Positions 1-64,000 of a DNA stretch of 64,000 bases are shown here, piece after piece. The DNA is from Flavobacterium psychrotrophum (GTDB taxonomy: Bacteria; Bacteroidota; Bacteroidia; Flavobacteriales; Flavobacteriaceae). The number at the start of each line of letters is the position of its first letter. Positions within the stretch are counted from its first letter, which is position 1. A model generated the notes under the pieces. It was given only the letters and a program-made list of their open reading frames with translations. It searched no databases and was not told where the DNA came from. The DNA is taken from contig NZ_CP031557.1 in the NCBI RefSeq assembly GCF_003403075.1, positions 2,480,001 to 2,544,000 on the forward strand. The letters run 5' to 3'. Position numbers and translations under genes: made by a program.

Positions 1-307
1 GCGCGAAAACCCGCTTAAAGAAATTAACGGACAGCGTGTAATTATGCTTGAAGACTATCAGGCATCTGTTGCAAAAAACCTGTTGAGCGGCGAAGAAGAA
101 CAATTAGACTTCCCTAAGAGCGATGTACTTATTTACTATCTTGAAGATGGTACTAAAATATGCGCCCGCCCCAGCGGTACAGAACCTAAGATCAAATTCT
201 ATTTCAGCGTGAATGATAAGCTGGATGATGTTGCAAACTTTAAGCGTGTTGAAGAAGCGCTTGACCAAAAAATCAAGAATATTGTAGAGGAACTTGACCT
301 CAAATAA
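1..307 (+). CDS. Phosphoglucomutase/phosphomannomutase family protein (C-terminal fragment)
   Basis: This is the 3' end of a gene that begins before the window; the frame is open from base 2 to the TAA at 305-307. The visible part is the C-terminal domain of the alpha-D-phosphohexomutase family. It carries the signature RPSGTEPKIKFY near residues 70-80 of the fragment, the loop that binds the phosphate of the sugar substrate. Enzymes of this family interconvert 1- and 6-phosphosugars in the cytoplasm. The catalytic serine loop and the metal-binding loop lie outside the window, so the exact substrate (glucose, mannose or mixed) cannot be decided. The ABC exporter gene starts only 4 bases after the stop, so the two are probably co-transcribed. 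Confidence 0.85.
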   Translation, partial: RENPLKEINGQRVIMLEDYQASVAKNLLSGEEEQLDFPKSDVLIYYLEDGTKICARPSGTEPKIKFYFSVNDKLDDVANFKRVEEALDQKIKNIVEELDLK

Positions 308-311
308 TTAA

Positions 312-2141
312 ATGAGTGATTATAAAAAAATAGCGCGCTTAGCACTGCCTTATAAAAAGTATATTATTTTAAATATATTTTTTAACGTGCTAAGCGCGTT
401 TTTCAGCACCATATCGCTGATAGCTGTTATACCGGTACTAAAAGTAATTTTTGAAGACAACAAGGTTATACTTGAAAAACCTGTTTTTACAGGATGGGAT
501 TCTTTTACAAAATATCCTGAGCAATACCTTAACTATATACTTACCACGCAAATAAATGAGCATGGTACTTTTAATGTACTTATGTTCATTATAGGTATTA
601 TCATTACTATATTCCTGCTAAAAAATCTTACCAGTTATCTTGCGGTATACTTTATTACCTACCTGCGCAACGGCCTTATTAAAGATATCAGGGAAGCCAT
701 GTATGCTAAGATAGTAAGGCTGCCTGCTTCATACTATTCGGCTACAACAAAAGGCGATGTTATAGCAAGGCTTACCACAGATGTTAACGAGATAAGTAAC
801 TCTTTGCAAAACATCCTAGAAATGGTTGTTAAAGAGCCTTTAACAATTATTTTTACGTTAGGTACCATGCTGGTACTTAGTCCTAAGTTAACGCTGTTTG
901 TATTTATATTTATTCCTCTTGCCGGATTTTTAGTTTCGCGCGTGGGCAAAAGCCTTAAAAAGAAATCGATGCTGCTGCAAAAGGAACAAGGCGAAGTACT
1001 GTCTGTATTGGAAGAAACCATAAGCGGGTTGAAGATCATTAAATCTTTTACGGCCGAAAATATTTTTAGTAAAAAATTCAACACCACCAGCGACAGGCTT
1101 TTTGAGCACAGTAATACCGTAGCAAACCGCCAGAATCTTGCATCGCCAATGAGCGAGTTTTTGGGTATTGTTATTATATCTGTACTGCTTATATATGGAG
1201 GTTATCTGGTATTTCAGGATAAAAGTATGGAAGCCGGATTCTTTTTAGGCTATATATTAATGGCATACAACATTCTTACCCCTGCTAAAGATATTTCTAA
1301 GGCCAGTTACGGTCTTAAACGCGGTACAGCATCTGCAGAGCGTATCGTTCAGATACTGGAAGCTGAAGTTTCTATAGATGATCATCTTAAAGCGGTAGAA
1401 AAAGAATCGTTTGATAGCGGTATAAGCATTGAGAACATAACCTTTGGGTATGACGAAAGCAAAAACGTACTGACCGATTTTTCACTCCACGTGCCAAAAG
1501 GCCAGACTGTAGCCCTTGTAGGCCAGTCAGGCTCAGGTAAAAGTACAGTAGCTAACCTGCTTACACGTTTTTATGATGTAAATAACGGTGCCATTAAAAT
1601 TGATGGTGTAGACATAAAAGACATGAAACTGAATAACCTGCGCGGTATGACCGGTCTGGTAACTCAGGATAGTATACTCTTTAATGATACTGTAAAGAAC
1701 AATATGCTTATAGGCCGCCCTACAGCAAGCGATGAAGAAATTATTGAAGCGCTTAAGGTAGCCAATGCCTATGAGTTTGTAGAAGGCCTGGAACACGGGA
1801 TAGATACTAACATAGGCGATGGTGGCGGTAAACTATCCGGTGGGCAAAAACAACGCCTGAGCATTGCACGAGCGGTACTTAAAAACCCGCCGATAATGAT
1901 ACTCGACGAGGCTACCTCTGCACTGGACACCGAAAGCGAGCGCCTGGTACAGGAAGCACTGGACAACATGATGCAAAACCGCACATCTGTAGTGATAGCC
2001 CACAGGCTAAGTACCATACAAAAAGCCGATAAGATCGTAGTTATGAAACATGGCCGCATTGTAGAACAGGGCACTCATGACCAGCTTATTGCACTTCAGG
2101 GTACATACAACAGACTTGTAATGATGCAGTCTTTTGAATAG
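312..2141 (+). CDS. ABC exporter, fused permease and ATPase (MsbA-like)
   Basis: This 609-residue half-transporter has an N-terminal transmembrane domain with about six hydrophobic helices (residues 15-330) and a C-terminal ATPase. Walker A is GQSGSGKST near residue 403, the ABC signature LSGGQKQR near 507, Walker B IMILDEAT near 527 and the H-loop histidine (AHR) near 560. The arrangement fits homodimeric exporters of the inner membrane such as MsbA, which flips lipid A core, and multidrug exporters. The sequence alone does not fix the substrate. It follows the mutase gene by 4 bases and is followed by a 200-bp spacer with a terminator hairpin at 2281-2310. Confidence 0.9.
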   Translation: MSDYKKIARLALPYKKYIILNIFFNVLSAFFSTISLIAVIPVLKVIFEDNKVILEKPVFTGWDSFTKYPEQYLNYILTTQINEHGTFNVLMFIIGIIITIFLLKNLTSYLAVYFITYLRNGLIKDIREAMYAKIVRLPASYYSATTKGDVIARLTTDVNEISNSLQNILEMVVKEPLTIIFTLGTMLVLSPKLTLFVFIFIPLAGFLVSRVGKSLKKKSMLLQKEQGEVLSVLEETISGLKIIKSFTAENIFSKKFNTTSDRLFEHSNTVANRQNLASPMSEFLGIVIISVLLIYGGYLVFQDKSMEAGFFLGYILMAYNILTPAKDISKASYGLKRGTASAERIVQILEAEVSIDDHLKAVEKESFDSGISIENITFGYDESKNVLTDFSLHVPKGQTVALVGQSGSGKSTVANLLTRFYDVNNGAIKIDGVDIKDMKLNNLRGMTGLVTQDSILFNDTVKNNMLIGRPTASDEEIIEALKVANAYEFVEGLEHGIDTNIGDGGGKLSGGQKQRLSIARAVLKNPPIMILDEATSALDTESERLVQEALDNMMQNRTSVVIAHRLSTIQKADKIVVMKHGRIVEQGTHDQLIALQGTYNRLVMMQSFE

Positions 2142-2204
2142 ATTATCAGGATTTTATAATATTGGAATTTTGGGTAGTTCGAGTAGTTGATGCTCCGGAA
2201 TCTT

Positions 2205-2254
2205 TGTCATTCTGAGCGCAGCGCAGCGAAGTCGAAGAATCTCAATGTAACTAA
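2205..2254. repeat. Intergenic GTCATTCTGAGC-type repeat fragment
   Basis: The spacer after the ABC exporter holds a GTCATTCTGAGCGCAGCG stretch followed by GAAGAATCTCA. The same words (GTCATT followed by a GA-rich stretch and AATCTC) recur in other spacers of this window, at about 13359-13446 and 14656-14745. It is probably one half of a dispersed palindromic intergenic element. No reading frame is evident. Confidence 0.5.
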
Positions 2255-2280
2255 TACCAAAAGAAAATAACAATTGATTA

Positions 2281-2310
2281 ATAGCCGCAGGTTTTGCGGC
2301 TATTTTTTTT
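2281..2310 (+). terminator. Intrinsic terminator after the ABC exporter
   Basis: A perfect 9-bp stem (ATAGCCGCA, 2281-2289, with TGCGGCTAT, 2295-2303) closes a 5-base loop and runs into eight T residues (2303-2310). It would end plus-strand transcription of the mutase/ABC unit, 35 bases before the HAD hydrolase gene. Confidence 0.85.
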
Positions 2311-2345
2311 AGGCGTAACTTTAAACTTTCAATACATTTAATTAC

Positions 2346-2969
2346 ATGCCTAAAAAAGCCATAATCTACGATCTTGACAATACTATTTTCCCTGTAAGTG
2401 CCATTGGCGATAAGCTTTTTGGACCGCTGTTCGACCTTATACAAAGTTCAGGACAATATAATGAGAATATGGACACCATTCGCTACGCCATTATGCGCAC
2501 ACCTTTCAGGCTTGTAGCGGCACGCAATAACTTTAGCGATGACCTTACCCAAAAGGGCATTGAACTTCAGGAAACGCTCGCTTACAGCGAACCTATAGAT
2601 ACGTTTGAAGATTACCCCGAAGTAAAGAACATTTCCGCAGAGCGCTTTCTGGTTACTACCGGCTTTGATAAAATGCAGCGCAGCAAAATAGAACATTTAG
2701 GCATTACTGGCGACTTTAAAGAAATTCATGTCGTTAACCCTACCCTTACCAATAAAAAGGAAGTTTTTAAAAGTATACTGGAACGCAACGGATACACACC
2801 CGATGAAGTTTTAGTTGTGGGCGACGATCCCGAAAGCGAAATTGCAGCCGCAAAGGCCCTGGGCATAGCTACCGTACTGTATGACAAGTATGATAATTTT
2901 AGTGTTGATGATGCAGATTACAAAATAAACCATTTTGCCAGCCTTAAGGATATTTACCTAAATTCGTAA
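2346..2969 (+). CDS. HAD-superfamily hydrolase
   Basis: The 207-residue protein has the HAD catalytic motif DLDNT with the nucleophile Asp9 and the acid/base Asp11. A threonine of motif II follows in LVTTGF, and the late acidic motif VVGDDPESEI near residue 155 binds Mg2+. These features mark a phosphoaspartate-forming phosphatase of the haloacid dehalogenase superfamily, probably cytoplasmic because no signal peptide is present. Related proteins act on small phosphorylated metabolites; the substrate cannot be told here. The gene follows a strong terminator, so it should have its own promoter. It is separated by one base from the next gene and is likely co-transcribed with it. Confidence 0.85.
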   Translation: MPKKAIIYDLDNTIFPVSAIGDKLFGPLFDLIQSSGQYNENMDTIRYAIMRTPFRLVAARNNFSDDLTQKGIELQETLAYSEPIDTFEDYPEVKNISAERFLVTTGFDKMQRSKIEHLGITGDFKEIHVVNPTLTNKKEVFKSILERNGYTPDEVLVVGDDPESEIAAAKALGIATVLYDKYDNFSVDDADYKINHFASLKDIYLNS

Positions 2970-2970
2970 T

Positions 2971-3669
2971 ATGTACATCAGTAACAACGATATTAAGCTA
3001 CCCGCGCCCGACACTATAGTCTGGAAATACCTGGATCTTTCTAAGTTTCTGGATATGCTGCTGTGTAAACAAATGTTTATGTCTCGGTCTGATAAGTTTG
3101 AAGACCAGTATGAAGGTACATTTAGCGAACCAACTTTTGAGGAGCTTAAAAAAATATCGGCTAATAATCCTGAGTTTTTAGACAATTACAAGAGCCATCG
3201 CAAAAATGTAGTAATAAGCAGCTGGCACATTAATGAATATGAGAGCTATGCCATGTGGCAGATCTTTACAAAGAATAATGAAGGCCTGGCCATACAAAGC
3301 ACCATAAAACGCCTACAGGACGCTATGGGGCCTGAAAATCGTTATGACCAACATATTGGCGAGGTAGAATATATCGACTATAAAAAAGAATACATCCCGT
3401 TTGATAATAACTTTTTCCCGTTTCTGTTCAAGCGAAAAAGTTTTCAGTATGAACGTGAGGTTCGTGTAATTTCTGACCTTACTCAGAACAATATATCCAT
3501 ACACGAAGGGCTTAAGGTTAATGTAGACATCAATAAACTTATTGAGAAAATATACATTCACCCAAAATCAGAGAACTGGTACAAAAACCTTGTCATACAA
3601 CTAATGCAGCAACTTGGTTTTGATTTTGAAATTGAAAAATCTGACCTTGAAAGCGATATACTTATTTAA
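2971..3669 (+). CDS. DUF2971-like protein of unknown function
   Basis: This 232-residue soluble protein starts one base after the HAD gene stop. It resembles the DUF2971 family: an early segment about a residue set that is turned on (LDLSKFLDMLLCKQMFMSRS), a DKFEDQYEG box around residue 45, a W-H and Y-A-M-W-Q-I-F segment around residues 75-95, and FKRKSFQYEREVRV near residue 155. The function of DUF2971 proteins is not established; members are often found near mobile or defence genes, but nothing like that is nearby here. No signal peptide or membrane segment is seen. The likely link is only translational coupling with the HAD phosphatase. Confidence 0.65.
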   Translation: MYISNNDIKLPAPDTIVWKYLDLSKFLDMLLCKQMFMSRSDKFEDQYEGTFSEPTFEELKKISANNPEFLDNYKSHRKNVVISSWHINEYESYAMWQIFTKNNEGLAIQSTIKRLQDAMGPENRYDQHIGEVEYIDYKKEYIPFDNNFFPFLFKRKSFQYEREVRVISDLTQNNISIHEGLKVNVDINKLIEKIYIHPKSENWYKNLVIQLMQQLGFDFEIEKSDLESDILI

Positions 3670-3711
3670 GCCTTAAAGTTTTTAAAGTCATAAAGTCGAA
3701 AGCACCTAGCA

Positions 3712-5082
3712 TTAATGCTTTATATCCTGTACTTCTTGTGGGTCGTGCTTGTGCCTGAACATTATGGCAAACGCAATGGCTATAACAAGCGCATAAGCTG
3801 CAAAAGACAACCATATGTTATGCCAGTCTTTCATCATTACAGGGCTGCTAAAAGCGCCATTTGTTATACTTATACCCTTACTTTCTATAAATCCGAGCAT
3901 ATGGGCATTATCCGGTGTGGTCTCTAAGAATGAAGATAAGCCACTGGCATCTGTAAAAGATTTAGTAAAATACTTATCAATAACCCATCCCGCCGTAAAA
4001 CTACCAATGATGGCTCCAAAACCATTGGTCATCATCATAAAGATACCCTGTGCAGATGAGCGTATTTTAGGGCTTGTGGTAGTTTCTATAAACAGTGAGC
4101 CTGAGATATTAAAGAAGTCGAACGCCATACCGTAAACAATACATGAAAGTATAATCATCCAAAGGCCGGTTACAGGATCGCCAAAGGCAAACAGGCCAAA
4201 ACGAAGTACCCAGGCCAGCATACTAATAAGCATAACCTGCTTGATACCAAAACGCTTAAGGAAGAAAGGAATGGCAAGGATAAATAATGTTTCAGAGAAT
4301 TGTGAGATAGACATTATGATAGTAGAATATTCTACCACAAAAGAATCGGCGTATTTAGGAAAATCTTTAAACTCACTTAAAAACACGTCGCCATAAGCAT
4401 TAGTAAGTTGTAACGCACCGCCAAGAAACATAGCGAATATAAAGAAAAGCGCTGTTTTATAAGTGGCAAAAAGCTTGAAAGCCTCAAGGCCTAATGTTTC
4501 TACTAATGTAGCATTTCGGGTAGCATTTTGCGGTTTACATGGTGGCAGCGTAAAGGCATAAAGGCCAAGGCCTATAGCGGCTATACCAGCAATGTAAAAC
4601 TGATATTCGGTAGCTTTGCTTCCCGTAAGGTTAGTTATCCACATGGCTGCTATAAAGCCAAGCGTACCCCAAACCCTGATGGGTGGAAAATCTTTTACTA
4701 CATCTCCCCCATTGTTCTTTAAAACAGTATATGATATTGAGTTACTTAATGCTATAGTAGGCATATAACAGCACATAGCTGCCAGCATAACCCATATAAA
4801 ATCTGACGGTGTAGTAACCTGCGGAATGTAAAACAAAATACCTGCATAAAGTATATGCAATGCGCCATATAGTTTTTCGGCATTTATCCATTTATCTGCA
4901 ATAATACCTGTAAGTGTAGGCATAAATACAGAGGCTAACCCCATAGTACTAAAAACAAGTCCAAACTGGGTACCCTCCCACTGTTTAGTACCAAACCAGT
5001 AATTTGCAATTGTGATAAGCCATGCTCCCCAAACAAAAAACTGAAGGAAACTCATTAAAACAAGGCGGTTCTTAATACCCAT
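3712..5082 (-). CDS. MFS transporter, NupG-like nucleoside permease
   Basis: The 456-residue protein is almost entirely hydrophobic, with about twelve membrane spans, as in the major facilitator superfamily. The N-terminus (residues 1-30, with FFVWGAWLITIANYW) and the RVWGTLGFIAAMW segment near residue 136 are typical of the nucleoside:H+ symporter (NupG/XapB) family. It probably imports nucleosides or a related small solute across the inner membrane. Substrate assignment is by family resemblance only. The gene lies 112 bases downstream of porQ on the same strand; a hairpin sits in that spacer (5128-5154). It converges on the DUF2971-like gene. Confidence 0.8.
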   Translation of the reverse strand: MGIKNRLVLMSFLQFFVWGAWLITIANYWFGTKQWEGTQFGLVFSTMGLASVFMPTLTGIIADKWINAEKLYGALHILYAGILFYIPQVTTPSDFIWVMLAAMCCYMPTIALSNSISYTVLKNNGGDVVKDFPPIRVWGTLGFIAAMWITNLTGSKATEYQFYIAGIAAIGLGLYAFTLPPCKPQNATRNATLVETLGLEAFKLFATYKTALFFIFAMFLGGALQLTNAYGDVFLSEFKDFPKYADSFVVEYSTIIMSISQFSETLFILAIPFFLKRFGIKQVMLISMLAWVLRFGLFAFGDPVTGLWMIILSCIVYGMAFDFFNISGSLFIETTTSPKIRSSAQGIFMMMTNGFGAIIGSFTAGWVIDKYFTKSFTDASGLSSFLETTPDNAHMLGFIESKGISITNGAFSSPVMMKDWHNIWLSFAAYALVIAIAFAIMFRHKHDPQEVQDIKH

Positions 5083-5127
5083 ATAGTGCTGTATGTATTA
5101 ACATTTAATTAACGGAGGTAAAACTAT

Positions 5128-5154
5128 CAATATTTTTCGGTTTTAAAAATATTG
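5128..5154 (-). promoter_or_regulatory. Hairpin between porQ and the MFS gene
   Basis: A 10-bp perfect inverted repeat (CAATATTTTT, 5128-5137, with AAAAATATTG, 5145-5154) flanks a 7-base loop. It lies 46 bases upstream of the MFS start codon. Outer partial arms (TAACATTTAA near 5099-5108 and TTAAATGTTA near 5161-5170) could extend it. It may be a weak terminator for porQ or an operator for the MFS gene; no clear T-tract favours termination. Confidence 0.35.
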
Positions 5155-5194
5155 CAGCCGTTAAATGTTACATCGTTAGCGTAAAAAACAGGAT

Positions 5195-6214
5195 TTATTG
5201 CAGATTTATCATCACACCAAAAAGGCTGGTGCTTGCCGCAAGGGTATAGCGAGAATAAGAATAATCAAAACGAAGCTTATTAAAGCGTACTGAGAACCCG
5301 GCTGAGATACCCGAAAAGCTTCGCTTATCTGTAATACTAAGCTCTGCACTACGGCGAAAGTTATACCCCGCCCTTATGTTAAACGATTTTCCCGGAAACA
5401 ATTCAGCCCCAAGTATTACGTGGCGCAGGGCATTATTAAAAAAAGAAACTTTTTCTTTTGTAACATTACCCTCAAGGTCTTCTGTGGCGCGGTTAGGGTT
5501 ACTAAACGCAATATTCCATTGTTGCAGGTTTTCGAGCGTTACATGCCAGCGGATTGGCACGTTCTCTACTTCCTGGCTTATACCGGCAATAACCTCTAAC
5601 GGAAGAGGCTCATTAGTACCGGCATAGGTTGTTAGCTGTGTACCTATGTTGCGCACAGCAAGCCCTATATTAATATCATTATCCTCGTCAATGTAAATAC
5701 CGCCTATATCAACTGCAGCGCCTATTGAGTTATAGCTTTCCAGTGTAGAAGAAATTAGTTTTGCATTAGCACCAATGTGGATATCAGTATATGGGATGTT
5801 GTAGGCATACCCAAAAGAAAGTGCTATTTCGCTGCCGCTGAATGTACCGGTTTTGGTTCCCATTTCATCATAACCTTCAAAGTCGCCATAATTTACATAG
5901 TTTACACCCATATGAAAGGTTTGCACATGCCTGTCATATGTATATGCATAGGCAGCTGTACCATAAGTAACCTCGCCAAAATAACTGCCGTAGTTGGCAG
6001 ATAGCTGGTTGCTCATTTCCGGGTTTATGGTAGCAGGATTATAAATAGCCTGGTTTACATCATAGTCATAGAGGGTAACAAGCTTGCCCCCCAGTGCTGC
6101 CTGTCGTGGCGATGTAACAAGGTTTAAGAACTGGTAGGTATACTTACCACCTATCTGGCCGAAAGATGCCGTGGCGGCAAGCAAAAAAATTAAAAGGTAC
6201 CTGTTTTTAAACAT
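5195..6214 (-). CDS. porQ: Type IX secretion system protein PorQ
   Basis: This 339-residue protein has a signal peptide (residues 1-19, ending ATASFGQ) and then the family opening QIGGKYTYQFLNLVTSPRQA, with the ALGG and NQAIYNPA boxes of PorQ. The rest alternates short beta strands, as expected for an outer-membrane beta-barrel. PorQ works with the T9SS at the cell surface; in Porphyromonas it takes part in the attachment step with PorU, PorV and PorZ. Here it lies directly downstream of lon, but a terminator at 6273-6302 separates them, so it probably has its own promoter. The presence of several T9SS substrates farther along the window agrees with an active system. Confidence 0.88.
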   Translation of the reverse strand: MFKNRYLLIFLLAATASFGQIGGKYTYQFLNLVTSPRQAALGGKLVTLYDYDVNQAIYNPATINPEMSNQLSANYGSYFGEVTYGTAAYAYTYDRHVQTFHMGVNYVNYGDFEGYDEMGTKTGTFSGSEIALSFGYAYNIPYTDIHIGANAKLISSTLESYNSIGAAVDIGGIYIDEDNDINIGLAVRNIGTQLTTYAGTNEPLPLEVIAGISQEVENVPIRWHVTLENLQQWNIAFSNPNRATEDLEGNVTKEKVSFFNNALRHVILGAELFPGKSFNIRAGYNFRRSAELSITDKRSFSGISAGFSVRFNKLRFDYSYSRYTLAASTSLFGVMINLQ

Positions 6215-6272
6215 TCGAGTAATGGCGATTTTGCATACTATAACGCAGTTGCGAAGATATTATTTTTTAAAT

Positions 6273-6302
6273 AAAAAAACGGCTAAGAATTTTAGCCGTT
6301 TT
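6273..6302 (-). terminator. Terminator between lon and porQ
   Basis: An 11-bp perfect stem (AAAACGGCTAA, 6276-6286, with TTAGCCGTTTT, 6292-6302) closes a 5-base loop. The run of seven A at 6273-6279 gives a T-tract on the minus strand, so it ends lon transcription before porQ. Confidence 0.85.
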
Positions 6303-6383
6303 AAATTTTATGTAATACGCTTTTTAAGTCTAAACTACCAAACCTTATAAGATAGAAATAATTTAAACCCAATAGGTAAGCCC

Positions 6384-8834
6384 TTAGAGCGTTTTAGCAT
6401 TTTTAGCATCCTGATCAGTAATGGCATACTTAAGTACATCTCTCATATAACGCACATAATGAAAAGTAACACCTTCAAGGTATTCTGCTTTTATCTCATC
6501 AATGTCGCGTTTGTTTTCTTCGCAAAGGATGATTTCTTTAATACCGGCCCTCTTGGCAGCCAGTATTTTTTCTTTAATCCCGCCAACAGGAAGCACACGT
6601 CCGCGAAGCGTAATCTCGCCTGTCATGGCAAGGTTTTTCTTTACCCTTTTTTGGGTGAAAGAAGACACAAGAGATGTAAGCATTGCAACACCCGCACTTG
6701 GCCCATCTTTAGGCGTAGCACCTTCAGGCACGTGAATGTGTACATTATATTTTTCGATAACCTCTGGTTTTATACCCAGCTCTTCGGCGTTCGATTTTAT
6801 ATACTCCAGCGCCAGCGTGGCAGATTCTTTCATCACCGTACCCAAGTTACCTGTCATGGTCATGTTACCTTTGCCTTTGCTCAGTATCGACTCTATAAAA
6901 AGGATGTCTCCACCTACACTTGTCCAGGCAAGGCCGGTAACAACGCCGGCAACATCGTTATTTTCATAACGGTCGCGTTCCATTTTTGGTGCGCCAAGTA
7001 TTTTTATTACATCCTCATCTGTAAGCTTAACGCTGTACTCCTCCTCCATTGCTATACACTTCGCAACATTGCGTACTACTTTGGCAATTTGTTTTTCAAG
7101 ACCGCGTACACCACTTTCGCGCGTGTAGCCCGTAACTATCTTTTCAATTTGCTTTTTGCCTATTACAATATCTTTAGATGTAAGCCCATGTTCCTTAACC
7201 TGTTTTGGCACAAGGTGCTTTTTAGCTATTTCTACCTTTTCTTCAATGGTATAGCCCGTCATGTTTATTACTTCCATACGGTCGCGCAGTGCAGGCTGTA
7301 TGGTAGCCATATTGTTTGATGTGGCTATAAACATAACCTTACTAAGGTCAAAGCCCATTTCAAGGAAGTTATCATAAAACTCCTTGTTTTGCTCAGGGTC
7401 TAAAACCTCAAGAAGTGCAGACGATGGGTCGCCCTGGTTACCTGTGGCCAGTTTATCAATTTCATCAAGTACAAAAACAGGGTTGCTTGTACCCGCCTTT
7501 TTAAGGCTCTGGATAATGCGGCCCGGCATAGCACCAATGTATGTTTTACGGTGTCCGCGAATTTCAGCTTCATCACGGAGTCCGCCCAGTGATATACGGA
7601 TGTATTCCCTGCCCAGCGCTTCTGCAACCGACTTACCTATACTTGTTTTACCTACACCCGGAGGCCCATAAAGACACAGGATAGGCGATTTCATATCATT
7701 GCGCAGTTTAAGTACGGCAAGATATTCTATAATACGCTTCTTAACATCGTCAAGGCCATAATGGTCGCGGTGCAACACTTTATCGGCACGTTTAAGGTCA
7801 AAATTATCTTTACTGAATTCGTTCCATGGCAGGTCGAGCATCAGTTCAATGTAATTACGCTGAATGGCATACTCAGCAGCCTGTGGATTCATACGCTGCA
7901 TTTTTGACAGCTCTTTGTCAAATTGCTTAGCCGTTTTCTCGTCCCATTTCTTGGCTTTGGCCTTTACGCGCATTTCTTCCACTTCCTGGTCGTGACTAAC
8001 ACCGCCAAGTTCTTCCTGAATGGTTTTCATTTGCTGGTGCAAGAAGTACTCGCGTTGCTGCTGGTCGAGGTCAAAGCGCACTTTGCTTTGTATATCATTC
8101 TTAAGCTCCAGTTTTTGCAGCTCAAGGTTCATATAACGCAAGGTTTCCAGCGCACGGTCTTTAAGGTCGCTTATGGCTAACAGGTCCTGCTTTTCTTTTA
8201 CAGAAAGGTTCATGTTACTGGAAACAAAATTTACCAGGAATGAGTCGCTTTCAATATTTTTTATGGCAAAAGTAGCCTCAGTAGGAATGTTTGGACTCTC
8301 TTTTATAATTTGTATGGCAAGCTCCTTTATAGAATCTATGATGGTAGTAAATTCAGGATCTTTAAACTGCGGGCGCACCTCTTCAAACTCACGTGTTGAT
8401 GCACGCAGATAAGGCTGATCTGTAATTACCTCACTAATCTCAAAGCGCTTTTTACCCTGAATAATTACCGTAGTATTACCGTCGGGCATTTTAAGCACAC
8501 GCAGTATTTTTGCAACCGTACCTACCGTATTTATATCATCAGCACCCGGCTCTTCTACTGTTTCATCTTTTTGCGACACAACACCAATGATCTTGCTGTC
8601 GCCATTGGCATCATTAATCAGTTTTATAGATTTATCGCGCCCCGCCGTAATAGGAATTACAACACCCGGAAATAATACCATGTTACGCAGCGGAAGTATA
8701 GGAAGTGTTTCTGGCAGGGGCTCATTATTCATTTCCTCCTCATCCTCAGGAGTCATTAATGGAATAAGCTCTGCATCAGTATCAATCTCCTGAAGTGACA
8801 AACTGTCAATATTTAAAATTCTTTGTTTAGACAT
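6384..8834 (-). CDS. lon: ATP-dependent endopeptidase La (Lon)
   Basis: The 816-residue protein has the three Lon parts in order. An N-terminal substrate-binding domain begins near residue 40 (LPILPLRNMVLFPGVV), the AAA+ module has Walker A GPPGVGKTS near 389, and the C-terminal serine protease domain follows. The catalytic serine is Ser713 in KDGPSAGVAML, and Lys756 in GGIKEKILAAKRAG sits 43 residues later, the spacing known for the Lon Ser-Lys dyad. Lon degrades misfolded and regulatory proteins in the cytoplasm. Length and motifs are ordinary for the family. A terminator follows the gene at 6273-6302. Confidence 0.97.
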   Translation of the reverse strand: MSKQRILNIDSLSLQEIDTDAELIPLMTPEDEEEMNNEPLPETLPILPLRNMVLFPGVVIPITAGRDKSIKLINDANGDSKIIGVVSQKDETVEEPGADDINTVGTVAKILRVLKMPDGNTTVIIQGKKRFEISEVITDQPYLRASTREFEEVRPQFKDPEFTTIIDSIKELAIQIIKESPNIPTEATFAIKNIESDSFLVNFVSSNMNLSVKEKQDLLAISDLKDRALETLRYMNLELQKLELKNDIQSKVRFDLDQQQREYFLHQQMKTIQEELGGVSHDQEVEEMRVKAKAKKWDEKTAKQFDKELSKMQRMNPQAAEYAIQRNYIELMLDLPWNEFSKDNFDLKRADKVLHRDHYGLDDVKKRIIEYLAVLKLRNDMKSPILCLYGPPGVGKTSIGKSVAEALGREYIRISLGGLRDEAEIRGHRKTYIGAMPGRIIQSLKKAGTSNPVFVLDEIDKLATGNQGDPSSALLEVLDPEQNKEFYDNFLEMGFDLSKVMFIATSNNMATIQPALRDRMEVINMTGYTIEEKVEIAKKHLVPKQVKEHGLTSKDIVIGKKQIEKIVTGYTRESGVRGLEKQIAKVVRNVAKCIAMEEEYSVKLTDEDVIKILGAPKMERDRYENNDVAGVVTGLAWTSVGGDILFIESILSKGKGNMTMTGNLGTVMKESATLALEYIKSNAEELGIKPEVIEKYNVHIHVPEGATPKDGPSAGVAMLTSLVSSFTQKRVKKNLAMTGEITLRGRVLPVGGIKEKILAAKRAGIKEIILCEENKRDIDEIKAEYLEGVTFHYVRYMRDVLKYAITDQDAKNAKTL

Positions 8835-8980
8835 ATCGTGTTATAGGTCATTTTGTCATTATTAAAGATACAGATATAAAACAACAAAGCTAATCAATAT
8901 ACTGTTAATCTATTAATTAGCCCAATGTATCTGTACTGGCCCTTATGGCTTCCCCGTTATAAAACAAGTACTATGCCAAT

Positions 8981-9005
8981 AAAAAAATCCGCCTGAGCGG
9001 ATTTT
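8981..9005 (-). terminator. Terminator after the first repeat lipoprotein gene
   Basis: A 9-bp perfect stem (AAAATCCGC, 8984-8992, with GCGGATTTT, 8997-9005) has a 4-base loop. Seven A at 8981-8987 become a T-tract on the minus strand, just after the stop of the lipoprotein gene at 9027. Confidence 0.8.
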
Positions 9006-9026
9006 AAATCTATTTTGATGTCGTAG

Positions 9027-10298
9027 TTAGTTATACTCTACATCAAATGAACCGGCTGTTACTGTATGCGTTGCAACACCTGCATCATTTGTTACGGTGT
9101 AGCTAAATGTACCTGCAATCCTGGTACTGGTCTTACTTGTAATAATAAGTGTACCATTGCTCACTGCTGTCTCAACATCAGAGCTATCTGTAAACCATGC
9201 CTTAGCTGTTGCAGTAGGTGTAGCGCTAAAAGGATATGTACCTACACCAAGGTTGTTCATAAACAATCTTATTTCATGATTATCACCAAAAGCCTGAAGC
9301 GTAAGCTGATTATCATTTACCAGTCCAACTACCACGTCAGTCCCTTCATAGGTATATGCAGTACCGTCTACCGTAGCCCTAAACACATCATCTGTTGGTG
9401 TAGTACCTGCTTCAGTGTAAGGAATGTTCTCAAATTTACCATCAGTAAATGCTTTATTAGCAACACCATCGCGGTAGCCTGTAAAGCTAAATGTACCAGA
9501 GATAGTATGATTAGTTGTATTGATCTGGCTAATGGTTACCGTACCGGATACATCTTCTTCTGTTAGAGAAATATTAGAATATACATTATCTTCATCGCCA
9601 TCAGGAGAATATGCCATTAGTGCACGTGCATCATAAGTACCTGTTGTAACAGCGTCAAGCACTATTGATACATACTCGCCGCCTGTGCCCCTAAAGCCCG
9701 TTATGCTCGTAAGGCCATTACCCACTGTAGCAACATAAGTACTGGCGTTATACTGGGCACCATCTATCTTAACTGCAAATGAAGCTGTTCCTGTAACGCC
9801 GTCTCCTGTATAAGGCAACGCCGTAAATATACCGTTTGTAAATTCTAAATTCGGGATGTTTGCCGAAGGATTATACCAGTAGCCTGTAAAGTTAAAAGTA
9901 CCTGTTACTTTATGTGTCGTAGTATTTATAGACGCAATATTAACGGTTCCTGAAACATTTGAAGTACTTGTATTTGTGTACATTCCCGGTATTGTAGCAC
10001 TTGGCGTATACGTCATTACAGATGCCGTATGAGCCCCCCTTGTAGCAGGTACTGTAATGGTAAAGACACCACCTGTATCGCGGGTGGCGGTTATAGTAAG
10101 CACTCCATTAGTTACTACAGCTGTTGTAGATGTAGCCCTGTAGGTAGCATTGCTAAAATCTACCTGAAAAGACGCCGGAGTATTGTCATCCGGATTTTGG
10201 CCGACAAGCAAAGGGTCTACCGGCTCAGTATCACATGATGTGAACCCGATAGCCATAAAAAGCACCATAATAGAAGAAAGTAACTTTAATCTTTTCAT
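9027..10298 (-). CDS. Repeat lipoprotein, DUF6252-like (paralogue 1)
   Basis: I place the start at 10298, giving MKRLKLLSSIMVLFMAIGFTSC, a lipoprotein signal with a lipobox ending at Cys22. An upstream in-frame ATG at 10361 would bury this signal behind 21 non-hydrophobic residues. The mature 402 residues hold three tandem beta-rich units of about 130 residues. Each has a GTVNIASINTTTHKVTGTFNFTGYW-like strand pair (longest copy near residues 120-145) and an FTNG-F box. These units resemble DUF6252. The protein is probably anchored in a membrane facing the periplasm or surface. The next gene upstream is a clear paralogue with the same signal and lipobox (SCDTEP). Function unknown. Confidence 0.75.
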   Translation of the reverse strand: MKRLKLLSSIMVLFMAIGFTSCDTEPVDPLLVGQNPDDNTPASFQVDFSNATYRATSTTAVVTNGVLTITATRDTGGVFTITVPATRGAHTASVMTYTPSATIPGMYTNTSTSNVSGTVNIASINTTTHKVTGTFNFTGYWYNPSANIPNLEFTNGIFTALPYTGDGVTGTASFAVKIDGAQYNASTYVATVGNGLTSITGFRGTGGEYVSIVLDAVTTGTYDARALMAYSPDGDEDNVYSNISLTEEDVSGTVTISQINTTNHTISGTFSFTGYRDGVANKAFTDGKFENIPYTEAGTTPTDDVFRATVDGTAYTYEGTDVVVGLVNDNQLTLQAFGDNHEIRLFMNNLGVGTYPFSATPTATAKAWFTDSSDVETAVSNGTLIITSKTSTRIAGTFSYTVTNDAGVATHTVTAGSFDVEYN

Positions 10299-10317
10299 AA
10301 CATTGGATTTAAAGTGC

Positions 10318-10325
10318 CAAATATA
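10318..10325 (-). promoter_or_regulatory. Candidate -7 box of lipoprotein paralogue 1
   Basis: TATATTTG on the minus strand matches the Flavobacterium -7 consensus TAnnTTTG and lies 20 bases before the ATG. The downstream leader (GGC-CTTTAAA-CCAAT) is shared with paralogue 2 at 11799-11806. No convincing -33 TTG was found at the right distance. Confidence 0.45.
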
Positions 10326-10370
10326 AATTTTTAATTTATAAGAATGTAAACTTTGTTGCATATTATTTAA

Positions 10371-10397
10371 TAAAAAAGCCTTGTATCAAACAAGGCT
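10371..10397 (-). terminator. Terminator after the second repeat lipoprotein gene
   Basis: An 8-bp perfect stem (AGCCTTGT, 10377-10384, with ACAAGGCT, 10390-10397) has a 5-base loop and an A-run at 10372-10377 that gives T residues on the minus strand. It separates the two paralogous lipoprotein genes into single units. Confidence 0.8.
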
Positions 10398-10421
10398 CTT
10401 TATGAAATATGGTAAGTATTA

Positions 10422-11780
10422 TTAATATGTCACATCAAAATGTCCATCGCTAATTTCATGGGTCTCTGTCGTCATATATCCCCCGGTAAAATTAAAGGTG
10501 CCTTTAATTTTTCTATTAACAGTATCATGTTCACTAATTATTAATGTACCACCAGATGCTCCAAACATTCCACTTGGAGTTTCATTAGCCATATACATAG
10601 CAACGTAGGTATTAAGTGCGCTAAGAGTGTAGGTTCCCTGAGTAATTGTTGACGGAAAAAACAGTGCAATAGACTCTACAGCCCCTCTGCGTGCACCAAG
10701 GTTAATATTGCCTCCGAATGAGGTGGCAGATATAGTAGTACCAACAAAATTCTGTCCATCTAATTTCGCAGTAAATATATTATTAGTTACCGGAGCTTCA
10801 CCCTCAGCGAAAGACACATTGCTAAACTCCCCGCTTGTAAAAGTTATAGTTTCAATTTCATCAGTAGTAGGATTATCCATATCAAAAACAGAGCGTACAC
10901 CTGTGAATCCGAAAGTACCTGAAACTGTTTTATTTACAATATCAATTGCGGTTATGTTAACAATTGCTGTATCAGTATATTCAGGATATTCTGAATACTG
11001 CCCCCATCCTCCAGCATCAGCTATATAAGAACTCTGAGCATTACCGGGAACATAAGCCATAGCAAGTAGCCCCGCAGGAGAATTTGGGTCGGGTTGCTGT
11101 GCCGCAAACTCGAATGTACCCACACGAGGATAAGGTACCGTAATCATAAAAGATGTACCATCTGGTTTAATTCCCATCACAGAAAGATATTCAGATGCAT
11201 AAACCGCACGGGTTGTTGCTGCAGTCCAGGTTGCACCGTTAAAATTCACTTTAAATAGCGGATTACCTACAGGTTCTGTAGGTGTATTTCCTGTATAAGC
11301 AATATTTGTAAAAACGCCATTTGTAAAGTCAATGGCAGGCATATTTGCCCCTGCAACACCCCAGTAGCCCTTAAAGTTAAAAGTACCCGTAAGTTTATGC
11401 GTTGTTGTATTTATAGATGCTATACTTACCGTACCATTTACAACTGTACTGCTACTGTTTGAATAAAAATCTGTTGCACCGGCAGTTGGGTAGTATTTAA
11501 TAACTGCATTAGTATAATTACCTCTTGTAACACCCGGTACAGTAATTACAAAGTATCCTGCATTAGTTTTAGAACCCAAAATCTGTATTGTGCCATCCTG
11601 AATGATAGCTCCTGTAGTGGTCGCATTATAAGTAGAACCTCCAAAATCTACATGGAAAGCAGAAGTTGCTTCAGGTTGCTGCCCTACCAGTAAAGGATCT
11701 GCCGGCTCAGTATCGCAGGAAACAAGCCCTAATGATGTACAAATAAGAATAAGGAAAGAAAGTAATTGTAGTCTTTTCAT
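10422..11780 (-). CDS. Repeat lipoprotein, DUF6252-like (paralogue 2)
   Basis: The 452-residue protein begins MKRLQLLSFLILICTSLGLVSC, a lipoprotein signal with lipobox LVSC and the modified Cys at 22, followed by DTEPADPLLVGQ, almost the same as in paralogue 1. The mature part has three DUF6252-like beta units with GTVSIASINTTTHKLTGTF (near residue 140) and FTNGVF boxes. It is a tandem duplicate of the gene at 9027-10298; both signal and promoter region are conserved. No enzyme motif is visible. A terminator lies between the two, so each is transcribed alone. Confidence 0.75.
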   Translation of the reverse strand: MKRLQLLSFLILICTSLGLVSCDTEPADPLLVGQQPEATSAFHVDFGGSTYNATTTGAIIQDGTIQILGSKTNAGYFVITVPGVTRGNYTNAVIKYYPTAGATDFYSNSSSTVVNGTVSIASINTTTHKLTGTFNFKGYWGVAGANMPAIDFTNGVFTNIAYTGNTPTEPVGNPLFKVNFNGATWTAATTRAVYASEYLSVMGIKPDGTSFMITVPYPRVGTFEFAAQQPDPNSPAGLLAMAYVPGNAQSSYIADAGGWGQYSEYPEYTDTAIVNITAIDIVNKTVSGTFGFTGVRSVFDMDNPTTDEIETITFTSGEFSNVSFAEGEAPVTNNIFTAKLDGQNFVGTTISATSFGGNINLGARRGAVESIALFFPSTITQGTYTLSALNTYVAMYMANETPSGMFGASGGTLIISEHDTVNRKIKGTFNFTGGYMTTETHEISDGHFDVTY

Positions 11781-11798
11781 TGTATTGGTTTAAAGCGC

Positions 11799-11831
11799 CA
11801 AATATAGATTAATTAATCTACATTAATGCAA
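11799..11831 (-). promoter_or_regulatory. Candidate promoter of lipoprotein paralogue 2
   Basis: On the minus strand TTG (11829-11831) and TATATTTG (11799-11806) are 22 bases apart, inside the 17-23 base range known for Flavobacterium promoters. The -7 box is 18 bases from the ATG, and the sequence between is conserved with paralogue 1. Confidence 0.5.
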
Positions 11832-12073
11832 ACAAAACAACCGATTATGAAAGAGAAATAACACTTTTTAAGACTTAATTATCAATGAATTAAAGTTTTT
11901 AAGTTGTTTAATTTAATTTTTTATATGTTTTGGCGCACTACTCTTGTCGATTATGTGAGTGTGTATGATAAATTTAATTGCATTGAATAGTCAAAAAATA
12001 AATACAATCGTATTTAATTAGGTAACTCATCGAAATGGCGCACACAGAGGACACATCAAATTTTCAGTTATCA

Positions 12074-13336
12074 TTAAACCAGTAAGTTAAGAAGATGTGG
12101 CTGGTTATTGAGATAATCTACATAAAAGCCGCGCTCTTTCATATTAGCTAACAGTACTTCATACTCTGAGGCATTTTTAAGCTCAATGCCTACTACAGCG
12201 GTACCTTTTTCTTTACTATTCTTTTTGGTGTATTCAAAATGGGTAATGTCATCGGTAGGGCCAAGAACATTCATTACAAACTCTCGCAGGGCGCCCGGCC
12301 GTTGTGGGAATTTTACAAGGAAGTAATGCTTGAGACCTGCATATAACAGTGCACCCTCTTTAATTTCTTCCATACGGGTAATGTCATTGTTACTGCCGGA
12401 TATAATGCATACCACATTCTTGCCTTTTATCTCGTCGGTAAACTGGTCAAGCGCCGCTACAGATAATGCTCCTGCGGGTTCGGCTACAATAGCATCTTTA
12501 TTATACATACTCAGTATTACCTGGCAAATACGGCCTTCATCTACCGTGCGCATATCATGCAGGGTTTGACGACAGATGTCAAAAGTAAATTCGCCTACCC
12601 TTTGCACGGCTGCACCGTCTACAAATTTATTGATACGGTCCAGGTGTACTGTTTCGCCTTTGTCAAGTGCTTTCTGCATACTGGGCGCTCCCGTAGGCTC
12701 TACCCCTATTATTTTAGTATTAGGCGAAAGCTGTTTAAAAACACTGCTTAGCCCTGCTGCGAGTCCACCTCCTCCTATAGGCACAAATATATAATCTATG
12801 GGTTGCGGCAGCTGTTCCAGCAATTCTAGGGCTATGGTAGCCTGACCTTCAATAATTTTAGGATCGTCAAACGGGTGTATGAATACTGCGCCTCGCGATT
12901 CACAAAAATCGGTCGCGGCATATTTTGCCTCATCAAAGGTATCTCCGGCCAAAACCACATCTACATAGTCTCCGCCAAACATTTTTACCTGCTCCAGCTT
13001 TTGTCCCGGTGTGGGAGTAGGCATAAAAATAGTGCCGTGCACCTGCATTTTATTACAAGCAAACGCCACACCCTGTGCATGGTTACCCGCGCTGGCACAT
13101 ACTACACCTTTAGCAAGGTCGGCAGCACTAAGCGTAGCCATTTTGTTATAGGCACCGCGCAACTTATACGAGCGTACCGGCTGCAAATCTTCACGCTTAA
13201 AATAAATGTGCGCATCATAAATTTCGCTGACAGTACGGTTTAGCGTAAGTGGTGTGCGGTTAACAATGCCATTTAGCCTCTCAGCAGCTTCCTGAACATC
13301 TGGTATTGTGGGGAAATATGTTGTCTTGGTATTCAT
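12074..13336 (-). CDS. ilvA: Threonine dehydratase (threonine ammonia-lyase), biosynthetic
   Basis: This 420-residue PLP enzyme converts threonine to 2-oxobutanoate, the first step specific to isoleucine. The PLP lysine is Lys58 in VRSYKLRGAYNKM, and the glycine-rich cofactor phosphate loop is IGGGGLAAGLSSV near 187. A C-terminal ACT-like regulatory domain (from about residue 330, KHYFLVKFPQRPGALREF) binds the isoleucine feedback signal in this family. A single regulatory domain and about 420 residues fit the short IlvA form. It is the last gene of the minus-strand ilv cluster, 166 bases after ilvC with a palindromic repeat between. Confidence 0.95.
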   Translation of the reverse strand: MNTKTTYFPTIPDVQEAAERLNGIVNRTPLTLNRTVSEIYDAHIYFKREDLQPVRSYKLRGAYNKMATLSAADLAKGVVCASAGNHAQGVAFACNKMQVHGTIFMPTPTPGQKLEQVKMFGGDYVDVVLAGDTFDEAKYAATDFCESRGAVFIHPFDDPKIIEGQATIALELLEQLPQPIDYIFVPIGGGGLAAGLSSVFKQLSPNTKIIGVEPTGAPSMQKALDKGETVHLDRINKFVDGAAVQRVGEFTFDICRQTLHDMRTVDEGRICQVILSMYNKDAIVAEPAGALSVAALDQFTDEIKGKNVVCIISGSNNDITRMEEIKEGALLYAGLKHYFLVKFPQRPGALREFVMNVLGPTDDITHFEYTKKNSKEKGTAVVGIELKNASEYEVLLANMKERGFYVDYLNNQPHLLNLLV

Positions 13337-13358
13337 TATATATGATTATACCTACGCT

Positions 13359-13446
13359 CTGTCATTGCGAGCAGAGGTACGGAGCGCGGCAATCTCATTC
13401 AAGTTAATTGATGAGATTGCTTCGTCGTTCCTCCTCGCAATGACAG
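13359..13446. repeat. 88-bp nested palindromic intergenic element
   Basis: The ends are perfect 13-bp inverted repeats (CTGTCATTGCGAG, 13359-13371, and CTCGCAATGACAG, 13434-13446). Inside is a second perfect 10-bp pair (GCAATCTCAT, 13389-13398, and ATGAGATTGC, 13411-13420). The transcript would fold into a long hairpin between ilvC and ilvA. Words of this element recur near 2205, 14656 and 31500, so it is a dispersed REP- or MITE-like family. There is no coding capacity. Confidence 0.8.
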
Positions 13447-13502
13447 CCAGATAGGTACGTTATTATTATATGCTAAGAATAGCTTTTGCTTTCGCCGGGT
13501 GC

Positions 13503-14549
13503 CTAGTTATTCTCCGGCCTCAGGCTACGCACGGTTTTACCGGCTTGCCACATTTCGCTTTCGCGAAGTTCAGCCAGCTCGGCATCCAGTTTTACGCGGT
13601 AGTCCGGCTTGCTGTTACTGCTGATAGAGAATCCGGCTTCTTTTCCTGTAGCTACGCTATCGTACAACTCTTCAAATACAGGCTTGGTAGCATCTTTAAA
13701 ACGCTTCCACCAGTCTAATGCGCCACGTTGCGCGGTAGTAGAACAGTTAGCATACATCCAGTCCATACCGTTTTCAGATACTAAAGGCATAAGCGATTGT
13801 GTAAGTTCTTCTACCGTTTCGTTAAATGCTTCAGACGGTGAGTGCCCTTTAGATCGAAGCACCTCATACTGTGCTGCAAAAATTCCCTGTATTGCACCCA
13901 TAAGTGTGCCGCGCTCTCCGGTAAGGTCAGAATATACTTCTTTACGGAAATCGGTTTCAAAAAGATATCCAGAACCAATAGCAATGCCCAGTGCCACTAC
14001 CCTATCCCAGGCTTTACCTGTAGCATCCTGAAAAATGGCGAAGCTGCTGTTAAGCCCGCGGTTTTGCAAAAACATACGGCGTAGTGATGTACCAGAACCT
14101 TTAGGAGCCACAAGGAACACGTCTACATTTTCTGGCGGAACAATGCCTGTTTGCTCATTAAAGGTTATGCCAAAGCCATGCGAGAAATAAAGCGCCTTAC
14201 CCGCAGTAAGATTTTCTTTAACCAGTGGCCAGTACTCTATTTGTGCAGCATCGCTAAGCAGGTAACATATGATAGTACCTTTTTGCAGTGCTTCTTCAAT
14301 TTCAAAAAGTGTTTCGCCCTCCACAAAGCCATCTGCAACAGCTTTATCCCATGAAGGCGAATTTTTGCGCTGGCCCACAATTACGTTAATGCCGTTATCT
14401 TTTTGGTTAAGCGCTTGGCCGGGACCCTGAACGCCGTAGCCTATTACAGCTACTACCTCATCTTTTAATACTTCCTGTGCTTTTTGTAACGGGAACTCAT
14501 CGCGGGTAACCACGTTTTCTTCTACCCCGCCAAAATTTAATTTTGCCAT
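13503..14549 (-). CDS. ilvC: Ketol-acid reductoisomerase
   Basis: The 348-residue enzyme performs isomerisation and NAD(P)H reduction of acetolactate or acetohydroxybutyrate. The dinucleotide-binding loop is GYGVQGPGQALN near residue 38. The Mg2+ and catalytic acids are in DLTGERGTLMGAIQGIF near residue 208, and the family box FLVAPKGSGTSLRR is near 145. The sequence is closer to the form seen in fungi and Bacteroidota than to the long E. coli class II enzyme. It sits between ilvN and ilvA in the ilv cluster, with about 300 bases of repeat-rich spacer upstream. Confidence 0.93.
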   Translation of the reverse strand: MAKLNFGGVEENVVTRDEFPLQKAQEVLKDEVVAVIGYGVQGPGQALNQKDNGINVIVGQRKNSPSWDKAVADGFVEGETLFEIEEALQKGTIICYLLSDAAQIEYWPLVKENLTAGKALYFSHGFGITFNEQTGIVPPENVDVFLVAPKGSGTSLRRMFLQNRGLNSSFAIFQDATGKAWDRVVALGIAIGSGYLFETDFRKEVYSDLTGERGTLMGAIQGIFAAQYEVLRSKGHSPSEAFNETVEELTQSLMPLVSENGMDWMYANCSTTAQRGALDWWKRFKDATKPVFEELYDSVATGKEAGFSISSNSKPDYRVKLDAELAELRESEMWQAGKTVRSLRPENN

Positions 14550-14852
14550 TTTTTGTCTGTTTATTTTTTAATTAAGTTTCTTATTTTTTAAGTTTCTGAG
14601 CTACTAAGCAGCTAAGGCTTCGAGCCAGCTTCACTCAAATTTCATGGACATCCCAAATTGTCATTCTGACGACAGGAGGAATCTCTTAATTTTAAAACCA
14701 TTTCAATAACGAGATTGCTTCGTCGTACCTCTCCACAATGACAGAACGTACTGACAGTACGTTTGAGTGAAGCTACTCCTTTCTTGAGAGGGGTTGAAGT
14801 CGTGTTGCGCTTACTTTATGACTTTACAACTTTCGACTTTACAAACCCCAGC
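14550..14852. other. Spacer between ilvN and ilvC with inverted-repeat element
   Basis: This 303-base spacer has no gene. A 148-bp element is bounded by perfect 13-bp inverted repeats (AGCTTCACTCAAA, 14627-14639, and TTTGAGTGAAGCT, 14762-14774). Inside are TGTCATT (14659-14665) and AATGACA (14738-14744), and a small palindrome ACGTACTG-A-CAGTACGT near 14747-14763. The TTCACTC word also occurs in spacers at 19326, 31452 and, inverted, at 31703. The element resembles a short non-autonomous repeat. Confidence 0.65.
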
Positions 14853-15440
14853 TTACATTGTAAACACGCCATCGCGTTGGTCAAGGAACTCGTTTTCTAT
14901 AGCGGGTTCGCTTGGTTTGGCGGCTTCAAATTCCATTACAGCTTTGTGTATGCCTTCGCTGGCCTTTATAACCGCTATACGCGCACTACGTACAAACTCT
15001 ATCAATCCCCAGGGCTGCAATGCGGCTACAAGTGCATCTATCTCTTCGCGATGCCCTGTGGTTTCAAACACGGTATAGTCATGACGTATAACTACTGTAT
15101 TGGCACCATACTGGCGCAGCAGGCGCTCTACCTTTACTTGTTCGGCTATTACTTTAGTAGGTACTTTATACATGGCCATTTCCTGCCATACAATTTCTTC
15201 ATCAGTATTAAAAAATACCTTTAGCACTTCTACCTGTTTTTCTATTTGTTTTACAGCTTTTTCCACTACATCCCTACTTTCATTGATAAGAATGGTAAAA
15301 CGGCTGATGCCTTCAACCTCGGCAGGGCAAACATTCATTGTTTCAATGTTTATCTTCCTGCGCGAAAACACTATAGCAATGCGGCCCATAAGCCCCACAT
15401 GGTTTTCGGTATATGCTGTTATGGTAAATTCCTGTTTCAT
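14853..15440 (-). CDS. ilvN: Acetolactate synthase small (regulatory) subunit
   Basis: The 195-residue protein starts with an ACT domain (EFTITAYTENHVGLMGRIA, residues 3-21) with the FSRRKINIETMN helix. This is the valine-binding regulatory fold of acetohydroxyacid synthase small subunits. A C-terminal domain from about residue 85 (MYKVPTKVIAEQVKVERLL) activates the large subunit. It gives feedback control to IlvB, whose gene lies 168 bases upstream. Length is slightly above the usual 160-180 residues because of a C-terminal tail ending AIENEFLDQRDGVFTM. Confidence 0.92.
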   Translation of the reverse strand: MKQEFTITAYTENHVGLMGRIAIVFSRRKINIETMNVCPAEVEGISRFTILINESRDVVEKAVKQIEKQVEVLKVFFNTDEEIVWQEMAMYKVPTKVIAEQVKVERLLRQYGANTVVIRHDYTVFETTGHREEIDALVAALQPWGLIEFVRSARIAVIKASEGIHKAVMEFEAAKPSEPAIENEFLDQRDGVFTM

Positions 15441-15507
15441 TTTTTTTAAAGTTTCTTAGCGGCTGAGCTGCTTAGTTTCTGAGGTTAGCTTTACCCATGC
15501 TTTTTTT

Positions 15508-15544
15508 CTATACCTGACAGGTTTTAAAAACCTGTCAGGTATAG
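15508..15544. repeat. Near-perfect palindrome in the ilvB-ilvN spacer
   Basis: Two perfect 18-base arms (CTATACCTGACAGGTTTT, 15508-15525, and its complement, 15527-15544) are separated by one base. It would form a strong hairpin in the ilv transcript or a cruciform. It is flanked on one side by a T-run (15501-15507), so on the minus strand an A-run follows, which does not suit an intrinsic terminator. It looks like a dispersed palindromic unit. Confidence 0.75.
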
Positions 15545-15608
15545 TTCACGGCAAGAGTGGCAACAACAAACAATGAACTATAAACAATTTAACTACGGGC
15601 TTTGCCTG

Positions 15609-17375
15609 CTATATTTCCTCCCTGCTCAATACAATATCACTCACACTCCTGCCTTGTGGCACCATAGGGAACACGTTATTTTCTTTACCTACCATTACTT
15701 CCAGCAGGTAGCTGCCATCGTGTTCCAGCATGGTTTTAAGCGCATCGGTAAGTTTGTCGCGTTCGCTTACACTTTTACCCGGTATGCCATAACCTTTTGC
15801 TACCTGAACAAAATCAGGACTCTGTATATCTACAAACGAATAGCGCTTTTCATGGAACAGCTGTTGCCACTGGCGCACCATACCTAAGAAACAGTTGTTT
15901 AATATCAGTATTTTTACATTGGGCTTAAACTGCATGATTGTTCCCAGTTCCTGTATTGTCATCTGGAAACCACCATCACCAATTACCGCCACGGTAGTAC
16001 GGCTTGGGTCGCCATATGCCGCGCCAATGGCAGCCGGAAGTGCAAAACCCATAGTTCCAAGGCCACCACTCGTAACATTGCTCTTGCTTTTATTATATTC
16101 CGCATAACGGCAGGCAACCATCTGGTGCTGGCCTACATCGGTTACTATGATAGCCTCGCCTTTTGTAAGTTCGTTAAGAATCCGAATTACCTCACCCATA
16201 GTCAGTGTATCGGTTTCAGGGTACACCTCATCATGAATGACTTTTTCTACCTCCTGTTTTTTACAGTCAATGAATTTTCGGTGCCACCCCGCATGCTTAC
16301 GTTCCTCTATAGCAGCCGTAAGCATTGGAAGCGTTTCTTTACAATCACCCCATACCGGTACATCTGCCTTTACATTTTTATCTATTTCAGACGGGTCGAT
16401 ATCCAGATGGATGATCTTCGCCTGTTTGGCATACATATCTAACCTGCCGGTAACGCGGTCGTCAAAACGCATCCCTATTGCAATAAGTACGTCACATTCG
16501 TTCGTAAGCTTATTAGGTCCATAATTACCGTGCATACCCACCATACCCACACCCAGCGGATGATCTGTAGGAATGGCACTCATCCCCATAATGGTCCACG
16601 CTGCGGGTATACCCGATTTTTCAATAAACACCTTAAATTCTTCTTCGGCTTTGCCAAGAATTACGCCCTGCCCAAAAACGATGAACGGACGCTCAGCCGC
16701 ATTGATAAGTTTTGCGGCTTCTGCAATATATTCAGGTCGCACTACAGGTTTAGGCCTGTAGCTGCGAATGAAATTGCATTTTACATACTCTGTAAACGCT
16801 ATCTTTTGCAGTTGTGCATTTTTTGTAATATCAATAAGCACAGGACCCGGCCTGCCCGATCCCGCTATGTAGAATGCCTTGGCAATAACGGCAGGCAACT
16901 CTTCTGCATCGGTAACCTGGTAATTCCATTTGGTAACCGGTGTGGTAATGTTTATTACGTCCGTCTCCTGAAAGGCATCAGTCCCCAGCAGATGTGCGAA
17001 TACCTGACCTGTAATACATACAAGCGGCGTACTATCTATCATGGCATCGGCTAGACCGGTAACTAAGTTAGTTGCACCGGGACCGCTCGTAGCAAACACG
17101 ATACCCGTTTTACCGGATGCCCGTGCAAAGCCCTGTGCTGCATGTATACCGCCCTGCTCATGGCGTACCAGTATGTGCTGTAGCTTATCGGCATAGTCAT
17201 AAAGTGCATCATAAATAGGCATGATGGCACCACCAGGGTAACCAAATATAGTGGTTACGCCCTCCTTAAGGAATGCTTCAAGTAAAACCTGCCCACCGCT
17301 ATGGGTTTTAGGAGCTTCAACTTCAACAGGAACTTCTTTTAATGTGGTATCTGCTTTTTCAATTGTCTTTTGCAT
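15609..17375 (-). CDS. ilvB: Acetolactate synthase large (catalytic) subunit
   Basis: This 588-residue thiamine diphosphate enzyme condenses pyruvate with pyruvate or 2-oxobutanoate. The N-terminal domain has the conserved cofactor glutamate Glu73 in LVRHEQGGIHAAQGFAR. The ThDP/Mg2+ motif begins GDGGFQMTIQEL near residue 474 and ends at the NN pair near 500. The middle FAD-binding domain includes GIPAAWTIMGMSAIPTDHPL near 260. The first 25 residues are a variable acidic extension. IlvN, its regulatory partner, is encoded immediately downstream on the same strand. Confidence 0.95.
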   Translation of the reverse strand: MQKTIEKADTTLKEVPVEVEAPKTHSGGQVLLEAFLKEGVTTIFGYPGGAIMPIYDALYDYADKLQHILVRHEQGGIHAAQGFARASGKTGIVFATSGPGATNLVTGLADAMIDSTPLVCITGQVFAHLLGTDAFQETDVINITTPVTKWNYQVTDAEELPAVIAKAFYIAGSGRPGPVLIDITKNAQLQKIAFTEYVKCNFIRSYRPKPVVRPEYIAEAAKLINAAERPFIVFGQGVILGKAEEEFKVFIEKSGIPAAWTIMGMSAIPTDHPLGVGMVGMHGNYGPNKLTNECDVLIAIGMRFDDRVTGRLDMYAKQAKIIHLDIDPSEIDKNVKADVPVWGDCKETLPMLTAAIEERKHAGWHRKFIDCKKQEVEKVIHDEVYPETDTLTMGEVIRILNELTKGEAIIVTDVGQHQMVACRYAEYNKSKSNVTSGGLGTMGFALPAAIGAAYGDPSRTTVAVIGDGGFQMTIQELGTIMQFKPNVKILILNNCFLGMVRQWQQLFHEKRYSFVDIQSPDFVQVAKGYGIPGKSVSERDKLTDALKTMLEHDGSYLLEVMVGKENNVFPMVPQGRSVSDIVLSREEI

Positions 17376-17519
17376 ACAACTTAATTTTATTTGTCCTACG
17401 ACGTTGCCGTAGGCTTATAGATTTGACCCTTACAGGGTCTTTGGCATTGATATTTAGAATCTAAACCCCCCCACCCTGCGGGCAGCTTCACTATACTTTA
17501 TATGTCTGTGCGACACGCA
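17376..17519. other. Spacer between ilvD and ilvB with two small hairpins
   Basis: This 144-base spacer holds CCTACG/CGTAGG (17395-17400 and 17408-17413) and GACCCT/AGGGTC (17425-17430 and 17434-17439), both perfect. A GCTTCACT word similar to the 14627 element occurs near 17491. These look like short dispersed intergenic repeats. There is no T-tract that would make either a convincing terminator inside the cluster. Confidence 0.5.
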
Positions 17520-19199
17520 CTAGAATTCATCTGTTACACAGCCCTCGGCAGCCGAAGACACCGTACGGGCATATTTATACAGCAATCCGCTTTTTACCTT
17601 TAGCTCAGGCTGTTGCCAGGCAGCCCTGCGCTGTGCCAGTTCTTCATCGCTAAGCAATACATTAATGGTATTGTTTACCGCATCCAACTCTATAATGTCA
17701 TCATCCTGAACCAAACCTATAGTACCACCGTCATATGACTCGGGAGTAATATGCCCCACTACAAAACCATGGGTGCCGCCACTAAAGCGGCCATCGGTAA
17801 TGAGGGCTACGCTCTTGCCAAGTCCTGCGCCAATAAGGGCACTGGTAGGTTTAAGCATTTCCGGCATTCCGGGTGCACCTTTAGGCCCCTCATTCTTTAT
17901 CACGATCACATCGCCGTGCTGTACTTTTCCACTCGAAATACCTTCTATAAGATGTTTTTCGCCGTCAAAAACACGGGCAGGGCCTGTAAACTTCTCCCCT
18001 TCTTTGCCTGTAATTTTAGCCACGCTGCCGCCTGTTGCCAGATTTCCGTAAAGGATACGCAGGTGTCCATCGGGCTTGATAGGATTAGAAAGGGGACGGA
18101 TTATTTTTTGGGTTTCAAAATCAAGAGAAGGAACGTCTGCCAGGTTCTCGGCTAACGTTTTTCCGGTTACGGTAAGGCAATCGCCGTGCAGCAGGCCTTC
18201 CTGTAACAGATATTTCATAACGGCAGGAATACCGCCGTTGTTGTGCAAATCCTGCATTAAATACTTGCCACTCGGCTTAAAATCAGCCAAAACGGGCGTA
18301 GTATCGCTCATGCGCTGAAAATCATCCTGTGTTACCGATACGCCTACGCTTTTAGCCATGGCTACAAAGTGCAGTACAGCATTTGTACTACCGCCCAGTA
18401 TTACGATAATGCGCATGGCATTTTCAAACGCCTTACGCGTCATGATATCTGTAGCCTTAATATCTTTTTCAAGTAACAGCCTTATATATTTGCCGGCATC
18501 CAGGCATTCCTGTTGTTTCTCTGGGCTTAGTGCCGGATTTGAAGATGAATAAGGCAAACTCATACCCAGAGCCTCTATTGCAGATGCCATAGTATTTGCG
18601 GTATACATACCACCACAGGCTCCTGCTCCCGGGCACGCATTGCGTATCACACCCTGAAAATCAGTTTCGCTCATGGTACCGGCTATTTTACCACCCAGTG
18701 CCTCAAATGCCGAAACAATATTGAGGTCTTCGCCTTTATAACATCCGGGGGCTATAGTACCGCCATATACCATTATAGACGGCCTGTTTAGCCTGCCCAT
18801 AGCCATAATGCTACCCGGCATATTTTTATCGCAACCGGGAATGGTAATGAGTCCGTCATAATACTGCCCTCCGCAAATGGCCTCAATACTATCGGCAATA
18901 ACATCGCGGCTTACAAGGCTGTAGCGCATCCCAGCGGTACCGTTACTCATACCGTCGCTCACACCAATAGTGTTGAATATAAGCCCGGCCATGTTGTTAT
19001 CCCAGGTTCCCTGCTTTACAACTTTAGCAAGGTCGTTAAGGTGCATATTGCAGGTGTTTCCATCATAACCCATACTGGCTATGCCCACCTGTGCCTTATC
19101 CATATCATCATCTGTAAAACCTATGCCGTACAGCATGGCTTTGGCCGCAGGCTGTGTGTCATCCTGCGTAAATATTTTAGAAAACTTATTTAATTCCAT
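17520..19199 (-). CDS. ilvD: Dihydroxy-acid dehydratase
   Basis: The enzyme dehydrates 2,3-dihydroxy-acids to the 2-oxo acids of valine and isoleucine synthesis. I chose the ATG at 19199 ([14 protein letters not shown]), which matches the usual N-terminus of the family; an in-frame ATG at 19223 would add eight residues. In the 559-residue form the Fe-S ligands are Cys50 ([11 protein letters not shown]), Cys123 (PGCDKNMPG) and a cysteine near 196 ([12 protein letters not shown]). It lies between ilvE and ilvB, with spacers of about 190 and 144 bases. Confidence 0.94.
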
Positions 19200-19390
19200 T
19201 ATTGTTTGTAGTTCAGGGTTCATGGTTTAGAGTTACTCACTCTTGCCTTTAAACCTCAACTTAATATTTAGTTTGTGTGTGTATTTGTAACTACTCTGCC
19301 CTGCTGGCACCCTCAAAAGGGGAATAGCTTCACTCCTGTTGATAACATATTGTGTGGCTCAACTATAAACGATGAACCACAAACAAAAAA

Positions 19391-20287
19391 CTACCGCAGT
19401 TGCAGCTTAAACTCCTCAAGGTTCTTGCCTACTACAAGGTTACTGTATCCTTTCTGGATAATGGCACACAGGCTGCTGTCCCAGTCTTTTGTAAACGGTA
19501 TATCATCTAACGATTCTAATGCAATAACTTCTGCGGCAGTACCACAAAAGAAGGCAGCATCTGCACCACGCATTTCATCGGGTGTGAAGAATTTTTCTAC
19601 TACAGGAATATCCAGTTCTTTGCACATTTCTATAACCGTGGCGCGGGTAATACCCGGAAGTATACTCCCCAGAGACGGTGTATATAACGTGCCGTCTTTT
19701 TCAAAAAAAACGTTGGCTCCGCTACTTTCGGCAACATAGCCCTTAGCATCCAGTAACAAAGCTTCATCATAACCTTTATGGCGCGCTTCTTCGCATGCCA
19801 GTATAGAATTTACGTAGTGTCCGCTTGCCTTGGCTTCGATGCGAAACGCTTTAGGATTTGGGCGCTCAAAGCTGCTGGTCATTACACGTTGTTTACCAGA
19901 AAGGTACCCGTTGCTCCATCCCCATGCCTCTATAGCCAGGTAACTCTCCTTCCCCCTGCTCAATGACATATTTGGCGAACAAAATACCAGCGGGCGGATG
20001 TAGGCATCGCTAAGCCCGTTACGCTCTAAAAGTTGGTAGGTAAGTGCGGTAAGTTCCTCGGTAGTATATTCAAACGGAATGTACATCATCTCTGCACTGC
20101 GGCGCAGGCGGTCGTAGTGTTCTTGTGCTTTAAAAATTCTTGTGCCGTTATCTGTCTTATACGACTTAATACCTTCAAAAACGGCATAACCGTAGTGTAG
20201 TGATTGCCCGTAAAGATTAGTAGTTGCTTCGGTTGCTTTTACAAACTCGCCGTTGTAATAAATAATCGTGTCGCTGTTGTAATACAT
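19391..20287 (-). CDS. ilvE: Branched-chain amino acid aminotransferase
   Basis: The 298-residue fold-type IV PLP enzyme makes the last step to valine, isoleucine and leucine. Family boxes are SLHYGYAVFEGIKSY near 30-44, the PLP lysine Lys153 in EAKASGHYVNS, the DAKGYVAESSGANVFF strand near 178-193, LPGITR near 208 and the FCGTAAEV loop near 250. It is the first structural gene of the ilv cluster. A 168-base leader lies between a coded 18-residue peptide and this ATG, including a terminator hairpin 44 bases upstream, so its expression is probably set by attenuation. Confidence 0.94.
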   Translation of the reverse strand: MYYNSDTIIYYNGEFVKATEATTNLYGQSLHYGYAVFEGIKSYKTDNGTRIFKAQEHYDRLRRSAEMMYIPFEYTTEELTALTYQLLERNGLSDAYIRPLVFCSPNMSLSRGKESYLAIEAWGWSNGYLSGKQRVMTSSFERPNPKAFRIEAKASGHYVNSILACEEARHKGYDEALLLDAKGYVAESSGANVFFEKDGTLYTPSLGSILPGITRATVIEMCKELDIPVVEKFFTPDEMRGADAAFFCGTAAEVIALESLDDIPFTKDWDSSLCAIIQKGYSNLVVGKNLEEFKLQLR

Positions 20288-20330
20288 GTATGCTGTTTTT
20301 CTGTTTGTTTATATACTAAATACCGGATAC

Positions 20331-20364
20331 AAAAAAGCCGTTCCTTTATGAGGGAACGGCTTTT
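20331..20364 (-). terminator. Attenuator terminator before ilvE
   Basis: On the minus strand a 12-bp perfect stem (arms 20353-20364 and 20333-20344) closes an 8-base loop and is followed by a run of T from 20336 to 20331. It lies after the Ile/Val/Leu-rich leader peptide and 44 bases before ilvE, the place expected for an attenuator. Read-through should need translation-dependent refolding of the leader RNA. Confidence 0.85.
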
Positions 20365-20398
20365 ATATATCTGATATATCTACACGGTATCCCTCACA
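20349..20398 (-). promoter_or_regulatory. Candidate antiterminator pairing of the ilv leader
   Basis: TGAGGGA (20396-20390) just after the leader stop codon is the exact complement of TCCCTCA (20355-20349), which covers the loop and the top three bases of the 5' arm of the terminator. Upstream, CTCATTA within the last leader codons could pair with TAA-TG-TGAG, with a two-base bulge. These alternatives fit a classical attenuator, though the overlap with the terminator stem is short and folding energies were not computed. Confidence 0.5.
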
Positions 20399-20455
20399 TT
20401 AATTGCTAATGAGAATAATGTTGTGCAGGACTACTATGTTGATGTTTGTTTTCAT
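20399..20455 (-). CDS. ilv operon leader peptide (18 residues)
   Basis: The minus-strand frame 20455-20399 encodes MKTNINIVVLHNIILISN and a TAA stop. Nine of the 18 residues are Ile, Val or Leu, grouped as I-V-V-L and I-I-L-I, and the codons are varied (ATC, ATA, ATT, GTA, GTC, CTG, CTC). This is the composition of a regulatory leader whose ribosome stalls when charged tRNA for these amino acids is scarce. It is followed at once by a possible antiterminator and a strong terminator before ilvE. Translation is inferred, not shown. Confidence 0.75.
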   Translation of the reverse strand: MKTNINIVVLHNIILISN

Positions 20456-20463
20456 TGTTATAA

Positions 20464-20493
20464 CGAATGTATAAATAATTTCTCAACAACCAA
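20464..20493 (-). promoter_or_regulatory. Candidate promoter of the ilv leader
   Basis: TTG (20493-20491) and TACATTCG (20471-20464) lie 19 bases apart on the minus strand, close to the Flavobacterium consensus TTG / TAnnTTTG with one mismatch in the -7 box. Transcription from here would leave a very short untranslated stretch before the leader ATG at 20455, so another start farther upstream is possible. Confidence 0.35.
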
Positions 20494-20677
20494 ACAATTT
20501 AACTAACAATTATTCAACACAAAACCTTTTATAAACATATTAATATCTGAAATTTTGCCAAAATATTAAATAGTACAAAATTTAAAGTGTGATTTTAGAT
20601 TTTATCAAAAATAGATTGCTAAAAAGGGATGCGATTTTTCTTGATATGGCAAAAATCATAGCAATACAACGGGAAAC

Positions 20678-20709
20678 AAAAAACCCGTACTACAAAAATG
20701 TAATACGGG
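20678..20709 (-). terminator. Terminator after the lytic transglycosylase gene
   Basis: The arms are ACCCGTAC-like: CCCGTA (20684-20689 on the plus strand) with TACGGG (20704-20709), with an inner TAC/GTA pair. The A-run 20678-20683 gives six T residues after the stem on the minus strand. It lies 26 bases after the stop codon of the gene. Confidence 0.75.
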
Positions 20710-20734
20710 CTCATGTCATAAATTATATAATGGC

Positions 20735-21625
20735 CTAATATCCTGAAAGCGGAATTTCTACCGAATATTCTTTCCCGCCAGATACATCGAGTTTACGATC
20801 TCGCATCCACGGGTTGTGTATCTTGAGTATCTTATAATTAATCCCCTGCTGCTTTGCAAAAACAGAAAGATCGGGCACGGATGATGTTACACTAACCGTT
20901 TTAGATGGTATAACACCATATAGCTCGCCGGGCGCAAGCGTAAAGCCATACTGCGCCGGGTGCTGCATAATTTCTTTTAATGCCAGTATCCTGAAAACAT
21001 AGCGGCTTGTTTCATCAGCCAGCAATACATCATAATAACTATCTACCCCCTGAAAGGTAAGCTGTTTATTTACGCCACCCAGGCCGGCGTTATACGATGC
21101 CGCTGCCAGCGTCCAGGAACCAAATTTGTTTTTTGCAGCAAGCAGGTATTTACAGGCAGCCTCTGTACTCTTAGCCAGGTGGTAGCGTTCGTCTACAATC
21201 TCATTTACTTCAAGTCCGTATTGCTTGCCGGTTTCTGGCATAAACTGCCATACACCACGTGCACCTGCAGGCGATACCACATTTACAAGTCCGCTTTCTA
21301 TCACAGCCAGGTATTTAAAATCATCGGGGATGCCATACTGTTTTAATATGGGTTCTATAACGGGAAATGCCCTGTTGGCACGCTTTAATATAAGGAGTGT
21401 TGTAGCGTCGAGGTTTGCGTTAACCAGCAGTTCCCTGTCTAATCGTTCACGCACATCGCTTATATTTAACGGTGTCTTTTCTCCCGCAAAATCAATCTGC
21501 GTTGGGAAAGAACGTCTCTCTACTGCTACGGTTTTATCTGCCGGTTTATCATAAGTTGTTTGCACTGCAATACCTCCCAGTAAAACCAGTGATGCTGCTA
21601 CGCCTGTATTTTTTAGCCACTCCAT
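20735..21625 (-). CDS. Lytic transglycosylase (SLT domain)
   Basis: The 296-residue protein has an N-terminal hydrophobic segment (residues 8-24) that is a signal or anchor. An SLT-type transglycosylase domain follows from about residue 80 to 215. The catalytic glutamate is Glu110 in LAVIESGL; GVWQFMPETGKQYGL and AAASYNAGLGGVNKQL are the typical downstream boxes. It cleaves the glycan strands of peptidoglycan in the periplasm with anhydro-product formation, as in the MltD group. A C-terminal part of about 80 residues has no LysM signature that I can see. It is transcribed alone, with a terminator at its end. Confidence 0.87.
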   Translation of the reverse strand: MEWLKNTGVAASLVLLGGIAVQTTYDKPADKTVAVERRSFPTQIDFAGEKTPLNISDVRERLDRELLVNANLDATTLLILKRANRAFPVIEPILKQYGIPDDFKYLAVIESGLVNVVSPAGARGVWQFMPETGKQYGLEVNEIVDERYHLAKSTEAACKYLLAAKNKFGSWTLAAASYNAGLGGVNKQLTFQGVDSYYDVLLADETSRYVFRILALKEIMQHPAQYGFTLAPGELYGVIPSKTVSVTSSVPDLSVFAKQQGINYKILKIHNPWMRDRKLDVSGGKEYSVEIPLSGY

Positions 21626-21713
21626 TTATCTTCTGTTGTTTTATGTTCTATATTTTCTGAGGTCGAAAGTATGATGCCCAAGCATCATGAATACTACTCT
21701 CAATTCGTAATTT

Positions 21714-22379
21714 CTAATTCTCAATAATTTCCGGCAGGTGCTCTGTAAGCCACTTGCCTTTTGTAAGCACCATAACATGGGTTGCTTCCTCAACAGGTAT
21801 GTAGCTTTTTAAATACTTTACCGGAAAAACCTCATCGGCTGCTCCGTGTATGTGCACTACATCCATATCAGGGTCGCATCTGTCCCAGTTTATAATTGTT
21901 TTAAACGCCCAGTCGAGGTATTTCTTATCCCGTACCGACATAAATTTATCATATAAATTCAGCTTTCGGGTTACCGCGTTGTTACCCACAAACATTTGCG
22001 CCAGCCAGCCTATTTCCTGCATCAGTCTTGTAGGGAAAAGATGGTAGGCCTTAATACGTTTTGCAAAACGCATTCGCCTTGGATACTCAGCGTTGCATCG
22101 CACGCTGGATATGATAATTATCTTTCTGGCCTTCAACACCTTAGCCATTTCCTGCACAATGAGCCCCCCAAATGATACGCCTACCAGCACCGGGTTTTCA
22201 TGCTTTATTGCCTGCGCTACACGTGCTGTATAATGGGGTATGGTTTCCGCTTTGTTTTCGGGCAGCAACCATTCAAGATAATGACATTCATAGCGCTCTT
22301 CCGGCAACTTAATGTTTTCAAAAATTGCAGGGCTTGCCGCAAGGCCGGGCATAAAGTACACAGGTATCTTTTCCATCAC
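21714..22379 (-). CDS. Alpha/beta hydrolase
   Basis: This 221-residue protein has the nucleophile elbow GVSFG with Ser69, an early oxyanion-type loop (PGLAASPAIF, residues 11-20) and a late HIHGAADEVFPV segment near 180 with the acid residue. The base histidine is probably that in EEATHVMVL near residue 200. No signal peptide is present, so it is probably cytoplasmic. The substrate is unknown. It is divergent from the pirin gene across a 116-base spacer. Confidence 0.75.
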   Translation of the reverse strand: MMEKIPVYFMPGLAASPAIFENIKLPEERYECHYLEWLLPENKAETIPHYTARVAQAIKHENPVLVGVSFGGLIVQEMAKVLKARKIIIISSVRCNAEYPRRMRFAKRIKAYHLFPTRLMQEIGWLAQMFVGNNAVTRKLNLYDKFMSVRDKKYLDWAFKTIINWDRCDPDMDVVHIHGAADEVFPVKYLKSYIPVEEATHVMVLTKGKWLTEHLPEIIEN

Positions 22380-22495
22380 ACAGTTTTAACGCCCATATAG
22401 GGGCTACTATCAAAATTTATTCCGAAATTTGTATAAAATTAAAGTTTTTACAGTAACACACTGTTGCCAAATTTTAATTTATCCGTTAAAATTCT

Positions 22496-23218
22496 ATGAA
22501 AACAAGACTATTCCCTAAAAGCCAGCGAGGTACAGCAGATCATGGCTGGCTACAAGCCAACTTTTCTTTTTCGTTTGGCAATTATTATAACCCCGATATG
22601 GTACAGTTTGGTATGCTTCGCGTGCTTAATGATGATACCATAGGCGCAGGTATGGGCTTTGGCACGCACCCGCATGATAATATGGAGATCATTACCATTC
22701 CGCTTGAAGGGGGGCTTACCCACCGCGACAGCATGGGCAGTCATGCTACCGTTCGTTTTGGCGAAGTGCAGGTAATGAGTGCCGGTACCGGGATTACTCA
22801 CAGCGAAATGAATGCCAGTGAGACTGACCGCGCCAAAACATTACAGCTATGGATATTTCCGGAAACAGAAAATGTAACGCCACGCTATGACCAAAAGAGC
22901 TTTGACCCCGAGGCACATCGTAACAGCTTTATCAATATTGTGTCGCCAAATGATAAAAATGACGGCAATGCACTATGGATCTATCAGCAGGCCTGGCTAC
23001 ATCTGGGTGTTTTTGACGCAGGGCAAACCATAGAATACAAGATAAACGCCGAAGGGAATGGCTTATATCTGTTTTTAATTGAAGGAGAACTTGAGATTAA
23101 TGGACAGGCAGTTAATGAGCGCGATGCCTATGGTGCTGTAGAGTTTGATACCCTACAGATTAAAACAAAGGCTGCCGCCAAAATACTGACCATAGAAGTA
23201 CCAATGCAATTTAAATAA
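22496..23218 (+). CDS. Pirin family bicupin protein
   Basis: The 240-residue protein is a pirin-like bicupin. Metal ligands are His58 and His60 (FGTHPHDNMEI), His102 (ITHSEM) and Glu104, as in E. coli YhhW, which shows quercetin 2,3-dioxygenase activity in vitro. The first cupin runs to about residue 115 and a second, less conserved one to the end. The cellular role of bacterial pirins is not settled; redox sensing or dioxygenase activity are proposed. The small GNAT gene starts five bases after the stop, so they likely form an operon. Confidence 0.9.
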   Translation: MKTRLFPKSQRGTADHGWLQANFSFSFGNYYNPDMVQFGMLRVLNDDTIGAGMGFGTHPHDNMEIITIPLEGGLTHRDSMGSHATVRFGEVQVMSAGTGITHSEMNASETDRAKTLQLWIFPETENVTPRYDQKSFDPEAHRNSFINIVSPNDKNDGNALWIYQQAWLHLGVFDAGQTIEYKINAEGNGLYLFLIEGELEINGQAVNERDAYGAVEFDTLQIKTKAAAKILTIEVPMQFK

Positions 23219-23223
23219 TAGCC

Positions 23224-23508
23224 ATGGAAGTTAAAGACAACGAATTTAGCCGTCAATTTGAAGCTACTGTTAACGGCAACACCTACACTATTGAATATTC
23301 TATACAGGAACGCAAACTGTTTCTAACCAAAGTGCACCAGCCCGAAGGAGCAGAAGATGATGGCGTTATTAGCGATATGCTAAAAGAAATTTTAGCTACT
23401 GTAGAAGAAAAGAGATGGCGTGTAATGCCTATTCACCCTAAGGTGGTAGCGTTTTTCAGGAAAAACCCGGGCTATAAAGATATGCTTCCGCCGGGCATAC
23501 GAATCTAA
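23224..23508 (+). CDS. Small GNAT-like N-acetyltransferase (COG2388 type)
   Basis: The 94-residue protein is a minimal GNAT fold. It resembles the YjdJ/NATD1 family, with short beta strands ([18 protein letters not shown]), a [18 protein letters not shown] turn and a C-terminal [20 protein letters not shown] helix-strand. Members bind acetyl-CoA; substrates are unknown. It lies directly after the pirin gene and 26 bases before the SDR gene, in one likely transcription unit. Confidence 0.75.
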
Positions 23509-23534
23509 ATTACTTAATTACCAATACACACATA

Positions 23535-24251
23535 ATGCAAAGTTTAAAAGGAAAGAATGCACTGATTACCGGTGCAGGAAAAGGTATTGGCAAAGCCATA
23601 GCGCTTGCCCTTGCTGAAGAAGGAACTAATCTTATATTAATAGCCCGCACAGCTACAGACGTTGAAAGCGTAGCTAAGGAAGCTGAAGCAAAAGGTGTAA
23701 AAGCGCTTGCTCTTACTGCCGATGTTGCCGAGATCGTTTCGATTACCGCAGCGATCGAAAAAGGTGTGGCCGAATTTGGCCATATCGACATACTTATCAA
23801 TAATGCGGGTGTAGGCAAATTTGGTAAGTTCCTCGACCTTACACCAGATGAGTTTGAAAACATTATCAAGGTAAACCTTATGGGCGTGTACTATGCTACA
23901 CGTGCTGTACTACCAGGCATGATAGAGCAGCAAAGTGGCGATATTGTAAACATATCATCTACCGCAGGATTAAAAGGAGCAGCAGTTACCAGTGCCTACA
24001 GCGCGAGTAAGTTTGCGGTAATGGGCTTGACAGAATCGCTAATGCAGGAGGTACGCAAACACAATATACGTGTTACAGCACTTGCCCCAAGTACTATTGC
24101 TACAGATATGGCAAAAGACCTTAACCTTACCGATGGCAACCCTGATAAAGTAATGCAGGCCGAGGATTTTGCTGAGCTTATTGTGGCACAGCTTAAGCTA
24201 AACAAGCGTGTATTTATTAAGGAGAGCAGCATTTGGTCTACAAATCCATAA
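23535..24251 (+). CDS. Short-chain dehydrogenase/reductase (FabG-like)
   Basis: The 238-residue protein has the Rossmann motif TGAGKGIG (residues 12-19), NNAG (89-92) and the catalytic set Ser142, Tyr155 and Lys159 (YSASK). These belong to the classical SDR family. It is often named 3-ketoacyl-ACP reductase in Flavobacterium, but the gene is not next to fatty-acid synthesis genes, so another keto substrate is possible. It lies between the GNAT gene and a methyltransferase, 8 bases before the latter. Confidence 0.88.
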
Positions 24252-24259
24252 AATAAGAT

Positions 24260-24895
24260 ATGAGTAACGTTGCATGCCCGCTGTGCAGCGGAACCTCTAA
24301 AACATATTACATACATGGGCAAAGGGAGTTTTTACAATGCTCCCTTTGCCTTTCTGTTTTTTTAAACCCAAAAGATTATCTTTCTGTAGAAGCCGAACTG
24401 GCGCACTACAATATGCACAACAACGACCCGGAAGATGTGCGCTACCAAAACTTTGTGCGTCCCATTGTAAATCCTATCCTGGCCGATTTTAAGCCGGAAG
24501 ATAAGGGCCTGGATTTTGGTTCGGGTAGTGGCTCCCCTATTGTAAAACTGCTTACTGATGCGGGTTATAACATTAGTCAGTACGACTTATTCTACCACAA
24601 CCATCCTGAAGTATTACAGCAGCAATATGACTACATTGCCTGTAGCGAAACGGCTGAACATTTTAAAGAAGCGCATAAAGAATTTACGGTATTTCGTAAA
24701 TTATTAAAACCCGGCGGCAGGTTGTATGTAATGACATTGCGTTTTGACCCGAATATTGATTTTGGCACCTGGTTCTATAAAACCGACCCTACCCATGTAT
24801 TTCTATACAGCGATGAAGCGTTTGAATGGATACGGGAGGAATTTGATTTTAAGAGTGTTGAATTGAATGGCAGGGTTGCGGTGTTGGGATTGTGA
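24260..24895 (+). CDS. Class I SAM-dependent methyltransferase with zinc ribbon
   Basis: The 211-residue protein starts with a probable zinc ribbon, Cys6/Cys9 and Cys27/Cys30, and then has a class I methyltransferase core with the SAM-binding loop GLDFGSGSGSP near residues 83-93. A CSETAEHF box follows near 130. The small N-terminal ribbon is like that of methyltransferase type 11/23 proteins that act on small molecules or lipids. No target can be named. It probably belongs to the pirin-GNAT-SDR transcription unit. Confidence 0.82.
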   Translation: MSNVACPLCSGTSKTYYIHGQREFLQCSLCLSVFLNPKDYLSVEAELAHYNMHNNDPEDVRYQNFVRPIVNPILADFKPEDKGLDFGSGSGSPIVKLLTDAGYNISQYDLFYHNHPEVLQQQYDYIACSETAEHFKEAHKEFTVFRKLLKPGGRLYVMTLRFDPNIDFGTWFYKTDPTHVFLYSDEAFEWIREEFDFKSVELNGRVAVLGL

Positions 24896-25011
24896 TCTTT
24901 AATTCTTAGTATATTTTACCACTAAGGTCACGAAGTTTTACACAGAGATCACAAAGCTGTGTGAATAATTGTGGGTACGGGGCTATATGCTATTGTAACA
25001 ATAGGATACAT

Positions 25012-25051
25012 CGAAATATATTTTTTTGTATATTTATAGAAATATATTTCG
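25012..25051. promoter_or_regulatory. Operator-like inverted repeat of the toxin-antitoxin pair
   Basis: Perfect 11-bp arms CGAAATATATT (25012-25022) and AATATATTTCG (25041-25051) lie 18 bases apart and end two bases before the antitoxin ATG. Such palindromes upstream of toxin-antitoxin operons are usually bound by the antitoxin for autorepression. Confidence 0.65.
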
Positions 25052-25053
25052 TC

Positions 25054-25287
25054 ATGGATACTTCAACACTAAGGACTGATCTGATAGATAAAATCAAAAA
25101 CTCTCTTGACGATGAAACAGTTTTAGACATTGCCCGATTAGTAAACTTAAATAATGAAAAACTTATAGTGGTTTTTACAGAAGAGCAACAAATGCGTATA
25201 AATAAATCTCTCCTGGATTATAAAGAGGGTAGATATGTAACTGGCGAAGTTGCTGAAAAAGATATTCAGGAATGGCTAAAAGATTAA
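25054..25287 (+). CDS. Antitoxin of a RelE/ParE-type system
   Basis: I take the ATG at 25054 (MDTSTLRTDLIDKI), giving 77 residues. An in-frame GTG farther upstream would read through the palindromic operator and a cysteine-rich, non-typical stretch. The small acidic protein (EEQQMRINKSLLDYKEGR, then EKDIQEWLKD) overlaps the toxin gene by 16 bases. Its family is recognised only from the gene pair, since no clear DNA-binding motif stands out. It is expected to neutralise the toxin and bind the operator at 25012-25051. Confidence 0.72.
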   Translation: MDTSTLRTDLIDKIKNSLDDETVLDIARLVNLNNEKLIVVFTEEQQMRINKSLLDYKEGRYVTGEVAEKDIQEWLKD

Positions 25288-25574
25288 TTTGGACAACTGA
25301 AGCCTTAAACAACAGAAAAGAAATTTTCGAATACTGGACTAATAGAAATCAGTCAAAATCCTACAGTAGCAGACTAAACAAAATTTTTAATGAACATATA
25401 GAATTAGTTCTTAAATATCCTGAAATAGGCATGAGAACTAACAATAAAGATATTTTCACAAAAACAGTCAGGGATTATCAAATCATATATTTATCGCTAC
25501 AAAATTCGATAATGATCCTGAGTATTTGGGACACAAGACAAGACTCAAACAAATTAAAATATGAAGGTTTTTAA
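25272..25574 (+). CDS. RelE/ParE family toxin
   Basis: The 100-residue basic protein fits the RelE/ParE fold: an opening strand (KRLIWTTEALNN), two helices with FEYWTNRNQSKSYSSRLNK, the EHIELVLKYPEIGMRTNN turn, VRDYQIIYLSLQNS and the closing strand IMILSIWDTRQD. ParE members poison DNA gyrase and RelE members cut mRNA at the ribosome; the sequence does not decide which. It starts within the antitoxin gene and ends 23 bases before a convergent esterase gene. Confidence 0.82.
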   Translation: MAKRLIWTTEALNNRKEIFEYWTNRNQSKSYSSRLNKIFNEHIELVLKYPEIGMRTNNKDIFTKTVRDYQIIYLSLQNSIMILSIWDTRQDSNKLKYEGF

Positions 25575-25597
25575 TTTGTTTGAATCTTGTAAAGAAA

Positions 25598-26239
25598 TCA
25601 CCCAAGCCACTTCACTAAATCATAAAAATTTTGCGGAGCCACACCATGCCCTACCGGATACTCGTGGTACTCATTTTTAATGCCTAACGTGTTTAAAAAT
25701 TCAGGAGCTTTACGTGCCCAGTCTACCGGGATAACCTGGTCTACAACGCCGTGCGAGATAAAGAATTTAATATGCGAAAGTTCTTTTGTATGTACATCAT
25801 CTGCTACTATAGGCTGGTGCAGGTAACCGCTAAGTGCTGCCACCCTTCTTATTTTTTCAGGATATTTTAAAGCTACCGAATAACTTAATATAGCACCCTG
25901 GCTAAAGCCGATAAGCGTTACATTATCTTTATCGATAGGATATTTAGCAGTGGCTTCGTCAATGAACGTTGCAAGCAGGTCGCGCGATTGTGCCGCCTGG
26001 GCATCATCGGTAAACTTATTCATATCGGCATCAAAATTGATGGCATACCACGCATACCCTGCTCCCGGAAGGTTATAGGGCGCACGTACCGACAAGATAA
26101 AATACTCGTCGGGCAATTGTGCTGCAAAACCAAAAAGGTCTTCCTCATTACTGCCGTAGCCGTGTATTAGTAATAGCAAAGGATTTTTATCAAGCTTTAC
26201 TTTTGGTTCTCTTACCAGGTGATATAATGACAACTCCAT
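25598..26239 (-). CDS. Alpha/beta hydrolase, phospholipase/carboxylesterase type
   Basis: The 213-residue protein resembles the carboxylesterase/thioesterase group (PF02230). The oxyanion loop is LIHGYGSNEEDL near 25-35, the nucleophile is Ser113 in LIGFSQGAILSY, the acid is in SHGVVDQVIPVDWA near 165 and the base is His in YPVGHGVAP near 200. All catalytic parts look intact. It is the last gene of a five-gene unit on the minus strand and starts three bases after the stop of the upstream DUF4870-like gene. Confidence 0.85.
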   Translation of the reverse strand: MELSLYHLVREPKVKLDKNPLLLLIHGYGSNEEDLFGFAAQLPDEYFILSVRAPYNLPGAGYAWYAINFDADMNKFTDDAQAAQSRDLLATFIDEATAKYPIDKDNVTLIGFSQGAILSYSVALKYPEKIRRVAALSGYLHQPIVADDVHTKELSHIKFFISHGVVDQVIPVDWARKAPEFLNTLGIKNEYHEYPVGHGVAPQNFYDLVKWLG

Positions 26240-26242
26240 TAC

Positions 26243-26569
26243 TTACATTTTTTTAAATACTTTTTGAAACAGTTTGCCTATTAATGGCATTGGTGTAGTT
26301 TGCCCGGAAATGGCTGTGTAAAGGCCATAACCCCACAGTACTGCCATAAATATCCAGAACGGAAATACTACCATAGGTGCCCAAAAGCCGCTAAGTGTAT
26401 ATCCCAGTGCAACAAAAAGTATTGATAAGCCCAATGCCTGCCTAACGTGGAAAGACGCATACGGGTTTTTATTCTCGGCATTCATAGACATGGCTATCAG
26501 TGCACCTACTACCAGTATATAAGCTGTAATTGCGGCTGGCTTGCCCTGTTCTATCGTTTCTTTATCCAT
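26243..26569 (-). CDS. DUF4870-like small membrane protein
   Basis: The 108-residue protein has three hydrophobic segments (about residues 12-28, 46-65 and 67-90) and the box PYASFHVRQALGL near 36-48, which matches the DUF4870/import component family. It is an integral inner-membrane protein of unknown function. It begins immediately after the lipoprotein gene stop, so the two are certainly in the same transcript. Confidence 0.72.
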   Translation of the reverse strand: MDKETIEQGKPAAITAYILVVGALIAMSMNAENKNPYASFHVRQALGLSILFVALGYTLSGFWAPMVVFPFWIFMAVLWGYGLYTAISGQTTPMPLIGKLFQKVFKKM

Positions 26570-27019
26570 TTAATATATTTCTATTGTGCTTTTAACTTCA
26601 ATATCAGTACGCGGGTCAAATACTACATCATAATAACCTGCCGCGCCGGCATTAGCGTTCAGCTGCAATTCTTGCCTGCCAAACTCTACTCCTTTTTTAT
26701 CGTTTATTTTAAAGGTAACTGTCCCTTTAAATGCTTTTTCTGTAATTATGTAAATAACAAGCTTATTATCTTTGCCAAGGCTGTCATTTTCAATATGATA
26801 TTTACCGGTGCTAATGCCTTGTGCCTTTAACCCTTCAGAAACCACCACCTTACAATCAAGATTGCGCTCTACTCCTTCAGTAACGCCCTCAGTAAATTCA
26901 GTAGCCATTTCACCTACGGTTTCTCCGCCTTTATTTATGGTTTCTTTGGTTTTCTCCTTTACTTTATTGCATGATATAGCTAACGCCGCCATCAATACTA
27001 CAGTTAAAAGCTTCTTCAT
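26570..27019 (-). CDS. Small predicted lipoprotein
   Basis: The 149-residue protein has the signal MKKLLTVVLMAALAISC with a lipobox ending at Cys17, then a charged repeat-like helix (KVKEKTKETINKGGETVGE) and a beta-rich domain from about residue 55 to 149. I do not recognise the family. It lies in the middle of a tight minus-strand unit, two bases after the dihydroorotase-like gene and directly before the DUF4870-like gene. Confidence 0.7.
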   Translation of the reverse strand: MKKLLTVVLMAALAISCNKVKEKTKETINKGGETVGEMATEFTEGVTEGVERNLDCKVVVSEGLKAQGISTGKYHIENDSLGKDNKLVIYIITEKAFKGTVTFKINDKKGVEFGRQELQLNANAGAAGYYDVVFDPRTDIEVKSTIEIY

Positions 27020-27021
27020 AA

Positions 27022-28272
27022 TTATCGTAAAACTAATTTACCGTTATTGTAAACTCCATATGCCCTGCCCTTAAACTGCTGACCCAAAAATGCTGAGTTC
27101 TTTGATTTAGAAAGAATATCTTTTTTATCAAATGTCCAATCACCTTCAGGGTTAAACAGCGTAAACGAAGCTGCATCGCCCTCGGCTATGCCGTTGCTTT
27201 CAATACCAAAGATAGCCTTGCCCGCAGTAAATTTGTCTACAATTACCTCCAACGGAAGCAATGTATTAAGCACCCCAAAGGCACTTTCAAAACCTATGGA
27301 ACCATCTTTAGCAAGATCAAACTCCAGTTTCTTAACCTCTACATCAAGCGGGTTATGGTCGGATGTTATTACATCAATAGTACCATCTAATACGCCTGCT
27401 AAAAGGGCTTTTCTTTCACTCTCCGGCCTTAATGGTGGTGCTACTTTATAGCGGCTGTCAAAATTGCCCAATACTTCATCTGTAAGCAGCAGGTTATGTA
27501 TGGCTACACTACAGGTTACATTCAGGCCTTTTTGTTTTGCTTCTTTTATCAACTGAACCGACTTGGCTGTACTAATCGTTGGTATATGCAGCTTGCCTCC
27601 TGTATATTCTAAAAGATACAAGTTACGCGCTATCTGAAGTTCTTCGGCCAGCGCCGGAATACCTTTAAGTCCCAGGCGCGTACTTACAATACCCTCATGT
27701 ACCACGCCTTTACCCTTTATCTTATCGTCCTGGGAATAGGCTATAACCAGTCCATCAAAATCCTGTACGTATTGTAGTGCTATTTTAAGCAGGTTAGCAT
27801 CAGATAACGACTTTTGATAATCGCCAAAAGCTACTGCACCGGCATTTTTCATATCAAAAAATTCAGCAATATCTTTACCCTCGCTACCTTTTGTCAGCGC
27901 CCCTATTGGGTGTGCTGTTGTAGCGGCATAGGCCGTCCTGCTTTTTATAAAGGCAATGTCTGCCTGCTTGTCTGCAACAGGGTTACCGGTAGGTTGCAGT
28001 GCAACATTAGTAAATCCGCTTTTAGCAGCCACCTCAAGGCCATTTGCAAGGGTTTCGCGGTCTTCATAACCGGGTTCGCCCAGGCTTACAGAGCTGTCAA
28101 ACCAGCCTTTAGATATGTGCAGGCTATCAAGCTCAACCACCTCATAGCCATCTGCACTAAGGTTAGCGCCTATTTTTTGTATGGTGCCATCTTTTACAAT
28201 AATGTCTACAGCCTGTTTGTGGTAAGGGCTGTTAGCATCTATAATAGTAGCGTTTTTAAAGATCAGGTTCAT
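27022..28272 (-). CDS. Dihydroorotase-like protein lacking the metal-binding HxH
   Basis: The 416-residue protein has the amidohydrolase fold and full family length of dihydroorotase, the enzyme that makes dihydroorotate in pyrimidine synthesis. The usual zinc motif D-x-H-V-H-x-R-E-P-G is here FDSSVSLGEPG: Ser61 and Ser63 replace both His ligands and Gly65 replaces the substrate Arg. The late Asp (VITSDHNPLD) is kept, while TPHHL is changed to AIHNL. By the known mechanism such a protein should not have normal activity, so I do not call it pyrC. It may be a structural or regulatory partner in pyrimidine synthesis, as inactive homologues are elsewhere. It follows the vWA gene by one base. Confidence 0.8.
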   Translation of the reverse strand: MNLIFKNATIIDANSPYHKQAVDIIVKDGTIQKIGANLSADGYEVVELDSLHISKGWFDSSVSLGEPGYEDRETLANGLEVAAKSGFTNVALQPTGNPVADKQADIAFIKSRTAYAATTAHPIGALTKGSEGKDIAEFFDMKNAGAVAFGDYQKSLSDANLLKIALQYVQDFDGLVIAYSQDDKIKGKGVVHEGIVSTRLGLKGIPALAEELQIARNLYLLEYTGGKLHIPTISTAKSVQLIKEAKQKGLNVTCSVAIHNLLLTDEVLGNFDSRYKVAPPLRPESERKALLAGVLDGTIDVITSDHNPLDVEVKKLEFDLAKDGSIGFESAFGVLNTLLPLEVIVDKFTAGKAIFGIESNGIAEGDAASFTLFNPEGDWTFDKKDILSKSKNSAFLGQQFKGRAYGVYNNGKLVLR

Positions 28273-28273
28273 G

Positions 28274-30199
28274 TTATTTTACAAATTTTTGTATCAATAG
28301 TTCAAGTATCAGGAAAATAAGTGTGCCTACAACAAACCATTTCCACAGTTCGCTTGCGGTGCGGCTCGATGTAATGTCGTTAAATACGGTAGCAACAGAG
28401 TCTGCTTTAGTAAAATCTGCCAACACATCACTGTTCTCCAGGCTTAGGTTACTCTCGGTACGTGCGTGGTTAAAACTCACGTCCTTTAATTTTTCGCTTC
28501 CTTTAAAAATGGTATAGTTACCCGCTTTTTCAGGGTAATCGCCAAAAGAAAGTTTTACTTTATTGCTCAGCACCTGCTGTGCCGGTATAAAATCGTTATC
28601 TGCACCCTTAACGCTTACTACTTCGTCTTTAACCAGTACGGCATCAAGCAGCAGGTTTTGGTTACTGCCTATGGCAATGGCACTTATACCTGCTTTACCA
28701 CTGTTTTGCCCCATGTTATAAAACGTAGGCACAATAAGCGGTGAGTTCTGGAAGTTTGTATTGGCTTTGTTTACCGGTGCAGCAAAGACATATACATTTC
28801 CAAGCCTGTTAGTTACAGAGGCAAGGAATGGTGTTTGGTCGTCAAAAGTAAGTACCGGCAGCGCATTGCCGCTAAGGGTAAAGCCCCCGTTTACTTTAGG
28901 GTACTGAAAGTTATCGGTCTTTTTTTCGAAAACGGTTTGGTACAACGGGTGGTTAAAGGCAATTTTAGTGATCTGCCTTTCAGTTTTAGCAAATGGCTTA
29001 AACTGTGCATTACCAAAATTACTTAAAAGGCTATTCAGGTTTTGAAGGCTGCCTTCTGCCGAAGGGATTACAACGATGTTCCCTCCTTTTGCATAAAAGT
29101 CTTTTAGCGTAGTAATAAGCGATTGTGGAATGTCTTTAAGCTCGTTAAGGATGATGGCATCCTGCTTTTCAAGACTGTTATAATCTAACGCAGATAACTG
29201 TACATCGGTAAGGTTAAATTCATCGGCGGTATAAATACGAGTAAGGAAGCTGTTTTTAGCACTTTCTCCAATTACCGTTACGCTTGATTTCTCAGGTTTT
29301 GAAATGCTGAAGTAAAATGTATTATCGTACCCCAGGCTGTTATCGCTCACTTCTACCCTGCCGTGAAAATCTTTTTTAGGTATTGTAAAAGTGCTGCTCT
29401 TTTTAGCAGCATCAAATTTCACGAGTGTCTTCGCTATAAGACTGTTACCGTTGTACAGGGCTATAGGCACATCATCTGTAAATTCGCCATATGCCTGCAT
29501 ATCTACCTTTACTTCATAAAAGTTATCCATTACCTGCGATATGTACACGCTGTCTATAGCAACGTTGCGCGTAGTTTCAGCCTCGGGAATAACGGCATAA
29601 CCGGTAACATCCTTAAATGTTGAAACATATTTACTATCAAGGTTTACGGCATCGGTAATCAGCACTACATCTTTGCCCGTTGCCTGATTTTTGGCTTTAG
29701 CCTTGGTCAATAAAAAGTCAGGGCGAAAAGGCACATCGGTATATTGCAGGTTTTGCAGGTCTTTTTGTATCGACTTTATATCGGTGTTAAACCATGCATT
29801 GTTATTAGTAATTAGCGAAAATTGCTGTGTTTCGGGCGTATTTTCAAGGAGGTCCTGTACCGCGCGTTTTAGCAGTTCACCCCTGTTTCCTTTGGCATGC
29901 ATAGAAAAGGAATTATCAAGCAGTATCACCATTTCATTGCCGGTCTTATCATCATCTTTAGCCTTAAAATAGGGCTGTGCAAAGGCAACGATCAACAATG
30001 CAAGCAGCGTTAAACGCGTGGCAAGCAGCAGCCATTTTTTAATGACCGAGCTTTTACGGGTTTGCATACTTAGTTCTTTAAGGAAGCGGACATTAGTAAA
30101 GTACTGCTTTTGAAAGCGGCGCAACTGGAACAAATGTACCAGTATGGGAATTATCAGCAGGAATAAGAAGTAAAGAATGTCCGGGTGTTTAAACTGCAT
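28274..30199 (-). CDS. BatA/vWA domain membrane protein
   Basis: The 641-residue protein opens with a BatA-type N-terminal region: two hydrophobic segments (residues 8-25 and 56-75) around a basic stretch (FQLRRFQKQYFTNVRFLKEL). A von Willebrand factor A domain follows with the metal motif DNSFS at 95-99. A C-terminal hydrophobic segment (WFVVGTLIFLILELLIQKFV) anchors the end. Proteins of this kind occur in the Bat (aerotolerance) clusters and related envelope systems of Bacteroidota. Here it leads a five-gene unit with an inactive-looking dihydroorotase, lipoprotein, membrane protein and esterase. The role is unknown. Confidence 0.82.
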   Translation of the reverse strand: MQFKHPDILYFLFLLIIPILVHLFQLRRFQKQYFTNVRFLKELSMQTRKSSVIKKWLLLATRLTLLALLIVAFAQPYFKAKDDDKTGNEMVILLDNSFSMHAKGNRGELLKRAVQDLLENTPETQQFSLITNNNAWFNTDIKSIQKDLQNLQYTDVPFRPDFLLTKAKAKNQATGKDVVLITDAVNLDSKYVSTFKDVTGYAVIPEAETTRNVAIDSVYISQVMDNFYEVKVDMQAYGEFTDDVPIALYNGNSLIAKTLVKFDAAKKSSTFTIPKKDFHGRVEVSDNSLGYDNTFYFSISKPEKSSVTVIGESAKNSFLTRIYTADEFNLTDVQLSALDYNSLEKQDAIILNELKDIPQSLITTLKDFYAKGGNIVVIPSAEGSLQNLNSLLSNFGNAQFKPFAKTERQITKIAFNHPLYQTVFEKKTDNFQYPKVNGGFTLSGNALPVLTFDDQTPFLASVTNRLGNVYVFAAPVNKANTNFQNSPLIVPTFYNMGQNSGKAGISAIAIGSNQNLLLDAVLVKDEVVSVKGADNDFIPAQQVLSNKVKLSFGDYPEKAGNYTIFKGSEKLKDVSFNHARTESNLSLENSDVLADFTKADSVATVFNDITSSRTASELWKWFVVGTLIFLILELLIQKFVK

Positions 30200-30215
30200 T
30201 CGCTTGAAAGTTTGT

Positions 30216-30223
30216 CAAAAATA
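30216..30223 (-). promoter_or_regulatory. Candidate -7 box of the vWA-led operon
   Basis: TATTTTTG on the minus strand matches TAnnTTTG and ends 16 bases before the ATG at 30199. No TTG was found at the usual distance, so the call is weak. Confidence 0.4.
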
Positions 30224-30288
30224 AACATTTTTATTGTAATTGGAACGGACATTGCTCCTGATAAATTTCACAAAACATTTAAATAAAT

Positions 30289-30296
30289 TACTTTTG
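30289..30296 (+). promoter_or_regulatory. Candidate -7 box of the lactonase gene
   Basis: TACTTTTG matches TAnnTTTG and lies 20 bases before the ATG at 30317. The -33 element is not evident. Confidence 0.4.
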
Positions 30297-30316
30297 TAAG
30301 CACTAAATTGCATACC

Positions 30317-31420
30317 ATGAAATTAATCAAAGCCTTAGCGCTATTTGCCGTTATGAACGCCGCCGCACAGGATAACTATAATCTTATAATAGGTACATAT
30401 ACTAATGCATGCCCCAGCAAAGGCTTGTATGTGTATGATTTTAACACCACTACACTGGATTATAAATTAAAATCGAATACTGATGCTGTAGTGAACCCAA
30501 GCTACCTTACCGTTAGTAACGACAAAAAATTTGTGTACAGCGTTAACGAAGATGGTAAAAACAGTACTGTAAGCGCGTTTAAATACAATACCACCACCGG
30601 AAAACTTGACTTTGTAAACAAGACCGACAGCAAAGGCGCCGATCCCTGCTATATTATTAACGATGATAAAAATGTTATTGTAGCTAACTATAGCGGTGGT
30701 ACTATTTCGGTATTTGAAAAGAAATCCGACGGTAGCCTTAGCGATGCCATACAAACGATAAAACATAGTGGTACCGGTCCTGATAAAGGCCGCCAGGAAA
30801 GTGCCCACGTGCACATGGTGTACTTTAGTCCCGATAAAAAGTATGTGTTTGCCAATGACCTGGGTACCGATAAAATATTTATGTACACCTACAATCCGGG
30901 TGCCGGAGCAAAAACGCTTACACTAAAAGAATCTTTTTCAGTTAAAGCCGGAAGCGGGCCGCGCCACCTGGTGTTTAACCCTAACAATACTTTTGTATAC
31001 CTGCTACAGGAACTTGATGGTACGCTTACTACGTTCGATTATATGAACGATAAACTTACCTCAATACAGGAAATTAACGTTACCCCTAACCTGCTTAACG
31101 GTAAGCACGGTGCTGCCGACATTCATTTTAGTAATGATGGTAAATTTTTATACGCTACAAATCGTGGTGATGCCAATACCATTTCGGCATTCAGGGTTCA
31201 CGCAAACGGAATGCTTAGCATGGTACAGCAAATAAGCACACAAGGCAGTGGCCCACGTAACTTTACCATTACACCAAACGACAACTTTGTTTTAGTTGCA
31301 AACCAAAATACTAATAACGTTACTATTTTTAAACGTGATAAAAGTACTGGTTTCCTTACCGATACAGGAAAGAAAATAGAGCTTTGCCAGCCGGTGTGTT
31401 TGGTGTTTACGGGGAAATAG
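30317..31420 (+). CDS. Secreted lactonase, 7-bladed beta-propeller (6-phosphogluconolactonase-like)
   Basis: I start at the ATG 30317 (MKLIKALALFAVMNAAAQ), which gives a clean signal peptide; an in-frame TTG nine bases earlier adds nothing. The mature protein of about 350 residues has repeated propeller strands such as YSVNEDGKNSTVSAF, NYSGGTISVFEK, FANDLGTDKIFMY, GPRHLVFNPNNTFVYL and ATNRGDANTISAF, as in the lactonase family PF10282. Related enzymes hydrolyse 6-phosphogluconolactone, but a signal peptide argues for an extracytoplasmic lactone substrate here. It converges on the DEAD-box gene with a strong terminator between. Confidence 0.85.
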   Translation: MKLIKALALFAVMNAAAQDNYNLIIGTYTNACPSKGLYVYDFNTTTLDYKLKSNTDAVVNPSYLTVSNDKKFVYSVNEDGKNSTVSAFKYNTTTGKLDFVNKTDSKGADPCYIINDDKNVIVANYSGGTISVFEKKSDGSLSDAIQTIKHSGTGPDKGRQESAHVHMVYFSPDKKYVFANDLGTDKIFMYTYNPGAGAKTLTLKESFSVKAGSGPRHLVFNPNNTFVYLLQELDGTLTTFDYMNDKLTSIQEINVTPNLLNGKHGAADIHFSNDGKFLYATNRGDANTISAFRVHANGMLSMVQQISTQGSGPRNFTITPNDNFVLVANQNTNNVTIFKRDKSTGFLTDTGKKIELCQPVCLVFTGK

Positions 31421-31752
31421 TTTACAGTGAGCAGTCGCAGTAAGCAGGTGCTTCACTCGGATGTTGTAATGCTTTCTTCACGCCCGTCCTTCCGAACGAA
31501 GCACAGTATTACAATCTAAAGGAGCAAATATACTTAATGAGATTGCCGCGGTCGTACCTCCCTCGCAATGACAGCACCTGAATAAAGGCCTGGTCACAAC
31601 GACAACGATATTAAACATAAAAAAACAGTCATACTTCGAAAAGTATGACTGTTTTTTTATGTTTAGATCCTTCGACTCCTTTGCCCTCAGGATGACAACA
31701 TCTGAGTGAAGCTAATCTTAATACTTAGTACTCAATTCTTAAGACTAAAATC
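31421..31752. other. Intergenic repeats between lactonase and helicase genes
   Basis: This 332-base region has no gene. It is bounded by an 18-base inverted repeat with one mismatch (GCTTCACTCGGATGTTGT, 31450-31467, and its partner, 31695-31712). Within are a TGAGATTGC...CTCGCAATGACAG half-element (31539-31573) like that at 13359-13446 and a bidirectional terminator (31612-31665). The TTCACTC word links it to the element at 14627-14774. Confidence 0.6.
31612..31665. terminator. Bidirectional terminator between convergent genes
   Basis: A perfect 25-bp stem (31612-31636 with 31641-31665) has the 4-base loop CGAA. It includes seven A on one side and seven T on the other, so it can end transcription from both the lactonase gene and the helicase gene. 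Confidence 0.9.
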
Positions 31753-33099
31753 CTATTTTCCTTTTTTCTTTTTAGCGGCACGCTTGGCCTCTACACCACG
31801 GTTACGGGGTTCCGTTTTACGGGGCTTGGTTTTGCCCGGGCCACCCAGGTTTACTTTTTTATTCTTTTCTTTCTTTTCATGGAAGGCACCACCACCGTCA
31901 TTCTTTTTACGCTTTAGCAGGAACTTGATTTTTTTGCGGTCTTTTTCAAACTCCAGCAGGCGCTCCTCTACCTTTACACCTTCCGGAATGTCCTGAAAGT
32001 CCAGTTCCTTCTCCATTAGTACTTCGGCAGCAAGCTGTATTTCCTCTTCGTGAGGAGAAACAAAACTTACAGCAACACCCTCTTTATCAGCACGTCCGGT
32101 ACGGCCTATACGGTGAATGTACTGCTCAGCCACTTCAGGAAACTCCATATTAATAACATGGGTAATGTCTGATATGTCCAGTCCGCGTGCCATAACATCG
32201 GTAGTAATAATACCCCTTAGCTCGCCCGCCTGAAAATTCGCCATGGTGTTGATCCTGTAATTTTGCGACTTGTTAGAGTGTATAACCCCAAACTGTCCCT
32301 CATACTCTTCTTCAATGGCATTACTTACCATATCAGCAATCTTTTTATTATTCACAAATACCAGTACACGCTCCAGGCTTTCGTCTTGTAATAAATGTTT
32401 AAGCAAATTTATTTTGGTCAGAAAGTTAGGCACCTGATAAGCAAGCTGCGTTATCTTTTCCAGCGGTGTACCACTGGCAGCCAGCGACACCTCTTCCGGA
32501 AATTCAAAGTAATCATTAAGCAATTCATCTACTTCGTCAGTCATGGTAGCAGAAAACAGTATGTTCTGCTTTTTAGACTTCATCATACTTAATATAGAAG
32601 TAACCTGTGCGCGAAAACCCAGGTTAAGTATCTCGTCAAACTCATCTATAACCAGCTTTTGCAGCGAATCAAAACGCACAACATTATCCAGCGCAAGATC
32701 CATAAGACGGCCGGGAGTACCTACAAGTATATCTACACCTCCGTAAACGGCTTTCTTTTGGGTATTAATATTTACACCTCCGTAAACACCCAGTACCCGA
32801 ACAGACATATATTTAGTAAGCTTTTCTGCCTCTTCTGCAACCTGTACAACAAGCTCACGCGTGGGTACTAATATTACAACGCGGGCACTGTCTGTAGCTA
32901 AAAACTTCCATTGCTTAAGTATGGGCAGCAGGTAAGCAAACGTTTTACCGGTACCTGTTTGTGCAATGCCCATCATATCGCGGCCGCTTGTTATTACCGG
33001 CATGGCACGCTCCTGTATGGGCGTGGGTGTGGTAAAACCAAGTTCATCTATGGCTTTTTGTAATGATTTTGGAAGGTTAAAATCTAAAAATGTGGACAT
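31753..33099 (-). CDS. DEAD-box ATP-dependent RNA helicase (DEFD variant)
   Basis: The 448-residue protein has the helicase motifs in order: Q motif (FTTPTPIQERAMP), motif I AQTGTGKT (46-53), PTREL (79-83), GTPGR (127-131), motif II VIDEFDEIL (DEFD at 152-155), SAT, and later RGLDI and HRIGRTGR. The third box residue is Phe instead of Ala. A basic tail from about 385 (KKEKNKKVNLGGPGKTKPRK) probably binds RNA. Such helicases work in ribosome assembly and RNA turnover in the cytoplasm. It is transcribed alone, with a strong terminator downstream. Confidence 0.9.
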   Translation of the reverse strand: MSTFLDFNLPKSLQKAIDELGFTTPTPIQERAMPVITSGRDMMGIAQTGTGKTFAYLLPILKQWKFLATDSARVVILVPTRELVVQVAEEAEKLTKYMSVRVLGVYGGVNINTQKKAVYGGVDILVGTPGRLMDLALDNVVRFDSLQKLVIDEFDEILNLGFRAQVTSILSMMKSKKQNILFSATMTDEVDELLNDYFEFPEEVSLAASGTPLEKITQLAYQVPNFLTKINLLKHLLQDESLERVLVFVNNKKIADMVSNAIEEEYEGQFGVIHSNKSQNYRINTMANFQAGELRGIITTDVMARGLDISDITHVINMEFPEVAEQYIHRIGRTGRADKEGVAVSFVSPHEEEIQLAAEVLMEKELDFQDIPEGVKVEERLLEFEKDRKKIKFLLKRKKNDGGGAFHEKKEKNKKVNLGGPGKTKPRKTEPRNRGVEAKRAAKKKKGK

Positions 33100-33198
33100 T
33101 GCAAATTAATTTAGCTGCAAAGATAGTTTAATTAGGCGATTACAGGGCCAGAATGTTAGATTATTGAGGAACTGCCCCGCTTTTAAATTAACATAAAC

Positions 33199-33232
33199 TT
33201 GCATATTATTTATTTTATCGGGAGTATTTTTA
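33199..33232 (+). promoter_or_regulatory. Candidate promoter of the small-gene trio
   Basis: TTG (33199-33201) and TATTTTTA (33225-33232) are 23 bases apart and 19 bases before the ATG at 33252. The spacing is at the upper end of the known range and the -7 box has one mismatch. Confidence 0.35.
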
Positions 33233-33251
33233 AGATATAAAACAAAACATT

Positions 33252-33506
33252 ATGTCAGAATTTGTAACCATAGGCCATGCCATATCTATAGCAGCTATAA
33301 GAGATTACCTGTTTGCAAAACGTATAGACCAGGGCGACACACTTGTACTTAACAATCAGGATTACCATACTATCTCAGAAGAAATACTACATTCCGGCGA
33401 GCCTGTAGATATCCCTGTAAATGTACTTGGAGTATTATTAGCGAAAGATACTACAGGAGACATTCCGGTAGGAAAAGTGCAGATCGTAAAAAACGAAAAG
33501 CTGTAA
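33252..33506 (+). CDS. Small protein of unknown function
   Basis: The 84-residue protein (MSEFVTIGHAISIAAIRDYL at the start) is soluble and mixed alpha/beta by composition, with a predicted strand-rich middle (DTLVLNNQDYHTI) and a PVDIPVNVLGVLLAKD segment. I do not recognise a family. It is the first of three closely spaced plus-strand genes (gaps of 14 and 17 bases) and probably forms an operon with them. Confidence 0.65.
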   Translation: MSEFVTIGHAISIAAIRDYLFAKRIDQGDTLVLNNQDYHTISEEILHSGEPVDIPVNVLGVLLAKDTTGDIPVGKVQIVKNEKL

Positions 33507-33520
33507 TAACCTTTAAACTC

Positions 33521-33799
33521 ATGACCATGCACGAAACGTTTAAGCCAATAAAAGAAGCTTTTGAAAAAGAAGGTATTGATGTTGCCAGTGCAGCATTTAG
33601 CATTACACCCTATTCGCTCAATACAAAACTTAGCTTTAAATTTAGCAATGCAGATGAACTGCTGTACTTTTTAGGCGTTTCTTCTCCGGGAGATACCGCC
33701 GGGATAGAGCATATAAACAAGCTGATTGTAGATGCGGGTGTGCAGCCCGACAGTTTTTTTTACGTGAATTTTTATACCCCAAAAATTGCTGAACTTTAA
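33521..33799 (+). CDS. Small protein of unknown function
   Basis: The 92-residue protein begins MTMHETFKPIKEAFEKEGI and could also start at the second Met. The middle shows alternating strands (STKLSFKF-like) and the end is YVNFYTPKIAEL. No signal peptide, membrane span or known motif is visible. It is the second gene of the trio and shares no obvious similarity with its neighbours. Confidence 0.6.
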   Translation: MTMHETFKPIKEAFEKEGIDVASAAFSITPYSLNTKLSFKFSNADELLYFLGVSSPGDTAGIEHINKLIVDAGVQPDSFFYVNFYTPKIAEL

Positions 33800-33816
33800 T
33801 TTATTAACTCCTTACT

Positions 33817-34311
33817 ATGGATCCGGGATACCTGAAAATAAAAATAGACATTAAGAGTGAGCACGACCACTTTTTAAAGAAATACGACTTTAAGCGTAAA
33901 GAACTGAAACGTGACGAGATAAAAAAGATATTCGACAGTTTTAAAGATTTTTTTAAAACTGACGGACACTTTAAGTTTAAGGAAAATGAACATAGTGTTA
34001 CCGCAGAATATAAAGACCATACCGTGGTGCTTGATATGGATATTTATAATAACATAGATAGTGCCGACTTTAAGTTAAACGGCACTATAACCACCTTTGA
34101 AGGCGATAATTTTGAATTTACTGCCGAAGGCATACAAAGTAACGATATGGCTTTACCTCCTACCGACATCGACGAACAGGAACGTATGGTTTACGATACA
34201 AAATTTTACAAAGAATTTTTAGAGGATGAAGTTATCTATACTTTTCAGTATCAGGTTACCGGGCGCCAGGCTGTTTATCTTAGCATGAACGAACTGCTTG
34301 CCGCATTATAA
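33817..34311 (+). CDS. Protein of unknown function
   Basis: The 164-residue protein is highly charged (KKYDFKRKELKRDEIKKIF near residues 21-39) and soluble. It has a beta-rich middle (HSVTAEYKDHTVVLDMD, LNGTITTFEGDNFEFTAEG) and no recognised motif. As the last gene of the trio it precedes a hairpin at 34319-34345. A partner role with the two small upstream proteins is only a guess from the spacing. Confidence 0.6.
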   Translation: MDPGYLKIKIDIKSEHDHFLKKYDFKRKELKRDEIKKIFDSFKDFFKTDGHFKFKENEHSVTAEYKDHTVVLDMDIYNNIDSADFKLNGTITTFEGDNFEFTAEGIQSNDMALPPTDIDEQERMVYDTKFYKEFLEDEVIYTFQYQVTGRQAVYLSMNELLAAL

Positions 34312-34318
34312 AAACACA

Positions 34319-34345
34319 AAAGCCGCCCAATTAAGAGGCGGCTTT
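34319..34345 (+). terminator. Hairpin after the small-gene trio
   Basis: A perfect 9-bp stem (AAAGCCGCC, 34319-34327, with GGCGGCTTT, 34337-34345) lies 8 bases after the stop. The T-tract after it is broken (TTTAGCATTTTT), so it may serve both convergent genes with reduced strength. Confidence 0.7.
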
Positions 34346-34376
34346 AGCATTTTTAAAAACTATCAAAATTAAAAAA

Positions 34377-36959
34377 CTATTTCTTTACCAGTTTCTGGGT
34401 AGTTGTTCCTGCGTTGCTTTTTGTAGTTACAAAGTACATTCCTGCTTTTAATGATGTTACATCTATTACTTTACTTTGCGCTTCCATTTTTGTATACAAC
34501 ACAGTTTTCCCTAAAACATCTGCTATAATTATCTCTGCCTGTTGTGCATTTTCTAATTGTATGGTAACGTTGTTATTAGCCGGGTTAGGATACAGTTTAA
34601 TACCTCTCTTGCCAAAATCTGTAATACCCGCAGTATTTTGAACCGTTGTAATGGCAGTATTCGTTACAATAGCCTCATTAAAATCAAAGTAAATATTAGC
34701 AGTCTCCTGCATAGAATCGCCCAGCCCTACTGTTTGTAAAGGCTTGATCCTAAAGCTTACAAAACCATGGCTGGCTGGCTCATTAGCATCTTCAAAAGGT
34801 AGTTGAATACCATCAAAAACAAAATCTAATCCCTCAGCAGAACGGTTTGCCCTATACACATGGCTGCTGCCAATAGGCTGAAAGGTACTCCAGTCAAGGT
34901 TTTCATCAAGCGGCAGGCTAACCTTTATATTCTGTGCATTGGCAGAACCCGTATTTTGGAAACGTATCGTATACGTCAGGAATCCTTCAGCCTGTGTTTC
35001 GGTAATATACCTGCCTTCGTGTACAGTGATATCATTAGGGTCATAAGAATTTACAGCCACCTGATTAAATGCATATGCATTATTATCGAGGTTAATATCG
35101 CTGTTTACAGGTGTTATTGTTGCAGTATAGCTTAGTATTGTTCCGCTATTTACAATAGGCGGTACTGCTACGGTAAACGAAACATATTTATAAATGGTTT
35201 GGTAAGGAGCCAGGTTATTGTATGTCCACGCAAGTGTATTACCACTTTGTGTAGCGCCCGTGGTAACAGGGTTGCTTACAAGCGCACCGTTGTAAGTAAG
35301 GTTTATAACACCACTTACGGTTGTGGTACCATAATTAGTAGCCGCTACATAATATCCTGCCGGAAATCCCGCAACTGCCTGTAATGCAGGAATAATATAT
35401 GTAGCTACATCACTATACGGTGCCGGCACGCTGATACAAAAATTGTTTACCGTAGCATCTTCCGGAAGATGCAGTGTTACATTTGTCGGGCTGGCTGTAA
35501 AGCCCTGTCCGTTTATGTTCTGTATCCATACAGTTACGTTACCTTCTCCAACATTATTAAAAGTGTAAGTCCCATTAGCATCGGTAAAAGTATTAAACAC
35601 ATAGTTACCACTATTGTAGCTTACCATTATACCGGCAACCGGATTATCGCCGTCATCACAGCCGTTGCCTTCATCATCAAGTGTAACTATGCCTGTAAGC
35701 GTTGAAGATCCTTCGCAGGGTATTACCAATAGTTGAAGCGGCAGGTATCCTAGGCAATTATCGTACAAAAAGCCAATGTATATTGTTATCTCATATATTT
35801 CTACGCCCACAAATGCCTGTGTGTTTTGTATTGCATTTGTTTGCGTCTGGGCACCCGCCTGCGTCAGGTAAAAAGCAATATCTGTTACCTGCGGATTGTG
35901 CAGTAAAAACTCCTGTGCAGCAATTTCAAGATTAAAAGTACCTATGCCATCGTTATTAATATCGCATACTGTTAATGGATTTGGAGGCAAAACATTATCT
36001 GATGAACCTACATGTACCGTAAAGTGCACATCAGCCCAACAGCCACTATTTTCAGAATTATAAACGTAAATGGTTTGTGTACTATTTATTACCGTACCAA
36101 CAGGTATAACAGTACCCCCACCGTTTGGCGCTGTGCGGTATTCGCCCGTTTCTAAATCAGGTAGTGTGTAAGGCCAGCAAGAGTTTACATCCTGAAAATC
36201 ATTAGAACCAGCACCTATAGTTATGGTAAAACTCCGCTCGTTACTGCAAATACCATTACTGGCATATATATACAGTGTCATAGAAGCCGTTATAGATGTC
36301 CCGGCAAAAAGCGAAGTACCTGTTCCGCCCGGGCCTGTATAATAGTTACCATTAGTAAGAGCAGGCAGTGTGTATGAACCACAGGCTACAATATTACTAA
36401 AACTATCAAGACGTATCGACGGAATAACCGTTACCACAAAACTCGCCTGCGAACTGCATGTAGTAGTACTGGCATAAACATAAATAGTCTGCGTAGTTGT
36501 AATTGCTGTACCCACCGGTATAACAGCACCGGTACCCTGTGGGCCGGTATAATAATTGCCTACACTAAGTGCAGGTAAATTATAAAATGTACATACTGAT
36601 ATATTGCTGAAAGTCCCTACGTTTGGCCCCGTAGTAATAATAAGCTGGAAAAAAGATATTGCAAATTCTCCGGTAATATTATTTATAAGCCTTGCGTATA
36701 TGGTTTCCTGAGAAATACCAATATAAGCTGAAGGATTAGCAATAGGGCTTACCCCAGTCTGGGCATTACTGTTTGTAGTATGGTATGTAACAGAATAATT
36801 TTCAGGATCCTGATTCCCCCTGATGATGTCATCCTGAACCGTAAGATCAAAAATTTCATACCCGCATTGTGCTATATTGGGTGCTTGGTAGGCAGTTACC
36901 TGTGCACTACTTTTAATTGTAGCAAGAATACACAAAAACATGAGTAAAATTCGTTTCAT
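34377..36959 (-). CDS. T9SS type A surface protein with SdrD-like and DUF7619-like domains
   Basis: The 860-residue protein has a signal peptide (ending IKSSAQ, about residue 20) and then three repeats of about 67 residues with the pattern FSN-CxxYxLPAL-GNYYTGP-GTG-I-T-YIY (about 115-320). An SdrD B-like domain follows (TLDDEGNGCDDGDNPVAGI, about 420-490), then a DUF7619-like domain with DPNDITVHEG (about 640-780). The last 70 residues are a type A sorting domain (IKLYPNPANNNVTIQLE, then AGMYFVTTKS and KLVKK). It should be exported by the T9SS and anchored or released at the surface; a role in adhesion is inferred only. It is alone between convergent neighbours. Confidence 0.85.
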   Translation of the reverse strand: MKRILLMFLCILATIKSSAQVTAYQAPNIAQCGYEIFDLTVQDDIIRGNQDPENYSVTYHTTNSNAQTGVSPIANPSAYIGISQETIYARLINNITGEFAISFFQLIITTGPNVGTFSNISVCTFYNLPALSVGNYYTGPQGTGAVIPVGTAITTTQTIYVYASTTTCSSQASFVVTVIPSIRLDSFSNIVACGSYTLPALTNGNYYTGPGGTGTSLFAGTSITASMTLYIYASNGICSNERSFTITIGAGSNDFQDVNSCWPYTLPDLETGEYRTAPNGGGTVIPVGTVINSTQTIYVYNSENSGCWADVHFTVHVGSSDNVLPPNPLTVCDINNDGIGTFNLEIAAQEFLLHNPQVTDIAFYLTQAGAQTQTNAIQNTQAFVGVEIYEITIYIGFLYDNCLGYLPLQLLVIPCEGSSTLTGIVTLDDEGNGCDDGDNPVAGIMVSYNSGNYVFNTFTDANGTYTFNNVGEGNVTVWIQNINGQGFTASPTNVTLHLPEDATVNNFCISVPAPYSDVATYIIPALQAVAGFPAGYYVAATNYGTTTVSGVINLTYNGALVSNPVTTGATQSGNTLAWTYNNLAPYQTIYKYVSFTVAVPPIVNSGTILSYTATITPVNSDINLDNNAYAFNQVAVNSYDPNDITVHEGRYITETQAEGFLTYTIRFQNTGSANAQNIKVSLPLDENLDWSTFQPIGSSHVYRANRSAEGLDFVFDGIQLPFEDANEPASHGFVSFRIKPLQTVGLGDSMQETANIYFDFNEAIVTNTAITTVQNTAGITDFGKRGIKLYPNPANNNVTIQLENAQQAEIIIADVLGKTVLYTKMEAQSKVIDVTSLKAGMYFVTTKSNAGTTTQKLVKK

Positions 36960-37143
36960 AGTAAATTGGTGTTTTGTGATGGGAAGATTTAAACATTAAA
37001 CAACCAAAATGTTAAAAACCCTACCTAAATACAAACAGGAGATTTTACAAATCTGAAAACCACACCTCTTAAATAAACAATAAAGCAATAAAATGTTTTA
37101 AAAATAACAATTTGTTATTTTTTGTTAAGTAATTGATACAAAC

Positions 37144-37174
37144 TTGTATGCGCACTTTATGATGAGTATTTTTG
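37144..37174 (+). promoter_or_regulatory. Promoter of lysA
   Basis: TTG (37144-37146) and a perfect -7 box TATTTTTG (37167-37174) are 20 bases apart. The -7 box lies 19 bases before the ATG, so the leader is short. This is the best match to the Flavobacterium consensus seen in the window. Confidence 0.7.
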
Positions 37175-37193
37175 TACCCTAAACTTAGATATA

Positions 37194-38429
37194 ATGGAAG
37201 CGAAACAGTTAGTTAAATTAGCTGAAGAATTTGGAAGCCCGCTCTATGTGTACGATGCGGAAAAAATACAATCTCAATACAACAAGCTCGAAAAGGCATT
37301 TAGCAAGGTATCAAGCCTGCGTATAAACTATGCTGTAAAAGCACTTAGCAATATATCTGTACTTAAGTTACTAAAACAAATGGGCTCAGGCCTTGATACG
37401 GTTTCTATACAGGAAGTACGCCTTGGACTTCTGGCAGGCTATGCTCCCGAAAGGATTATTTATACACCAAATGGCGTTTCTATGGAAGAAATAGAAGAAG
37501 TAGCCACATTAGGTGTACAAATAAATATAGACAACCTGTCTATACTGGAGCAGTTTGGTGCCAAGCATCCTACTACACCGGTTTGCATTCGCATTAACCC
37601 ACATGTTATGGCTGGCGGAAACAGTAACATATCTGTAGGTCATATAGACAGTAAATTTGGTATCAGTATCCACCAGATGCCACACCTTTTGCGCATTGTA
37701 GAAAATACAGGTATGCATATTAACGGCATCCATATGCACACGGGTTCTGATATACTTGACATTGAAGTATTTCTTTATGCTGCCGAAATTTTATTTGAAA
37801 CGGCATTACACTTTAAAGAACTTGAGTTTGTAGACTTTGGTAGTGGCTTTAAAGTAGCCTATAAAAAAGATGATATCCATACCGATATCGAAGAACTGGG
37901 GAAAAAACTAGGGAAGCGCTTTAATGCGTTTTGTACCGAATATGGCCGTGATCTAACGCTTTGCTTTGAGCCTGGTAAATTTTTAGTGAGTGAAGCAGGT
38001 TACTTTCTTGCAAAGGTTAATGTGGTAAAACAAACTACGTCTACCGTTTTTGCAAGTATCGACTCAGGCTTTAACCACCTTATACGCCCTATGCTTTATG
38101 GCTCATACCACCAGATAGAAAATGTTACAAATCCTAAAGGCAAGGAACGTTTTTATAGTGTGGTAGGATACATCTGCGAAACCGATACGTTTGCCAGCAA
38201 CCGTCGCATTGCCGAAATTAAAGAAGGCGACCTGCTGTGTTTCCGCAATGCCGGGGCATACTGTTTTTCTATGTCAAGCAACTATAACTCCAGGATACGC
38301 CCAGCCGAAGTACTTTGGTACGAAGGCAAAGGCCATCTTATAAGGGAACGCGAAACTTTTGAAGACATCATCCGCAACCAGGTCATCCTCGATTTCGAGC
38401 CTGCACAGCCTGTTGCCGTTACCATTTAG
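37194..38429 (+). CDS. lysA: Diaminopimelate decarboxylase
   Basis: The 411-residue fold-type III PLP enzyme makes lysine from meso-diaminopimelate. The PLP lysine is Lys49 in NYAVKALSN. HMHTGSDI near 180, DFGSGFKVAY near 216, CFEPGKFLV near 259 and ICETDTF near 326 are the expected later boxes, including the essential Cys of the partner subunit. Length is normal. It has its own promoter (37144-37174) and a terminator at 38451-38492, so it is a single-gene unit. Confidence 0.93.
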   Translation: MEAKQLVKLAEEFGSPLYVYDAEKIQSQYNKLEKAFSKVSSLRINYAVKALSNISVLKLLKQMGSGLDTVSIQEVRLGLLAGYAPERIIYTPNGVSMEEIEEVATLGVQINIDNLSILEQFGAKHPTTPVCIRINPHVMAGGNSNISVGHIDSKFGISIHQMPHLLRIVENTGMHINGIHMHTGSDILDIEVFLYAAEILFETALHFKELEFVDFGSGFKVAYKKDDIHTDIEELGKKLGKRFNAFCTEYGRDLTLCFEPGKFLVSEAGYFLAKVNVVKQTTSTVFASIDSGFNHLIRPMLYGSYHQIENVTNPKGKERFYSVVGYICETDTFASNRRIAEIKEGDLLCFRNAGAYCFSMSSNYNSRIRPAEVLWYEGKGHLIRERETFEDIIRNQVILDFEPAQPVAVTI

Positions 38430-38450
38430 GTTATATATTGTTACTTTTTT

Positions 38451-38492
38451 GAAAGGCCGGGACAGTAATGTTCCGGCCTTTCTGTTTTCTTA
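38451..38492 (+). terminator. Terminator after lysA
   Basis: GAAAGGCCGG (38451-38460) pairs with CCGGCCTTTC (38473-38482) around a 12-base loop, with a broken T-rich tail up to 38492. Confidence 0.8.
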
Positions 38493-38683
38493 AATCTTTA
38501 ATTTTATAATTTCACAGCCCATCGTTAGCGCATTGCATGCGTCCATGTTCCCGCCATTGCCTTTATCTTTCCGCTACGCTACAAGGATACCGGCGCTGTC
38601 AGGGCTAAGAACAATCTAAGCGCACCGCAGCAGCTTTTAGCAATAGTGTCCAGTTGTTCTAATAGAAACTTACCTATAAAAAC

Positions 38684-38713
38684 AACCCGGGCAGCCATAT
38701 GGCTGCCCGGGTT
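38684..38713. terminator. Palindromic terminator of the giant adhesin gene
   Basis: Two perfect 15-base arms (AACCCGGGCAGCCAT, 38684-38698, and its complement, 38699-38713) meet without a spacer. There are T-rich tails on both strands, so it can end the minus-strand adhesin transcript and stop read-through from lysA. Confidence 0.8.
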
Positions 38714-38785
38714 TTCTTTTTGTGGTTTGTATTCAGTTTAGTGAAGCTACTGCTTACTGCTACTGAACACTGCGCTAATTGTTGT

Positions 38786-41700
38786 TTATCGCTTCATCGC
38801 AAAGTGCGCCTTAAAGGTCCTTGCATGGCCGTTCTCGTTGAACTCAACCGTAAACCAGTAGTCGTCTGACGGTAACGGGTTACCGTTGTAGGTACCGTCC
38901 CACCCCTGGCCTTTGTCGGTCCTGCTGTCAGGGCTCAGCTGTTTGATCAGCTTGCCGTAACGGTCAAAGATAAAGATCCTTGCACCCGTGCCCTGAAGAC
39001 CGATGATGTTCCAGTAGTCGTTGATGCCATCGCCGTTTGGTGTGAAGTATTTAGGGTAGTCCACTACGCTTACACCCGGGATCCTTAGCATGTCACATGG
39101 GTTGATCTCAAGGGTGTTCGCATCACGAACGTATACCGTAAAGAAGCCCAGCGGTACATTAGTAAATACATTCGAGTTCTGCCATGGGCCCAGTGGCGTG
39201 GCATTGCCGTCTGCATCTTCAGGGGCAAGGCTGTACTGGTAGTCGCCATAGCCCTGTACAAGTACCGTTACCGTCTGGTTGTCCCCAAAGGCGTTGCTTA
39301 CCACATAACCTGTATTAATGATTTCCGCCGGCCCTGAAAGGAATACTTCAAACGGTGCCACTGCATCTGAGATACAGCTGTCTGCATTCCATACTTCTAC
39401 CGTGTAAAGGCCTTCTTCGGTTGCTGTGTACCTTTCTGAGGTGCCGTTCGTGGTTACTGCCGTACCGTTAAGGTACCACTGGTAGGTGTTGCCTGCCGTG
39501 GTGTCGCCTGCATGCAGGTACACCGGTTTGTTTACGTTGCCACTGCTGTATTCCACACACAAGGTATCATCGTTGTCTTCACTGGTAATGTTTGGTGTTG
39601 GCAGCAAGCTTACCCTGATGTTAAAGCTTGTTACTGCATAGCATGGTGAGAACGTGCTGGTGTTGGTTACCCTTACCCAGATCGTCTGCCCAAGGTATAC
39701 CGTATTGGTAAACGCTGCAGGCGTTGCTATATACTCCGCTGCCGTGATATCGCCTGCCTCGGCTGCTGCCTGGCTGGTGTAGTAGCCCAGTGTATATTGT
39801 GCAGGGTTCTGGGTGCCCAGTACTTCTGCTCCTGCTGGGGTAAGGTCAAAGGCCGTAAAGCCGTCGTTTGTACCGTCATAGTCACATTCCACCATTGGGC
39901 TGTTAGCCGGGCTTGTAACAGGGTTGGCTACAGCTGCCTGCTCTGCATAAAGCTCAAGTGTTGTCAGTATCTCACAACGGGTTGTGTTGTCTGTTACATG
40001 TACCAGGATCTGCTGGTGCCCTGCCGTTACGTTGGTATAGTTGTGCGGCAATGCCGTACCTGCCGTATAGGCAGCCATGTCTTTATAGAACCTGATTGCA
40101 TAATCGGTAGGGTTTACACCTGCAGTGGTTAGCAGGTCGGTTATATGACCGATTAGGTTGAACGTCTCAAAGCCGGTCGTCGGGTCGTTACAGATCGCAT
40201 ACAATGGTACTACGCCGGTGCTGTCATATACCGGTGGCAGTGGGTTTACGATAAGCGGTAAGGCTACAACTTCTGCACAGCCCGGTGCGCCCGGCTGGGT
40301 ATCGGTACGCGTTACACGTACATATACCGTATCGTTCCATGGGGTTACACTCGTATACGCTGTTGGGGTACCGATGTATTCTGCAGCGGTAATGTCGCCT
40401 GCTTCGGCGGCGGCTTCTGTGGTATAGTAGGCCACCTGGCTCTGGGTATCCCCGCCCAGTATGTTGCGTTTGGCAAGGTCAAGGTTAAACACCTCGATAC
40501 CGTCGCCAAGGTTGGCATCATTCGTATCGCAAAGCTCCAGTGGTGTTGGCGCTATGTTTGGCGTTGGCCTTGGCACTACCCTTAGCGTTACGCTGCTGTA
40601 GCTCTCACAACCCTGTGGCGTGGTAACACGTACAAACACCGTTTGCGGGTTTGAGGTATTGGTATAAGCGCTTGCAGGGCTGATCAGGCTGGTATAGGCA
40701 CTGTCTTCAAAGTATTCTACGATGTTACTTTCCCCGATGCCGGTTGGCGTCAGGATGTAGTCGTTCATTGCCGTAAGGTCAAAGGCGGTCTTGCCGTCGT
40801 TTGGAAGGGCCTCGTCACACAGCATCAGCACCGTTGGGGTGGCAAGCTCTTGTGGCGCATTGACATGCAGCTCAAAGCTGCTTACCTGGTAGCAGTCCGT
40901 GCCCGGTACACTTACCCTTACCCATACCTGCTCGCCGTCGGTGCCGCGGTAGCTCTGTGGTGTGGTGATGCGTGGTGCTCCGGCCTGGGCATTCACCTCA
41001 CTGGTAAAATACTCGATCGTGTAGCTGCCCGGGGCAACTCCGGTCTGGGTGTATACTTCAGCATCTTTTTGAGTCAGGTCAAATACCCTCCTGTGGTCGG
41101 TATTGTCGCTGTCTTCATCATCACAGTCCGTCAGGTCGGTTAGCGTTACTGCTATCGGCGCACGGGTAATGATGATCGTGATCGGGTAGACTATAGAGCG
41201 GCATCCTGTTACCGTATTGGTAGCAACCACATAAAGTACCTGGCTGCCCGGTGTTACGTTCTCATAGTCGGATGTGTTCAATATAGGGTTGTTGCCCCTT
41301 TCTGCATCATCCTGTGTGCGGTAGAAGGCTACTGTTAAGCCTACACCATTGTTGACCATGTTCGCTACAAGCGCGTCCAGGTCAATATTACCATAGCCTG
41401 AGCCGTTGGTATCGCATATGGTCAGTTCATCCAGCGTTGGGCTTACCAGTACCGGAAGTGGCTCTACACGGATGTCCAATAGTACGATACGGTAGCAGCC
41501 CGTTACATTATCGGTTACCCTTACAAAGATGGGCTGTACCGCAGGGGAGCCGGTATTTTCATACGTCTCAGGGTTAGGGATTGCTCCGGTACCTGATTCT
41601 GCATCCGCAAGGTTCGTGTGGAACGTGGTGGTTAAACCGTTTACGCCTCCTGTGATCTCGTCTGTCTTAGCGGTAAGGTCAAATTCCTCGACCTCATCGC

Positions 41701-44700
41701 CGGAGTTATGCTCGTCACAAAGTACCAGCGGTGTTGGGTTCGTTACTACCGGTAGTGGGTTTACTACAAGGTTTAGTGGTACAATGTCGTAACAGCCCGT
41801 AGCGTTGTTCGTTACCCTGATGTATACTGTAGCTGTGGCTGACGTATGTGTGCCCGGGGTAGCGATAGCAGGCGTGCCTAGCTGTGCGCTGCTAAGGCCG
41901 GTATGGTACGTTACTGTAAACTGGGCAGGGTTCATCGTGTTCAGCACGATAGCCTGGTAGCTGGTAAGGTCAAAGATCGCCTGCCCGTCGGTATCGCTGG
42001 CACCGTTGTCGCAAAGCGCATAGTCCTCAAGTGGGTCTGTCGCTTCCGGTACGGGGTGCACCACAAGGCGTAGCGGTACTACGTCAAAACATGAGGTAGT
42101 GGCTGAGTTTACACGGATGTAAAGCGTCTGGATGCCTCCCGTGGTCTGTGCCTCGATGTTTGTATAGTCATTCAGGTGCGTAGTGATCGGGTTGGTCCCG
42201 TTCTGGTAGTTTGCATCCGCTGACGTCTCATGGATCGTAAGGGTTACCGTACCTCCCATTGCCGCCTGGATCTCATCCAGTGCATCCTGAAGGTTGAACG
42301 TAGTTACATTATCGTTGTTGAAGTCACATTCTTCAAGGTCGGTTGGGTTTGGTGCGATAGGCGCCGGTTGTACTTCCAGTTGGGCCGGTGCAACAACGCT
42401 ACAGCCCGTAGCCGTATTGGTTACCAAGGCATAGATCGTTTTGTTTACCGAAAGGTACGGGTTGACCGTAATGAAGTTCGCATTGCCAGGTACCGCATCG
42501 GCCTGGTTTTCATAGTACAGTGCCGTATAACCGGCCTGCCCGCCCATCATTACAGGGTCTAACCTGTCAAAATAGAACAAGCCTTCACCCGGGGTTTCTT
42601 CACACGCGTAGAAAATTGGGCTGCTTAAATCCGCTAATGGTAGCGGGTTAACGATCAGGGTAAAACTCCCTACATCATAACAGCCGTGTATTGTTTCTAC
42701 TCTAACCCATACCTGTTGCCTGTCACGGGTTTCATTCTGGTAGCTCGCAGGTGAGATGATCGCATTCTGGTCAAGCTGCGCATCGCTGTTGCTCCTGTAG
42801 TAGGTTACAACGTCCGTAGGGTCGCTCGTAGCCTGCGTATTACGGCTCGTAAGGTCAAACACTTCCTTGCCGTCTAATGCAGGGGCAGTGTCGTCGCAAA
42901 GTACTATATCCTGGATTGGGTTGATCACCGGGCGTGGGTTTACCGTCAGAATTACCTGCCCTACCGAATAACAGTTGCCTGTCACTCCTGTGGCTACTAC
43001 CCTGATGTACACCGTGCCACCTGTGCTGCTGTAGGTACCCGGGCTGCTGATCTGGCCTGCTGTACCGCCTGCATCGGCGAAGGCCTGGCTAGTGTAAAAG
43101 GTAGCTGTATAGCCTGCCTGGTTGTTGACAACCGCGGCACCCGCAGGAATAAGGTTGAACGTGCCGGAGCCTGTCCTGCCGTCTTCGCAGACATCTAGGC
43201 CTGCAACGGGGCTTAGCGTTGGGCTTGACAGTGCCTGCAATTGTAATGGTGTTACAACATAACAGTTTGTGGTAGCATCCTGCACACGGGCATAGATTGT
43301 TGTGGTAGCGCTATAGTAGCTGTTGGCAAGCTCGGTACCTGTAGCTCCACCCTCTGCAAGCAGTTGCGTGGCGTAGTAGCGTACCGTGTAGCCTGTATTA
43401 TTATTGGTTATCTCATTGTTTTTTGCAGACAGTGTAAAGGTAGCCCTACCCGTGCCGTCATCGCATAATGAATACGGCGTCGTGGCCGGGTTGACCACCG
43501 GAAGCGGGTTGACGATAAGGCTGAAAGAGCCTGTACTGTAGCAGCCTTGTGCATTTTGCACGCGCACCCATACTATCTGTGGTGAACTTGTATTGTTATA
43601 GGTAGCAGTACCCACAAGTGGTGTGGTGCCGGCTTCAGCATCCGGTTGGCTCGCGTAGTAGCTTACCGTGAGTCCGCTTACACCTGCCGTGGCTTCCGCG
43701 TCTTTCGTGGTCAGGTCAAACGTGGCTACATTGCCCGTGGTTGCCGGGTCATCGCACAATACATAGTTTTGTATGACAGGGATCGCAGGCCTTGGGTTTA
43801 CCGTTAGCTGTACCTGTGTTACCCCGTAGCAGTTGGTACTGTTTGCAGCGTCTATGACACGGATGTAAACCGTCTGGGTGGCCGATGGATAGGCTCCCGG
43901 GGCTGATGGTGTAATTACATCGGTATTGGTTTGTGCGCCGTTAAGGCTGCTGTGGTAGCTTACCGTATAGCCTGTCTGACCGTTTAGCGCCTGGGTAGCT
44001 GCCGTGGTTAAATTGAAGACCGCAATGCCATCATAATCGTCATCGCAAAGCGTTTGTGCTGCTGGCGCTGTGAGCGCAGGGGCTGCATCGATGGTGATCG
44101 TTGCCGAATCTGTACCTCCTATAATACAGTTACCAGGGTCTGGGGCTATCGTATAGGTTACCGTATAGCTGCCCGGCGTGCTTGTTGACGGGGTGATTGC
44201 ACCTGTGGTGGCGTTGATCGTAAGGCCTGTACCTGCCGTGAAGGTTCCGCCTGTTGTAAAGCCCGTAGCAGGTGTTGGTAACACATCTGCAGTGGCCGAA
44301 ACACACGCATTAGATGGCAATGTGAAACCCGTAACAGGTGCCTGGCCTGTACCTACGGTGACAACCAATGGTGCAGGGACACTTGGGCAGCCTAGTGCGT
44401 TTTGCTGCTCTACATAATATGTAAAAGTACCCGCCAGACTCGTATCCGGAGTAATGCTCGGATAGCTGTTACCTGCTACGTCATACCAAACCAGTGTATT
44501 ACCAGCATCTACACTAGCCGTCAAAGGAACAGCCGTCTGGTGCTGGCAATATGTAATGTCTGTTACTGTAGGCGAAGGAGGTTCAGCTCCTGTAAATGTT
44601 ATTGAAATGCTTTTAAAACAAGTAGGTGTACCCCAATTATACTTATAAACTCCGGGCACTGTAAAACCATGAATCTGCGTACCATTTGTTAAAGGACTCG

Positions 44701-46234
44701 TTATAATCGAAGTTCCGGGGTTACTACTGTCGGCTGTCCATGTACCTATACCTGTGGCACCTAAAGTTGTATAGGTAGTACCACACCCAACTGTAGTAGG
44801 AACAGCCATAACGGTATGCTCTAACCCAAAAGTAAAATAGTAACCCGTAGGTATATTTACATTTTTATATAGTATTGTTCCTGTATCATCTAAATCATAA
44901 ATGGTTATGTCATTAGCCAAAAAAGCAGGAGTTGATGACACAACAAGATATTTTGTATTTGCAGGTAGCTCTGCTTTAGCTGCAGCTATGGTTACATCAG
45001 TAATGCTACCGGTTTTTTGTACTTTCCATGTTCTTGCAATTCGGTTTACACATTCGCCAAGAAGAACATTATTCCCCATTCCATCATCTGCTGTCATAAA
45101 ATAAGATGCTGACGCATCTATGGTAGTGCTGTTTATAGCATTTGAAAGAGGAAAAACACCCGCAGCACTTTTATTATAAACAGTTATAAGGTTATTGTTA
45201 TGTACTGATTTAGATTGCTTTTGGTAAAGCCCGGAAACATCATCTCTACCTATGCCGGTAACATTAAATTTAAAAGCATTATCTGTTGCCCAAAATATAC
45301 TGCCATTGGGTGCTGTATAATTCCAATTTGTTGACGATTGCCCGGTAGTTAGGGTTACGCCATATTTTACAGCAAGATATGACTCAACCTTATTAACATC
45401 TGCGTCAGAAAGGTTTACGTTATATGTAATTACCTCTGCAACTCCTCCACTAAATAATTCGCTTCCGTTATTACTTCCCACAAAAAAACCTGCGGAGACA
45501 GAAGGATTATAAACAGGATCAAACCTGTTTGTGATGTTTGCGATATCACCATTGCGCTTCGCGCTGAATTCGTTTGAAGTAGTGCTTGTACTTATACCCT
45601 TACCTAAAAGGATGATTCCTGCAGTTTCAGGATATGATGTAGTATTTTGACCGCCCGGATATGGTGCGGCATTATAGTAATCTCCGGTGCTGCCTGATAC
45701 GCCATTACCAGACTGGGTGCGGAAACTGGGCTTGAACTGCCAGCGGTTTGACCTGGAATAGGTAAGAGCCGTATTTTTTGGGTTGATATTAGCGTATGTA
45801 TTTACTACGACAAATGCCGAACCCTGCGTAGCCATAAGGTCTGCCGCGGTGCCATCTGTATTAGATAACATGGTATTATTACCACTGCTAAACTGGATAA
45901 ACGGGTTAAAGTTAAAGTTAGCAATAGGAGTATTTGTTGGCGTATACACAGGCATACGCGAAGTTGTTGTCTGTGTTAGGGCATATGTACCTGCATTAGT
46001 ACCTCCGCTGCTTGTCCAGGAACGGACACGATTATCTGCTGTATTGTTTAATAAAACGGGATCAGTAGTAGCGGTACCTGCACTGCTGGTTGACCTAAAC
46101 CAACCTGTAAGGCCGGCATTAACACCGCCTGGCGACTGCGAAAAGACACTTCCTGCGCAAAATAGCAGTATTATTGACAAAGCTTTTGAACGCTTTAATG
46201 ACTTAAACATTGTGAGAAAATTATTTGTATTCAT
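38786..46234 (-). CDS. Giant T9SS type B surface protein with 15 tandem repeats (adhesin-like)
   Basis: I take the ATG at 46234, which makes the 33-residue signal peptide (MNTNNFLTMF...CAGSVFSQ) the same length as in the paralogue at 49311-53114; an ATG two codons earlier is possible. Of 2482 residues, about 1-720 match the paralogue, including the ITYNVNLSDADVNKVESYLA segment of a LamG/DUF8202-like domain. About 720-2210 are 15 repeats of 90-105 residues with an LCDxxxxG-FDLT start, YYxTxxxA centre and GCYxV-LxVNPLP end. The two conserved Cys per repeat suggest disulphides. After an Ig-like part, a type B sorting domain starts at YPKYFTPNGDGIND (about 2392). It should be a surface adhesin or gliding-type filament protein exported by the T9SS. 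Confidence 0.88.
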   Translation of the reverse strand: MNTNNFLTMFKSLKRSKALSIILLFCAGSVFSQSPGGVNAGLTGWFRSTSSAGTATTDPVLLNNTADNRVRSWTSSGGTNAGTYALTQTTTSRMPVYTPTNTPIANFNFNPFIQFSSGNNTMLSNTDGTAADLMATQGSAFVVVNTYANINPKNTALTYSRSNRWQFKPSFRTQSGNGVSGSTGDYYNAAPYPGGQNTTSYPETAGIILLGKGISTSTTSNEFSAKRNGDIANITNRFDPVYNPSVSAGFFVGSNNGSELFSGGVAEVITYNVNLSDADVNKVESYLAVKYGVTLTTGQSSTNWNYTAPNGSIFWATDNAFKFNVTGIGRDDVSGLYQKQSKSVHNNNLITVYNKSAAGVFPLSNAINSTTIDASASYFMTADDGMGNNVLLGECVNRIARTWKVQKTGSITDVTIAAAKAELPANTKYLVVSSTPAFLANDITIYDLDDTGTILYKNVNIPTGYYFTFGLEHTVMAVPTTVGCGTTYTTLGATGIGTWTADSSNPGTSIITSPLTNGTQIHGFTVPGVYKYNWGTPTCFKSISITFTGAEPPSPTVTDITYCQHQTAVPLTASVDAGNTLVWYDVAGNSYPSITPDTSLAGTFTYYVEQQNALGCPSVPAPLVVTVGTGQAPVTGFTLPSNACVSATADVLPTPATGFTTGGTFTAGTGLTINATTGAITPSTSTPGSYTVTYTIAPDPGNCIIGGTDSATITIDAAPALTAPAAQTLCDDDYDGIAVFNLTTAATQALNGQTGYTVSYHSSLNGAQTNTDVITPSAPGAYPSATQTVYIRVIDAANSTNCYGVTQVQLTVNPRPAIPVIQNYVLCDDPATTGNVATFDLTTKDAEATAGVSGLTVSYYASQPDAEAGTTPLVGTATYNNTSSPQIVWVRVQNAQGCYSTGSFSLIVNPLPVVNPATTPYSLCDDGTGRATFTLSAKNNEITNNNTGYTVRYYATQLLAEGGATGTELANSYYSATTTIYARVQDATTNCYVVTPLQLQALSSPTLSPVAGLDVCEDGRTGSGTFNLIPAGAAVVNNQAGYTATFYTSQAFADAGGTAGQISSPGTYSSTGGTVYIRVVATGVTGNCYSVGQVILTVNPRPVINPIQDIVLCDDTAPALDGKEVFDLTSRNTQATSDPTDVVTYYRSNSDAQLDQNAIISPASYQNETRDRQQVWVRVETIHGCYDVGSFTLIVNPLPLADLSSPIFYACEETPGEGLFYFDRLDPVMMGGQAGYTALYYENQADAVPGNANFITVNPYLSVNKTIYALVTNTATGCSVVAPAQLEVQPAPIAPNPTDLEECDFNNDNVTTFNLQDALDEIQAAMGGTVTLTIHETSADANYQNGTNPITTHLNDYTNIEAQTTGGIQTLYIRVNSATTSCFDVVPLRLVVHPVPEATDPLEDYALCDNGASDTDGQAIFDLTSYQAIVLNTMNPAQFTVTYHTGLSSAQLGTPAIATPGTHTSATATVYIRVTNNATGCYDIVPLNLVVNPLPVVTNPTPLVLCDEHNSGDEVEEFDLTAKTDEITGGVNGLTTTFHTNLADAESGTGAIPNPETYENTGSPAVQPIFVRVTDNVTGCYRIVLLDIRVEPLPVLVSPTLDELTICDTNGSGYGNIDLDALVANMVNNGVGLTVAFYRTQDDAERGNNPILNTSDYENVTPGSQVLYVVATNTVTGCRSIVYPITIIITRAPIAVTLTDLTDCDDEDSDNTDHRRVFDLTQKDAEVYTQTGVAPGSYTIEYFTSEVNAQAGAPRITTPQSYRGTDGEQVWVRVSVPGTDCYQVSSFELHVNAPQELATPTVLMLCDEALPNDGKTAFDLTAMNDYILTPTGIGESNIVEYFEDSAYTSLISPASAYTNTSNPQTVFVRVTTPQGCESYSSVTLRVVPRPTPNIAPTPLELCDTNDANLGDGIEVFNLDLAKRNILGGDTQSQVAYYTTEAAAEAGDITAAEYIGTPTAYTSVTPWNDTVYVRVTRTDTQPGAPGCAEVVALPLIVNPLPPVYDSTGVVPLYAICNDPTTGFETFNLIGHITDLLTTAGVNPTDYAIRFYKDMAAYTAGTALPHNYTNVTAGHQQILVHVTDNTTRCEILTTLELYAEQAAVANPVTSPANSPMVECDYDGTNDGFTAFDLTPAGAEVLGTQNPAQYTLGYYTSQAAAEAGDITAAEYIATPAAFTNTVYLGQTIWVRVTNTSTFSPCYAVTSFNIRVSLLPTPNITSEDNDDTLCVEYSSGNVNKPVYLHAGDTTAGNTYQWYLNGTAVTTNGTSERYTATEEGLYTVEVWNADSCISDAVAPFEVFLSGPAEIINTGYVVSNAFGDNQTVTVLVQGYGDYQYSLAPEDADGNATPLGPWQNSNVFTNVPLGFFTVYVRDANTLEINPCDMLRIPGVSVVDYPKYFTPNGDGINDYWNIIGLQGTGARIFIFDRYGKLIKQLSPDSRTDKGQGWDGTYNGNPLPSDDYWFTVEFNENGHARTFKAHFAMKR

Positions 46235-46250
46235 GATCATTCGGGAATCG

Positions 46251-46258
46251 CAAAATTA
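46251..46258 (-). promoter_or_regulatory. Candidate -7 box of the giant adhesin gene
   Basis: TAATTTTG on the minus strand matches TAnnTTTG and ends 16 bases before the ATG. The only nearby TTG (46271-46273) is 12 bases away, too close, so the promoter is uncertain. Confidence 0.4.
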
Positions 46259-46416
46259 ATTTATTCTAAACAAGAATATATACCTGTAGCACACACTTGT
46301 GAGTGTTTTTACATAAATGTATTTTACACACTAATTTTAAACAGGTTAGCTCTTATTTATTTTATGAGAACTAATATATGCAGCCCTTTTATTCGGCCAA
46401 TACTGCCTTTAGACAG

Positions 46417-46444
46417 AAAAAATGCCCGGACATTTAGTCCGGGC
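46417..46444 (-). terminator. Terminator of the type B/PorP/OmpA unit
   Basis: A perfect 8-bp stem (GCCCGGAC, 46424-46431, with GTCCGGGC, 46437-46444) is followed on the minus strand by a T-run from A residues 46417-46422. It lies just after the OmpA gene stop, so the giant adhesin gene is a separate unit. Confidence 0.85.
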
Positions 46445-46452
46445 TGTATATA

Positions 46453-48321
46453 CTACTGCTTCACGATAAGGAATTCACTCCTTCTGTTTTGTGCGTGCTC
46501 TTCCTGTGTGCATGCTGTGCACTTAACTTTAGGCTCGCTCTCGCCATAGCCTTTGCCTGAGATACGCTCTTTAGCAATGCCTTTTGAGATGATGTACTGT
46601 ACCGTACTCTTTGCCCTGCGGTTAGACAGGCTCATGTTGTACTGGTCACTGCCGCGGCTGTCGGTATGAGACTTAACCAATACCACAAGGGCCGGGTTGT
46701 TTTTCATCGCGGCTACCGCCTTGTCAAGCTCAAAGGCTGCTTCTTTGGTGATGTTACTCTTGTCGTATTCAAAGAATATTTCATTAAGCACGATCTCTGT
46801 TGGTTTTACGATCGTTTCGATCGGGTCAAGGTTAGCATTTACCGTTACCTCTCCGCCTGCGGTCTTGGCTACCGGGAAGGTGTTGTTTACATAACCTTCT
46901 GCACTGGCCTGTACGGTATATGGCCTGTCACAGTCGATGTTGTAGTTTACCTGCCCTTTATTGTCTGCCGTGCGGGTTTCGATAACATTGCCTTTTTCAT
47001 CTACTATAGCCACTTTGGCTGCTGCAATGGCTTTGCCTGTTTTTGAGTCCCTGACCATTACAATGGCTTCTACACCACATACCGGGGTAGCAAGGTAGAT
47101 CTTGTCAAAGCCGTCACGGTTACTTGAGAAGAAACCGATCTTTTTGGTATCGTTAAACGTAAAGGCGAAGTCGTCCTTTCCGGTGTTGATTGGCTGGCCT
47201 ACGTTTTGTGCCTCGGTGCCTTTTTTAAGGTCAATCACATAAACGTCTAATGCGCCAAAGCCTTTCCTGCCATCGGTTGAGAAGTATAGCTTGTCACTAT
47301 CGGTGATGTAAGGGAAGCTTTCCCTGCCTTCGGTGTTTACCTTTGGCCCAAGGTTCTGTGGCTCGCCATAGCTGTTGTTGCCCTTGATCTCTACTTTCCA
47401 GATGTCGTTGCTGCCACCCATCGAGCCTTCACGGTCCGATGCGAAGTACAGCCATTTACCGTCTTTGCTTACTGATGGGTTGCCTGTACTCCAGGTCTTG
47501 CCGTTAAATGGCAGTTCCTCGATGTTGCCCCACTTGCCGTTGACTTTTGTGGCTTTGTACAGGTATACCTGACCTTGCTTGCTGTTGCTTTCCTTGTCTT
47601 TTACATATTGTTTCTTTTCTTTAAAGCTCTCGCTTGAAAAGTACAATGTGTTGCCCTCAGGGCTTACCGAAGCAGGGCCGTCATGCCATTTACTGTTCAC
47701 ATCGCTTACCGGGGTGGGTTCGCTGATCGTACCGTTGGCATTATAGGTAGCCTGGTACAAATCAAGGAACGGCTCATCGTTGGCTCCATAGGTTTTCCTT
47801 GCCGTGTTCCTTGCGCTGGTAAAGTACAGGGTGTTGTCATTGGTCAGTACCGCGCCAAAGCTGCCGTATTTCTTGTCGTTGATGTCCAGTACCTTTTCAT
47901 CAAAAAGTTTGGCCTGGTTGCGGAGCTTAGGCAGGTAGTTTGGGTCTTGTTTAAAGGTTACCGCCCTTTGGTCGTTTGGTGCCAGTTGTGCAAACTTCTG
48001 CATCTGTACGTTGCTTTCCTCATACTTGCCTTCTGCTTTAAGCATCTGTGCATATTTGTAGTACGTCTCGGCATCCTGGGGCGTTTTGGTGGCTTCTGCA
48101 AACCATTTTACCGCTTCCTTGCTGTTGAACATATTGTAGTAGCTTTCGGCAAGTTGCTTTGCTACATAGTTGTCTTTCTTTTTTACTTTTAGGTAGGCTT
48201 GCGCCGCGTCTACATACTCAAGCCTCGCAAATAGTTTGTCGGCAGCCTTCGTTTCTTCGCTCTGCGCCATCGCCGAACCAGCTATAAGCAGAAAGCCAAG
48301 GGTAAGATATAAATTTTTCAT
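46453..48321 (-). CDS. OmpA-family protein with TPR and propeller (PorE-like)
   Basis: The 622-residue protein has a signal peptide (to about residue 19), TPR helices (about 25-150), a PD40/WD40-type propeller (about 155-400, with YFTSARNTARK, YFSSESF, YFASDREGS and YFSTDGRKGF strands), a carboxypeptidase-regulatory fold (about 415-490) and a C-terminal OmpA domain (about 510-622, FFEYDKSNITKEA and NRRAKSTVQYI). This order is that of PorE of Porphyromonas, which links the T9SS to peptidoglycan through its OmpA domain. It starts 21 bases after the PorP/SprF gene and is probably the periplasmic partner of that channel. The base composition is G+C-rich compared with many neighbours. Confidence 0.85.
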   Translation of the reverse strand: MKNLYLTLGFLLIAGSAMAQSEETKAADKLFARLEYVDAAQAYLKVKKKDNYVAKQLAESYYNMFNSKEAVKWFAEATKTPQDAETYYKYAQMLKAEGKYEESNVQMQKFAQLAPNDQRAVTFKQDPNYLPKLRNQAKLFDEKVLDINDKKYGSFGAVLTNDNTLYFTSARNTARKTYGANDEPFLDLYQATYNANGTISEPTPVSDVNSKWHDGPASVSPEGNTLYFSSESFKEKKQYVKDKESNSKQGQVYLYKATKVNGKWGNIEELPFNGKTWSTGNPSVSKDGKWLYFASDREGSMGGSNDIWKVEIKGNNSYGEPQNLGPKVNTEGRESFPYITDSDKLYFSTDGRKGFGALDVYVIDLKKGTEAQNVGQPINTGKDDFAFTFNDTKKIGFFSSNRDGFDKIYLATPVCGVEAIVMVRDSKTGKAIAAAKVAIVDEKGNVIETRTADNKGQVNYNIDCDRPYTVQASAEGYVNNTFPVAKTAGGEVTVNANLDPIETIVKPTEIVLNEIFFEYDKSNITKEAAFELDKAVAAMKNNPALVVLVKSHTDSRGSDQYNMSLSNRRAKSTVQYIISKGIAKERISGKGYGESEPKVKCTACTQEEHAQNRRSEFLIVKQ

Positions 48322-48342
48322 GGTCCTGTCTTTTGCTTTTGG

Positions 48343-49281
48343 TTAGAAATAACGTGGTGAACGTGATACTTTTTTCGGGAAGTTGACATCAAACAACAGC
48401 ATGATCTCGTGTGAGGCAGGTGTGGTTACCTTCAGGTCGGATACGATGTGGTCGTATGCATAGCCAATCCTCAGGTTCGGTGTGATGGCATAGTTTACCA
48501 TACCACCCCATGAATCGTCTAACCTGTAAGTGGCTCCGATCTCAAATTTCTCGAAGAACAGCGCGTTTAGTGAACCGTCGATAGACGGGTCTACACCAAA
48601 GGCTGATTTTACCATGAACGAGGGCTTCAGCTTGAAGTTGTCGGTTACCTGGAATACGTAACCTCCTGTTAAAAAGTAGTGCGATACTTCTGAACCAAAA
48701 CGGTAGTCGGTACCGCTTTGGGTAAGGTCAAGGTGTTTGCTCTTTAGCATGTTGGGTACCGAAAACGCTAAGTAGTAGTTATCGGTGTAGTAGAACACTC
48801 CTGTTCCTATGTTAAAGTAGGTGTTGTTTACGTTTTCTGCAAATGCAGGGTCATTAGGGTCCGGTACAAAGCCGTTGCCAATATCGCTGAACAATCCTAC
48901 TTTATGGAAGGTAGCGCCCGCCTTTAAGCCAAGGGCAAGCCTGTGCGCGCCACCAAGTTTCAGCGTGTAGCTGAAATCGGCATATACATTGGTTTCATTC
49001 ACCGGACCGATCTTATCGGTGATCGCCGATAAGCCCAATCCTACATTTTTGCCCACAGGGCTGTGGCCCGAAAACGTGCCCGTACTCGGGGCTCCGTCTA
49101 CATCTACCCATTGCTTGCGGTATAAAAGCCCAAAGGCTAAATTCTCCTTGCTGCCAGCGTATGCAGGGTTGATTACGTTCATGTTGTACATGTACTGTGT
49201 GTAGTGTGGGTCCTGCTGTGCGACTGCATCCGTAAACCCTACAAAGGCCAGTAATGCCGCCAGGTATAGTTTCTTTGTCAT
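48343..49281 (-). CDS. PorP/SprF family type IX secretion outer-membrane protein
   Basis: The 312-residue protein has a signal peptide (ending AVAQQ near 22) and the family opening QDPHYTQYMYNMNVINPAYA. The YRKQWV, GPVNETN and NLRIGYAYD boxes follow, and the rest alternates strands of an outer-membrane barrel. In Flavobacterium johnsoniae, SprF is needed for export of the type B adhesin SprB. Here the gene sits directly after a type B substrate gene, with a 29-base gap, and before a PorE-like gene, so I infer it serves that substrate and perhaps the giant one. Confidence 0.92.
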   Translation of the reverse strand: MTKKLYLAALLAFVGFTDAVAQQDPHYTQYMYNMNVINPAYAGSKENLAFGLLYRKQWVDVDGAPSTGTFSGHSPVGKNVGLGLSAITDKIGPVNETNVYADFSYTLKLGGAHRLALGLKAGATFHKVGLFSDIGNGFVPDPNDPAFAENVNNTYFNIGTGVFYYTDNYYLAFSVPNMLKSKHLDLTQSGTDYRFGSEVSHYFLTGGYVFQVTDNFKLKPSFMVKSAFGVDPSIDGSLNALFFEKFEIGATYRLDDSWGGMVNYAITPNLRIGYAYDHIVSDLKVTTPASHEIMLLFDVNFPKKVSRSPRYF

Positions 49282-49310
49282 CTCTTAGTCTGTTCTCTTT
49301 TTTTATTCTC

Positions 49311-52300
49311 TTAATTTTGCCTGTTGATGTAGATCCATCCTGTTTTGCTCTCGCCATTGTTGCGCTCAAACATATAGAAGTACGTTCCTGTTGGCAGTTC
49401 GTCGCCATTACTGCCCTGTCCGCCCCACTGATTGGTGTAGCTGCCTTTAAAGCTGTAAACCTCAAGCCCGTAACGGTTATAGATACTGATTTTTCTTACA
49501 TCAAGGTACGCAAGATCAAAATTGTCATTCTGCCCTATCGTTCCGCCCGGAGAGATACCACGCTGAATCTCGCAGTTGCCTGTAGTAAGTGCTAATTCCT
49601 CTACAGTAGTACAACCGGCAGCATTTTCTGCACGCACATATACTATACCTGTAGTTGTAGTAAGTAGGTAAGAAGCCGGTGTAGCAATGGCATTGTTATT
49701 AGCAAGGGCATCTGCCTGAGTGGCAAAATATCCTAGTGTAACACCTGTGCCTGCCTGCGCAGCTACTTCAGTAAGATTAAACGGAGAACAACCGGTAAGT
49801 TCTAACGCCGCAGCAAATTGTGGAGCCGGCAAAACATTAAGAATAAAAGATGTTGTTGTATAGCATCCACCATTACCTACCCTGACATAGATAGTTTGTG
49901 GGTTGGCCGTATTATTATAACTACCCGGTGTAGTAATAGCACCAGTATTGTTATCTGCATTGCTCTGGCTTGTAAAATACGTAACGGTATCTGTAGAACC
50001 GGCAGGTAATATAAGCGCATCGCGGCTTGAAAGATTAAATGCAGCTACTCCTGTAGTTACTTCGCAAAGCTGGTAATCAGCAATCGTATTTGCAACCGGA
50101 AGCGGATTTACAATTAGAGCCAGGCTTGCAACACTGTAACATCCTGCCGCTGTTTGCACCCTTACCCAAATAGTAGCCGTACCACTAGTATATGTAGCAG
50201 GTGTAGCTACAGGAGTAGTGCCTGCATTAGCAGCAGCCTCTGTATCATAGTATGAAACCGTTAAGCCCGCTACACCATTGGTAGCTTCTGCATCTTTAGA
50301 GTTAAGGTTAAATACTGCCTGAACTCCTGTGGTTGCAGGATCATCGCAAAGTACATAATTTGTTAAACCCGGCGTTGCAGGAAGCGGATTTACCTGCAGG
50401 TTAAGGGTTGCAAGGCTGTAACATCCTGCTGCCGATTGTACCCTTACCCAAACAGTACCTCCGGCACTTTGATAAGCAGAAGTTCCTGTTATTGGCCTGG
50501 TGCCATCATTAGCTTCTGTTTCTCCGGTATAATAAGAAACCGTTAAGCCCGCTACTCCATTAGCAGCCTGTGCATCTTTAGTTGTAAGGTTAAATACTGC
50601 CTGTACCCCTGTTGTTGCAGGATCGTCGCACAGTGCATAGGTAGTCATTACAGGCACCACAGGTTTAGGGTTTACTGTAAGCACAATAGTTTTTATGGTA
50701 TAACAGTTTGTTGTAGTGCCGTTTTCTATAGCCCTGATATAAACTGTTTGTGTATTTGGTGTTATCGTTGAGTATGCCGCAGGTGTGGTTATAGCAGCTG
50801 TTCCTGCTTCGGCATCTGTTAATGATGTGTGGTAGGTTAGCGTGATGCCTGTCTGCCCGTTAAGGGTGTTGTTACCTTCTGCTTCCAGATTAAATACAGC
50901 AAGCCCGTCATAATCATCATCACATAAAGCTAGTGAAGACGGTTCAAGCAGCACAGGTGCGCTGTTAATAAGTATCGTTACTGTAGTATCATCGCCTGTA
51001 ATACAATTTGTAACATCTGTAGTAACTTCATATTTAACATTATAAGTTCCCGGTGTACTTGTAGCAAGGTCTATTTCTCCTGTTGCAGCATTAATTGCTA
51101 AACCTGTAGCAGGTGTTACGGTAAATGCACCTCCTTCGGTAAAGCCTGCGTCTTTAGTTGGTACTACATTAGCAGCGCCCGCACAAACAGCAGCAGGAAG
51201 TGTAAAGCCTGTAACGGCAGTAGTAGGAGTGTTAATTGTTACCGTAATGGTAGCATCCAGACTTTGGCATCCCTCAGGAGAAGTCTGATAAACATTAAAA
51301 GTAGCAGTACCTATAGCAGACGTTAATGGAGTTGGTGCACCCGGCAGTTGTATGCCGTTGCTGTCTACCCATGTAAGTGTGTAACCGGTAAGTGCAGTAG
51401 CCGTTAAAGGTGCAGCTATTTGTCCCTGGCAATATGCAATATCTGTAACAACCGGTATAGCAGGTACAGCACCGGTATATGTTATAGTTACTGTTTTAAA
51501 ACAGCTTGCACTACCCCAATTATATGTATAAACACCCGGTGTAGAGAAACCAGAAATTAGTGTGCTGTTTGCTGTAGGGTTAGCAATAACTGTGGCAGAT
51601 GGGTTGGCACTATCTGCCGTCCAGGTACCAAGACCTGTAGAAGTAACTGTTGTAGTTGATGTATTACAGCCAATAGTTACCGCGTTTGATACTACGTGCT
51701 CTGATCCATAAGTAAAGTAATAACCGGTAGGAATATTTACATTTTTGTACAATATAGTTCCGGTATCGTCAAGAGGATAAGTAGTGATATCTCCCGCAGG
51801 AAAGGTTGGGTCTGATGATACGACAAGGTATCTTACATCTGCAGGCAATTGTGATTTTGCTGCTGCAATAGTAACATCTGCAATACCACCCGTTTTCTGA
51901 ACTTTCCATGTGCGTGCAATGCGGTTAACACAGTTACCCTGCACCGTTGCATTACCAAGACCGTTATCTGCCGTTATAAAATAAGAAGCCGTAGCATCTA
52001 TAGCTGTTGTGTTTAATGCATTTGTTACAGGAAATGTACCCGCAGTATTTTTGTTATAAACCGTAATCAGGTTATTGTTGTGTATTGATTTAGACTGCTT
52101 TTGGTAAAGGCCAGAAACATCGTCCCTGCCTATACCGGTAACATTAAATTTAAATGTATTATCTGCTGTCCAGAAAACGCTGCCATCCGGCGCGGTATAG
52201 TTTCTGTTGGTTGAAGATTGCCCAGAAGTGAGAGTAACTCCATATTTTACAGCAAGATATGATTCTACCTTGTTAACATCTGCATCAGAAAGGTTTACAT

Positions 52301-53114
52301 CAAAGGTAATTACCTCAGCAATGGCTCCGTTAAATATTTCATTTCCATTATTACTGCCCAGGAAGAACCCTGATGAAACAGCAGGATCATAAACACTGTC
52401 AAAGTTATTGGTAACACTTGCTGTATCACCATTTCTGTTAGCACTAAAAGTATTAGATGTTGAATTGGTATTAACACCCTTACCCATCAGGATTATACCT
52501 GCGGTTTCAGGATAGTTAGTCATACCAACACCTCCCGGAAACGGAGCATCGTTATAATAATCTCCTGTACTACCGGCAAAACCGTCTCCGGTTTGTGTCC
52601 TGAAGCCCGGCTTAAACTGCCATTTGTTTTGTGAAAACAAATAAGTAAGTGCCGTATTTTTTGGAGTAATATTTGTATAAGTATTAACTACCAAAAATAT
52701 AGAACCCTGGGTATTTAAAAGATCTGTTGTGAAACTTGTATTTGTAAGCAATGTATTATTACTGCCTGAAAATTGCATGAACGGGTTAAAGTTAAAGTTT
52801 GCACTTGCTGTATTGCCCGTAGTATATACCGGCATACGTGTGGTATTAGACTGTACCAGTGCATAAGACCCTGAGGTGGTGCCACCACTACTCATCCATG
52901 AAGTAACACGGTTATCTGTTGTGTTATTTAACAAAATAGGATTTGTATTAGCTGTACCTGCATTACTGGTAGACCTGAACCAACCTGTAAGGCCGCCACT
53001 AACCCCACCCGGAGCCTGTGCAAAAACAGTTGTGCCACCCAGCAGAGAAATAACTACAAAAGCCCTGACAGGCTTTAATATGAAAGATGTTAATAAATGA
53101 TATTTTTTGCTCAT
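49311..53114 (-). CDS. T9SS type B surface protein with five repeats
   Basis: The 1267-residue protein has a 33-residue signal peptide (MSKKYHLLTS...TTVFAQ) and a long N-terminal part (to about 720) very similar to that of the giant protein at 38786-46234. Five repeats (about 721-1185) follow with LCDDxxxTG-FNLxxKDA and GCYS-L-L-VNPLP patterns, three of them nearly identical to each other. The C-terminal 80 residues are a type B sorting domain (RKISIYNRYGLEVYSF, DELPTGTYFYMFE, KTGWIYINRQ). The usual PNGDGxND box is changed to PGGTIGQNDNFDL. It is the first gene of the unit with PorP/SprF and the PorE-like protein. A candidate HTCS site lies 196 bases upstream. Confidence 0.88.
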   Translation of the reverse strand: MSKKYHLLTSFILKPVRAFVVISLLGGTTVFAQAPGGVSGGLTGWFRSTSNAGTANTNPILLNNTTDNRVTSWMSSGGTTSGSYALVQSNTTRMPVYTTGNTASANFNFNPFMQFSGSNNTLLTNTSFTTDLLNTQGSIFLVVNTYTNITPKNTALTYLFSQNKWQFKPGFRTQTGDGFAGSTGDYYNDAPFPGGVGMTNYPETAGIILMGKGVNTNSTSNTFSANRNGDTASVTNNFDSVYDPAVSSGFFLGSNNGNEIFNGAIAEVITFDVNLSDADVNKVESYLAVKYGVTLTSGQSSTNRNYTAPDGSVFWTADNTFKFNVTGIGRDDVSGLYQKQSKSIHNNNLITVYNKNTAGTFPVTNALNTTAIDATASYFITADNGLGNATVQGNCVNRIARTWKVQKTGGIADVTIAAAKSQLPADVRYLVVSSDPTFPAGDITTYPLDDTGTILYKNVNIPTGYYFTYGSEHVVSNAVTIGCNTSTTTVTSTGLGTWTADSANPSATVIANPTANSTLISGFSTPGVYTYNWGSASCFKTVTITYTGAVPAIPVVTDIAYCQGQIAAPLTATALTGYTLTWVDSNGIQLPGAPTPLTSAIGTATFNVYQTSPEGCQSLDATITVTINTPTTAVTGFTLPAAVCAGAANVVPTKDAGFTEGGAFTVTPATGLAINAATGEIDLATSTPGTYNVKYEVTTDVTNCITGDDTTVTILINSAPVLLEPSSLALCDDDYDGLAVFNLEAEGNNTLNGQTGITLTYHTSLTDAEAGTAAITTPAAYSTITPNTQTVYIRAIENGTTTNCYTIKTIVLTVNPKPVVPVMTTYALCDDPATTGVQAVFNLTTKDAQAANGVAGLTVSYYTGETEANDGTRPITGTSAYQSAGGTVWVRVQSAAGCYSLATLNLQVNPLPATPGLTNYVLCDDPATTGVQAVFNLNSKDAEATNGVAGLTVSYYDTEAAANAGTTPVATPATYTSGTATIWVRVQTAAGCYSVASLALIVNPLPVANTIADYQLCEVTTGVAAFNLSSRDALILPAGSTDTVTYFTSQSNADNNTGAITTPGSYNNTANPQTIYVRVGNGGCYTTTSFILNVLPAPQFAAALELTGCSPFNLTEVAAQAGTGVTLGYFATQADALANNNAIATPASYLLTTTTGIVYVRAENAAGCTTVEELALTTGNCEIQRGISPGGTIGQNDNFDLAYLDVRKISIYNRYGLEVYSFKGSYTNQWGGQGSNGDELPTGTYFYMFERNNGESKTGWIYINRQN

Positions 53115-53309
53115 TATAATTGGTTTATATAATTTAATTTGTAGGTAAACTGAGTTGTTTTTTTGTCTTAAATCTTAGCCGTTTTTTGCATTAGGAATAC
53201 AGTTTAAAACTGTTATTTTTAAACAGTCTAAATATAAAAAACAAAGATTGTAAGATATTACTGTTTAACATAAAAAAATCAACAAATAAATATGACAGTT
53301 CCTTAAACC

Positions 53310-53373
53310 GTAAACTTCTTGTTTTTAGGCAAAAAGGGCTTTCAGTATTGTTTCAAACAATTGTACTATTGTT
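53310..53373 (-). promoter_or_regulatory. Direct-repeat site shared with the PNGase gene (copy 1)
   Basis: On the minus strand AACAATAGT (53373-53365) and AACAATACT (53352-53344) start exactly 21 bases apart. AAGAAGTTTAC (53320-53310) begins 32 bases after the second copy. The same arrangement, with identical distances, occurs at 56798-56861. A 21-base period (two helical turns) is typical of sites for AraC-type output domains, such as the hybrid regulator encoded nearby. Confidence 0.7.
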
Positions 53374-53461
53374 TTATTGACCAAATTTTATTTTAAAGAC
53401 GGCCTTATAAAGCTTCTATTTGAAGCAAAATTTTTGTTGTAATAGTTCAAAAAATAAAGAA

Positions 53462-53492
53462 AAGCCGTGATGCCTTTTGGGCAACACAGCTT
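53462..53492 (-). terminator. Terminator of the Ig-like gene
   Basis: An imperfect stem (53462-53474 with 53480-53492, two mismatches or wobbles) closes a 5-base loop. A T-rich stretch follows on the minus strand (A-rich 53445-53463 on the plus strand). Confidence 0.55.
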
Positions 53493-53514
53493 CTCTGCCT
53501 AAAATCAATAAACT

Positions 53515-55332
53515 TTAATTTTTAACTATTTTGGCAACTTGCACATTGCCGTTTTCAAACTCAGCTTTCAGCATATAAATACCGCTGCTAAGTAAACCCA
53601 TATGTAGTGTAGGCTGTAACGACCTTAGCACTTCTTTGCCCAGGCTATCATAAACAGAAACTACTTTTATAATTGACTGTGATTTAATTTGAACCATATC
53701 TGTTGCAGGGTTAGGGTATACTGCAATTGCATTTTTACCAAAACTTTCAACTGCCGATACCGGGATGTTTACGGTAATGTTAATACTTGTAGATAGTGTA
53801 GCTCCGCTCGCAGATGTTGCAGTAACAACGGCTGTACCATTTGCAACAGCAGTTACAAGGCCATTTTCATCTACGGTTACAATACCTACCGGTGTAGCAG
53901 TCCATACAACATCTGTATCTGTAGCATTTTCAGGAAGTATTGTTGCAACAAGCTGCAATGTACCACCAGCGGTAACAATTGTTGGCTCCGCATTGTTTTC
54001 TACAGTTACAGTAATACTTGTAACCACAACTACCTGACCTGTAATAACCACATCAATCGTATCTGTAAAAGATCCGTCTTCTGTAGTAACAGTAACGGTA
54101 ATTGTACCGTTAGCCAATGCCCTGATTAATCCGTCTTCGCTTATCGTAGCAAAATCACTGCCTGCACTAATAGCCCATGTAACATCTGCATTACTTGCAT
54201 CATCCGGAGTAACAGTAGCCACAAGCTGTAGTGTACCACCATCTGTAGTTATTGTTGCCGGTGCATCATCTGCCACAGCTACATCAACTGCTGTTACAGC
54301 AATTACCTGATTAGAAATAACAACTTCAATATCATCATAAATTGTAGTATCACTTGTAAGCGTTGCGCGTACTGTTACAGCACCATTAGCCAGAGCTGTT
54401 ACCAGGCCTGTAGCACTTATAGTTGCAAACTCGCTTCCTTCTGCAATAGTCCAGGTTACAGTCTCTGTAGCCGGTGTTACTGCTGCGGTAAGTTGTAGCG
54501 TACCTCCATCTGTAGTTATGGTAGCCGCAACATCTCCCTGCACCGCTACTGCAACTGTAGATGGTAATGCCGGTGATGCTGTTGCAGAAACAGCAAGCAC
54601 TGAAAGACGTATCTCACTTGCCCATTCTGCCGAAGATGACCCTTCAAAACTAAAGGCAATACCGGTTATGGTTTTATACTGATTACCTGCATCAAGCGGC
54701 AGAGCTACCTCATAAAGCCTTGGGTTTGTAGCGCTGCCTTCAAGGTTGTTGTTAGCAGTATTAATACGCCCTATACCTTGTATAGCATAACCGTCGCCAT
54801 CATACCAGTCGCTGATTGTAAGTGTTGAAGCCTGTGTAGTGCCATCTGCAAAATTTACCGTAGCAGAAAACGACTGGTACTGGTTACCGCCGCCTGTAGC
54901 ACCTGCCAAAAGGTAAAGGGTACTAACGTTTGATTTACTGAATGCTAGGGTTCCTGTAGACGTTGCTCCATTACCCACATAAGCCGGTGTTAGGAACAGG
55001 GCATTATTGCCACTGTAATCTGCTAGCTGAAAATTAACGCCAATTGAATTTGCACTATTGATCAATCCGTTAACCGGCAGTCCGTATGTGGGTGTTGAGC
55101 CAGATGTTGTAGCCTGAAAATCCAGGGAAACAAGCGCTCGTGTATTATGCTGATCAAAGCCCATGGTTGTAGAAGCCGAAGCATTGCCTACACCATTTGC
55201 TATAATATCCTGATTAAAACCTGATGTGATGGTAACAGGTGTAGCTGTTTGCGCAAAAGATATTGCCGGGCTAAGCGACAAAAAGCCGAAAGCGATTGCA
55301 TACCTAAATGGATAAAGTAGTTTTCTTTTCAT
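53515..55332 (-). CDS. T9SS type A protein with three Ig-like group 2 domains
   Basis: The 605-residue protein has a signal peptide (ending AISFAQ, about 28) and an N-terminal beta-rich part (about 29-215). Three group 2 Ig-like (BIG2) domains follow, each with a ITTDGGTLQL start and ATISxxGLVxALANGxxTVT centre (about 265-520). The C-terminal 70 residues are a type A sorting domain (IAVYPNPATDMVQIKS, then SSGIYMLKAEF and KIVKN). It begins 26 bases after the PNGase gene and is probably co-expressed with it. Its Ig-like domain recurs in the divergent gene at 61196. Binding of a carbohydrate or surface partner is inferred. Confidence 0.87.
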   Translation of the reverse strand: MKRKLLYPFRYAIAFGFLSLSPAISFAQTATPVTITSGFNQDIIANGVGNASASTTMGFDQHNTRALVSLDFQATTSGSTPTYGLPVNGLINSANSIGVNFQLADYSGNNALFLTPAYVGNGATSTGTLAFSKSNVSTLYLLAGATGGGNQYQSFSATVNFADGTTQASTLTISDWYDGDGYAIQGIGRINTANNNLEGSATNPRLYEVALPLDAGNQYKTITGIAFSFEGSSSAEWASEIRLSVLAVSATASPALPSTVAVAVQGDVAATITTDGGTLQLTAAVTPATETVTWTIAEGSEFATISATGLVTALANGAVTVRATLTSDTTIYDDIEVVISNQVIAVTAVDVAVADDAPATITTDGGTLQLVATVTPDDASNADVTWAISAGSDFATISEDGLIRALANGTITVTVTTEDGSFTDTIDVVITGQVVVVTSITVTVENNAEPTIVTAGGTLQLVATILPENATDTDVVWTATPVGIVTVDENGLVTAVANGTAVVTATSASGATLSTSINITVNIPVSAVESFGKNAIAVYPNPATDMVQIKSQSIIKVVSVYDSLGKEVLRSLQPTLHMGLLSSGIYMLKAEFENGNVQVAKIVKN

Positions 55333-55358
55333 AAACCGTCATGTATTAGTGTTAATTA

Positions 55359-56765
55359 TTAGCTCTTTATAACTTTTTTCACAACCACCTCATCGTTAGA
55401 AAAAAGTATTTTAACAATATACATACCGCTTTTAAGGGCAGACATATCAACGTTATTTGATGTACCTTTAGACACAACCTGACCCGTAATGGAAACAACA
55501 GTAAATTCTTTTACTTCTTGATTTACCGCGTTTATAACAGCTGTGTTTAAAACAGGGTTAGGATATAGAGAAACACTTTCTGCACTAAAAGTATCTGTAG
55601 AAAGTACCGTATCATAACTTTGAAGATATACCGACATTGGTATCATACCATCGTTTCCGTTAAAGGTAGCATCCGGCACATCGATCTTGAAACTGTGTGC
55701 ACCGGCAGAAAGGTTACCCAGGCTAATTTCCCTGATAGGAATTGAATTACCGGGACACCAGTTGTTCCAGCTCCATGCAGCATCTGTATTTGCCAGAGGC
55801 GCTCCTGTATTACAGTTATTATAAATACAATTTCCCTGAGTATTATACCTGCGGTAAGGTCCACAAGATACACCCCCCGGCTTATAAGTAAGCACCTGCA
55901 CACCATCTACATATACAAAGTGCTGCCTCCTTACATATTCTTCACCACCGCTGCCTGCACCATGGCTTGATGTTATAAGGTACAGTTTTGCATTTGGCAA
56001 AGCCTCATCAAGTGTAAAATTTATGGTACGCACCGTTTCATTAAGCACATCTGTACCAGAAAGGTTATAATCGCGCATTTCATATTTAAATGATAGTGGC
56101 TTTAAAAAATTATTGCTGTAGTTTACCGATGCATCAGTTTCTGAAACAAACTCAAGCGTGCCAAAAAATACATCGTTTCTGCCAGAGCATCCTGCCACCT
56201 GGGTGTTTGCAGCATAAGGAACACCAAAAAGTTCAAGTTCTACCCAAAGGTCAAATTCTGATGTAAGCTGTGTATCCTTAAATATCTGAGCTACGTTATC
56301 TATTTCATAAGTATATGGTACCTCATCCGGCTGTACATTCTTGTTCATAAACGGAGTAATGTACCTGCCTAGTTCCAGGCGTTGCACTTCTGAAGGGTTG
56401 TAAGATGTAGCATCTTTAGGTACAAGCGCCAGGTTAATGTTACCTATCCTGTCATAATTATCACATGATGCTTTTATGGTAACGTTCATGGTAAGCTTGT
56501 TGCCAAACTGTGCCAGTTGTTCTGCCGTAAGCTTTTTAGCATATAATGAATTGCTGTGCCTTATAACACCATCCGGCACCGGCTCTGATACGTTAGCTGC
56601 ATAGCCATCATAAAACAGTATCTGGTCAAATACTGTAAGTATATATGGGTCTTGTGCAATAGCTTTATTTGAGAAGAGAAAAAACAAGCACAAGCCGGCA
56701 AAAAAGGCCTGCCTGTGCTTTTGAAAATAACCAGAGAGATTCTTAATAGTAGTAGTTTTGTTCAT
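55359..56765 (-). CDS. PNGase F-like secreted protein with T9SS type A sorting domain
   Basis: The 468-residue protein has a long signal peptide (to about residue 38, NKAIAQ) and two beta-rich domains like those of peptide-N-glycosidase F of Elizabethkingia, which cuts asparagine-linked glycans from glycoproteins. The CDEWDR box of PNGase F appears as CDNYDR with Asp105. The sheet Glu118 of PNGase F aligns with Glu176 (LWVELEL), and Glu206 with Glu276 (GGEEYVRRQH), so the catalytic set looks kept. The NWCPG-PIREISL region near 335-350 is also shared. A type A sorting domain (about 395-468, SLYPNPVLNTAVI) directs it through the T9SS. It follows the hybrid regulator gene by 99 bases, which hold a candidate regulator site. 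Confidence 0.82.
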   Translation of the reverse strand: MNKTTTIKNLSGYFQKHRQAFFAGLCLFFLFSNKAIAQDPYILTVFDQILFYDGYAANVSEPVPDGVIRHSNSLYAKKLTAEQLAQFGNKLTMNVTIKASCDNYDRIGNINLALVPKDATSYNPSEVQRLELGRYITPFMNKNVQPDEVPYTYEIDNVAQIFKDTQLTSEFDLWVELELFGVPYAANTQVAGCSGRNDVFFGTLEFVSETDASVNYSNNFLKPLSFKYEMRDYNLSGTDVLNETVRTINFTLDEALPNAKLYLITSSHGAGSGGEEYVRRQHFVYVDGVQVLTYKPGGVSCGPYRRYNTQGNCIYNNCNTGAPLANTDAAWSWNNWCPGNSIPIREISLGNLSAGAHSFKIDVPDATFNGNDGMIPMSVYLQSYDTVLSTDTFSAESVSLYPNPVLNTAVINAVNQEVKEFTVVSITGQVVSKGTSNNVDMSALKSGMYIVKILFSNDEVVVKKVIKS

Positions 56766-56797
56766 TAGGTAAGAGTTTCGCGTTTAATAATAATGCT

Positions 56798-56861
56798 GTA
56801 AACTTCTTATTTTAAGCCTAATGACGATTGTACTATTGTTTCAAAACCTGTAACTATTGTT
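56798..56861 (-). promoter_or_regulatory. Direct-repeat site upstream of the PNGase gene (copy 2)
   Basis: On the minus strand AACAATAGT occurs at 56861-56853 and again at 56840-56832, exactly 21 bases apart. AAGAAGTTTAC (56808-56798) begins 32 bases after the second copy. It ends 33 bases before the ATG at 56765, between the regulator gene and the PNGase gene. The copy at 53310-53373 has the same layout. Confidence 0.75.
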
Positions 56862-56864
56862 ACA

Positions 56865-59800
56865 TTATACTGCTGTTTTTAAGAAATCGCTTGGTGTTAT
56901 ACCATAAACCTCCTTAAAACTACGGGTAAAGTAAGATGGGCTTGCAAAACCGGTTTTATAAGCCACCTCAGCTACCGTAAAATTCTCTTTAAGCAACGGT
57001 AAAGCTTTACTCAGGCGATAAGCCCTGAGCATTTCACTGGTGCTCATTCCGGTAATACTTTTAATTTTACGATGCAGGCTTGTCCTGCTTATAAGGAGCA
57101 CTGCAGAGAGCTCTTCTACCCCAAAATTATCATTGTCGATATTCTCGTCTACTGCTTCGTATATTTTAAGCAGGAACGGGTCTATCGGCTTACTTTCTAT
57201 AACCTCTTCTGCAGCCGGTAACGTAGTAAGCCCCCTGTAAATAGATTCGCGTAACAACTTTTGCTGCGCCAGCCTGTTACTTACCCGCATTAGTAGTTCT
57301 TCTACACTAAAAGGTTTTGTAAGATAATCATCTGCTCCATATGAAAGGCCTTCCAGCCTGCTCTCCATATCAGCTTTAGCGGTTAGCAAAAGTACAGGTA
57401 TATGACTTGTAGCAATATCAGCTTTTACAGCACGGCAAAATTCAAAACCATTCATTACGGGCATTAACACATCGCTAATTATAATTTCGGGCGAATGTTG
57501 CTGCGCAAGTGGTAATGCAGCAATGCCGTTTTCGGCAGCTACAACATTATAATGCGCATTTAATATGCTGTACATAAATGCTGCAAGCTCCTTATTATCT
57601 TCTACTACCAGTACTGTTGGCTTTTCAGTAGTGTGATCTTCAACAAACACAGCACCGGTATTTTGGGCTGCTTCTCCTGCAATAGTTGTAGTAAGTTCTT
57701 TTAACGGCAGGAATATTTCAAATACCGCGCCCGTTGTATGTAGAGAATTAGTCGACACATTAATAGTACCGTCCTGAAGTGTGATTAGTTCTTTAACTAA
57801 AGAAAGGCCTATTCCGCTGCCAGTTGCCAACCTGTTTTCTGCACTATTACCTCTGTAGAACCTATTAAAAATATTTAGTATATCTTCTTTTGTAACTCCC
57901 GGGCCATTATCTGAAACACTTAAGATTATACCGTTAGGCACTATATCAAGCTTAACAACAATACTGCCGCCTTGCGGGCTGAAACGTATAGCGTTAGACA
58001 AGAGGTTAAAAAGTATCCTTTCCATCATTTCTGCATCAAAAAGATAACCTGCATTTTCTGGTATTTCCTGCGTAATAACAATATCTTTTGAATTAGCTTC
58101 CTGCGAAAACGCCGCTACAACTTTGCGCATAACCTGCGTAAGATCACCAGCCGAAAAATGCGGTTTTAACGCTCCGGCTTCCAGCTTAGACATATCCAGG
58201 AGCTGATTGGTAAGATTTAAAAGGCTTGTGGCATTTTTAGTAATAATTTCTGCCATTTTGCCCTGCTCTGTTTCAAAAAGCCTGGTTTTAAGTTCCTGTG
58301 CGGGGCCAAGTATAAGGGTTAACGGTGTGCGCAACTCATGCGTAATGTTCGAAAAGAAGCGGGTTTTCATATCATCAAGTTCCCTAAGATGCAGGGCTTC
58401 TTTTTGTTTGAGCACAATTTCTTCCTTCATTACACGCTGCCTGATCCTGAAGTTAGTAAACAGCAATACAGATACCGCAAATAATATAAGATAAACTATC
58501 CATGCGCCGGTAGTATTCCACCAGGGTGGCGAAACTGTAACCGGTAACGATTTTATGTATGAGCTCCACTTACCCGTAGTGTTAGTAGCATTAACTTCAA
58601 AAACATATTTACCCGGCGGAATTTTAGTATAAACAGCATCTCTTTTATTTGCTGCGGCTACCCACTTATTGTCATATCCTTTAAGGCGGTAGCGGTACTT
58701 AATATCTGTAGGATGATTAAATTGCAGTGCTGCATATTCTATACGCAGGGTATTATCATTATAAGGCAGGCTTAAATTTGTAACCAGAGGTAAGGCGCTG
58801 GCATAAGCCGTACCTTCAATTGCCTGGTTATTAATAAAGATATCTGTTAGCTCTACATTTGGGTTAAAATTATCGTCTTTAATTTCCTGCGGATTAAAAA
58901 TCACATACCCGTTTATACCGCCAAAGGCAAGCTTACCATCGGGCAACGGTATTTGATGAAAACGGTTAAACTCATTATTAGGCAAACCGTAAGAAACCGT
59001 AAAAGTGCGGCTTTTGTGTGAAACAGGATCAAAACGCACCAGGCCCTTATTAGTACCCAGCCAGAGATACCCAGCCGCATCCGGCAACATAGAATATACA
59101 ACATTATCCGGTAAGCCCTGCTTTACAGAAAACACGTTTGTTTTAAAGGTAGTTTTATTAAAGCACAGTAAACCTTGCGGGCTGCCTATCCATATAAGGT
59201 TATTACCGGCAGGATCTGGAAGCATATTATAAAGGCTTCTTGCCGAAAATACTTTGCCCTCTTTATCATTTACTTTATGCAGTGTTTTGCTTTTTAGGTC
59301 AATGTAAAATAAACCATCATACTCTGTTGCCACCCAAAGGCGGGTTTTATCTAAAAGTATACTGCTTGGGGCTACGGTTTTTAAACTATAATTGCCTGCC
59401 GTTTTAAAAGGAGTACTTAGCTGCCATACTCCTGAACTCTGCAAAGTATAAAGACTACCACAATCGTCCATTACCATAGGCATTCCGTTTGCCATAAGCA
59501 CCAAACCTTTTACCGGCACAAACTTTTTATTTGCTGCCGGCAGCTCAAAACCTGTTACTTTTTTTTGCCTGATATCATAGCGGTAGAGAGCCCTGTCTAA
59601 TGCTATCCAGATGTTATTAGCATCTTTAACAGTACGCAAATAATAACTAAGGGGCAAAGTACCCTTATATGAATTTTTATGCGCCAGGTATGCAACCGGA
59701 AAATTGAACGCTCTTGTCAGCACATCTGTTATAAAATCCTTCTCGTACCTATGTGAATCAAAATCTGTAGCAAGGTCAATCTGGGTGATGCCATCTGTGT

Positions 59801-60770
59801 TTCCGCCTGTCCAGATAAGCCCTGACCTGTCTACAAGGAAAGCCTGTATGTTTCGAAAATCTTCTAACCCGTCTTTAGCATATTTTTTAAGTCCGTTATT
59901 ATCATCATAGCTATAAACATTATTTCCTGCTATAAAATACTCTTTTCCATCAGGGCCAATGTTTATCCATTTAACGCTGTATTCTGTAACTTCGGGTAGA
60001 CTTATCTTGCGAAACCTGTGACTTTTTGGTTCAAAAAAGAAAATATTTTTAAGGTCTGTCCACATCAATTCGCCGTTAGCTCTTTTGTGTAGCTCAGGAA
60101 TATCGTCGCCATAGTCAAGGTTATCGTTAAAGTACTGCTTGCACTGCAACGGATAATCAATAAACCTGCTACTGCCCTTTATTAAACGGCTTAGTGCATT
60201 TTGCCTCAATACCCATAAATCTTTTTTCCCGTCTATAAAAAGGCTCCTTATGGTATCGCCCTGAAAAGAATAGGTTCGCTTTTCTTTTATTTTTCCGTTA
60301 TGCTGATATTTAAAACTCTTTACGGTTCCACCTTTCCCCAGGTACCATATAACATTATCATCTGCAATGCTCCAGCCACGGCGTATTATAAATAACTTTT
60401 CTTTTTCTGAAATATCCTGTGTAATGATATGGGACACTTTTGCAGAGTCTATACTAAGCCTGTCTAATTCTCCCGTTTCATACTTAAGCCAAAGCGAATT
60501 TCCGGGGCCGGGTTGCAAATGGGTTATGGCATTAGATGCAAGCGAATTTTTATCTGAAAGGTCATGCTGAAATATCCTGAAGTTATGGCCATCATAGCGC
60601 GCTAATCCATTTCTGGTTGCAATCCATATAAATCCCTGCTTGTCCTGGTGCAAGCCCGAGATAAACGACTGCGGAAGGCCTTCATTTTCAGAAAGCCGCC
60701 TTGTATTTTGCGCATATAAAAATAATGGCAAAAATAATATATAGAGTACAGACTGTAATTTCAGTCTCAT
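56865..60770 (-). CDS. Hybrid two-component system regulator (HTCS)
   Basis: The 1301-residue protein combines sensor, kinase, receiver and output. A signal peptide is followed by Reg_prop propeller repeats (to about 680, such as GFIWIATRNGLARYDG, and YLWLGTNKGLVRFDP) and a Y_Y_Y domain (about 685-745). Then come a membrane span (about 753-775), a histidine kinase with His811 in ITHELRTPL, an ATPase domain (N box near 923, GSGIGLSLV near 985), a receiver with Asp1100 in IIISDVLMPVMNG and a C-terminal AraC-type helix-turn-helix (about 1200-1300). Such proteins sense a periplasmic glycan fragment and switch on a neighbouring utilisation cluster in Bacteroidota. The next gene downstream is the PNGase-like gene. 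Confidence 0.95.
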   Translation of the reverse strand: MRLKLQSVLYILFLPLFLYAQNTRRLSENEGLPQSFISGLHQDKQGFIWIATRNGLARYDGHNFRIFQHDLSDKNSLASNAITHLQPGPGNSLWLKYETGELDRLSIDSAKVSHIITQDISEKEKLFIIRRGWSIADDNVIWYLGKGGTVKSFKYQHNGKIKEKRTYSFQGDTIRSLFIDGKKDLWVLRQNALSRLIKGSSRFIDYPLQCKQYFNDNLDYGDDIPELHKRANGELMWTDLKNIFFFEPKSHRFRKISLPEVTEYSVKWINIGPDGKEYFIAGNNVYSYDDNNGLKKYAKDGLEDFRNIQAFLVDRSGLIWTGGNTDGITQIDLATDFDSHRYEKDFITDVLTRAFNFPVAYLAHKNSYKGTLPLSYYLRTVKDANNIWIALDRALYRYDIRQKKVTGFELPAANKKFVPVKGLVLMANGMPMVMDDCGSLYTLQSSGVWQLSTPFKTAGNYSLKTVAPSSILLDKTRLWVATEYDGLFYIDLKSKTLHKVNDKEGKVFSARSLYNMLPDPAGNNLIWIGSPQGLLCFNKTTFKTNVFSVKQGLPDNVVYSMLPDAAGYLWLGTNKGLVRFDPVSHKSRTFTVSYGLPNNEFNRFHQIPLPDGKLAFGGINGYVIFNPQEIKDDNFNPNVELTDIFINNQAIEGTAYASALPLVTNLSLPYNDNTLRIEYAALQFNHPTDIKYRYRLKGYDNKWVAAANKRDAVYTKIPPGKYVFEVNATNTTGKWSSYIKSLPVTVSPPWWNTTGAWIVYLILFAVSVLLFTNFRIRQRVMKEEIVLKQKEALHLRELDDMKTRFFSNITHELRTPLTLILGPAQELKTRLFETEQGKMAEIITKNATSLLNLTNQLLDMSKLEAGALKPHFSAGDLTQVMRKVVAAFSQEANSKDIVITQEIPENAGYLFDAEMMERILFNLLSNAIRFSPQGGSIVVKLDIVPNGIILSVSDNGPGVTKEDILNIFNRFYRGNSAENRLATGSGIGLSLVKELITLQDGTINVSTNSLHTTGAVFEIFLPLKELTTTIAGEAAQNTGAVFVEDHTTEKPTVLVVEDNKELAAFMYSILNAHYNVVAAENGIAALPLAQQHSPEIIISDVLMPVMNGFEFCRAVKADIATSHIPVLLLTAKADMESRLEGLSYGADDYLTKPFSVEELLMRVSNRLAQQKLLRESIYRGLTTLPAAEEVIESKPIDPFLLKIYEAVDENIDNDNFGVEELSAVLLISRTSLHRKIKSITGMSTSEMLRAYRLSKALPLLKENFTVAEVAYKTGFASPSYFTRSFKEVYGITPSDFLKTAV

Positions 60771-61195
60771 TGCTGCTGGAATTTATTGGTCAATAATGGT
60801 CATGATTAAAAAAATATGACGCCTTCAGTTGATGCCAATGTACACTGATTTGCCCCTATTATGCAAATTTCACTTATTTTTTAACAAAACTCACAAATTT
60901 TACAAATAAAACTATTAAGTATCCATCAAAATTAGAAAATATACTGACTGAGGATATCAAAGTCCATTGGTGTAATTTTTAAAATCAACATAGCACCTTA
61001 ACAATAGCAGTACATCTTAAAATACATAACAATATGTTTAAATTTTTCACACATGCAAATGTTTTTGTTATGAAAATTAATCAGTTTCTATTTTTTTTCA
61101 AAACCTATTGGGTAATATGTAAAAATTAATTGAATTTATTTTTATTTAATCTAAATAAATAATTTTACCAAATATACTTATAACCTTTCATAACA
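60771..61195. other. Divergent intergenic region
   Basis: This 425-base A+T-rich region separates the regulator gene (minus) from a large secreted-protein gene (plus). No gene is seen. Two AACAATA words on the plus strand (61000-61007 and 61028-61035) resemble the half-sites of the 53310 and 56798 modules, but they are 28 bases apart and have no AAGAAGTTTAC, so they are uncertain. Nothing else clear stands out. Confidence 0.45.
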
Positions 61196-64000
61196 ATGAA
61201 GAAAATATCTTTACTCATTAAAAAACAACATCTTAAACCCGTCAGCTTACTTTGGCTGGTTTGTGTTTTTATGTTGTTTACAGCCGTTAGTAATGCACAA
61301 ACCATTTCTTACTATAGTTTTAATCAAACTGAAGGAATGTACACTCCTTTATTTAACGGTACCAATATTGCTACAGCCACGGCGGCATCAGGCACCGGTG
61401 GTATTGACGACCAGGTGTATACATTAGATAATGTTATTCCTTTTAATTTTAACTTTAACGGACAATCATATACATCACTTAAAGTATATGCTAATGGTTT
61501 TGTTTCGTTTGGGGCAACAGCATCTAATAGTTCTGACCCTATAGGATCATCAAACAGCTACGAAGGTGTAATATCTCCACTTGCTGCCGATCTTGATGCG
61601 CTTTACAATATTAACGGCGATAGCGGAAATATAGCTTATGAAGTAATTGGTACGGCACCAAACCGTGAGTTTGTAGTACAATGGAGCCACTTCAGGCCTT
61701 ATTCTTCTACTGCTGCAACAGTAGCTTCTCACCACAACTGGAACTTTCAGGCACGCTTAAAAGAAGACGGCACCATACGTTTTGTTTATGCACTGTCATC
61801 TGCAGGCACACCGTCTTCTACAACTGCTAAGGTAGGCCTAAGGGGTACAACATATAATGATTATAACAACCGCACAGCAGCCGGCACTACAGCCAGTAAC
61901 TGGAACAACACTGTGGCAGCTACAACGTCATCCGGCGGAATTTCCACTAACTATAACTATCTCCCATCTGATGGCCTTACTTTTACATGGACCCCACCGG
62001 CTGCATGCCTTGCACCGGTAACACAGCCTACTGCACTTGTATTAAATAATACAGGTATTATTATAAATGCAAGTTTTGCAGCAGCAGTTCCTGCCGCTGA
62101 CCGTTACCTGGTTTTGCGCAACATTGCAGGTACAACGCCAAATGCTCCGGTTAACGGCACTACATATGCTACAGGTGTAAACACAAACCTTAATAGCTAT
62201 GTAGCTTATTATGGTACAGCCACATCTTTCGAAAACAACTACAATCACGGTATAAGAGGTAATAACAATTATGTATACACTATTTATGCTGTAAGTTCAA
62301 ACTGTAATGGTGGACCGCTTTATAATACAACCGCCCCGCTTACAGGCAATATTACAAACTGCCCTGCAACTGTTAACGGCATTACTTCTAATGCTATTAC
62401 ATCTACCGGTTTTACACTGGCATGGCCTGCTACAGATAATGGCAATGCAAGAGAATTTACAACTGTTCTGGAAGTAGCTACTAACAGTACTTTTACAAAC
62501 ATGGTTACCGGATCTCCTTTTACGTTATCGTCTTTTACAACTTCTCAGTCAATTACAGGCCTGCAACCTAATACACAATATTTTTACAGAGCTAAAAATG
62601 TAGTTACAGAATGCGAAAGCAGCTATTCTACCGTAGGTAATGTATATACATCGTGTATACCTGTATCTGCTTTTAATGAAGGCTTTGATGGTGTTACCGG
62701 TTTAGCATTACCTAACTGCTGGAGCAAAATACTTGTGGGCGCCGGAGGCCCGCCAACCATTAATGTTACTACAACTGATGCTTTATCTGCACCAAACAAT
62801 GTAAGCTTTTATGGCAATGGCGCGGATACCGAAGTAGAAACTACTAAGATAATATTGGTAAGCCCGGAGGTTAATAACCTATCGGCAGGTACACACAGGC
62901 TACGTTTTAAAGCCCGTAAAACATCATCTACAAGCACTGCGGGTATACGCATAGTAGCACTGGATGGTAACACCGCAGAGGCAACCAGTACTATAATAGA
63001 ATCTGTAACCACGCTTTCTACTACCTATCAGGAGTATACTGTTTACTTTACGAGTTACACAGGCACCGGAAATTACATTGGTATACAAAGAGTTGGAGGG
63101 CCATCTTACTCTTATGTATATGTTGATGATGTTGTTTGGGAACCGGTGCCTTCTTGTATAGAACTCCAGGCGGTAACAGCTACAGAACCAACACCTACAG
63201 GTGCTACAATAAGCTGGACTAATGTAGACAATGCTGCTCCACAGGGTGGATATGAGTATTTTGTTTCTACAACAAATACAACACCAGACGAAACACAAAC
63301 TTTTGTACAAACTACTCAAACAAGTGCAACCCTTACTGGCCTTGCAAGTGGGGTAAGACACTATGTTTTTGTAAGGAGAATATGTAATGCTACCGAAAAA
63401 AGCCCTTGGGTAGCTACAAACTTTACAACAATCGCCACAGCTCCGGCTCCGTGGATAGAAGAATTTCTTACATCATCTTACCCTACAGGCTGGACTACAA
63501 CAAACTGGTCATTGGGTACAACAAGGGGTATAACCGGAGAAGGTAATTCGGCTACCAGCCTTTATAAAAACCTTTTCAGCGGCGCAGCTACAGGTACATT
63601 TACAACCATAGCGGTTGGCCCGCTAAACGCATCAAACTATGAGTTGAGCTTTTATCATAAACAATCTAATTATAACGGCCCTTATGCAGCACCTGCTAAC
63701 TGGGGTAATTTTACAGTACAGGTTTCTGATGATTTTGGCGCAACGTGGAATGTAATTGATACCATCGAAAATGAAAGCAATACCGGATATACTCAAAAAG
63801 TATATTCACTTGCTAATTATCAGGGAAATTATGTGCAGGTAAAAATTGTTGCTAACTGGACATCGGGTGACTTTGACCTTTCTTTTGATAAGTTCGAAAT
63901 TAAAGCTCCGGCAGTTGCTGTAGAAAATGTACTGGTTACTGTTGCAGATAACGCACCGGCTACCATTACAACTGAAAACGGAACACTGCAGCTCCAGGCA
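61196..64000 (+). CDS. Large secreted multidomain protein (partial, runs off the window)
   Basis: The frame is open from the ATG at 61196 to the window end, 935 codons. It has a long signal peptide (to about 35, AVSNAQ) and a beta-rich N-terminal domain. Two fibronectin type III-like domains follow (about 386-470 and 653-740), each before a MAM- or choice-of-anchor-like domain (about 490-650 and 750-900). The last codons begin a BIG2 Ig-like unit (AVENVLVTVADNAPATITTENG), the same kind as in the protein at 53515-55332. The C-terminus and any T9SS signal are outside the window. It is divergent from the regulator gene and probably part of the same surface set. Confidence 0.85.
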   Translation, partial: MKKISLLIKKQHLKPVSLLWLVCVFMLFTAVSNAQTISYYSFNQTEGMYTPLFNGTNIATATAASGTGGIDDQVYTLDNVIPFNFNFNGQSYTSLKVYANGFVSFGATASNSSDPIGSSNSYEGVISPLAADLDALYNINGDSGNIAYEVIGTAPNREFVVQWSHFRPYSSTAATVASHHNWNFQARLKEDGTIRFVYALSSAGTPSSTTAKVGLRGTTYNDYNNRTAAGTTASNWNNTVAATTSSGGISTNYNYLPSDGLTFTWTPPAACLAPVTQPTALVLNNTGIIINASFAAAVPAADRYLVLRNIAGTTPNAPVNGTTYATGVNTNLNSYVAYYGTATSFENNYNHGIRGNNNYVYTIYAVSSNCNGGPLYNTTAPLTGNITNCPATVNGITSNAITSTGFTLAWPATDNGNAREFTTVLEVATNSTFTNMVTGSPFTLSSFTTSQSITGLQPNTQYFYRAKNVVTECESSYSTVGNVYTSCIPVSAFNEGFDGVTGLALPNCWSKILVGAGGPPTINVTTTDALSAPNNVSFYGNGADTEVETTKIILVSPEVNNLSAGTHRLRFKARKTSSTSTAGIRIVALDGNTAEATSTIIESVTTLSTTYQEYTVYFTSYTGTGNYIGIQRVGGPSYSYVYVDDVVWEPVPSCIELQAVTATEPTPTGATISWTNVDNAAPQGGYEYFVSTTNTTPDETQTFVQTTQTSATLTGLASGVRHYVFVRRICNATEKSPWVATNFTTIATAPAPWIEEFLTSSYPTGWTTTNWSLGTTRGITGEGNSATSLYKNLFSGAATGTFTTIAVGPLNASNYELSFYHKQSNYNGPYAAPANWGNFTVQVSDDFGATWNVIDTIENESNTGYTQKVYSLANYQGNYVQVKIVANWTSGDFDLSFDKFEIKAPAVAVENVLVTVADNAPATITTENGTLQLQA

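Follow-up and report, generated by a model that had tools for sequence, protein, structure and literature searches.

Direct-repeat operators of HTCS regulators with a spacing of ~21 bp are already known: the predicted HTCS motifs of Bacteroides are tandem direct repeats with a mean spacing of 21 bp (PMC3878776), and an S/CHIP motif marks the HTCS receiver (PMC11253607). Type-B, PorP and PorE-like genes are grouped in five operons of Flavobacterium johnsoniae (PMC9143113, PMC12618676). The stretch of the Flavobacterium psychrotrophum genome analyzed here (the window, 64,000 nucleotides) contains an HTCS gene and two units, a type-B/PorP/PorE-like unit (unit A) and a PNGase F-like gene followed by a second T9SS-tailed gene, gene 2 (unit B). 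Ahead of the putative regulated genes of each is a direct repeat with ~21 bp between tandem sites, the operator spacing of HTCS regulators.

Table 1. Features of the HTCS locus, in window coordinates.
Feature	Position	Strand	Evidence or remark
Terminator-like hairpin ending the type-B/PorP/PorE-like operon	46424..46444	-	Consensus scan
PorE-like PD40/OmpA protein	46453..48321	-	Pfam
PorP/SprF family outer-membrane protein, predicted shuttle/anchor for the type-B protein	48343..49281	-	PF11751 and TIGR03519, both over cut-off
Surface protein with Ig-like repeats and type-B tail, 1267 aa; putative adhesin	49311..53114	-	CHU_C over cut-off
Unit A predicted -7-like box (GAAGTTTA)	53311..53318	-	Identical to that of unit B, same offset
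Unit A half-site 2 (GAAACAATACTGAAA)	53340..53354	-	21 bp from unit A half-site 1
Unit A half-site 1 (AAAACAATAGTACAA)	53361..53375	-	
Likely terminator downstream of gene 2: strong hairpin and U-rich tail	53458..53496	-	-24 kcal/mol, z -5.0
Gene 2, 605 aa: ~215-aa core domain, Big_2 repeats, T9SS type-A tail	53515..55332	-	Pfam
PNGase F-like enzyme with T9SS type-A tail, 468 aa	55359..56765	-	PF09112, PF09113, PF18962 over cut-off
Unit B predicted -7-like box (GAAGTTTA)	56799..56806	-	Inside AAGAAGTTTAC; 4/6 against TAnnTTTG
Unit B half-site 2 (GAAACAATAGTACAA)	56828..56842	-	21 bp from unit B half-site 1
Unit B half-site 1 (GTAACAATAGTTACA)	56849..56863	-	Begins right after the HTCS stop codon
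HTCS, proposed regulator, 1301 aa	56865..60770	-	Reg_prop propellers, Y_Y_Y, HisKA, HATPase, receiver, AraC-type HTH (Pfam, all over cut-off)

The elements that define an HTCS, namely sensor propeller, HisKA, HATPase, receiver and AraC HTH, all lie in the one chain of the proposed regulator. It has both phospho-acceptors, H811 and D1100, and the receiver sequence SHIP at 1122; H811, D1100 and HIP are invariant in nine aligned sequences, and the S of SHIP is variable. Both N-glycanase domains of the predicted PNGase score over cut-off (N-glycanase_N 59.2 bits, N-glycanase_C 107.6 bits), and YDR at residues 104-106, by our own assignment the PNGase motif, is invariant in 9/9 aligned sequences. 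The core domain of gene 2 recurs beside HTCS genes of the same clade; the hairpin following gene 2 is absent from the list of the consensus terminator scan. In unit A, the candidate type-B C-terminal domain scores 55.4 with PF13585 (CHU_C, cut-off 27) and 28.3 with TIGR04131 (cut-off 35), and a structure model of the protein has an Ig-like stalk, its best matches being GhpA fragments. It is predicted to be a static, cell-wall-anchored surface protein. The PorP/SprF protein passes TIGR03519 (255.5, cut-off 90.55). Pfam agrees with the gene calls of the original prediction for the HTCS, the PNGase F-like enzyme, PorP/SprF and the CHU_C (type-B) tail; PorE falls short, at 360 bits against an NCBIfam cut-off of 600 for NF052230, and is called PorE-like only.

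The module in front of each unit comprises two AACAATA repeats and AAGAAGTTTAC. On the minus strand, the repeats of unit A start at 53373 and 53352 and AAGAAGTTTAC at 53320; the corresponding minus-strand starts in unit B are 56861, 56840 and 56808. The two modules with shared spacing that had been described for this DNA are thus borne out, with 21 bases from repeat to repeat and 32 from the second repeat to AAGAAGTTTAC in both. The half-site cores are GAAACAATA and the half-site consensus is tTGaAACaatatTtAnA. A search of the whole 4,843,008-base genome with the pattern proposed in the original prediction returns two exact matches, units A and B, and none when the pattern is read backwards. 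A relaxed search adds to these two copies a third target, site C (genome 272172-272235, minus strand, two mismatches to the pattern), which is 2.26 Mb from the window copies and 69 bases upstream of a gene for a T9SS-tailed GEVED/Big_2 protein. Allowing up to three mismatches, a repeat-only pattern matches A, B, C and no other site genome-wide, and its reversed control matches nothing. A fourth match, at 4259498 with three mismatches, is without the TTTGAAAC part and absent from the repeat-only search, and was dropped. Over the 64 bases of the module, identity is 46/64 for A/B, 44/64 for A/C and 48/64 for B/C. Identity between the flanks of A and B is low by comparison (14/40 before the module, 8/36 after it), which rules out a recent segmental duplication.

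AAGAAGTTTAC, at its fixed distance, more plausibly contains a predicted -7-like box than an additional operator. The sigma-A -7 consensus is TAnnTTTG (PMC9723704), which the boxes in F. psychrotrophum match at 4/6 bases only. Among 25 hand-anchored aligned sites, the box at offset 36 from half-site 2 is the sole best in 11 and joint best in 13, hence best or joint best in 24/25.

The link between the repeat and this HTCS clade emerged only from reading the bases past the stop codons of orthologous HTCS genes. The 64-base module with its AAGAAGTTTAC anchor has no match in 119 other genomes, because relatives differ in the -7 region (e.g. GAGGTTTAC), and a related-locus search with the HTCS protein as single query gave no match. 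A 35-letter pattern with three mismatches gives 16 matches in seven genomes against 10 in reversed controls; nine, at sites B and C or adjacent to HTCS genes, were kept, and seven three-mismatch matches were dropped as being at chance level. The clade is small within the genus, at 7/398 genomes (two candidates per genome were scored, and further paralogues may be missed), and the PNGase gene directly follows an HTCS of the clade in five of the seven. In relatives with 46-48% HTCS identity, the repeat lies in the gap separating the HTCS stop from the PNGase start. When the sequence past the HTCS stop is matched against itself, a shift of 21 bases ranks first, alone or tied, in 23/33 clade loci against 1/23 other HTCSs (Fisher p 1e-6; the loci are not phylogenetically independent). 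This automatic count includes L118 and L126, with repeats of other letters than the module's, as well as G177b, where a sequence other than the module gives the top window, and it misses G234 and L109, both with the module. Reading and hand anchoring likewise place a site after the stop in 23/33, the ten clade loci without one being L108, L110, L112, L118, L119, L120, L121, L124, L126 and L127. The 33-locus test took 24 of 79 related loci; L099, L101, L106 and L113 (G-genomes already in the test) and L141 (the same as G234) were left out as duplicates. Also left out were L114 (cut), L122 (HTCS divided between two ORFs) and the remainder of L129-L177 (more distant).

Gene arrangements vary among the relatives. 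In F. beibuense, the repeat letters differ by paralogue group with the spacing kept, GAAACAATAGTTA beside group a and GAGACGAGATTG beside group b. Winogradskyella marincola has copies before its PNGase gene (weak), a T9SS protein gene and a lectin-typeB/PorP/PorE-like unit; with its own row left out of the matrix, these score 19.1 (weak), 38.2 and 21.5. A third operon gene with a type-B tail (local model) is present in 3/3 relatives whose operon could be followed as far as a third gene. The coupling of glycan release to adhesin display put forward in the original prediction is supported, but in relatives whose PNGase operon is complete, a single operon of PNGase, gene 2 and type-B protein provides it, in place of several promoters. 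Four Chryseobacterium genomes and that of F. jejuense have one site each. The HTCS of F. plurextorum lies just after a type-B/PorP/PorE-like unit with no module before that unit (best matrix score -11.6); in this species and F. oncorhynchi, the nearest ORF past the post-HTCS module (above length cut-offs) is 191 aa and lies ~555-560 bp on. The genes downstream of matrix matches in Terrimonas and a MAG (TPR, DUF4136) carry no T9SS tail, and the clade is therefore not always the controller of this gene set.

That a single HTCS would control units A and B through the common module, as had been proposed, is well supported by comparison, through the association of the repeat with the clade and the W. 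marincola layout. It is quite unlikely that the module is bound by some other regulator of the genome, such as a different HTCS or an AraC protein, and that the adjacency of this HTCS is incidental. The genome does encode at least seven further AraC-type output domains, the nearest paralogue found being 43% identical to the HTCS DNA-binding domain (90 bits), and site C is ~26 kb from the start of another HTCS gene. However, the nearest module-bearing relative reaches 139 bits and 54% identity, and the output domains of the own-genome paralogues score below all 28 clade members compared. The repeat also follows the clade HTCS stop codon in many species, varies in letters with the paralogue group at constant spacing, and a best 21-bp shift occurs in just one of the 23 non-clade HTCSs.

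Two further alternatives draw on the score of unit A, the lowest of the three sites in a matrix built without the own-genome (G000) sites (B 38.9, A 23.7, C 44.0); apart from A, B and C, no position in the window and L005 scores above 0 with this matrix. The HTCS might control unit B alone, with unit A a degenerate or unused copy and no true coupling in F. psychrotrophum, an unlikely arrangement. Half-site 2 of unit A diverges past AACAATA, and by arithmetic from the predicted -7 boxes, which would put transcription starts near 53306 in unit A and 56794 in unit B, its leader would be ~190 nt against 29 nt for PNGase, but unit A retains both cores, the 21-bp phase and the same -7-like box at the same offset, it is positioned after a terminator-like hairpin and ahead of a three-gene operon, and the equivalent unit of W. 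marincola is preceded by a copy. A chance or promoter-composition effect is extremely improbable, even though the half-sites are AT-rich like the surrounding intergenic DNA and the unit A score is near the best control score, 19.1. That maximum comes from a scan of control loci (102 locus ids, 1,181,743 bases) with L141, a clade member (43.2), and L130, a stretch of clade contig (36.8, 23.7, 12.9, 10.4), set aside after their scores were seen. Against chance, base composition predicts about 5e-9 to 4e-8 exact matches in the whole genome, below 1e-7, the reversed controls are empty, and unit A scores 22.8-27.1 with a 20-row matrix and 6.1-10.3 with a 6-row matrix, compared to at most 5.9 and 3.3, respectively, in random 64-kb sequences (30 per set-up).

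The module is thus likely an HTCS-dependent promoter with three target units. Once phosphorylated, the HTCS would occupy the two half-sites through paired AraC-type output domains; at 21 bp apart, these half-sites would lie on the same helix face. The weak sigma-A -7-like box at its fixed distance would place the second half-site on the -33 region, so that the regulator would recruit RNA polymerase. By this route, the HTCS would turn on PNGase and gene 2, the type-B adhesin with the PorP and PorE-like proteins, and the distant GEVED/Big_2 surface protein at site C. Of this scheme, we observe the sequence, the spacing, the clade-specific conservation and the recurrence in Winogradskyella, and infer binding, promoter activity, activation, ligand and adhesion. 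The SusD (PF07980) marker of a polysaccharide utilisation locus is not close by, the nearest among the matches listed being at 2632583, ~92 kb from the HTCS. It is quite possible, and proposed tentatively, that this Flavobacteriales HTCS clade runs a T9SS 'cut and hold' glycoprotein apparatus, not SusC/SusD feeding. PNGase would strip N-glycans, and lectin-like proteins of both types, A and B (type B displayed via its own PorP/PorE-like partners), would hold the glycoprotein or its carrier cell. Glycan that is released or exposed would act as the inducer, and deglycosylation and adhesion would therefore amplify each other.

The content of the proposed regulon is new, as it combines PNGase with T9SS surface proteins of types A and B and with PorP/PorE-like partners, and has no SusD in its vicinity. 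Sequence alone here predicts which promoters among T9SS surface proteins a hybrid regulator controls, a level of control little described in the literature compared. To our knowledge, no glycan-sensing HTCS has been described as controller of a type-B/PorP/PorE unit. Proposing the type-B/PorP/PorE-like unit, PNGase and gene 2 as a single functional set brings together HTCS sensing, N-glycan release and type-B adhesin display, which usually belong to separate fields, and the defined operator and promoter geometry is directly testable.

The closest regulatory parallel is with the HTCS regulons of B. thetaiotaomicron (PMC3878776), which likewise combine a one-piece sensor kinase/receiver/AraC regulator with local operons and an occasional far target. 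Those regulons were picked for susC/susD linkage and serve polysaccharide uptake, whereas the F. psychrotrophum targets are T9SS-exported proteins including PNGase, and PorP/PorE-like partners. The enzyme resembles PNGaseL of Flavobacterium akiainvivens (PMC12381499) in its two-domain N-glycanase, aromatic-Asp-positive/aromatic motif and T9SS tail; most of the six PNGase genes in that study are orphans, unlike the F. psychrotrophum gene, which is in a conserved operon beside its presumed regulator. The Gpd complex of Capnocytophaga canimorsus (PMC3128124) is also a Bacteroidota surface apparatus that removes N-glycans from host glycoproteins, but it consists of outer-membrane-spanning Gpd proteins and a sialidase, and neither a T9SS type-B adhesin nor a PorP/PorE partner is named in the portion of that account drawn on here. 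Unit A groups type-B substrate, PorP/SprF and PorE-like genes as do SprB-SprF and PG1035-PorP-PorE (PMC9143113, PMC12618676). These reports treat secretion and anchoring ('transcription' and 'two-component' are not found in the text of PMC12618676), to which F. psychrotrophum adds a proposed HTCS control.

The module consists of two AACAATA-type half-sites 21 bp apart, followed 32 bases on by a third element, AAGAAGTTTAC, and stands before both the PNGase F-like unit (copy B) and the unit of type-B-tailed, PorP and PorE-like proteins (copy A). When re-measured, its spacings are exactly those of the original prediction, and the genome-wide search that the prediction had proposed returns 2 matches to the exact pattern and 0 to a reversed control. 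Allowing mismatches reveals a third copy (C) at genome positions 272172–272235, 2.26 Mb away and 69 nt 5' of the start of a 634-residue protein that ends in a T9SS type-A tail and contains a GEVED domain and four Big_2 stretches. The target of copy C has the Big_2/T9SS architecture in common with gene 2, the gene that follows the PNGase, but not the core domain of gene 2. Without the AAGAAGTTTAC anchor, the two-repeat pattern recovers exactly copies A, B and C genome-wide, with 0 control matches; all three copies thus precede T9SS-exported proteins. The module observation is exact and far exceeds chance.

Gene and module order in the window and in a Winogradskyella marincola locus (L111); the minus strand carries every gene concerned at the window locus
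Feature	Coordinates	Strand or direction	Remark
HTCS (hybrid regulator)	56865-60770	-	first in order, high to low coordinates
Module B		-	between HTCS and PNGase F-like gene, starting directly 3' of the HTCS stop codon
PNGase F-like enzyme	55359-56765	-	
Gene 2	53515-55332	-	
Strong terminator-like hairpin		-	between gene 2 and module A
Module A		-	between terminator-like hairpin and type-B gene
Type-B-tailed protein	49311-53114	-	
PorP/SprF	48343-49281	-	
PorE-like protein	46453-48321	-	
Terminator-like hairpin	46444-46424	-	3' of PorE-like gene
PNGase	L111 209-1804	all L111 genes in one direction	
T9SS-A protein	L111 2073-3995		two gene-2 core domains
HTCS	L111 4107-8069		
L-type lectin	L111 8152-10071		type-B tail
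PorP	L111 10100-11008		local model only
PorE-like protein	L111 11029-12933		

The predicted leader of the type-B gene (53115–53306, about 190 nt) has no more structure than its shuffles. The type-B protein itself contains Ig-like repeats, whose best structural matches are to GhpA, the grappling hook protein of Aureispira. Next after the PorE-like gene is a 2484-residue protein with an Ig_7 domain and a CHU_C (type-B) tail (38786–46240), which is probably a separate unit because a terminator-like hairpin separates the two. A further large surface protein of the window (34377–36959) is of the T9SS-A kind, has 860 residues and carries DUF7619 and SdrD_B domains. The gene divergent from the HTCS (61196 to position 2723 of locus L006) encodes another GEVED/Big_2/fn3 T9SS-A protein. 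No module lies 5' of it; the plus strand, which is the sense of this gene, has AACAATA at 61000 and 61028 only, a spacing of 28, not 21.

The window HTCS is a member of a clade with sharp limits. Among 398 Flavobacterium genomes, drawn from a larger group and scored for two candidates each, nine full-length sequences in 7 genomes, the window HTCS included, exceed 1100 bits, and the next match scores 569 bits. Its output domain scores 100–139 bits against all 28 clade members compared, and at most 90 bits (43% identity) against the paralogues found in its own genome. In F. beibuense, whose HTCS is 48% identical, TTGAAACAATTGTTACAGCATTTGAAACAATAGTTAT lies between the HTCS and PNGase genes in 21-bp phase and is followed by GTTTAC at the distance seen in the window module. 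Many other relatives carry comparable repeats 3' of the HTCS stop, with letters that vary by subgroup. In the 160 bases 3' of the stop, a shift of 21 is the best or joint best self-match in 23 of 33 clade loci (24 of the 33 from named loci) versus 1 of 23 non-clade HTCS loci (Fisher p 1e-6, related species being counted more than once and some individual loci needing caveats). By reading, 10 of the 33 have no site after the stop; matrix matches occur elsewhere in the locus in four of these (L110, L118, L121 and L127).

Twenty sites, all from other genomes and none from this one, went into a 68-column matrix, which scores B at 38.9, C at 44.0 and A at 23.7, and nothing else in the window or in the 20 kb around C scores above zero. 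Under two background settings, A reaches 22.8 and 27.1, and 30 random 64-kb sequences peak at 4.3 and 5.9; with a matrix made from 6 sites, all of Flavobacterium, A again ranks third (6.1 and 10.3; random maxima 3.3 and -4.1). The top score in 1.18 Mb of control loci is 19.1, with L141 and L130 set aside because they proved clade-related. Copy A is therefore the weakest of the three, yet clear.

F. beibuense, F. alkalisoli, F. salilacus and one further genome, G427, each have a single module ahead of PNGase, gene 2 and a large protein. The third ORF is complete in the last three and has a type-B tail by a local model in each, Pfam agreeing in the single case scanned; the F. beibuense ORF extends past the end of the stretch. 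These operons and the window thus have a common gene order of HTCS, PNGase, gene 2 and type-B protein, the window having a terminator and the second module between the last two. A second copy of the system in F. beibuense and F. alkalisoli comprises a LamG protein, another PNGase and L-type lectins, one lectin per species being type-B-tailed by the local model. Of the 33 clade loci, 10 have a PNGase gene in the flanking sequence retrieved, and PNGase-bearing genomes number 189 of 398 in the genus sample and 7 of 7 among those with a clade HTCS. The beta-rich gene-2 core (residues 35–249, roughly 215 residues), for which no significant Pfam match was found, occurs once or twice in the second gene of these loci, and it adjoins clade HTCSs in Flavobacterium, Winogradskyella, Mesonia and Mangrovimonas. 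A gene-2-core protein of Mesonia aquimarina (L115:14093-17326) also bears an FBA (F-box associated) domain. In eukaryotic F-box proteins this domain binds N-glycans, which may offer a hint of the ligand. In four Chryseobacterium loci the gene 3' of the module is T9SS-A-tailed, and all three that were scanned have LamG. No SusD gene is among the matches listed within 90 kb of the window HTCS; F. alkalisoli has one about 10 kb from its HTCS, on the far side of another HTCS gene.

The arrangement originally predicted, with modules before both units, is found independently in another genus, in the single species W. marincola. With that species' own row omitted from the matrix, the copy 5' of the PNGase (at 120) is weak at 19.1, equal to the best control level, and those 5' of the gene-2 homologue (1917) and of the lectin/PorP/PorE-like unit (8057) score 38.2 and 21.5. 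At the cut-off used, the HTCS is absent from 67 other Winogradskyella genomes, and as far as searched only the window genome and W. marincola have several copies near this gene set.

The sigma-A -7 box, TAnnTTTG (PMC9723704), was sought in 25 sites aligned by hand on the second half-site. Offset 36 gives the best match in 11 sites and ties for best in 13, with D. luticola matching at 37; in 22 less redundant sites the mean score at 36 is 4.55 of 6, versus 2.86 at the next best offset. The corresponding box in this genome, GAAGTTTA, agrees with 4 of 6 consensus bases. The third element thus most likely contains a weak -7 box. The consensus of 23 sites reads tTGaAACaatatTtAnAgtaTTTGaAACaanatTnAtA, about 20 variable bases and gAntTTTac. 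With such a -7 box, the module would be a promoter, with the second half-site covering its predicted -33 region.

Some loci do not fit. In F. plurextorum, a very long type-B-like gene, a PorP gene and a PorE-like gene lie directly 5' of the HTCS with no module upstream of them, and the F. oncorhynchi HTCS is likewise preceded by a PorE-like gene; in both, the nearest listed ORF past the module that follows the HTCS is 191 residues long and 555–560 bp away. In Terrimonas and a MAG, genes adjoining matrix matches have no T9SS tail by Pfam. Module-like matches also occur by clade HTCSs at L127:17861 and 17920 (a divergent pair), and in L110 and L130 (Terrimonas), and their neighbors are TPR or unknown genes. 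The clade seems to have switched targets in other Bacteroidota.

Control of both units by one HTCS, as originally proposed, is the best-supported reading of the sequences, and the third element has changed its meaning, to a -7-like box. Among the matches listed in the searches made, no earlier example was found of a regulon with such content. On the same reading, that content would be surface deglycosylation together with T9SS adhesin display, with no SusD gene nearby; the regulatory principle is already known.
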